From the NCBI GenBank assembly GCA_025351675.1, contig JANXVK010000001.1, forward strand, positions 1 through 26,073: a stretch of DNA of 26,073 nt. The letters are read 5' to 3'. How positions within the stretch are numbered: position 1 is the stretch's first letter; the number at the start of each line of letters is the position of its first letter. The position numbers and the translations under genes were made by a program. Origin of the DNA: Rhizobacter sp. (GTDB lineage Bacteria > Pseudomonadota > Gammaproteobacteria > Burkholderiales > Burkholderiaceae_C). Below are positions 1-26,073 of the stretch, one piece after another. Below the pieces are notes generated by a model that saw nothing but the letters and a program-made list of their open reading frames with translations, was not told the origin of the DNA and searched no databases.

Positions 1-221
1 TGCTGCAGACCGCGATCGACCTCGCGGTCGAGTTGCGCCAGCTCGGGCCGCGCGCGGTCGCGCAGTCGAAGCGGAGCATCTACGTCAGCGAAGAAGCCGA
101 CCTGCGCACCGCGCGTCGCTTCGGCATCGAGGCGCTGTCTATCCTCGTCGGCGGCGACGAATGGAAGGAAGGCATGGGCGCGTTCGCCGAGAAGCGGCCG
201 CCGACATTCGATCGCTGGTGA
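1..221 (+). CDS. Enoyl-CoA hydratase/isomerase (crotonase) family, C-terminal fragment cut by window edge
   Basis: The reading frame is open from base 3 and ends at a TGA at 219-221, giving the last 72 or so residues of a protein whose start lies outside the window. The tail EGMGAFAEKRPPTFDRW is the usual crotonase C-terminus, in which an E-G-x-x-A-F-x-E-K-R-x-P motif closes the trimerisation helix. Crotonases act on acyl-CoA thioesters (hydration, isomerisation, hydrolysis) in the cytoplasm. The active-site region is not in the window, so the reaction cannot be assigned. It is convergent with the minus-strand catabolic operon, and a perfect hairpin separates the two. It could belong to the same pathway, but nothing in the sequence proves this. 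Identification as a crotonase is fairly secure. Confidence 0.85.
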   Translation, partial: LQTAIDLAVELRQLGPRAVAQSKRSIYVSEEADLRTARRFGIEALSILVGGDEWKEGMGAFAEKRPPTFDRW

Positions 222-222
222 C

Positions 223-253
223 GGCCGGCAGCCGGCGGCGCCCGCTGCCGGCC
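223..253. terminator. Perfect 10-bp hairpin between convergent genes (candidate bidirectional terminator)
   Basis: GGCCGGCAGC (223-232) is perfectly complementary to GCTGCCGGCC (244-253) around an 11-base loop. It starts two bases after the stop of the upstream crotonase and ends 15 bases before the stop of the convergent hydrolase. There is no T-run on either strand, so it is not a canonical intrinsic terminator. The position between convergent 3' ends suggests transcript-end formation or RNA 3'-end protection. Confidence 0.55.
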
Positions 254-268
254 CGCGACAAGCGCCGC

Positions 269-1180
269 TCACAGGCTGGCGTCGAACGCCTCGATGGCAG
301 CGACGAGGCCCTTCGGGTTGTCGGTCTGCACCGAGTGGCGCGCAGCCGGCACCGTGACGCAGCGTCCGTGCGGCAGCGCCCGCGTGAACCGTTCGGCGTC
401 GGCCGGCGCGAAGATCTCGCTGTCGGCGCCGCGAATCACCAGCGTCGGGCAGGTGATCGCCGAAAGTCGCGCCCACAGCGCCTGGCGCGGCTCCAGGATC
501 TCCGCCGTCGTGCGCTCGCTCAGCGTGCGCGGGTCGTATTTCCAGGTCCAGCGATCGGTGCTTTCCTGCCGCAGGTTGTGCGCCAGCGTCGCCTGCAGCA
601 GTTCACGCGGGCGCCGCGCGCCGAGGCCGGAGAGGCGCGCGGCGGCGTCCGCCGGGCTGGCGAAATAGCGGTATGCGCCCATGCCGCGCATCAGGCGCTC
701 GACCGCCTCGGTGCGGACGTCAGGCCCGACGTCGACCGAGACCAGCGCGCGCAGCTTCGCGGCGTGGTGCGTGGCGTACGCGGTCGCGTTGATGCCGCCC
801 ATCGACATGCCCATCAGCAGCGGCGCGCGCAGAGCCAGCGCATCGATGAAGCCCGCGACGTCGCGCGCATGGTCGTCGAAGTCGTAGGCGCCGTCGGCGG
901 ACCAGTCCGAGTCGCCGTGGCCGCGCTGGTCGAGTGCGAAGCAGCGGTAGCGCCGCGCGAGCAGCAGGCAGCAGGCGTCCCAGGTGTGCGCCGACTGGCC
1001 GCCGCCATGCAGCAGCACGATCGCCGGCGCATCGGCCGGGCCCCAGTCGAGGTAGCGGAAGGCGCCGCCACCGATCTCGATCCGGCGCTCGGTCGGCGGT
1101 AGGACGGCGCCCGCATCGATGTCGGCATGGGCGGCCAGCGCCTCCAGGTAGGCGCCGGCCCCGTGCGCCTGCGGCGTCAT
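269..1180 (-). CDS. Alpha/beta-hydrolase fold protein
   Basis: This 303-aa cytoplasmic protein has the full alpha/beta-hydrolase signature. The oxyanion-hole motif HGGG is near residue 58. The nucleophile elbow G-M-S-M-G places the catalytic serine at 126. The acid is probably Asp253 (RGADSEIF) and the base His282 (ARHSVQ). There is no signal peptide. The frame is open further upstream to 1297, but the ATG at 1180 was chosen because it gives family-typical length and lies 4 bases after the stop of the crotonase gene. It is the last gene of the operon. Relatives hydrolyse esters, C-C bonds in meta-cleavage products, enol-lactones or CoA thioesters, and the sequence does not say which. Next to CoA-ligase and crotonase genes, a thioesterase, lactonase or C-C hydrolase role is inferred. 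Confidence 0.88.
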   Translation of the reverse strand: MTPQAHGAGAYLEALAAHADIDAGAVLPPTERRIEIGGGAFRYLDWGPADAPAIVLLHGGGQSAHTWDACCLLLARRYRCFALDQRGHGDSDWSADGAYDFDDHARDVAGFIDALALRAPLLMGMSMGGINATAYATHHAAKLRALVSVDVGPDVRTEAVERLMRGMGAYRYFASPADAAARLSGLGARRPRELLQATLAHNLRQESTDRWTWKYDPRTLSERTTAEILEPRQALWARLSAITCPTLVIRGADSEIFAPADAERFTRALPHGRCVTVPAARHSVQTDNPKGLVAAIEAFDASL

Positions 1181-1184
1181 CGGC

Positions 1185-1973
1185 TCAGGCTCCGAAGCGC
1201 GGCGGGCGCCGGGCGCGAAATGCCGCCAGGCCTTCGCTGGCGTCGTCGTGCAGCAGGCCGTCGATGACCGACGCCTCCTCCAGCGCGAGGCCGGCATCGA
1301 GCGAGCCTTCGAGGCCCGCGCGCGCGAACCGCTTCATCGTTGCCAGCCCGGGCCGGCTGCGCGTCGCGAGCAGGCGGCAGTAGTCGAGCGCCGCGTCGGC
1401 GAGCGCTTCCGGCGCGACGACATAGTTCACCAGGCCCCATTGCAGCGCGATGTCGGCGTCGATCCAGCGGGCGCTGAAGAACAGATCGAGGGCGCGCCGC
1501 ATGCCGACGATGCGGGGCAGGCGCTGGCTGCCGCCGAATCCCGGCAGCAAGCCGTACTGAGCATGCTGGTCGCCGAAGCGCGCGTCCTGCGCGGCGAAAG
1601 CGACGTCGCAAGCCAGCATCAGCTCGAGCCCGCCGGCCAGCGCCAGGCCCTGGCAGGCGGCGACGATCGGCAGCGGGCTGGCCTCGAAGCGGCGCAAGGC
1701 CCGGTGCGCCGGGCCGATGAAGCGCCGCACCTGCTCGGCATCGCCGCGCAACGCCAGCACTTCGTCGAGGTCGGCGCCGGTGCAGAAATTCTTGCCCTGG
1801 GCCCGCACCAGCACCGCGCGGATGCCGGAGCCGGGTCGCTCGAAATCGTCGAGCGCGGCCTGCAGGCCTTCGGTCAACGCGATCGACAGGCTGTTGAACT
1901 TCTCCGGTCGCGCCAGCTCGACGATGCCGACCGGGCCCGAGCGGCTGACGACGAGGGGCGCGGCTTCGCTCAT
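1185..1973 (-). CDS. Enoyl-CoA hydratase/isomerase (crotonase) family protein with one atypical active-site residue
   Basis: This 262-aa cytoplasmic protein has the crotonase oxyanion-hole segments CTGADL (residues 64-69) and GLALAGGLEL (109-118). The first catalytic glutamate of the hydratase pair is present as Glu117. The second, normally in FGxPE, is His137 (FGDQHAQYG), so water addition as in classic hydratase is doubtful. An isomerase, hydrolase or decarboxylase-type activity is possible. The ATG at 1973 gives the usual length and avoids overlapping the ligase gene, whose stop is 22 bases upstream. An alternative in-frame start at 2027 would overlap that gene by 32 bases. It lies between the acyl-CoA ligase and the hydrolase in one operon, fitting a step on a CoA thioester made by the ligase. 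Confidence 0.9.
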   Translation of the reverse strand: MSEAAPLVVSRSGPVGIVELARPEKFNSLSIALTEGLQAALDDFERPGSGIRAVLVRAQGKNFCTGADLDEVLALRGDAEQVRRFIGPAHRALRRFEASPLPIVAACQGLALAGGLELMLACDVAFAAQDARFGDQHAQYGLLPGFGGSQRLPRIVGMRRALDLFFSARWIDADIALQWGLVNYVVAPEALADAALDYCRLLATRSRPGLATMKRFARAGLEGSLDAGLALEEASVIDGLLHDDASEGLAAFRARRPPRFGA

Positions 1974-1995
1974 CGGATAGTCCGGTGGCAGCGCT

Positions 1996-3639
1996 TCAAC
2001 GCTTGACCTCGATGCCTTCGCGCTCACGATCCCACAGCCCGGCGCGGCGCGCCTGCGCGTCCTGCTTCAGCTTGTACTTCTCGATCTTCTCGCTCGCGGT
2101 CTTCGGCAGCACGTCGATGAAATCGACGAAGCGCGGGACCATGAAATAGCTCATGTGCTCGGCGGCGAAACGCACCACCTCGACATGGCTGAGCGCCTCG
2201 CCGGGCTTCGTGACGACGTAGACCATCACGTCGTCCTCGCTCATCTCGGAGGCGACCGGGATCGCCGCGACCTCGAGGATCGACGGATGACGCGACAGGA
2301 TCAGCTCGACCTCGTAGGCCGAGATGTTCTCGCCGCGGCGGCGGATCGCTTCCTTCTTGCGGTCGACGAAATACAGGTAGCCGTCGGCATCCAGATAGCC
2401 ACGGTCGCCGGTGCGGAACCAGCCGTCGACGAACTCGCGCGCCGTCTCGACCGGCATCTTGTAGTAGCCCTTCATCATCGCGCCGGCGATCAGGGGCCGC
2501 ATCCAGATCTCGCCGACCTCTCCGGCCGGCAAGTCGCGCTGCTCGTCGTCGACGATGCGAAGCTCGCAGGCGCCGCGCGGCGAGCCGGCCGAGCCGGCCT
2601 TCTCGGGCGGGTCGTCGGGCGTGAAGCGGGTCATCGCGAAGTTCTCGGTCATGGCGTAGACGGAGGTCAGCGTGACGCCATAACGCGCCTGCAGCTCGGC
2701 GTAGATTTCTTTCGGCGCCGGCACCGCCATGCACAGGCGCAATCCGGTGGCGCGCTCGTGCGGCCCCGGCGGCAATTTCCAGATGATGTTGGTCATCGCG
2801 CCGAGCGTGTTGAACTGGGTCGCGCCGCTTGCGCGGATGTCGTCCCAGAAACCGCTCGCCGAGAAACGCGGCGCCAGCGCGATCGCCGCGTCGGCCCAGA
2901 GCGCCGCGTAGCAGCTGTACCAGATCGCGTTGCCGTGGAACAGCGGCAGGCAGGTGTAGAGGACGTCGTCCGGCCGGTAACCGTAGTCGAGTGCGAGCGA
3001 GCGGCCGACCGCCTGACCCTGCGAATGCGGGCACATCACGCCCTTCGACGGCCCGGTCGTGCCCGAGGTGTACATGATGAGGTGGGTGTCGTCGTGGCGC
3101 ACCCGGTCGAGCGGCGGCCGCGATGCATCGGCCGACTCCAGCTCGCCCAGCGCACGCGCCGGCGCGGCAGCGCTGCCGACGCCGCAGGCCGCGATCGGCT
3201 TGGGCCCGCGATAGACGTAGCTGCGGACCTTCGGCAACTGCGCGGCGATCGCGGCGACCCGGTCGACCCACTCGTCGTCGACGACGACGCAGCTGGCGTC
3301 CGACTGGTCGATGAAGTAGCGCAGCATGTCGCCCTTCGCCGCGGTGTTCAGCGGCACCGCGACGGCGCCGAGCTTGCCGAGGCCCCAGACGACGCCGAAG
3401 AACTCGAGGCAGTTCGGCAGCATCACCGCGACATGGTCGCCATGCTGGATGCCATGCGCGGCGAAGCCGTTCGCGTAGCGATTGGTCATCACCTCGAGCT
3501 CGCGATAGCTGGTCTTCTTGCCTTGCCAGATCAGGAACGTGCGGTCGCCGGTGCGCTCGGCCTTGTCGGCGAGGATCCGACCGATGGTTCGTTCTTCGAG
3601 TTCGTAGTCGCGCATCGGCCCCACTGCTTTCGTGTTCAC
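1996..3639 (-). CDS. AMP-forming acyl-CoA ligase (ANL superfamily)
   Basis: This 547-aa enzyme activates a carboxylic acid with ATP to an acyl-adenylate and then forms the CoA thioester. The ANL core motifs are all present: the P-loop YTSGTTGPSKG (190-200), YAMTE (328-332), WFRTGD (407-412), the hinge DRKK (426-429) and the C-terminal catalytic lysine, probably Lys518 in PKTASEKIEK. Length is normal for the family and no secretion signal is seen. The GTG at 3639 overlaps the livF stop (GTGA), as at other junctions here. An ATG at 3615 is an alternative giving 539 aa. It lies directly after the Liv-type transporter genes, so it presumably activates the imported acid. Substrate cannot be read from sequence, and the class includes fatty, aromatic and alicyclic acid ligases. 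Confidence 0.92.
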   Translation of the reverse strand: MNTKAVGPMRDYELEERTIGRILADKAERTGDRTFLIWQGKKTSYRELEVMTNRYANGFAAHGIQHGDHVAVMLPNCLEFFGVVWGLGKLGAVAVPLNTAAKGDMLRYFIDQSDASCVVVDDEWVDRVAAIAAQLPKVRSYVYRGPKPIAACGVGSAAAPARALGELESADASRPPLDRVRHDDTHLIMYTSGTTGPSKGVMCPHSQGQAVGRSLALDYGYRPDDVLYTCLPLFHGNAIWYSCYAALWADAAIALAPRFSASGFWDDIRASGATQFNTLGAMTNIIWKLPPGPHERATGLRLCMAVPAPKEIYAELQARYGVTLTSVYAMTENFAMTRFTPDDPPEKAGSAGSPRGACELRIVDDEQRDLPAGEVGEIWMRPLIAGAMMKGYYKMPVETAREFVDGWFRTGDRGYLDADGYLYFVDRKKEAIRRRGENISAYEVELILSRHPSILEVAAIPVASEMSEDDVMVYVVTKPGEALSHVEVVRFAAEHMSYFMVPRFVDFIDVLPKTASEKIEKYKLKQDAQARRAGLWDREREGIEVKR

Positions 3640-4346
3640 TCGCCGAGGTAGGCTTCTGTCAGCTCACGGTGCGAAGCCATCTCCGAGGCCTTGCCTTCGA
3701 GCGCGACGCGGCCCTGCTTCAGCACGTAGATGTAGTCGGCCATCTTCAGCAAGAGGTTGGCGTTCTGCTCGACCACGAGGATCGTCATGCCCTGCTCGCG
3801 CAACGCCTGCAGGTGGCCGAAGACCTGCTTCGTGATCACCGGCGCGAGGCCGAGGCTGACCTCGTCGGCCAGCAGCAGCTTGGGCCGCCCCATCAGCGCG
3901 CGTGCCAGCGCGAGCATCTGCTGCTCGCCACCGCTGAGGGTCGAGCCGTCCTGGTTTTCGCGCCGCGCGAGCGACGGGAACATCTCGAGCATGCGTTTGT
4001 AGTCGGCGGCGATCTCGGCGCTGGCGCGGCGCGAGTGCGCGCCGACCAGCACGTTCTCGCTCACCGTCAGGTCCGGGAAGATGCCCCGGCCCTCGGGCAC
4101 GTGGACGATGCCACGGCGCACGATCTCGTCCGGTTTGACCGGGCCGATCTCGGCACCGCCGAAACGGATCGAACCGGCGCCCGCGCGGACCAGACCGCTG
4201 ATCGCGCGCAGCAGGCTCGTCTTGCCGGCGCCGTTGGCGCCAAGGATGCCGACCAGCTGTCCTTCGGCGACGCGCAGCGAGACATCGCGCAGCGCGGCGA
4301 TCGGACCGTAACTGACCGAAAGGCCCGAGACTTCAAGCATCTTCAT
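3636..4346 (-). CDS. livF: Branched-chain amino acid-type ABC transporter ATPase LivF
   Basis: This 236-aa ABC ATPase matches LivF in length and motif style. Walker A is GANGAGKT (36-43), the signature LSGGEQQ starts at 137, Walker B is LLLADE (157-162), and the switch position carries Gln193 (VEQN), as usual in LivF, instead of histidine. It pairs with LivG on the cytoplasmic face of the LivHM channel and powers import. The start ATG at 4346 overlaps the livG stop by 14 bases. A second ATG at 4340 is also possible. HAAT-family transporters of this type often carry aromatic or other carboxylic acids when encoded with CoA ligases. The name reflects family, not a claim of leucine transport. Confidence 0.93.
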   Translation of the reverse strand: MKMLEVSGLSVSYGPIAALRDVSLRVAEGQLVGILGANGAGKTSLLRAISGLVRAGAGSIRFGGAEIGPVKPDEIVRRGIVHVPEGRGIFPDLTVSENVLVGAHSRRASAEIAADYKRMLEMFPSLARRENQDGSTLSGGEQQMLALARALMGRPKLLLADEVSLGLAPVITKQVFGHLQALREQGMTILVVEQNANLLLKMADYIYVLKQGRVALEGKASEMASHRELTEAYLGE

Positions 4347-5148
4347 CGACCTCGCCGAGGTAGGCCAGCAGCACCCGCGGGTCGTTCAGCACCGCGTCGG
4401 GCGTGCCCTCGGCGATCACCTGTCCCGCATCGAGAACGACCGCGCGATCGCAAAGGCGCCGCACCAGCCCCATGTTGTGCTCCACCAGCAGGATCGAAAG
4501 GCCGCTTTCGGTGCGCAGCGACAGCACGAGGTTCGCGAGGTGTTCGATCTCGCCCTCGTTCAGGCCCGCGATCGGCTCGTCGAGCAGCAGCAACCGGGCG
4601 CCCATCAGGATCACGCGGCCGAGCTCCAGCAGCTTGCGGTGGCCGTACGGGAGGCTGCCGGTCAGCACGTCGAGGCTGCCGGCCAGGCCGATCCGGCGCG
4701 CGACCGCGAGCGCTTCGGCGCGCGCCGCATCTTCGGCGCGGCGCACGCCGGGCAGGCCGATCATTTCGGCAAGGACCGAGTAGCGCAGCCGCCGGTGGCA
4801 GGCGACGAGCAGGTTGTCGAGCACGCTGAGCTCGGCGATGACCTGCGGGTGCTGGAAGACCCGACCGAGCCCCATGTCGACGATCTGGTCGGGGCGGCGC
4901 CCGCTGAGTTCGACGTCGCCGAGCCGGACCGTGCCGGTGGTCGGGCGGGTGATGCCCGAGATACAGTTGAGCAGCGTGCTCTTGCCGGCGCCGTTCGGAC
5001 CGATCAGGCCGACGATCTGCCCCGCGCCGACGCTGAGCGTGACGTTCTGCAGCGCCCGGACGCCGCCGAAGTCGACACCGAGCCCCTGCACGACGAGCGT
5101 GGTGCGCGCCGCGTCCTGTGCGTCGCCGTCGAACGCCGGCAGGCTCAT
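4333..5148 (-). CDS. livG: Branched-chain amino acid-type ABC transporter ATPase LivG
   Basis: This 271-aa ABC ATPase has Walker A GPNGAGKS (50-57), a degenerate signature LPYGHRK (166-172) typical of LivG, Walker B LLLLDEP (186-192) and the H-loop VEHN (His223). The C-terminal extension ending LAYLGE is also LivG-like. The ATG at 5148 overlaps the livM stop as ATGA, although the frame is open far upstream through shadow sequence. It is the partner ATPase of LivF in a heterodimer driving a LivHM channel. Its first 16 residues precede the core domain and look unstructured. Confidence 0.93.
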   Translation of the reverse strand: MSLPAFDGDAQDAARTTLVVQGLGVDFGGVRALQNVTLSVGAGQIVGLIGPNGAGKSTLLNCISGITRPTTGTVRLGDVELSGRRPDQIVDMGLGRVFQHPQVIAELSVLDNLLVACHRRLRYSVLAEMIGLPGVRRAEDAARAEALAVARRIGLAGSLDVLTGSLPYGHRKLLELGRVILMGARLLLLDEPIAGLNEGEIEHLANLVLSLRTESGLSILLVEHNMGLVRRLCDRAVVLDAGQVIAEGTPDAVLNDPRVLLAYLGEVDEDA

Positions 5149-6110
5149 GCGCTCGCCGCCTTGCGCTTGCGGAACAGGCTGATCAGGCCACCCGGCAGCA
5201 GGATCATCACGAGCATCAACGACAGGCCGAAGATCAGGCCCGGAGCGTCCTTGAAGCCGCGCACCGCCTCGGGTATCACGACGTAGAACGCCGCCCCCAG
5301 CAAGGCGCCGCGAACACTGCCCAGGCCGCCGATCACGATCATCGCGAGAAACATGATGGACATGTTGACGGAGAAACTCTCGGGGTTGATGTAGCGGACC
5401 AGGTTCGCATAGAGGCCGCCGGCGACCGCGGTGTAGAACGCGCTCAGCGCAAACGCGACGACCTTGTAGCGGGCGACGTGGATACCGGTGCAGCCGGCCG
5501 CAGCCTCGCTCTCGCGCAGCATGATCAGGGCCCGGCCGGTGCGCCCGCTCGCGAGTTGCGACGCGGCCCACGTTCCGGCCAGCACGGTCGCCCAGATGAC
5601 CCAGGTCATGCGGCTGCCTTCGGCCAGCGGCATGCCGAACAGCGTCGGTGTCGGCACCTGCAGCCCGGCGCCGCCGCCGGTGACCGTGCGCCACTCGAAG
5701 ATGAGTTTCTGCGCGACGATGCCGAAGCCGAGCGTGGCGATCGCGAGGTACAGGTTCTTCAAGCGCAGCGCCGGCAGCGCGATCGCCGCGCCAATCAGCG
5801 TCGCGAGCGCGGCGGCCAGCGGGATCGCGAGCCAGAACGGCAGGCCCAGGCGCTGCGCGAGGATGCCCGATGCGTACGCGCCGATCGCGAAGAAGCCGGC
5901 GTGGCCGAGGCTGGTCTGGCCCGAGAAGCCGATCAGCATGTTGAGGCCGATCGCGACCAGGCTGAAGATGCCGATCAGGTTCAGCAGGTAGACGAAATAG
6001 CCGCCGGCGAACAGGGCCATCGCACCGACGGCGAGCACGGCCGCGCCGACCAGCAGGCGGTCGCGACGCGACGAAGACAGGGCCCGGGAGGGGGATGACG
6101 AGTGGTCCAT
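5145..6110 (-). CDS. livM: Branched-chain amino acid-type ABC transporter permease LivM
   Basis: This 321-aa, highly hydrophobic inner-membrane protein carries the LivM family pattern GLNMLIGFSGQTSLGHAGFF near residues 55-74 and an EAA-like cytoplasmic loop around GRALIMLRESEAAA. About eight to ten membrane segments are visible. The ATG at 6110 follows the livH stop by 3 bases, and its own stop overlaps livG. It forms the translocation pore together with LivH. The charged N-terminus (residues 1-18, serine and arginine rich) is cytoplasmic. Confidence 0.93.
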   Translation of the reverse strand: MDHSSSPSRALSSSRRDRLLVGAAVLAVGAMALFAGGYFVYLLNLIGIFSLVAIGLNMLIGFSGQTSLGHAGFFAIGAYASGILAQRLGLPFWLAIPLAAALATLIGAAIALPALRLKNLYLAIATLGFGIVAQKLIFEWRTVTGGGAGLQVPTPTLFGMPLAEGSRMTWVIWATVLAGTWAASQLASGRTGRALIMLRESEAAAGCTGIHVARYKVVAFALSAFYTAVAGGLYANLVRYINPESFSVNMSIMFLAMIVIGGLGSVRGALLGAAFYVVIPEAVRGFKDAPGLIFGLSLMLVMILLPGGLISLFRKRKAASA

Positions 6111-6113
6111 CGT

Positions 6114-6986
6114 TCAGACCTTCTGCGACTTTACGCGGCCGAAGATGCCGTTCGGCGCGACGATCAGCACGACGATGATCAGCGTGAAAGAAAGTGCCTC
6201 GCTGAACGTTCCCGACACGTAGGCGCCGAGCAGGTTCTCGACGATGCCGAGCAGCAGCCCGCCGACGAAGACCGCGCCGAGGCTCGACAGGCCGCCGAGC
6301 ACCGCGCCGGCGAAGCCCTTGATCAACAGCGTGCCCATCAGGTTGACGTCGAGAAACAGGATCGGCGCCACCAGGATGCCGGCGACGGCGCCGGCCATTG
6401 CGCCCATCGCCCAGGCGAGCGCGAAGGAACGGCTGACGGCGATGCCCATCAGCTTGGCGACCGACTGGTTCTGGCTCGCCGCGCGCAGTGCGATGCCGGC
6501 ACGCGTGTGGCGCAGGATCAGCGTGAACAGAATGATCATCACGACCGAGACCACGATCGTCAGCGCGCTGTCGGGCGAGACGTTGACGCCGAACAGCTGG
6601 AACGGTTGCAGGTTCGCGACCGGGCTCGGCAGCACGTTGGTCTGGTTGCCCCAGATCATCCCGGCGACGCTGTGCAGCGCCAGGCTCAGGCCCAGCGTCG
6701 CGATCACCGCGTTGATGATCGGCGCGCCGAGCAGGGGCCGGATCACGACCTGCTGGACGATCACCCCTTGCACGGCGGCGAAGGCGAGGGTCAGCGGCAG
6801 TACCAGCCACCACGAGAGGCCGTAGGTCGTGAGCAGCGTGTAGGCGACGAAGGTCGCGAACATCGCCATCTCGCCCTGTGCGAAGTTCGGCACCTCGGTC
6901 GCCTGCAGCACCAGCACGATCGCGATGCCGATCAGCGCGTAGAGGCTGCCGGAGGCGAGCCCGCCGATGATCAGTTGCGTGATCAT
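6114..6986 (-). CDS. livH: Branched-chain amino acid-type ABC transporter permease LivH
   Basis: This 290-aa inner-membrane permease starts MITQLIIGGLASGSLYALIG, a standard LivH N-terminus. It contains NFAQGEMAMF, the ALRAASQNQSVAKLMGI coupling loop and AVLGGLSSLGAVFVGG near the C-terminus. About eight membrane helices are apparent. The ATG at 6986 was chosen over longer open frames because it overlaps the stop of the IpdB-like gene as ATGA and matches family length. It is the second channel subunit with LivM. Transport genes directly fused into a string with CoA-transferase-fold genes argue for a dedicated substrate. Confidence 0.93.
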   Translation of the reverse strand: MITQLIIGGLASGSLYALIGIAIVLVLQATEVPNFAQGEMAMFATFVAYTLLTTYGLSWWLVLPLTLAFAAVQGVIVQQVVIRPLLGAPIINAVIATLGLSLALHSVAGMIWGNQTNVLPSPVANLQPFQLFGVNVSPDSALTIVVSVVMIILFTLILRHTRAGIALRAASQNQSVAKLMGIAVSRSFALAWAMGAMAGAVAGILVAPILFLDVNLMGTLLIKGFAGAVLGGLSSLGAVFVGGLLLGIVENLLGAYVSGTFSEALSFTLIIVVLIVAPNGIFGRVKSQKV

Positions 6987-7885
6987 GCCGCCACGTCCTG
7001 GCTCGCCAGCGCGCGCAGGCGTTCGCGCCGCGCCGTGCCGGTCAGGACCTCGAGGAAGCGCAGGCCGCGCGGGTCGATCGTGCGGTCGAGGCGCTCGATT
7101 TCGTCGTCGGTCGGCGGCGTCGACGTGACGAGCTCGGGGGCCCAGTCGAGGTCGAAGCCGGTGGCCTCGGACACTTCGCCGCGGCTCACGCCGGGGTGCA
7201 GGTGCGTCACCCGCAAGCGCCCCGTCGGACCGCTCGCGAGCACCGCGAGGTTGGTGACGACGACCACCGTGCGCGGATTGCCGTCGGCCGTGCCCGGATG
7301 GCCGGCACCGCTGCAGAAATCGAGCGTCGGCACGAACAGCTGGCGCGTGTGGCGCGGTGCGTAGTAGTAGAACCGGCGCGCCGCCGTCGAGGCGTCGGGG
7401 ATCCCGGCCGCACCGGGGAAGCGGACCTTCGGCCGCTCGTGCGGGCCGATGCAAACATTGTTCGTGGCGCCCATCGGATCGATCTGCGCCGGGCGCATGA
7501 ACTCGGTCCAGCGCGGCCGGCCGCCGAGGAAGATCGCCGGCATGTACATGAGATTGATCTGCATGTAGTCGAGCCAGACTTCGGCGCGCGGCACGGTGTC
7601 GAACTCGTCGTGGCCGAGCGTCAGCGTGCGCGTGCCCGACATCAGCGAGTTGCCGTTCGGGCACAGGCTCGTGCAGTTCGGCGCATGGGTGTGCTTGGCG
7701 AGCATGTAGGCGGCGGTCGGCAAGAACGTGCCGATGCCCTCGGCGAGGAAGTCGCCGTCCTCGATCAGGTGCGCCATCGTCACGACCATCTGGTCGGTCT
7801 GGCTGCGTTCCCGCGCCGACAGGCGCAGATCGCTCGCCGGGTGTGCCGAAGTCATGCTCATGCTCATGCTCATGCTCATGCTCAT
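6983..7885 (-). CDS. CoA-transferase family I beta subunit, IpdB-like
   Basis: This protein of about 300 aa has the SugarP/CoA-transferase fold seen in beta subunits. Its C-terminal block (LRVTHLHPGVSRGEVSEATG, then a PTDDEIERL and IDPRGLRFLE sequence) resembles IpdB of the cholesterol-ring-opening enzyme IpdAB as I remember it. The usual transferase active-site motif S-E-N-G reads C-P-N-G here (75-78), so the glutamate that forms the enzyme-CoA ester is absent. That fits a hydrolase or lyase role better than CoA transfer. The N-terminus is a run of Met-Ser repeats produced by a tandem ATGAGC array, so the true start could be any of six ATGs (7885 to 7855). The outermost overlaps the IpdA-like stop as ATGA. 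Family placement is confident; the reaction is inferred. Confidence 0.82.
   Translation of the reverse strand: MSMSMSMSMSMTSAHPASDLRLSARERSQTDQMVVTMAHLIEDGDFLAEGIGTFLPTAAYMLAKHTHAPNCTSLCPNGNSLMSGTRTLTLGHDEFDTVPRAEVWLDYMQINLMYMPAIFLGGRPRWTEFMRPAQIDPMGATNNVCIGPHERPKVRFPGAAGIPDASTAARRFYYYAPRHTRQLFVPTLDFCSGAGHPGTADGNPRTVVVVTNLAVLASGPTGRLRVTHLHPGVSRGEVSEATGFDLDWAPELVTSTPPTDDEIERLDRTIDPRGLRFLEVLTGTARRERLRALASQDVAA
7853..7885 (-). repeat. ATGAGC hexanucleotide tandem array with six in-frame start codons
   Basis: On the minus strand, five perfect ATGAGC units followed by a sixth ATG (then ACT) form the beginning of the IpdB-like gene. Each unit encodes Met-Ser in the downstream frame. Each ATGA also places a TGA in the frame of the upstream IpdA-like gene, whose stop is the first of these. 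Copy-number change would keep the downstream frame, altering only the number of start codons and the N-terminal length. Confidence 0.95.
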
Positions 7886-8712
7886 GCGAAGGCCTCCGCA
7901 GAGGCGTGTCGGGCGGTCGCGTCGGCGAGCCAGTGCGACCATGCCGCCGGGTCGGCCGCGGCGTCGGCGTAGTCGAGCACCGCCGCGACGTCGAGGCGCT
8001 GGTGCGGCACGCACGAGGTCGGCAGACTGCCGCCGGGCGCCTCGACCACGTGGGTCACGAACACGCCGCTCAGCTGCACGCCGCCCATCGCCCGCAGCTC
8101 GGCGGTGTCGACGATGCGCTCGGCGGTGACGATCGTGACGTCGGCGACGGTCGCGAGATGCGGATCGAGCGCGAGCTGGCCCCGCAGGTGGCAGTTGCCG
8201 AAGCGGTCGGCCGCGGTGGCGTGGAGGATCGCGACGTCAACGCGCAGGGCGGGGATCGCGATCAGCGTCGTGCCCGTCAGCGGGCAGGTGAAGGTCTTCA
8301 GGTCGGGGCGCACGCGCAGCAGGTCGGTGCGCGCGAGATCGCCGCGCATCGGCAGGAACGGAACCCGCATGGTCGCCGCCTGCACCGCATAGCTCAGCGT
8401 GTACTCGGTTTCCTCGACCATCTCGAGCGTGCCCTGCTGCACGCCGCGGGTGAAGTGCGGCGCGAAGCCGACGACCTCGAGGCCGACGTAGCAGCTGCGC
8501 ACGCGCCGCACGCAGCCCGCGCCGATCAGCAGGTCGGTTTCGAGCCCGCCGGTGAGCGAGACGAGCTCGAGCCCGGTGCGGCCGGCCGCGGCCAGCGCCA
8601 GCGCGGCGGCGACCGGGCGGCGATACAGCGTCATGCCGCCGAAGGCGACGCGGTGGCCGTCGCGAACCGCGGCAAGCGCTTCGCCCAGCGCAGCGCGCTT
8701 GTCGATGCTCAA
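7882..8712 (-). CDS. CoA-transferase family I alpha subunit, IpdA-like
   Basis: This 276-aa protein has the alpha-subunit pattern VAFGGMTLYRRP near 22-33 (the G-G-x-x-x-x-R-x-P element of the family), then RVPFLPMRGDL (116-126), IAIPALRVDVAILHA (151-165), and a C-terminal VVEAPGGSLPTSC block (222-234). The order and wording resemble IpdA of IpdAB, and Glu103 in EETEY lies where I recall the catalytic glutamate of IpdA. It should pair with the IpdB-like product. The TTG at 8712 overlaps the binding-protein stop (TTGA) in the style of this operon. A GTG at 8745 with an AAGGA six bases upstream is a serious alternative, overlapping the previous gene by 37 bases. The substrate is unknown; a cyclic beta-diketone CoA thioester is an inference from the homology. 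Confidence 0.82.
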   Translation of the reverse strand: MSIDKRAALGEALAAVRDGHRVAFGGMTLYRRPVAAALALAAAGRTGLELVSLTGGLETDLLIGAGCVRRVRSCYVGLEVVGFAPHFTRGVQQGTLEMVEETEYTLSYAVQAATMRVPFLPMRGDLARTDLLRVRPDLKTFTCPLTGTTLIAIPALRVDVAILHATAADRFGNCHLRGQLALDPHLATVADVTIVTAERIVDTAELRAMGGVQLSGVFVTHVVEAPGGSLPTSCVPHQRLDVAAVLDYADAAADPAAWSHWLADATARHASAEAFA

Positions 8713-9875
8713 TTGGCCGCGACCCACTCGGTCACGATCGCCCACTTGCCGTCCTTGGCGCGCATGAAGGCGGCCGACTGGCTGCCGGCATGCTCGCCCG
8801 GCGTGAAGGCCACGGGTCCCATCAAGCCGGTGTTCAGGCCCTTGATCTTCTCGAGCTCGGCGACGATCTTCTCGCTCGTCGGCTCGCCCTGCACGCGCTT
8901 CAGCGCGTCGACGAAGATCATCGCGGCGTTGTAGCCGTGCATGCTGTAGGTCGTCGGCGTGGTCTTCGGCAGGTACTTCTTCTGGCGCGCGAGGAACTCA
9001 GCCACCTGCGGCTTGGTGGAATCCAGCGGCTCCATCACGGCGACCGCGATCGCGCCGTCGACCAGCTGCTGGCCGGCCAGCGTGAAGGTCTGGGGGTCGC
9101 CGAGTGCGCTGTGACCACTGAACTGCGGCTTCCAGCCCATCTTGGCGGCCTCTTTCATGATCAGTGCCGCGTCGCGCGGGATGCCGAAGAACGCCACGTC
9201 TTCCGCGCCGGCCTGGCGAGCCTGCGCGACGACGCCGCTGAAGTTGGTCGAGCCGCGGTCGAACGGCAGCTTGGTGAGCGGCACGCCGTGCTTCTTCATC
9301 CGCGCCTCGAACCCGACCACGGCGTCCTGCCCGAAGTCGTCGTTCTGGTAGATGACCGCGATCTTGCTGTGCTTGAGCTGCGTCACGAGGTAGTCGCCGA
9401 GCAGGCTCGCCTGGACCCGCACTTCCGGCAAGGTCGTGAAGACGTAGCGCTTGACCGGCGTCGTCAGGGTGTGGCTGAACGCGTACGGGGCGAACAGCGG
9501 AACCTTGCGTTCTTCGACGTACGGGATCATCGCCGCGTTGCTGGGGGTACCGACCGGTGCGACCAGCGCGATGACCTTGTCCTGCTCGATCAGCTTCTTG
9601 GCCGAGGCGACCGCGCGCATCGGCTCGTAGCCGTCGTCCTCCGAGATGAAGTCGATCTTGCGGCCGTTGACACCGCCTTGTTCATTGATGTAGTCGAAGT
9701 AGACCTGGACGCCGTCGCGCACGCCCTGCCCGAGCAGAGACAGCGAGCCGGACAGCGGGCCGGTGGAGCCGACCTTGACGTCGGCGGCGAATGCCGACAT
9801 CGGCGCGACCAGCACGGCCGCCGAGGCCAAGACTGCGAGCGCGGCGCTGGCCGCGACCTTCCGGTAAGTATTCAT
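8709..9875 (-). CDS. Periplasmic substrate-binding protein of the Liv/HAAT ABC transporter
   Basis: This 388-aa protein begins with a Sec signal peptide: basic MNTYRK, a hydrophobic core, then cleavage near SAFAA-D (about residues 30-31). It continues with the Peripla_BP_6 pattern VKVGSTGPLSGSLSLLGQG and GRKIDFISEDDGYEP. The mature protein would bind the imported compound in the periplasm and deliver it to LivHM. The ATG at 9875 has a clear ribosome site CAGGAG at 9886-9881, five bases upstream. The frame is open to 10019 but lacks a better start. It is the first gene of the operon, behind the promoter at 9997-10026 with a leader of over 100 bases. No acidic ligand-contact signature allowing substrate prediction was recognised. 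Confidence 0.94.
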   Translation of the reverse strand: MNTYRKVAASAALAVLASAAVLVAPMSAFAADVKVGSTGPLSGSLSLLGQGVRDGVQVYFDYINEQGGVNGRKIDFISEDDGYEPMRAVASAKKLIEQDKVIALVAPVGTPSNAAMIPYVEERKVPLFAPYAFSHTLTTPVKRYVFTTLPEVRVQASLLGDYLVTQLKHSKIAVIYQNDDFGQDAVVGFEARMKKHGVPLTKLPFDRGSTNFSGVVAQARQAGAEDVAFFGIPRDAALIMKEAAKMGWKPQFSGHSALGDPQTFTLAGQQLVDGAIAVAVMEPLDSTKPQVAEFLARQKKYLPKTTPTTYSMHGYNAAMIFVDALKRVQGEPTSEKIVAELEKIKGLNTGLMGPVAFTPGEHAGSQSAAFMRAKDGKWAIVTEWVAAN

Positions 9876-9996
9876 GTCGTCTCCTGATGTGTCCGGCGGA
9901 CTCCCCGCCCGCAAAGGTGGCCGCACGGGCTTGATGCCGCGCCAGCCCCGAAGCCTGCGCCGGCCCGCTTCGTCGAATCGGCCGTCCAGTGCCTCG

Positions 9997-10026
9997 ATTC
10001 TAGAGACTTGCTGACTCACGCGTCAA
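9997..10026 (-). promoter_or_regulatory. Sigma70-like promoter of the transport/catabolic operon
   Basis: Reading the minus strand, TTGACG (10026-10021) and TAGAAT (10002-9997) are separated by 18 bases; each matches the consensus at five of six positions. Transcription would start near 9990 and leave a leader of about 115 bases before the binding-protein ATG. The -35 element sits 8 bases from the dyad at 10034-10057, so an occupied operator would interfere with polymerase binding. Confidence 0.7.
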
Positions 10027-10033
10027 CAGATTA

Positions 10034-10057
10034 ACCGTACGGTCAGTTGTCTGACCG
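10034..10057. promoter_or_regulatory. Composite inverted-repeat operator, probably for the adjacent TetR regulator
   Basis: ACCGTACGGT (10034-10043) is a perfect 10-bp palindrome. Its right part, CGGTCAG (10040-10046 when the overlapping C is counted), is again inverted as CTGACCG (10051-10057) around TTGT. The three ACCG/CGGT half-sites fit the ACCGnnCGGT style of operator known for several TetR regulators of acyl-CoA metabolism. The site lies in the divergent region between the regulator gene and the operon, next to the operon -35. Control of both transcription units by one repressor is inferred. Confidence 0.65.
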
Positions 10058-10145
10058 ATGCTGGATTTCCCTGGGCAGTGGGTACACTAGGCTTTTGCGC
10101 GAAGCGCCGTGTGGCGACGGCGCTCGACTCGAGGAGGACACGACG

Positions 10146-10847
10146 ATGGCGGCGTGGAAAGATGCGGTGCCGGTTCCCAGTGCGCAGTTCGATCGCAAGC
10201 GCGAGGTTCTCCTGCGCGAGGCGGCGGCCTCGTTCAACCGGCGCGGCTACCACGGCACCTCGTTGACCGAGATCGCCAAGAAGCTCGGCGTCAGCAAGGC
10301 AGCGCTCTACACCTACGTGCCGAGCAAGGAGGATCTCCTCTACTACTGCCACGCGGCGGCGATGGACAGTGCGGTCGAAAGCCTGCACAAGGCTCAGGCC
10401 ACGCCGGGTACCGGCCTTCAGCGGCTCACGCTGACGCTGCGCCACTACCTCGAGATGATGCTCGGCCAGGAGGGCGGCTATGTCGTCCTGCTCGAGGAAA
10501 ACGCGATGAAGCCGGCGCACGTGCGGGCGATCGTCAAGCGCCGCGACCAGTTCGAGCAGGGCCTGCGCGAGTTCGTCGTCGAGGGCATCGCTGACGGCAG
10601 CATCGTGCGCTGCGACCCGAAGCTGGCGATCTTCATGATGCTGGGCGCGCTCAACTGGAGCCGCAAGTGGTACCGCCCGAACGGCAGCTGGTCGGGGGCA
10701 CAGATCGCCCACGCGCTGACCGAAATGCTGGAGCGCTCGCTCTCGAGCGCGCCAGCCGCGGCGCTGCTCGAGGATCCGGCCGCCGTCGAGGCGGCCGTGG
10801 AGGTCGAGCCGGCGGAGCTCCCGAAGACCCGCCGCCGGCTCGCCTGA
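10146..10847 (+). CDS. TetR/AcrR-family transcriptional regulator
   Basis: This 233-aa protein has an N-terminal TetR DNA-binding domain (about residues 15-66), with the helix-turn-helix TSLTEIAKKLGVSKAALYTY at 38-57 followed by PSKEDLLYYC. The remaining helical part would bind a ligand, in this context perhaps an acyl-CoA intermediate. The C-terminus (about 200-233) is an Ala/Glu/Val-rich tail ending in TRRRLA. The ATG at 10146 has a strong GAGGAGGA site about seven bases upstream. The frame is open to 10047 but that start lacks a ribosome site and falls inside the operator region. A weak -10-like TACACT is at 10083-10088 with no convincing -35. Divergence from the transport operon and a shared dyad suggest it represses that operon. 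Confidence 0.92.
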   Translation: MAAWKDAVPVPSAQFDRKREVLLREAAASFNRRGYHGTSLTEIAKKLGVSKAALYTYVPSKEDLLYYCHAAAMDSAVESLHKAQATPGTGLQRLTLTLRHYLEMMLGQEGGYVVLLEENAMKPAHVRAIVKRRDQFEQGLREFVVEGIADGSIVRCDPKLAIFMMLGALNWSRKWYRPNGSWSGAQIAHALTEMLERSLSSAPAAALLEDPAAVEAAVEVEPAELPKTRRRLA

Positions 10848-10923
10848 TTGTTACAGCGCAACTGCCATTCAGCCGACTGACCGCCGGGTTGGTTTCGTTT
10901 GCGACGGACCATCCGACCGGCAA

Positions 10924-11174
10924 ATCGGGCTTGGCAGGAATGCCATTGCGGTAGAGGTAGGGGAAGATCGGCTCGTCGTGATCACTGTCGGTGGTGCGAA
11001 CGAAGCGGCGCCGCCGCTTGATCCCCAAGCCATGCTCGGCCATGACACGCGCGACGAGTTTGTGGTTGACGGCATGGTTGCGCGACGCAGTTGGCAGGTG
11101 GCGCGTCGGTATCCGCAGCCTGGCAACTCGTCCTGAATGCCGCTGATCAGTTCGACCAGGTGCTCATCCGTCAA
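10924..11174 (-). mobile_element. IS3-family transposase (OrfB) remnant, frameshifted and truncated at both ends
   Basis: The minus strand encodes a piece of the IS3 OrfB region before the catalytic core. DEHLVELISGIQDELPGCGY followed by RRATCQLRR is read in one frame down to about 11082. From 11079 the continuation NHAVNHKLVARVMAEHGLG, then IKRRRRFVRTTDSDHDEPIFP and YRNGIPAKPD, is read in another frame. The match to the standard G-Y-G-Y-R-R and T-T-D-S-D-H-x-x-P-I-F-P signature is clear. The DDE catalytic domain, OrfA and terminal repeats are missing, so it cannot move itself. It sits directly against the broken PAS gene and probably caused or accompanied that break. Confidence 0.8.
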
Positions 11175-11507
11175 CCGAACGCCTGCGGCTGACGCTCGGC
11201 AATGTCGACGAAGGTCACGACCGCGCCCTGCACCGCCCCATCGCCCGATTTCGCATCGGGAATCGGGTTCGCCGTCGCCGTGCGTGTGGTGGATCGGGTC
11301 GTGCATGTTCTTGCCGAGCACCTGATCGGTCGTCCAACCCGGCGTCTGCGCGTCGGCACGGTTGATGCTGGTGCAGCGGTCGTCGGCGTCGATGCCGAAG
11401 AGGCCTTCGCCGGTCGATTCGAGCAGCAGCTGCGGACGCTGCGTCCACGCCCGCGCGGGCTCTTGCGCCGTAGCCGGCGGAATCAGCGGAGCGGTGGCGG
11501 GCGACAT
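11174..11507 (-). pseudogene. Truncated PAS-domain signalling gene
   Basis: An ATG at 11507 opens a frame that reads a PAS domain: LLESTGEGLFGIDADDRCTS, INRADAQTPGWTTDQVLGKN and MHDPIHHTH (about 11429-11280). A deletion or frameshift near 11270 follows, and the end of the same domain, GAVQGAVVTFVDIAERQ, is read in a second frame to a stop at 11171. The middle of the PAS domain is shortened and everything downstream (kinase, cyclase or other output) is absent, replaced by the IS3 fragment. It starts 70 bases after the stop of the hybrid kinase on the same strand, so it may once have been its operon partner. No function is expected now. Confidence 0.72.
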
Positions 11508-11577
11508 GCGTCGCAGCGTGCACTCGCCATGCCACCTTGCCTTCCCGGGCCCCGGCACTGGGCGGGTGCAAGATCTG

Positions 11578-14082
11578 TCAAGGAGCTTGCCCCGTCGCGG
11601 CACCGGGCGACTGGAACCGGCGCGCGAGTTCCGCCTTCACTTTCCGCAGGTCGAGCGGTTTCGTCCAGTAGGCATCCATGCCCGCTTCAAGCGCAGTGCG
11701 AATCTGTTCCGGCAACGCATCGGCACTGACTGCGATCACCGGGATTCCTGCCGTGGCGGCGTCGCTGCGCAGCGAGCGCAACACGCTGAGCCCGTCTTGA
11801 TCCGGAAGGCTCATGTCGAGCAAGATCAGGTCAGGAAGTTGCGTGCCGGCAACGCGCAAGCCCTCTGCCCCATCCCGCGCGACCAGCAGCCGTGGGCCGA
11901 CATCGGGCAGCGATTCAAAAATGGCCTGCATCAGCAACGCGTTGACGGGCTCGTCTTCGATGTACAGAACGATCGCCGGGCCCCGACCTCCACTCGGATT
12001 CGGCAGGTGGAAGTCACCAAAAGCCACGTCGTCGGCAGCTTCGACGGCAGGGCGGCCGTCGACTGGCAGCGCGACCGTGAAGGTCGTCCCTTGACCGGGC
12101 ACAGACATGACGCCGATCGTTCCGCCCATGGCCCACGCCAGCTTCTGGCTGATCGACAACCCCAAGCCCGTCCCTTTCGCGTTGACTCGACCGTACCGGA
12201 GTCGGGTGAAGGGCTCGAACAGCGAAGCCAAGTCTTCTGGCGCAATGCCCGGTCCGGTGTCGATGATGGCGAGCGTGACCTGCGCCGCAGATGCGTTGTG
12301 CCTCAGCTCCAGGCGCACGACGCCGCCCGAGTGAGAGAACTTCACTGCGTTCCCGATCAGGTTGAACAGCAGTTGTCTGACGGCCCGCGTATCGGCGAGC
12401 ACGGTCGGAAGCCGCGGTTCGACGTGGGCTTCGAGCGCGATGCCGTGCTGCCGCGCGAGCGGCTCAAGAAGCGCCATGCAGCGGTCGACCAAGGGCGCCA
12501 GCGAGACCGGGTGAACCGTCAGGTTCAGGCGACCTGCGTCCATGCTGGACAAGTCCAGCATGTCGTTGACAAGCGTCAAAAGATGGGCACCCGCGGTTTC
12601 GATGTGAAGTACCGAACTCAGCATGGACTCACCGGGCTGCGACGGCCCCGCGATACGCAGCATTTGGGCGAAGCCGAGAATGGCGTTGAGTGGCGTGCGC
12701 AGTTCGTGGCTGACGCGCGACATGAACTCGCTGCGAACTTCGACCGCCTTCTCGGCGTTGACTTGCGCGAGGGTCAGCTGCTGCAATTGGCGGGCCGCAA
12801 GGATCTGCTCGGTCACGTCCGTCAACAGCCCATGCCAGAGCACGCCACCACCTTCACCGGCCCTGGGCTCGGCATGAACCATCAGCGTGCGTTCACCCGC
12901 GCGCGGCAGCACCATCCGAAAAGTCTGCTGCCACAAGTCGAGCCGCAGCGCAGACTCGCGAAGCGAATGCATCACGCGGCGGACGTCGGCGCGGTGGCAG
13001 CGAGCCAGTACGATCTTTGCATTCGCGAGGACGCGGCTGGTGCTCAGTTCGCACACGTCGTTGACGCGGCTGCTTGCGAACGGAAAGCTCATGCGCCCGC
13101 CACGATCAAGCCGCAACTGGAAGATCACGCCCGGCACTTGCGCAGAAAGATCGGCAAGCAAGGTCGCCGCCTCTCGCTGCGCGCTGTCGGCAGCCATGCT
13201 TGCAGTCATGTCGCGCGTGATGCCGCGGTAGCCGTTCCACCGACCCGACCGGTCGCGCCGGCACACCGCCGAATGCGACAGATAGCGCTGTTTGCCAGCG
13301 ATCTCGCACTGCACGAGGGCGCGCGCGAATCCGAGTTTCTTCTCGAACAGCCGGTGCAGCGTGGTGGGCGGGTTCGGCAAATCGGCGGGGGCATCGATGA
13401 CCAAGCCGTCGGCCATCGGCTGTCCGATCAACCATGGCTCGGGCAGGGCCGGGTGATTGCCGTAGGCGCAAGACATCCAGACGATGCGGTGCCGCTCATC
13501 CGTTTCCCACAACCAGTCGCCGGCCACCATGGCGAATTCGGTCAGGCGATGTTGCTGCTCGGCAGACACCGCGCGCTTTCGGCGCTCGGTGAGCATCGCC
13601 GAAGCCGCAGCGCCCAAGTCTTGCAGCGCTTCGCGCTCGGCAGCTTGGAGTTCGCGTGGTTTGGTGTCGACGACACACAAGGTGCCGATGCGGACGCCAT
13701 CTACCGTCAAGGGCTGACCTGCGTAGAAGCGGATGTTCGGGCGCCCGGCGACCAACGGGTTGGTGGCAAAACGCAGATCGGCCGCGGCATCGCGTACCTC
13801 CATCAGGCCAGGCGTCCGGATGGCTTCGCTGCAAAACGACAGGTCGCGTGGCGCCTGCGTTTCTTCAAGGCCCACGCGAGCCTTGAACCACTGGCGCTCG
13901 CCATCGACCAAGCTGAGCAGCGCGATGGGGCAGCCGGTCAACGTGGCGGCGGCATGCGCGAGCGCGTCGAATCCGGGCTCGGGCTCGGTGTCAAGCACGC
14001 CCAACTCGGCAAGAAGCGAGAGGCGCTGCTGTTCTTCGAGATCCACTTCTCGGCGGCGCGCCGATGTCTCGTCAAAGATCAC
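11578..14082 (-). CDS. Soluble hybrid histidine kinase, GAF-PAS-PAS-HisKA-HATPase-receiver
   Basis: This 834-aa protein has an N-terminal GAF domain (about 20-170, with LGVLDTEPEPGFDAL and the GTLCVVD end). Two PAS-like regions follow (about 178-295 and 305-430), then a short coiled segment. The HisKA domain carries phospho-acceptor His459 in VSHELRTPLNAILGF. The ATPase domain has N-box Asn578, G1 DTGPG (608-612) and G2 GTGLGL (637-642). The C-terminal receiver has the acidic pair Glu709/Asp710, phospho-acceptor Asp756 (LILLDMSLPDQDG) and Lys808. All catalytic residues are present. No membrane helix or signal peptide is visible, so it senses a cytoplasmic cue. The start is a GTG at 14082; no ATG exists between it and the preceding in-frame stop. 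No HPt or response-regulator gene is adjacent. Confidence 0.92.
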   Translation of the reverse strand: MIFDETSARRREVDLEEQQRLSLLAELGVLDTEPEPGFDALAHAAATLTGCPIALLSLVDGERQWFKARVGLEETQAPRDLSFCSEAIRTPGLMEVRDAAADLRFATNPLVAGRPNIRFYAGQPLTVDGVRIGTLCVVDTKPRELQAAEREALQDLGAAASAMLTERRKRAVSAEQQHRLTEFAMVAGDWLWETDERHRIVWMSCAYGNHPALPEPWLIGQPMADGLVIDAPADLPNPPTTLHRLFEKKLGFARALVQCEIAGKQRYLSHSAVCRRDRSGRWNGYRGITRDMTASMAADSAQREAATLLADLSAQVPGVIFQLRLDRGGRMSFPFASSRVNDVCELSTSRVLANAKIVLARCHRADVRRVMHSLRESALRLDLWQQTFRMVLPRAGERTLMVHAEPRAGEGGGVLWHGLLTDVTEQILAARQLQQLTLAQVNAEKAVEVRSEFMSRVSHELRTPLNAILGFAQMLRIAGPSQPGESMLSSVLHIETAGAHLLTLVNDMLDLSSMDAGRLNLTVHPVSLAPLVDRCMALLEPLARQHGIALEAHVEPRLPTVLADTRAVRQLLFNLIGNAVKFSHSGGVVRLELRHNASAAQVTLAIIDTGPGIAPEDLASLFEPFTRLRYGRVNAKGTGLGLSISQKLAWAMGGTIGVMSVPGQGTTFTVALPVDGRPAVEAADDVAFGDFHLPNPSGGRGPAIVLYIEDEPVNALLMQAIFESLPDVGPRLLVARDGAEGLRVAGTQLPDLILLDMSLPDQDGLSVLRSLRSDAATAGIPVIAVSADALPEQIRTALEAGMDAYWTKPLDLRKVKAELARRFQSPGAATGQAP

Positions 14083-14185
14083 GGGCTCGCTCGCGAAGAG
14101 CGCGCATTGGCGGACGGATTCCGAGCGCGTCGCCCGACTTCAAAGCGCTCTGCTTCGGCTTCTGTCATGTTGCATGACTATATCG

Positions 14186-14218
14186 GGGGCGCCTCGATCT
14201 GGTATCTCAGGGCGCCCC
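14186..14218. other. Hairpin with 8-bp GC stem upstream of the kinase gene
   Basis: GGGGCGCC (14186-14193) pairs perfectly with GGCGCCCC (14211-14218) around a 17-base loop. It lies about 100 bases upstream of the kinase start, in the gap between the kinase and the GlxA-like regulator. Without a T-run it is not an intrinsic terminator. It could be an operator or RNA structure in the kinase leader, or chance in GC-rich DNA. Confidence 0.4.
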
Positions 14219-14290
14219 GTGGCTCTGTAGGCAGAGACGCCCTCCTCGGCGAGGCGCGACCTGCGTCGTCGTCGCGGCGTCCGATCCTCT

Positions 14291-14320
14291 CAAGCAAACG
14301 TGGCTTGGCCACGTTGCTTG
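14291..14320 (-). terminator. Strong stem-loop after the GlxA-like regulator gene
   Basis: CAAGCA-A-ACGTGGC (14291-14304) pairs with GCCACGTTGCTTG (14308-14320), giving 13 base pairs with one bulged A and a 3-base loop. It lies 22 bases beyond the stop of the GlxA-like gene on the minus strand. There is no U-tract after it on either strand, so termination is inferred only from stability and location. Confidence 0.5.
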
Positions 14321-14342
14321 ATTCCCACGGGGGAACGGGCGC

Positions 14343-15308
14343 TCAATAAATTCTCGCGCGCAACTCCCGCATGCCCTTGCCGAGCTTGCGCCGCAGCAGG
14401 CTGCGCAAGGTCACGCCATCGGCATAGCCGATCTGCGAGGCAATCTGGTCGACGCTTGCGCTGCCGGTGCGCAACAAATGCAGCGCGCGCTCGACGCGCA
14501 GGTCCTGAAAATACGACAGCGGCGTCTTGCCGAGCACGGCATGAAGCCGCCGCGCGAGCGTGCGCTCACTGGCACCGACCGCGCGCGCCGCATCGCCGAG
14601 CGAGAAGCCGCTGGCCAAACGCCCGCGCGCCCAGCCCTCGAAGCGCTCGACGACCGGATCGGCATGTGCGAGGTGATCGGGGATCACGAACTCGGCCTGC
14701 GAGCCCCTTGCCTCGACCAGCAGGTAGCGCGCTGCGAGCGCGGCCAGCGCCGGGCTTTGGCCACGCACGACGCTGAGCGCCAGATCGAGGTGCGCCATCG
14801 CCGCGCCGGCGGTCGTGAAGCCGGCCGAGTTGACGAGCATGCGCGACTCGTCGAGCGCGACGCGCGGGTAGCGCTGGCGAAACATCGGCGCGAGCCACCA
14901 CGAAGTGGTGGCGCGGTGGCCATCGAGCAGCGCGCTCTCGGCCAGCAGGAAGGTGCCGGTGCAGGCCGCACCGATCGACGCGGAGCCCCGCGACCAGCGC
15001 TGCAGCAACGTGACCGCATCGGCCACGTCGCGCTCGGCGAGGCGTGCGGCGAGCGTGTCGGGCATCTTCGCACCGATCGCGGGCACCAGCACCGCGTCGG
15101 GTTGCGTCACGCTCTCGGCCGGAACGACCGGCACCGTCAAGCCCTGCGCGGTGCGCACGCGGCGCCGCACGCCGACGAGCGTGAACTCGATCGGCGCCGG
15201 CGCGTCGGGCAGGGTCGCCGCGAGTTCGTTGGCGGTGGCGAGCGTGTCGGTCAGCGCGGAAAGGCCGAGATCGAACACGCGATCGAGCACCAGCAGATGA
15301 ATTCGCAT
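14343..15308 (-). CDS. GlxA-family AraC-type regulator with DJ-1/PfpI-like domain
   Basis: This 321-aa protein has an N-terminal DJ-1/PfpI-like (class I amidotransferase fold) domain, residues 1 to about 190, beginning MRIHLLVLDRVFDLGLSALT. Cys116 (GAACTG) is at the nucleophile-elbow position. A C-terminal AraC DNA-binding domain (about 217-315) follows, with two helix-turn-helix motifs around FSLGDAARAVGASERTLARR and SVDQIASQIGYADGVTLRSL. In this family the first domain is a sensor rather than an enzyme. The ATG at 15308 gives full family length. It is divergent from the 100-aa monooxygenase-fold gene, which is its most likely target. A strong stem-loop follows its stop. Confidence 0.93.
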   Translation of the reverse strand: MRIHLLVLDRVFDLGLSALTDTLATANELAATLPDAPAPIEFTLVGVRRRVRTAQGLTVPVVPAESVTQPDAVLVPAIGAKMPDTLAARLAERDVADAVTLLQRWSRGSASIGAACTGTFLLAESALLDGHRATTSWWLAPMFRQRYPRVALDESRMLVNSAGFTTAGAAMAHLDLALSVVRGQSPALAALAARYLLVEARGSQAEFVIPDHLAHADPVVERFEGWARGRLASGFSLGDAARAVGASERTLARRLHAVLGKTPLSYFQDLRVERALHLLRTGSASVDQIASQIGYADGVTLRSLLRRKLGKGMRELRARIY

Positions 15309-15417
15309 GGCAGAAATGATAGCAATATTGTCGTTTCAGCCACTGTCCGGGATGCCGTTGCGCCACCAGACTGCAAGCCTCGCTACCCGTCAGACAGTTC
15401 ACCGAAAGGAACACACC
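15309..15417. promoter_or_regulatory. Divergent promoter region between GlxA-like regulator and monooxygenase-fold gene
   Basis: The 109-bp gap is noticeably AT-richer near the regulator start. It contains the 8-bp palindrome CAATATTG (15323-15330). A TATCAT on the minus strand could act as the -10 of the regulator gene. No convincing -35 was found for either direction. The palindrome may be an operator, but it is short. Confidence 0.4.
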
Positions 15418-15720
15418 ATGGTCAAGCTCGCACTGTTCGTCCGCCTCGAAGCCAAGCCGGGCAAGGAGGCCGCGGTCGCCGATTTTCTCGCCAGCGCGCT
15501 GCCGCTCGCGAATGCCGAATCGGGCACCACCGCCTGGTTCGCGCTGAAGTTCGGCCCGTCGACTTTCGGCGTGTTCGACGCCTTCGCCGACGAAGCCGGA
15601 CGCCAGGCACACCTCACCGGCCAGATCGCCGCGGCGCTAATGGCGAATGCCGACGCCTTGCTCGCCAGCCCGCCCAACATCGAGAAGGTCGATCTGCTCG
15701 CCGCCAAGCTCCCGGGCTGA
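15418..15720 (+). CDS. Antibiotic-biosynthesis-monooxygenase (ABM) fold protein, putative quinol monooxygenase-like
   Basis: This 100-aa cytoplasmic protein has the dimeric alpha/beta-barrel ABM pattern: an opening strand KLALFVRLEAKPGKEAAVAD, then SGTTAWFALKFGPSTFGVFD, and a helix with EAGRQAHLTGQIAAAL. Members act as cofactor-free oxygenases on quinols or polyphenols, or as small stress proteins; the substrate is not readable. The ATG at 15418 has an AAGGA site seven bases upstream, whereas the longer open frame has none. It is divergent from a GlxA-type regulator, an arrangement that suggests regulation by it, and is convergent with the Nramp gene with only 9 bases between stops. Confidence 0.85.
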   Translation: MVKLALFVRLEAKPGKEAAVADFLASALPLANAESGTTAWFALKFGPSTFGVFDAFADEAGRQAHLTGQIAAALMANADALLASPPNIEKVDLLAAKLPG

Positions 15721-15729
15721 ACCTTCAAG

Positions 15730-17016
15730 TCAGCGAAGCAGATCCCACACCATCATCACGACGGCAACGAGCATCACCAGCACCGCGCCCCAACCGAAGA
15801 AGCGCGTCTTGCGCTTGACCGGCAGCGCGCCCATCACGGTGGCGTTGCCCGACAGGATCATCATCGCTACCATGATCGGCACCGCGACCACGCCGTTGAC
15901 GATCGCGCTCCAGTAGAGCGCCTTCATCGGGTCGATCGGCGTGAAGTCCAGGCCGGTGCCGACGATCGTCGCGATGCCGATGATCGCGTAGAAGCCCTTC
16001 GCCTCGCGCCAGTGCCGCTCGAGCCCCTCGGGCCAGCCGAAGGCCTCGGCCACCGCGTAGGCCGCCGACGACGCGAGCACCGGCACCGCGAGCAGGCCCG
16101 TCGCGATGATGCCGAGCGAGAACAGCGTGAACGCGAAGTCGCCGGCCAGTGGCCGCAGCGCCTCGGCGGCCTGTGCGGCGCTTTGCACGTCGGTGACGCC
16201 GGCGGTGTGCAGCACGACCGCGGCGGTCAGCATCACGAAGAACGCGATGCCGTTCGAGAACACCATGCCGATGACGGTGTCCATGCGCATGCGGCGCTTC
16301 GCGCGGCGCAGGGTCCGATCGCTCTCGCCGCCGGCCGTCACGCCTTGCAGGCGCATTTCCTCGACCTCTTGCGAGGCCTGCCAGAAGAACAGGTACGGCG
16401 AGATCGTGGTGCCGAGGATCGCCACGATCATCATCCAGAACGCCGAGCTCGGGATGATCTGTGGCAGCACCAGGTCGTGCAGCACCTTGGCCCACGGAAT
16501 GTTCACCGTGAACGCGGTCGCGACGTAGACGAACAGGCTCAGCGTCAGCCACTTCAGGATCGGCGCGAGCCGCCGGTACGGAACGAACACCTGCAGCAGC
16601 AAGGTGATCACGCCGAATGCCATCGCGTGGACGTGCGCACCGCCGCCGACCACGAGTTGCAACGCCTCGCCCATCGCGGCGATGTCGGCGGCGATGTTGA
16701 TCGTGTTCGCGATCAGCAGCAAGCCGACGATCGCGAGCACGAACGCCTTCGGCGTGTGCAGCCGCAAGTTGGCCGCGATGCCACGCCCGGATTGCCGCCC
16801 GATGCGCGCGCGGACGAGCTGGATGCCGATCATGAACGGGATCGTCAGGAACACCGTCCAGAGCACGCCGGTGCCGAACTGCGCCCCGGCTTGGGTGTAG
16901 GTCGCAATGCCCGAGGGATCGTCGTCGGCCGCCCCGGTGATCACGCCGGGGCCGACGTGCCGCAGGAACGACGGGATGCCGAGCGGCTTCGGGTGGGCGG
17001 CGTGCCGTCGGGACAT
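15730..17016 (-). CDS. Nramp-family divalent metal transporter, non-canonical metal site
   Basis: This 428-aa inner-membrane protein of about 11 helices has the LeuT-like Nramp fold. Helix 1 carries GAADDDPSGIATYTQAGAQF (28-47), corresponding to the D-P-G-N element. Helix 6 carries LGTTISPYLFFWQASQEVEE (201-220), where canonical Nramps have M-P-H. Ser206 and Tyr208 replace the methionine and histidine. The methionine selects manganese and iron over calcium and magnesium in studied Nramps, so selectivity here may differ (Mg or another ion). The ATG at 17016 was chosen for family length; the open frame to 17148 runs across the divergent promoter. It is divergent from the fused ABC permease gene and shares with it a strong dyad. 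Proton coupling is assumed from the family. Confidence 0.88.
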   Translation of the reverse strand: MSRRHAAHPKPLGIPSFLRHVGPGVITGAADDDPSGIATYTQAGAQFGTGVLWTVFLTIPFMIGIQLVRARIGRQSGRGIAANLRLHTPKAFVLAIVGLLLIANTINIAADIAAMGEALQLVVGGGAHVHAMAFGVITLLLQVFVPYRRLAPILKWLTLSLFVYVATAFTVNIPWAKVLHDLVLPQIIPSSAFWMMIVAILGTTISPYLFFWQASQEVEEMRLQGVTAGGESDRTLRRAKRRMRMDTVIGMVFSNGIAFFVMLTAAVVLHTAGVTDVQSAAQAAEALRPLAGDFAFTLFSLGIIATGLLAVPVLASSAAYAVAEAFGWPEGLERHWREAKGFYAIIGIATIVGTGLDFTPIDPMKALYWSAIVNGVVAVPIMVAMMILSGNATVMGALPVKRKTRFFGWGAVLVMLVAVVMMVWDLLR

Positions 17017-17039
17017 CGGCGATGATCCCACGCAAAGCT

Positions 17040-17057
17040 GTGCAAACCGGCTTGCAC
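17040..17057. promoter_or_regulatory. 18-bp near-perfect dyad operator in the Nramp/ABC divergent region
   Basis: GTGCAAACCGGCTTGCAC is palindromic apart from one mismatched pair. The centre is CG, and the GTGCAA/TTGCAC arms recall LacI/PurR-type operators, though no such regulator is in the window. It lies 23 bases upstream of the Nramp ATG and 80 bases upstream of the permease ATG, so one bound dimer could affect both genes. Confidence 0.6.
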
Positions 17058-17070
17058 TCGCTGCAGGGCC

Positions 17071-17088
17071 GTCATCGGCAGCGGTGAC
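17071..17088. promoter_or_regulatory. Second, imperfect dyad in the Nramp/ABC divergent region
   Basis: GTCATCGGCAGCGGTGAC has symmetric GTCA/TGAC ends and inner CG/CG matches. It is weaker than the dyad 13 bases to its left. It may be a second regulator site for the ABC genes or chance. Confidence 0.35.
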
Positions 17089-17105
17089 AATCGCGTGTCC
17101 CGCCA

Positions 17106-17121
17106 AGCCCCAAACGGGGCT
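17106..17121 (+). other. Small hairpin in the probable leader of the ABC permease gene
   Basis: AGCCCC (17106-17111) and GGGGCT (17116-17121) form a perfect 6-bp stem with an AAAC loop, 16 bases before the permease ATG. The start codon has no good Shine-Dalgarno sequence, so a leader structure could influence initiation. It does not match a riboswitch family I know. Confidence 0.4.
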
Positions 17122-17137
17122 CCACCCAATTGCCCCG

Positions 17138-18865
17138 ATGACGACCAAGCGCTTCTTCCCCCGTCAGGTGGTCGAGTCCAGCGGCAACCGCTGGGACTGG
17201 GCCTTGCTGCCGCTCGTGCTCGCGCTGCTGGTGTTGCTCGCCTACGGCGGCTCGCAGATGGCGCGCCCGTATCAGGTGGGCGAGACACTGCCGCTCACGC
17301 TCGACCCGGTTGTGCTGCCGTACTACCTGATGCGCACGACCCTGCGCATGTTCATCGCGATGGGCTGCTCGTTGGTCTTCGCGTGCGTGTTCGCGGTGCT
17401 GGCGGCGAAGTACAAAGCCGCCGAGAAGCTGCTGGTGCCGCTGCTCGACATCCTGCAGTCGATCCCGATCCTGGGGTTTCAGGCGATCGCGGTGGCGCCG
17501 TTCATCCTGCTGTTCCCGGGCAACCTGTTCGGCGTGGAGTGCGCGGCGATCTTCGCGATCTTCACCTCACAAGCCTGGAACATGGCGTTCAGCATGTACC
17601 AGTCGCTCAAGACCGTGCCGGGCGAGCTGAAGGAGGCCGCGGCCGTGTTCCAGCTCTCGGGCTGGCAGCGCTTCTGGCGCCTCGAGCTGCCGTTCGCGAT
17701 GCCGGGACTGCTGTGGAACATGATGATGTCGATGTCGGGCGGCTGGTTCTTCGTGGTCGCGTCGGAGGCGATCTCGGTCGCCAACCAGGACATCAAGCTG
17801 CCCGGCGTCGGCTCGTACATCGCGCTGGCGATCGAGCAGAAGAACCTCGGCGCGATCGGCTGGGCGATCTTCGGCATGCTCGTCGGCATCACGCTGTACG
17901 ACCAGCTCTTCTTCCGCCCGCTGCTGGCCTGGGCCGACAAGTTCCGCTTCGAGGAAGGCAGCCAGGAGAGCGCGCCGAGTTCATGGCTGCTCACGTGGCT
18001 GCGCCGCACCGACCGGCTGCAGGCGATGTTCCTGCGCGCGGGCGGTGTGTTGCAGCGCTCGTTCCGCGTCTTCAAGCGCAGCTACGACGGCACCTCGATC
18101 CGCGCCCGCGCCGCGCCGCCGAACAGCGGGTGGTCGCGCGCCTGGGACGCGCTCGTCGCGGCCGCGGTGCTGCTCGCGGTCTGGCGGCTGATCGATTTCG
18201 TGCACGCCGAGGTCGGCCTCGCCGAGGTGCTGCACGTGTTCATGCTCGGCTGCTTCACGATGCTGCGCGTGCTGGTGCTGATCGCGATCGCCGCGGTGGT
18301 CTGGGTGCCCATCGGCATCTGGATCGGCATGAACCCGCGCTGGGCCGGCCGGCTGCAGGCGGTGGCGCAGTTTCTGGCCGCATTCCCGGTCAACCTCGTG
18401 TTCCCGCTCGTCGTCGTCGGCATCGTGCACTGGGAGCTGAACCCGAGCATCTGGCTCTCGCCGCTGATGGTGCTGGGCACGCAGTGGTACATCCTGTTCA
18501 ACGTGATCGCCGGCGCCTCGACGGTGCCGACCGAGCTGCGCTACGCGGCCCAGAACCTCGGCCTCTCCGGCTGGCTCAAGTGGCGCCGCTACCTGCTGCC
18601 CGCCGTGTTCCCGAGCTTCGTGACCGGCGCCATCACCGCCAGCGGCGGCTCGTGGAACGCGAGCATCGTGGCCGAGTACGTGACCTGGGGCGACACCACG
18701 CTGCAGGCGCAGGGCCTGGGCAGCTACATCCGCCAGATGACGACGACCGGCGATTTCCCGCGCATCGCGCTCGGCATCGGCGTGATGTGCGTGTTCGTGA
18801 TGGGCATGAACCACTTCGTCTGGCGGCGGCTCTACCGCATGGCCGAAGACCGCCTGCACTTCTAG
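17138..18865 (+). CDS. ABC transporter permease with two fused transmembrane units (NitT/TauT/SsuC type)
   Basis: This 575-aa inner-membrane protein contains two binding-protein-dependent permease domains in one chain. The first (about 60-285) has the EAA-type loop ELKEAAAVFQLSGWQRFWRL. The second (about 345-570) has the matching ELRYAAQNLGLSGWLKWRRY loop. A basic cytoplasmic linker lies near 290-340. Each EAA loop contacts the ATPase, so a single chain can supply both halves of the channel. The family imports sulfonates, nitrate or other small anions, or metals; substrate is not evident. The ATG at 17138 gives MTTKRFF and lacks a clear ribosome site; the frame is open upstream to 16907 across the promoter and the Nramp start. 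The ATPase gene follows by 25 bases, and no binding-protein gene is present. Confidence 0.9.
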   Translation: MTTKRFFPRQVVESSGNRWDWALLPLVLALLVLLAYGGSQMARPYQVGETLPLTLDPVVLPYYLMRTTLRMFIAMGCSLVFACVFAVLAAKYKAAEKLLVPLLDILQSIPILGFQAIAVAPFILLFPGNLFGVECAAIFAIFTSQAWNMAFSMYQSLKTVPGELKEAAAVFQLSGWQRFWRLELPFAMPGLLWNMMMSMSGGWFFVVASEAISVANQDIKLPGVGSYIALAIEQKNLGAIGWAIFGMLVGITLYDQLFFRPLLAWADKFRFEEGSQESAPSSWLLTWLRRTDRLQAMFLRAGGVLQRSFRVFKRSYDGTSIRARAAPPNSGWSRAWDALVAAAVLLAVWRLIDFVHAEVGLAEVLHVFMLGCFTMLRVLVLIAIAAVVWVPIGIWIGMNPRWAGRLQAVAQFLAAFPVNLVFPLVVVGIVHWELNPSIWLSPLMVLGTQWYILFNVIAGASTVPTELRYAAQNLGLSGWLKWRRYLLPAVFPSFVTGAITASGGSWNASIVAEYVTWGDTTLQAQGLGSYIRQMTTTGDFPRIALGIGVMCVFVMGMNHFVWRRLYRMAEDRLHF

Positions 18866-18890
18866 TGACCAGAGACTGAAAGACTGACCC

Positions 18891-20207
18891 ATGGCCCACG
18901 CCATCGTTGAACTCAAGAATGTCGGCAAGTCGTTCAAGTCGGCCGACGGCCGCTTGCGCTCGGTGCTCGAAGGCGTCGACTTCCGTCTGGCCGAAGGCGA
19001 GATCGTCTCGCTGCTCGGCCAGAGCGGCTCGGGCAAGTCGACCATGCTGCGCATCATGGCCGGGCTGATCCCGGCCGACACCGGTGAGGTGCGGCTGCGC
19101 GACCAGCCGCTGTACGGCCCGGCGCGCGGCGTCAGCATGGTGTTCCAGTCGTTCGCGCTGTTTCCGTGGCTCACGGTGCAGGCGAATGTCGAGCTCGGGC
19201 TGGAGGCGCGTGGCGTCGCGCCCGCCGAACGCGAGCGCCGCGCCGAGGCCGCGATCAAGCTGATCGGCCTGACCGGCTTCGAGGGTGCGCTGCCGCGCGA
19301 ACTGTCGGGCGGGATGCGCCAGCGCGTCGGCATCGCGCGCGCGCTCGTCGTCGAGCCCGAGGTGCTGCTGATGGACGAGGCCTTTTCGGCGCTGGATGTG
19401 CTGACCGGCGAGCGCCTGCGCGAAGACATCCTCGAGCTCTGGACCTCGAAGGCAATGCCGACGAAAGCGATCCTCGTCGTCTCGCACAACATCGAAGAAG
19501 CCGTGCTGATGGCCGACCGCGTGCTGATCTTCGCGAGCGACCCGGGCCGCGTTCGTTTTCAGCTCGCGGTGCAGTTGCCGCGCCCGCGCAACCCCGAGAG
19601 CGCCGAGGTGCGGCAGCTGATCGACGAGGTCTACGCGCTGATGACGGTCGGCCGCGCGAGCCGGGGCCGCACGCCGGAGGAGCCGGTCACGCTGCAGCTC
19701 GGCGAGCGCCTGCCCGAGGCCGACATCGGCCGCATGGAAGGCCTGCTGGAGCTGCTCGCCGGCGACACCTTCGAGGGCCGTGCCGACCTGCCGCGGCTCG
19801 CCGAGGAAACCGAACTCACCGACGACGAGCTGCTGCCGCTCGCGCAAGCCGTCTCGCTGCTCGGCCTCGCGCAGCTCGCGCAGGGCGACCTGCATCTCAC
19901 GCCGCTCGGCCGGCGCTACGTCGACGGCGAACACACAGTGCGGCAATCGCTGTTCGGCCAGCAACTGCTCGCGCACGTGCCGCTCGCCGCGCACATCCGC
20001 CACAGCCTCGAACAGGAAGCCTCGGGCGAGCTGCCGGAAGAGCCGTTCCTGCGCCTGCTCAGCGAAACGCTCGACGCCGCCGAGGCCGAGCGCGTGCTGC
20101 GCACCGCGATCGAATGGGGCCGGCACGGCGAGGTGTTCGAGTACAATTACACGACCGGCCTGATCCATTTGCCGGAAGGCGAGGCTGCTGCCGAGCCGGC
20201 TGCCTGA
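18891..20207 (+). CDS. ABC transporter ATPase with C-terminal AAA-associated domain
   Basis: This 438-aa protein joins a TauB/SsuB-like ATPase (1 to about 255) to an extra C-terminal domain. Walker A is GQSGSGKST (43-51), the Q-loop is in [10 protein letters not shown], the signature LSGGMRQR starts at 138, Walker B is [12 protein letters not shown] (158-169), and the H-loop His is 199. The C-terminal part (about 270-428) is helical and matches the AAA-associated C-terminal domain pattern: [16 protein letters not shown], then [11 protein letters not shown], and [15 protein letters not shown] near the end. That domain is thought to regulate ATPases of this group. It should power the fused permease encoded 25 bases upstream. 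The ATG at 18891 is preceded only by a weak GAAAG. Confidence 0.92.
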
Positions 20208-20226
20208 ACGCCCTGAGAGGCGACCG

Positions 20227-21430
20227 ATAGCACTGAACCGCATCGCGCTCGCCCGGCGCTCTTCGCCACAGGCGCCGCCTCCGCCGCCCGAGTCAAGCTG
20301 CGCATCCTGGAGACCACCGATCTCCACATGAACCTGCTGAGCTGCGACTACTACCAAGACACGGCGACCGACCAGTACGGCCTCGCCCGCACGATCACCT
20401 TGATCAAGGCGGCGCGCGCCGAGGCGCCGAACAGCCTGCTGTTCGACAACGGCGACCTGCTGCAGGGCAACCCGCTCGGCGACGTGGTCGCGAAGGTCGC
20501 ACCGCTGAAAGACGGGCAGGTGCACCCGGCCTGCAAGGCGACGAACCAGCTCGGCCACGACGCCGCCAACCTCGGCAACCACGACTTCAACTACGGCCGG
20601 TCGTTCCTGCGCCGCGAGCTGATCGATGCGGAGGGCAAGAAGCACCCGATCAAGGTCGGCGTGATCGGCTTCGTGCCGCCGCAGATCATGCAGTGGGGCA
20701 AGACGAATGTAGAAGGCCGGGTCGTCGTGCGCGACATGGCCGCGACCGCACGCAAGTACGTGCCCGAGATGCGCGGGACGACTACACCGACATCCCGGCC
20801 GGCACGCTGGCGTTTCGGAACGTCCCTGACCTCTACATGTACCCGAACACGCCGAAGGCAGTGCTGCTGACCGGCGCGCAAGTGCGCGAGTGGATCGAGA
20901 TGTCGGCCGAGCAATTTTGGCGCATCGACCCGAAAGGCGCGGCGACGCAGCCGCTGCTCGACGAAGGCTTTCGCTCCTGCAACTTCGACACGCTCGACGG
21001 CGTGACGTATCAATTCGACCTGACGCAGCCCGCGCGCCACGACGGCAACGGCAAGCGCGTGGCGCCCGATGCGCACCGCGTGCAGAACCTGCGCGTGGCC
21101 GGGATGCTGGTCGCGGCGGATGCCAAATTCATCGTCGCGACCAACAACTACCGCGCGTTCGGCGGCGGCAACTTTCCGGGTCTCGACGGCACGAACGTCG
21201 TCGACTCGCCCGACGGGAGCCGCCAGATCGTCGTCGACTGCCTCGCGCAGGTTGCCGGCCCGGTGAATCCGAGCGTCGACCGAAATTGGAGTGTTCAGCC
21301 GGTGCTTGGTGTGGCCATGACCTTTCGCACCGGCGCCGCGGCGACGCGCTACCTCGCGCGCCACCCGAACATCCGGCTGATCGAGGACAACGGCGACGGC
21401 TCGGCCTCGTTCGATTTCGTCGGCAACTGA
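20227..21430 (+). pseudogene. cpdB-like 2',3'-cyclic-nucleotide phosphodiesterase/3'-nucleotidase pseudogene with internal deletion
   Basis: Two frames encode the two ends of a CpdB-type periplasmic enzyme. Frame one reads the metallophosphatase part: LRILETTDLHMNLLS, FDNGDLLQGNPLGD and NLGNHDFNYG, up to YVPEMR near 20774. The next codons, in another frame, read RDDYTDIPAG and continue through the substrate-binding domain to a TGA at 21430. About 390 residues remain of a family length near 650, so some 250 central residues are gone. The N-terminus is also damaged: a signal peptide is recognisable as ALNRIALA then ALFATGAASAA with a one-base shift near 20254, and no ATG/GTG/TTG precedes it in frame (ATA at 20227 may be a lost start). 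The metal-site residues of the first half survive, but the enzyme should be inactive. Confidence 0.85.
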
Positions 21431-21476
21431 GCGAAGGCGCCGGGCGCAGCGGCTCGTGCGCGCGAGGCGCCGTCCG

Positions 21477-21950
21477 TCAACCCGCCGCAGCCCGCTCCAG
21501 GGCCGCGATGTCGAGCTTGATCATCTCCATCATCGCGTTCATCGCACGGTCGGCGCGCGCCGGATCCTTGTCCTGCAGCAGGCCGATGAGCCGTTCCGGC
21601 ACGATCTGCCACGAGACGCCGAAGCGGTCGGTCAGCCAGCCGCACTGCACCGGCGCGCCGCCGCCGGCAAGGAGCGCGTCCCAGTAGTGGTCGACCTCGG
21701 CCTGCGTCGTGCAGTTGACGACCAGCGAGACCGCCGGCGTGAACCGGTATTGCGGCCCGCCGTTCAGCGCCATGAAGGTCTGGCCGGCAATCTCGAAGGT
21801 GCAGGTCAGCACCGAACCTTTCTGGCCGTGACCGGCGTCGCCCCACAGCAGCACGTCGGTCTTCTTCGCGTCGGGGAAGATGCCCATGTAGAAGTTCATC
21901 GCCGCTTCGGCATTGCCGTCGAACCACAGGCAGGGGTGAATTTTCTGCAT
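21477..21950 (-). CDS. VOC-superfamily protein, PhnB / 3-dmu-9_3-mt type
   Basis: This 157-aa cytoplasmic protein opens MQKIHPCLWFDGNAEAAMNF and contains GQTFMALNGGPQYRFTPAVS and DRFGVSWQIVPERL, the pattern of the PhnB-like branch of the vicinal-oxygen-chelate superfamily. Such proteins are dimers of beta-alpha-beta-beta-beta modules; most are of unknown substrate despite the methyltransferase label in domain databases. The ATG at 21950 has an AAAGGAG site six bases upstream, which decides it against the longer open frame to 22013. It is convergent with the cpdB-like remnant. The 131 bases upstream to the alkB stop hold its promoter, but no clear -35/-10 pair was found. Confidence 0.88.
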   Translation of the reverse strand: MQKIHPCLWFDGNAEAAMNFYMGIFPDAKKTDVLLWGDAGHGQKGSVLTCTFEIAGQTFMALNGGPQYRFTPAVSLVVNCTTQAEVDHYWDALLAGGGAPVQCGWLTDRFGVSWQIVPERLIGLLQDKDPARADRAMNAMMEMIKLDIAALERAAAG

Positions 21951-22081
21951 CGAAGTCTCCTTTCGGTCGGGTCGCCTGGCAGGCATCGCTGCTGTTGACG
22001 GTGACGCTGCCACTCATCGGCTGAAAGCGCGTCGTCTCGCCGTCCCGGTACTCCCAGGCGAGCGCCGGCGCGCTGAACCGC

Positions 22082-22750
22082 TCAGGGGGTGTGAATGAGC
22101 CCGGCGCGCCGAAACGTCAGGTTGATGCGCTGTTTCCCAAGCAGCGCATGCTCGCCCTCGGCCAGCGGCAGCACGCCGTGGAAGCGCAGCCGCGACGGGC
22201 CACCCCAGACGACGACATCGCCGTGGCGCAGTTGGGTTCGCATCGCCTTGTCGGCGCGGTTCAATCCACCGAACAGAAAGACAGCCGGCAAGCCGAGCGA
22301 GACCGACACGATCGGCGCGCCGTGGTCGTGCTCGTCGCGGTCCTGGTGCAGCGAGAGCTTCGCGCCGGGTTCGTAGCGGTTGATCAGACAGGCATCGGGC
22401 ACGAAGCCCTCGAAGCCGGCGCGCGACGCGGCCTGCGCGGCGAGCCGCGTGAACGATGCAGGCATCGCAGGCCACGGCGCACCGCGTTCGGGGTCGACCC
22501 GGTCGTAGCGGTAGCCGCGCCGGTCGCTGACCCAGCCGAGCGCGCCGCAGTTCGTCATCGCGACCGACATGCGCAGGCCGCCGGGGGTGATCAGGTGGCG
22601 CAGCGGCGCGGCGGCGATCACGGCTCGCACGTCGGCCAGCAATTCCTCCTGCATCGGCCGCGCGAAGCCGCGCAACACCATCGCACCATCGGCCAACGGC
22701 TCGGCCGCGGGTTCGGCATCGCCCCGCGCGTCGAACAGGTCGAAGGTCAT
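22082..22750 (-). CDS. alkB: DNA/RNA oxidative demethylase AlkB
   Basis: This 222-aa protein is close to the 216 aa of E. coli AlkB. It removes 1-methyladenine and 3-methylcytosine lesions using Fe(II), oxygen and 2-oxoglutarate. Iron ligands are His135 and Asp137 (LSLHQDRDEHDH) and His191 (RFHGV). The 2-oxoglutarate-binding R-x-N-x-x-x-R motif is at 208-214 (RINLTFR). The substrate-side segment CLINRYEPGAKLSLHQD matches AlkB. The ATG at 22750 was chosen; a GTG at 22777 would overlap the preceding stop as GTGA and add 9 residues, a real alternative. It is the third gene of the ada operon, so induction by methylated Ada is expected. Confidence 0.94.
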   Translation of the reverse strand: MTFDLFDARGDAEPAAEPLADGAMVLRGFARPMQEELLADVRAVIAAAPLRHLITPGGLRMSVAMTNCGALGWVSDRRGYRYDRVDPERGAPWPAMPASFTRLAAQAASRAGFEGFVPDACLINRYEPGAKLSLHQDRDEHDHGAPIVSVSLGLPAVFLFGGLNRADKAMRTQLRHGDVVVWGGPSRLRFHGVLPLAEGEHALLGKQRINLTFRRAGLIHTP

Positions 22751-22773
22751 CTGTGCGGACTCGTTCTGATCCG

Positions 22774-23475
22774 TCACGCCGCGTCGTGAAACACGATGCC
22801 CGCCGTGTGCCGACGGCCCGAGCGCACGCGGCTCACGCCGTGCCGCAGGTTCACGCGGTAGACGCCGCGCGTGCCCTGCACCGGGCGGTTGTGGACCGCT
22901 ATCACGGCGGCGTCGCCTTGCCGCAGCGGCACGACATGCGGGCGCGACTGCATGCGCGGGCGCTGCTCGGTCATCACGAACTCGCCGCCGGTGAAATCGC
23001 GGCCGGGCTCGGAGAGCAGCACCACGACCTGCAGCGGGAACACGTGCGCACCGTACACGTCCTGGTGCAGGCAGTTGTAGTCGCCCTCGCCGTACTGCAG
23101 CAGCAGCGGCGTCGGCCGGGTCTGGCCGTCGGCGTGGCAGCGTTCGATGAAGGCGGCGTGGCAATCGGGGAAGCGCGCCTCGATACCCATCGACTCGTGC
23201 CAGCGGTTCGCGATCGGTGCGAGCTTCGGGTACAGCGCCGCGCGCAACTGCGCGACGAAGCCGGGCAGCGGGTAGCTGAAGTATTTGTACTCGCCGCGGC
23301 CGAAGCCGTGGCGGCCCATCACGACGCGGCTGCGAAAGCCTTGCTCGCTCGCGTACATCTCCGCGAGCGCGAGGCACTGTTCTGGCAAGAGCAAGCCGGC
23401 GATCGTCGCGCTGCCTTGCTCGTCGAGCTCGTCGCCGACACCTGCCCAATCGACAGCATCGATGCGCGCGTTCAT
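22774..23475 (-). CDS. 2OG-Fe(II) oxygenase of the alkylation-repair-associated family (Oxygenase-NA type)
   Basis: This 233-aa protein has the double-stranded beta-helix iron site His137-x-Asp139 (NCLHQDVYG) and a distal His212 (NLRHGVSRV), with a nearby arginine (Arg216 or Arg218) to hold 2-oxoglutarate. FTGGEFVMTEQRPR (161-174) is a conserved family block. It resembles the COG3826-type proteins predicted to act on nucleic acids, whose genes are often found with ada and alkB. The start ATG at 23475 overlaps the ada stop as ATGA, and the product has family length. The role in repair is an inference from its position between ada and alkB. The exact lesion or substrate is unknown. No secretion signal is present. 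Confidence 0.9.
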   Translation of the reverse strand: MNARIDAVDWAGVGDELDEQGSATIAGLLLPEQCLALAEMYASEQGFRSRVVMGRHGFGRGEYKYFSYPLPGFVAQLRAALYPKLAPIANRWHESMGIEARFPDCHAAFIERCHADGQTRPTPLLLQYGEGDYNCLHQDVYGAHVFPLQVVVLLSEPGRDFTGGEFVMTEQRPRMQSRPHVVPLRQGDAAVIAVHNRPVQGTRGVYRVNLRHGVSRVRSGRRHTAGIVFHDAA

Positions 23476-24626
23476 GCCGCCTCGCGCGCGATCAGCGCCT
23501 GCTTGCGCGCCACGCCCCAGCGGTAGCCCGACAACGCGCCGTCGGTGCGCACGACCCGGTGGCACGGGATCGCGACCGCGAGCGTGTTCGCACCGCAGGC
23601 CTGTGCGACGGCGCGCACTGACTTGGGCGCACCGATGCGCGCGGCCACGTCGGCGTAGCTCGCCGTCGTGCCCGCAGGCAGCTCGCGCAAGGCCTGCCAG
23701 ACGCGCTGCTGGAACGCGGTGCCGCGCACGTCGAGCGGCAGATCGAGCCCCAGCGCAGACGCTTCGACGAAGCCGACGACTTGCGCGACGAGCGCGTCGA
23801 ACCTCGGGTCGTCGCCGATCAGGCGGGCATTCGGAAAGCGGTCCTGCAACTCGCGAGCGAGCACGTCCGCATCGTCGCCGAGCGCGATCGCGCAGACGCC
23901 GCGATCACTGAGCGCGACGAGGATCGCGCCGAGAGAACACGCGCCGATCGCGAAGCGGATGTCGGTGCCGGCGCCACCGGCACGCAGCTGCGTCGGCGTC
24001 ATGCCGAGCAGGCGGTCCGACTCCTCGTAGAACCGGCCGCTGGAGTTGTAGCCGGCGTCGTAGATTGCCGCGGTCACGGTCTCGCTGCGCGCCAGTTCAT
24101 GCCGCACGCGCTTGGCCCGCTGCGCTGCCGCGTACGCCTTCGGCGTGACGCCGGTGACCGACTTGAACAGGCGATGCAGGTGGTGCGGGCTGAGCTGCGC
24201 TCGCGCGGCGAGCTCGGCCAGCGTCGGCGGCTGCCCGGCGCCTTCGATGAAGCGGCAGAGCTCGGCGACGGTCGCCGCGTTGCGCTCGGCAAGCGAGGCT
24301 TCGTTTGGGCGGCAACGTTTGCAGGGGCGAAAACCTGCCCGCTCCGCATCGGCAACGCTTGCGTGAAACGCGACGTTCTCCGGCCGCGCCGGCCGTGCGG
24401 CGCACGAGGGACGGCAGTACACGCCGGTCGTCTTGACGGAGTAGAAGAACGCGCCGTCGGCCCGCGCATCACGCACGGCGAGCTGCGCCCAGCGCGAGTC
24501 GTCGACCGTCGCGGCGGCGATGTGCTCGGTTCGAGTGCTCATGTTCATGCCGACGCCGCCGGGCCGCCCCGAGGCGGCGGGCACCCCCTCGGGAGGCGGC
24601 GAGCGAAGCGAGACTGGGAGCTTCAT
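23472..24626 (-). CDS. ada: Bifunctional Ada: methyl-responsive transcriptional activator and O6-methylguanine-DNA methyltransferase, with inserted N-terminal extension
   Basis: A complete Ada architecture is present. Numbered from the ATG at 24626, the zinc/methyl-acceptor site is Cys71, Cys75, Cys102, Cys105 (YCRPSC and CKRC). An AraC helix-turn-helix region follows (about 125-215), then the methyltransferase domain with the acceptor Cys355 in IPCHRVV. Cys71 takes methyl groups from phosphotriesters and switches Ada to an activator; Cys355 repairs O6-methylguanine. The expected N-terminus, MNMSTRTEH at 24548, is displaced from its ribosome site by an 84-bp element. The AAAGG site now serves the ATG at 24626, giving 384 aa with 26 extra residues rich in Pro, Gly and Ser. 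Starts at 24632 or, without a ribosome site, 24548/24542 (358/356 aa) are possible. The gene heads an operon with the oxygenase and alkB. Confidence 0.9.
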   Translation of the reverse strand: MKLPVSLRSPPPEGVPAASGRPGGVGMNMSTRTEHIAAATVDDSRWAQLAVRDARADGAFFYSVKTTGVYCRPSCAARPARPENVAFHASVADAERAGFRPCKRCRPNEASLAERNAATVAELCRFIEGAGQPPTLAELAARAQLSPHHLHRLFKSVTGVTPKAYAAAQRAKRVRHELARSETVTAAIYDAGYNSSGRFYEESDRLLGMTPTQLRAGGAGTDIRFAIGACSLGAILVALSDRGVCAIALGDDADVLARELQDRFPNARLIGDDPRFDALVAQVVGFVEASALGLDLPLDVRGTAFQQRVWQALRELPAGTTASYADVAARIGAPKSVRAVAQACGANTLAVAIPCHRVVRTDGALSGYRWGVARKQALIAREAA

Positions 24627-24632
24627 GTTCAT
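24539..24632 (-). repeat. REP-like palindromic element inserted in the ada start region, flanked by 10-bp direct repeats
   Basis: TCATGTTCAT occurs at 24539-24548 and again at 24623-24632. Between them are 74 bases rich in GC with internal inverted repeats: CGCCGCC and GGCGGCG arms around GGGCCGCCCCGA, then CCCCCTCGGGAGG, and GAGCGAAGCGAG. This wording resembles a short intergenic element common in Burkholderiales as I recall it. The repeat plus insert is 84 bases, 28 codons, with no stop in the ada frame. It looks like a single insertion with target duplication. Confidence 0.8.
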
Positions 24633-24699
24633 CCTTTCAACGATTGAAACATCGATGAAGGGATTCTGCGAAGTGCGAGCCCTTGGTGCACTCCGGGTC

Positions 24700-24712
24700 T
24701 TGCTTGCGAATT
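24700..24712 (-). promoter_or_regulatory. Ada-box-like site upstream of ada
   Basis: The minus strand reads AATTCGCAAGCAA, which fits the AAT-N6-GCAA two-box form of the E. coli ada promoter site. It lies 74 bases upstream of the ATG at 24626. A weak -10-like CAGAAT is at 24668-24663, with GTGCAC 17 bases before it as a poor -35. The site would then be centred near -50, the position expected for an activator that recruits polymerase to a weak promoter. Autoregulation by methylated Ada is inferred. Confidence 0.6.
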
Positions 24713-24715
24713 CGA

Positions 24716-24865
24716 TCAGACCGGGATCGGGCTGCGTTCCGCGGACTGACCGTTCCAGTACGGGTAAGGACGGGTACGGCGGTGTGACCGCGCTGGCGGC
24801 TGCTTGAGCTGCGCCTCGTCGCGCGCGCCGATCAGCACGCTCGCGACGGTCGGGCGGCTCAGCAA
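24716..24865 (-). pseudogene. Aldo/keto reductase C-terminal remnant
   Basis: The minus strand encodes LLSRPTVASVLIGARDEAQL, then after a short divergent stretch RPYPYWNGQSAERSPIPV and a TGA at 24718-24716. These are the NADP-binding RPTV-xS-x-IIGAR block and the PYPYW...ERNP-PV end of AKR-family oxidoreductases. About 30 residues normally lying between the two pieces are missing or scrambled, and the entire N-terminal barrel is absent. It cannot be active. The Ada-box-like site starts 4 bases beyond its stop. Confidence 0.78.
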
Positions 24866-24947
24866 GCAGTTGCGCCGCTTCAGCGCGCGGCTCCACAGTG
24901 CGATCGCGAGACCGGCGAGCGTCAGCAGCGCCGCGACCCAGCCGAGC

Positions 24948-25259
24948 GGCACCGTGCGCGCGGGCGACGGTGAAACGCTGCGACGGCTGGTGCTCGAGGG
25001 CGTCGGCATCGGCCAGCTGTCCCTGCATCACATCCGCGCCGCTCTCGAAGCCGGCAGGCTCGTGCCGCTGCTCGAATCCTTCAACCCCGGCGGCGTCGAG
25101 CCGATCCACGCCGTGTGCCTCGGCAAGGCCGGCCGGCTGCCGGCGCGGGTGCGCGCGGTGCTGGAGTTTCTGGTCGCGAACGCGGGCGCGGAGGAGCGCG
25201 CGATCAGGCCCGCGCGCGGCGCCAAGAATGCGTCGGCTGCAAGGCGGCGGCGCACCTGA
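24948..25259 (+). pseudogene. LysR-family regulator C-terminal remnant
   Basis: The plus strand from about 24948 reads GTVRAGDGETLRRLVLEGVG, then IGQLSLHHI, RAALEAGRLVPLLESFNPGG and EPIHAVCLGKAGRLPARVRA, up to a TGA at 25257-25259. This is the end of the LysR effector-binding domain. The DNA-binding half and most of the effector domain are missing. The frame is open upstream to 24804 but that part does not look LysR-like. LysR genes are often divergent from the reductase they control, and the neighbouring reductase remnant has exactly that orientation. Confidence 0.8.
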
Positions 25260-25379
25260 ACTCGCCGCGCGCGAGGCTGGTGTGCGGGCCTTTCAAAGCC
25301 AGGGATTGCGGCCGCCGGAACACGCCCGAACACTCTCGGCTGTAATACGCCGCTCTCAACTGCACCAGGAGTTTGTCGC

Positions 25380-26072
25380 ATGCATCAGACCATCCAACGC
25401 GCCGGATTCGCCCTCACAGGCCTCGCCCTTGCGCTGTTCTCTGCACTCCCGGCGCACGCGATACCGGTCACGCCCGGTGCCGCGGCGGTCGTATTGCCCG
25501 GCACCACGGCGGCGGCCGACCCGTCGCTCGCGGGCACCGTGCTCGCCGATGTACAGACGCACTGGGTGTCGGCGATCGACCCGATCTACGGCTTTCCGGG
25601 GGCAGAAGGCGAACTGTATTCGCGCGTCGTGCGACAGACCGTCGCAGGCACGCTCGACTTCTATTGGCGCCTGACCGTCGAGCAGCCGTCGTACCCCAAC
25701 TTCGTGCCGCGGTCGCTCGAGATCACCGGCCTCTCGCTCCCGAACTTTCTGACGGGCACGAGCTTCGACGCCAACTACCGCACCGATGGCGTCGGCTCGA
25801 CGGCGCCGTCGGGCGCGTTCTCGACCGGCGCCGGCAACGTCACCTACACGTTCAGCTCGCAGAACTTCGGACCGGGTTCGATCTCGTACTTTCTGCTGCT
25901 GCACTCGAATGCGACGACGTACGACGCGTCGGCATTGGCGACCGTGGGTGTCACGACCGTGTCGACCTTCGCGCCAACGGCGCCGATTCCCGAACCGCAG
26001 ACGTGGCTGCTGATGGCGGCCGGCCTCGCGGCGATCGGCCTGGCCCGCTGCCGGCCGGCATCGAAGGCCTGA
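25380..26072 (+). CDS. PEP-CTERM sorting-domain exported protein
   Basis: This 230-aa protein starts with a Sec signal peptide (MHQTIQRAGF, hydrophobic core, cleavage near AHA-I at 26-28). It ends with a PEP-CTERM signal: PIPEPQTW, a hydrophobic helix LLMAAGLAAIGLA, then RCRPASKA. Such proteins are exported, recognised by an exosortase and usually linked to exopolysaccharide or biofilm. The middle (about 50-195) is Ser/Thr/Gly-rich, beta-strand-like and has no recognised catalytic motif. The ATG at 25380 has an AGGAG site eight bases upstream. No exosortase gene is in the window, so it must be encoded elsewhere. The function of the mature domain is unknown. Confidence 0.92.
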   Translation: MHQTIQRAGFALTGLALALFSALPAHAIPVTPGAAAVVLPGTTAAADPSLAGTVLADVQTHWVSAIDPIYGFPGAEGELYSRVVRQTVAGTLDFYWRLTVEQPSYPNFVPRSLEITGLSLPNFLTGTSFDANYRTDGVGSTAPSGAFSTGAGNVTYTFSSQNFGPGSISYFLLLHSNATTYDASALATVGVTTVSTFAPTAPIPEPQTWLLMAAGLAAIGLARCRPASKA

Positions 26073-26073
26073 C

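Follow-up and report, generated by a model that had tools for sequence, protein, structure and literature searches.

IpdAB is the enzyme that opens the last steroid ring in cholesterol catabolism. According to the published account (PMC5380842), it lacks the catalytic Glu of CoA-transferases, the corresponding column of IpdB from R. jostii RHA1 being occupied by Gly57, and shows no CoA transfer among three short acyl-CoAs and acids; the same source places FadD3 and EchA20 in the same steroid pathway. Three other described systems are relevant here: Rv2498c is the precedent for an (R)-HMG-CoA lyase (PMC6689899); the monoterpene island of Castellaniella defragrans activates and opens an alicyclic acid, with the opening assigned to MrcE, a homologue of BadI (PMC4109377); and CtSal has Gly at the position of the thiolase nucleophile and cleaves its substrate by a retro-aldol reaction (PMC12329534).

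We analyzed a stretch of 26,073 nucleotides from Rhizobacter sp. (contig JANXVK010000001.1), called the window below. Reading frames and Pfam matches reveal ten head-to-tail genes on the minus strand, running from 9875, the start codon of the first gene, to 269, the end of the last. The preliminary description had reported a co-linear, mostly overlapping string in this order, and frames, junctions and Pfam matches agree with it. The first gene encodes a HAAT-type periplasmic substrate-binding protein (SBP; 8709..9875; Peripla_BP_6, 1.3e-77; best PDB chains 4kv7 and 3lop). It is followed by two subunits of the CoA_trans fold, the IpdA-like A (7882..8745; CoA_trans, 4e-23; start at TTG 8712 or GTG 8745) and the IpdB/AibB-like B (6983..7885; CoA_trans, 7e-8), which contains the motif L-C75-P76-N-G, and then by four transporter genes: LivH-type permease (6114..6986; BPD_transp_2, PF02653, 6e-27; PRK10740 below cut-off), LivM-type permease (5145..6110; BPD_transp_2, PF02653, 3.6e-40), LivG-type ATPase (4333..5148; ABC_tran, PF00005, and PF12399; start at ATG 5148) and LivF-type ATPase (3636..4346; PF00005, 2e-31; PRK11614 below cut-off). 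The last three genes encode an acyl-CoA ligase (1996..3639; AMP-binding, 4e-70), whose nearest NCBIfam model, PRK06155, is matched below its cut-off (510 of 722 bits), a crotonase (1185..2027; ECH_1, 2.4e-46; start at ATG 1973 or GTG 2027), and an alpha/beta hydrolase (269..1297; Abhydrolase_1, 5e-29; best PDB matches 6wym/3p2m, titled possible hydrolase), for which the start at ATG 1180 is more likely than the one at 1297.

Overlaps of 4 bp are found at the A/B, B/LivH, LivM/LivG and LivF/ligase junctions, and one of 14 bp at LivG/LivF; LivH and LivM are separated by 3 bp. SBP and A overlap by 4 bp if A starts at TTG 8712 and by 37 bp if it starts at GTG 8745; ligase and crotonase overlap by 32 bp with GTG 2027 or are 22 bp apart with ATG 1973; and the gap between crotonase and hydrolase is 4 bp when the latter starts at ATG 1180. 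By alignment, the crotonase has the first catalytic Glu (GGLEL) and a His in place of the second (FGDQHAQYG), and the hydrolase retains Ser (GMSMG), Asp and His. An HsaD-type identity of this hydrolase was considered and rejected, the similarity being weak (HsaD model, 55 of 400 bits). Neither an oxygenase nor a dedicated dehydrogenase was found in the operon within the window.

A TetR-family regulator (TetR_C_24; 10047..10847, plus strand, with the actual start probably further in) is encoded divergently from the operon and adjoins it also in the relative loci L005-L009. It is not taken for a KstR2 orthologue, as the match to 4w1u (6.8e-7) ranks behind 22 other TetR-type sequences. We looked at the inverted repeat CGGTCAG-ACAA-CTGACCG at 10040-10057 as a candidate operator; as such, it was not found in the seven relatives examined. 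The TetR protein probably acts as a repressor of the operon whose effect is relieved by a CoA thioester of the pathway.

The label "IpdA/IpdB-like", given to the pair beforehand, is correct as far as the top sequence matches go: for both subunits, IpdAB chains score best, with AibAB nearly equal (for A, 6con_A 2.5e-29, AibA 4e-29 and GctA 1.8e-20; for B, 6con_B 3.8e-18, AibB 3.5e-17 to 1.2e-16 and GctB 1.3e-14). In phylogenetic trees of A and of B, the pair forms a supported clade of its own, distinct from steroid IpdAB, whose sequences make up clades with 100/100 support that exclude those of the window in both trees. A grouping of the window protein with IpdA is seen in the best A tree only, with support of 50/79, and none of five other groupings of the pair is rejected (p-AU 0.104 to 0.473). 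On these sequence-based grounds, the pair belongs to its own clade and is not IpdAB itself.

Glu114 of A (numbered from GTG 8745) aligns with Glu105 of IpdA, and Glu is found at this column in 120/120 listed A homologues (the best 120 of 309, from scoring limited to the 7999 candidates with most shared words). Residue 105 is where the chain of 6coj, titled as IpdAB E105A with COCHEA-CoA, differs from that of 6co6. In B, the column of the transferase catalytic Glu is occupied by Pro76 of the LCPNG motif, which is present in 119 of the best 120 of 398 homologues, the remaining one being gapped there; IpdB sequences have a Glu one place past this column, and B of the window has none there. Structures were predicted from 32 and 33 selected sequences: the A model (pLDDT 88) is matched best in Foldseek by IpdAB E105A, and B by AibB, with AibB and GctB scoring slightly above IpdB. 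Identity to IpdAB in the structure alignment is about 30-33% in A and 24-26% in B.

Since Glu is present at the Glu105 column of A and absent from the catalytic column of B, the pair is, by its residues, no ordinary CoA-transferase. Clustering with such transferases had been named in advance as the observation that would overturn the proposal, and it was not seen: the pair is apart from GCT/PcaIJ in the best trees, and the residues speak against the link, although the trees do not reject a joint grouping (p-AU 0.354 for A and 0.171 for B). The same signature, Glu in A and none in B, is found in four of four plasmid-borne IpdAB-like pairs that adjoin genes for nitronate monooxygenase (2-nitropropane dioxygenase) and crotonase, two of the four records also carrying genes annotated as steroid genes. 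It occurs, too, in L028 and in pairs from Azospirillum, Shinella and Microvirga that have no assigned function. The reverse signature, with the B Glu kept, is seen in 3/3 GCT/PcaIJ references and in 7/7 additional Pca-like pairs. As judged from these sequences, the signature is not specific to ring cleavage and, being a pattern in alignments, does not amount to an activity.

One alternative is that AB simply hydrolyses acyl-CoA thioesters, or that it transfers CoA by means of a different nucleophile, such as Cys75 of B; in either case it would free CoA or shuttle it within a pathway for a branched acid. The fold is shared with class I transferases, the link to GCT/PcaIJ survives the tree tests, Cys75 is nearly invariant among the best 120 of 398 homologues, and hydrolysis seems to be within reach of the fold, going by the title of one PDB entry, "CtfAB E46D active site mutant hydrolase". 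We nevertheless consider this alternative unlikely: the class I catalytic Glu is missing, Glu114 of A, invariant in the best 120 of 309 homologues, would be left without explanation, and the operon already encodes an ATP-dependent ligase, so that a transferase is unnecessary for activation.

That AB works like AibAB, decarboxylating a CoA ester similar to methylglutaconyl-CoA, is improbable. In favour of this, AibA and AibB are almost as near as IpdAB by sequence, no structure matches B better than that of AibB, and the top-scoring chains for the adjoining carboxyltransferase (see below) are of the propionyl, AccD1 and methylcrotonyl types. Yet at the Glu105 column AibA carries Gly, and at the transferase-Glu column AibB carries Cys56, whereas the residues of the window pair at these columns are Glu and Pro, respectively; Cys56 is the residue exchanged in the variants 5n00-5n03, and we take it to be catalytic. 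Moreover, a carboxylase and a decarboxylase working on the same bond within one island would be futile.

The preliminary description would have been undone if the gene string were confined to this genome; in fact, it is present in other genera. Polaromonas, Variovorax and the laboratory strain Paraburkholderia xenovorans LB400 share it, and one further genome has it in reordered form, although it is rare overall in a scan of named genomes that detects close relatives only. SBP precedes A in 5/5 named relatives, A-B-LivH is kept in 5/5, and A-B-LivHMGF-ligase in 4/4 of those with stretches reaching that far (L006-L009), a degree of conservation that makes the string more than a chance arrangement. 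In LB400 and Variovorax IB41, hydrolase and crotonase do not come after the ligase; the crotonase of LB400 is placed upstream instead.

The conserved island extends past the left end of the window. A second crotonase gene, ECH2, of the canonical type and convergent with the operon, reaches into the window with its 3' part (1..221, plus strand); its end was deduced from the stop of ECH2 in L006, and the remainder is on contig C100 of the same genome. On the L006 map, C100 is about 40 bp from the window start, with positions 1-298 of the window aligned to 17904-17602 and positions 3-900 of C100 to 17946-18838. Besides the rest of ECH2, C100 encodes two thiolase-like proteins, a ChsH2-like protein and a carboxylase, and terminates inside biotin carboxylase. 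A tblastn search located the ChsH2-like partner in C100, and Pfam matches identify it in L062 and L064. Both thiolase-like proteins lack the nucleophile Cys; the first has no YDHF/YDCY-type motif, and an aldolase role of the second is doubtful, because its YDPF motif has Pro where Ltp2 has His and CtSal its essential Cys. The carboxyltransferase of C100 shares 93% identity with that of LB400 and is nearest to propionyl, AccD1 and methylcrotonyl chains, the top match being labelled propionyl-CoA carboxylase; AccD1 presumably functions in the (R)-HMG-CoA leucine route. Islands of the relatives additionally hold a MaoC hydratase and a CitE-type lyase, and an acyl-CoA dehydrogenase is near the island in LB400. 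In the Rhizobacter genome itself, which is 82% complete, MaoC was not found, and the CitE-type lyase has a 39% match only.

The resemblance of the carboxyltransferase to methylcrotonyl-type chains, the MaoC and CitE-type genes of the relatives and the acyl-CoA dehydrogenase of LB400 would also fit a variant of leucine/isovalerate-type catabolism that uses an imported branched short-chain acid and in which AB is minor, but we think this quite unlikely, as AB, two crotonases, the hydrolase and the ChsH2-like and thiolase-like proteins would be left unaccounted for, and five other carboxyltransferase matches in the same genome, some of them partial, could putatively serve leucine. Steroid catabolism is judged unlikely because IpdC and HsaC were not found in this genome (one query each; 82% complete; no positive control), nor an EchA20-type crotonase. 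Indeed, the window operon lacks IpdC-like and EchA20-like genes, unlike loci L030-L032 and L037, and its crotonase shows the reverse of the EchA20 pattern, in which the first Glu is absent and the second (LPE) present; the earlier remark that no other steroid genes are seen holds within the window.

A catabolic role of the island is likely. In our best reading, which covers the island as a whole, an acid with methyl branches, possibly alicyclic, is taken up, activated with CoA and cleaved hydrolytically at a C-C bond, the operon forming the entry part of an accessory catabolic island; we consider this account about as likely as not. The HAAT ABC transporter would import an organic acid, and the AMP-forming ligase would convert it to a CoA thioester, as is usual in its family. 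Crotonases and accessory dehydrogenases may then build a CoA thioester of the beta-dicarbonyl type, of which AB, judging by its residues, would hydrolyse a C-C bond as IpdAB does, via Glu114, possibly opening a ring. The product may pass to the complex of thiolase-like and ChsH2-like proteins, which, without the thiolase nucleophile, could perform a retro-aldol cleavage, and finally to a module of carboxylase, MaoC hydratase and CitE-type lyase resembling the (R)-HMG-CoA route, which would remove a beta-methyl block. If such a block is removed in this way, the substrate is probably methyl-branched and isoprenoid-like; an acid of this type, perhaps alicyclic, is the most likely one. Of the "cyclic or branched acid" suggested beforehand, the branched part gains support from the adjoining AccD1/methylcrotonyl-like carboxyltransferase, while the cyclic part and ring opening remain conjectural. 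More tentatively, and less likely than not, a non-steroid branch of the CoA-transferase fold may consist of C-C (ring-opening) hydrolases and serve a dedicated Burkholderiales pathway in which a methyl-branched alicyclic or isoprenoid acid is imported and then opened by the IpdAB-like enzyme, with an aldolase of the thiolase-like type and a module of the (R)-HMG-CoA kind completing its breakdown.

No description of this gene set was found in a limited search of the open-access literature, directed in part at single enzymes or routes and judged by titles and the openings of abstracts, and the island suggests that a branched or alicyclic acid is handled by a route not yet described. P. xenovorans LB400 carries the island, so the substrate can be sought there directly. 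Members of this fold are routinely named CoA-transferases; judging by the two-residue signature, this name may be wrong for a conserved group among them, in which case many annotations would need correcting.

Compared with known systems, the pair resembles GCT/PcaIJ class I CoA-transferases in fold and Pfam family (PF01144), but in these B retains the catalytic Glu and A shows Gln or His, the reverse of the arrangement seen here. With the AibAB decarboxylase, it shares the fold, a similar sequence score and the missing transferase Glu, and differs from it in having Glu114 in A instead of Gly, and in B Pro76 instead of Cys56, with a Cys one place earlier. Likeness to IpdAB of M. tuberculosis and R. 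jostii RHA1 is seen in the fold, the best match of A, the Glu at the Glu105 position and the lack of Glu at the transferase column of B, and extends to the presence of a ligase and a crotonase in the operon, as FadD3 and EchA20 act in the steroid pathway; on the other hand, the window pair is in a separate, well-supported clade and has LCPNG in B, and its operon has a HAAT transporter and a crotonase that is not EchA20-like. The Mrc/Bad island of Castellaniella defragrans is likewise a betaproteobacterial island, dealing with an alicyclic acid, but relies on no AB pair in the part of the account drawn on here (PMC4109377). Finally, the carboxyltransferase near AccD1/methylcrotonyl chains, together with the MaoC and CitE-type lyase of the relatives' islands, is reminiscent of the (R)-HMG-CoA leucine route, from which the present island differs in that these genes occur together with the AB/HAAT operon and with genes for ChsH2-like and thiolase-like proteins.

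The minus strand of the window carries ten genes head to tail between positions 9875 and 269, in the order periplasmic binding protein (SBP), A, B, LivH, LivM, LivG, LivF, AMP-forming acyl-CoA ligase, crotonase and alpha/beta hydrolase. Neighbouring genes overlap or are separated by a few bases, except at two junctions whose size is set by the choice of start codon. A (7882-8745) and B (6983-7885) are the paired PF01144 proteins of the operon. The 5' end of the B gene (7850-7885) consists of ATGAGC repeated five times and then ATGACT (MSMSMSMSMSMT), a hexanucleotide repeat that offers several in-frame start codons and could vary in copy number without a frameshift. A divergent TetR-family gene (10047-10847) keeps its place beside the operon in the related loci L005-L009. 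Also beside the operon (10869-14082) are a GAF/histidine kinase/receiver hybrid sensor and a short PAS-domain frame. The rest of the window contains an ABC permease in which BPD_transp_1 occurs twice, and after it an ATPase bearing an AAA_assoc_C domain (15730-20207), adjoined on the opposite strand by an Nramp-family transporter; an alkylation-repair cluster on the minus strand (22082-25109) of Ada, a methyltransferase with an AraC domain, Oxygenase-NA (PF09859) and a 2OG-Fe(II) oxygenase (PF13532 family); and a PEP-CTERM motif protein (25380-26072).

Conservation of the gene string outside this genome, raised in the preliminary description, is borne out by its recurrence in five named loci and, reordered, in one further genome, G586. 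The five loci came from a single scan of named genomes, which detects close relatives only, and belong to two Polaromonas MAGs, which are nearest to the window, one Variovorax MAG, P. xenovorans LB400 and Variovorax sp. IB41. All five contain SBP-A-B-LivH, and the four that reach that far continue through LivHMGF to the ligase, L005 stopping after LivH. Crotonase and hydrolase lie downstream of the ligase in two of these four (L006, L007); the LB400 crotonase is upstream, on the opposite strand. G586 carries the majority of these functions, all on a single strand (TetR, SBP, LivH, LivM, ligase, LivF, A, B, hydrolase; 33-57% identity), with no LivG and no crotonase among the ORFs picked there.

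The AB pair is rare. At family level the B query matched 7 of 399 genomes, the host's own included, five (again with its own) at 46% identity or above and two at 31-34%; there was no match in the five further genomes listed from the same genus, and at order level only the host's own genome matched (1/399). A search with the B alignment at E <= 1e-30 matched 3 of 369 genomes at class level and 23 of 398 at phylum level. Only the host's own match reached 508 bits; the others lay between 108 and 137, and all 11 of those 22 others checked at residue level are unlike the window type. G603 is identical over the AB pair to the strain of the IB41 locus (L009) and does not count independently; the match in G612 and that on a Simplicispira suum plasmid have nearly the same coordinates and are probably one record. 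Besides LivF-like, A, B, hydrolase and SDR genes, the plasmid has transposase genes a few kb further on, which suggests mobility.

Sequence matches of A are led by IpdA (6con, 2.5e-29; 6co6, 1.2e-28) and AibA (4e-29), with GctA at 1.8e-20; those of B are IpdB (3.8e-18), AibB (3.5e-17 to 1.2e-16) and GctB (1.3e-14). The predicted fold of A (pLDDT 88) is closest to IpdAB E105A (5.7e-24), then AibA (8.1e-24); that of B (pLDDT 84.5) is closest to AibB (2e-18), followed by GctB (1e-17) and IpdB (8e-17). With A nearest to the IpdAB hydrolase and B to the AibAB decarboxylase, fold alone therefore does not tell whether the pair is a hydrolase, a decarboxylase or a transferase.

Residues are more informative. 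The Glu105 column was anchored by comparing 6co6 with 6coj, titled IpdAB E105A, which differ at the Glu of REMDE. A has Glu114 in this column, as do 120 of 120 listed homologues; AibA has Gly there, GctA Gln, two PcaI-type proteins His, and CoM-linked pairs Cys (4/4). At the column of the glutaconate CoA-transferase (GCT) catalytic Glu, B has Pro76 within LCPNG, a motif found in 119 of 120 listed homologues, the remaining one being gapped. IpdB is reported to have Gly57 at the transferase-Glu position, and IpdAB showed no CoA transfer in the mixtures tried there (PMC5380842). The combination of Glu in A and no Glu in B occurs in 4/4 plasmid pairs that adjoin crotonases and a nitronate monooxygenase (2-nitropropane dioxygenase), two of these records having genes annotated as steroid genes; the transferase pattern is seen in 7/7 additional Pca-like pairs. 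Three results go against a neat IpdAB story. IpdB carries a Glu in the position just beyond the transferase column, where B has none; Cys75, which immediately precedes Pro76 in B and is nearly invariant, is a possible nucleophile; and the combination of Glu in A and no Glu in B is shared by pairs from Azospirillum, Shinella and Microvirga and by L028.

More CoA_trans pairs with this combination were seen in L018 and L021, next to genes for LacI, acetolactate synthase and an ABC transporter, the one in L018 being annotated as sugar type, and in the unannotated L038. Pairs beside phosphosulfolactate synthase genes (L019, L020, L022, L036) show a third signature, with Cys in the Glu105 column; the three actinobacterial records among them also have alkene/methane-type monooxygenases.

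Maximum-likelihood trees (35 rows for A, 34 for B; the program warns of long branches) join the window clade with L024/L017 (support 96/88 for A, 100/100 for B) and place the IpdAB rows in a separate clade (100/100 in both). The best A tree groups the window clade with IpdA at 50/79 support, and none of the five other groupings tested was rejected (p-AU 0.354, 0.39, 0.473, 0.171, 0.104); the trees thus neither show nor exclude a sister relation of AB and IpdAB, and a link with GCT/PcaIJ is likewise unrejected. Calling the pair IpdA/IpdB-like holds for its best sequence matches and for Glu114, but the pair falls outside the IpdAB clade and the B fold is nearer AibB and GctB; what sets it apart from CoA-transferases is its residues rather than its place in the trees.

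The window crotonase keeps the first of two Glu residues that we take to be catalytic (GGLEL) and has His in place of the second. EchA20-like proteins have the reverse pattern, so an EchA20 assignment is ruled out and the reaction is uncertain. The alpha/beta hydrolase has a Ser-Asp-His set.

The island continues on another contig of the host (C100, 6610 bp); the host genome is a draft assembly in 675 contigs with 82% completeness. Window positions 1-298 align to L006 17904-17602 and C100 begins at about L006 17944, so the two lie about 40 bp apart on the L006 map, within a second crotonase, which keeps both catalytic Glu in the L006 and L007 copies. C100 encodes two thiolase-like proteins that match L006 at 83.6% and 95%, and a ChsH2-like protein for which tblastn gives 72% to IB41. 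It also encodes a carboxyltransferase, at 93% to that of LB400, and the greater part of a biotin carboxylase (82%). The order thiolase-like, ChsH2-like, carboxyltransferase, biotin carboxylase recurs in L062, L063 and L064. MaoC and HpcH/CitE-type genes come next in Polaromonas (L062) and IB41; in LB400 the lyase is present, together with a match to MaoC of IB41 at 79%. The IB41 lyase query gave 54-59% identity in four other named genomes and only 39% in the host's genome and 37% in G586. The LB400 carboxyltransferase scored 636 bits against a chain labelled propionyl-CoA carboxylase, 629 against AccD1, 617 against methylcrotonyl-CoA carboxylase, 447 against geranyl-CoA carboxylase and at most 264 against other chains named propionyl-CoA carboxylase. 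Under the cut-off in every case, the lyase of LB400 comes nearest to RipC and CitE and the IB41 MaoC to RipB; the precedent in the literature is Rv2498c, a lyase for (R)-HMG-CoA and (S)-citramalyl-CoA (PMC6689899).

We conclude that the island is a real, conserved, accessory catabolic unit with a distinct IpdAB-like enzyme, and hold its catabolic role with high confidence. Its gene content, its conservation, the residues and, by alignment, the position of C100 next to the window are direct observations, from which the following route is inferred. An acid would be imported and activated by the ligase, a beta-dicarbonyl CoA ester would be prepared, and AB would hydrolyse a C-C bond using Glu114, a step proposed with moderate confidence from residue patterns. 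The thiolase-like and ChsH2-like proteins would then perform retro-aldol cleavage, and carboxylase, MaoC and lyase would remove a beta-methyl branch. Of the cyclic or branched acid first suggested, the branched form is favoured because the carboxyltransferase is AccD1/methylcrotonyl-like; a methyl-branched, isoprenoid-like substrate is proposed with low confidence, and a cyclic one would follow from IpdAB likeness only.

Limited searches of open-access literature turned up no description of this gene island. Both thiolase-like proteins, like Sal, which is reported to have Gly at the thiolase nucleophile site, are without the nucleophile Cys, and they may be aldolases. A point against this is that the second has YDPF where Sal has YDCY, with an essential Cys, and Ltp2 has YDHF (PMC12329534). 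For alicyclic acids, one known betaproteobacterial route is that of the Castellaniella mrc genes, in which a BadI homologue is proposed to open the ring (PMC4109377).
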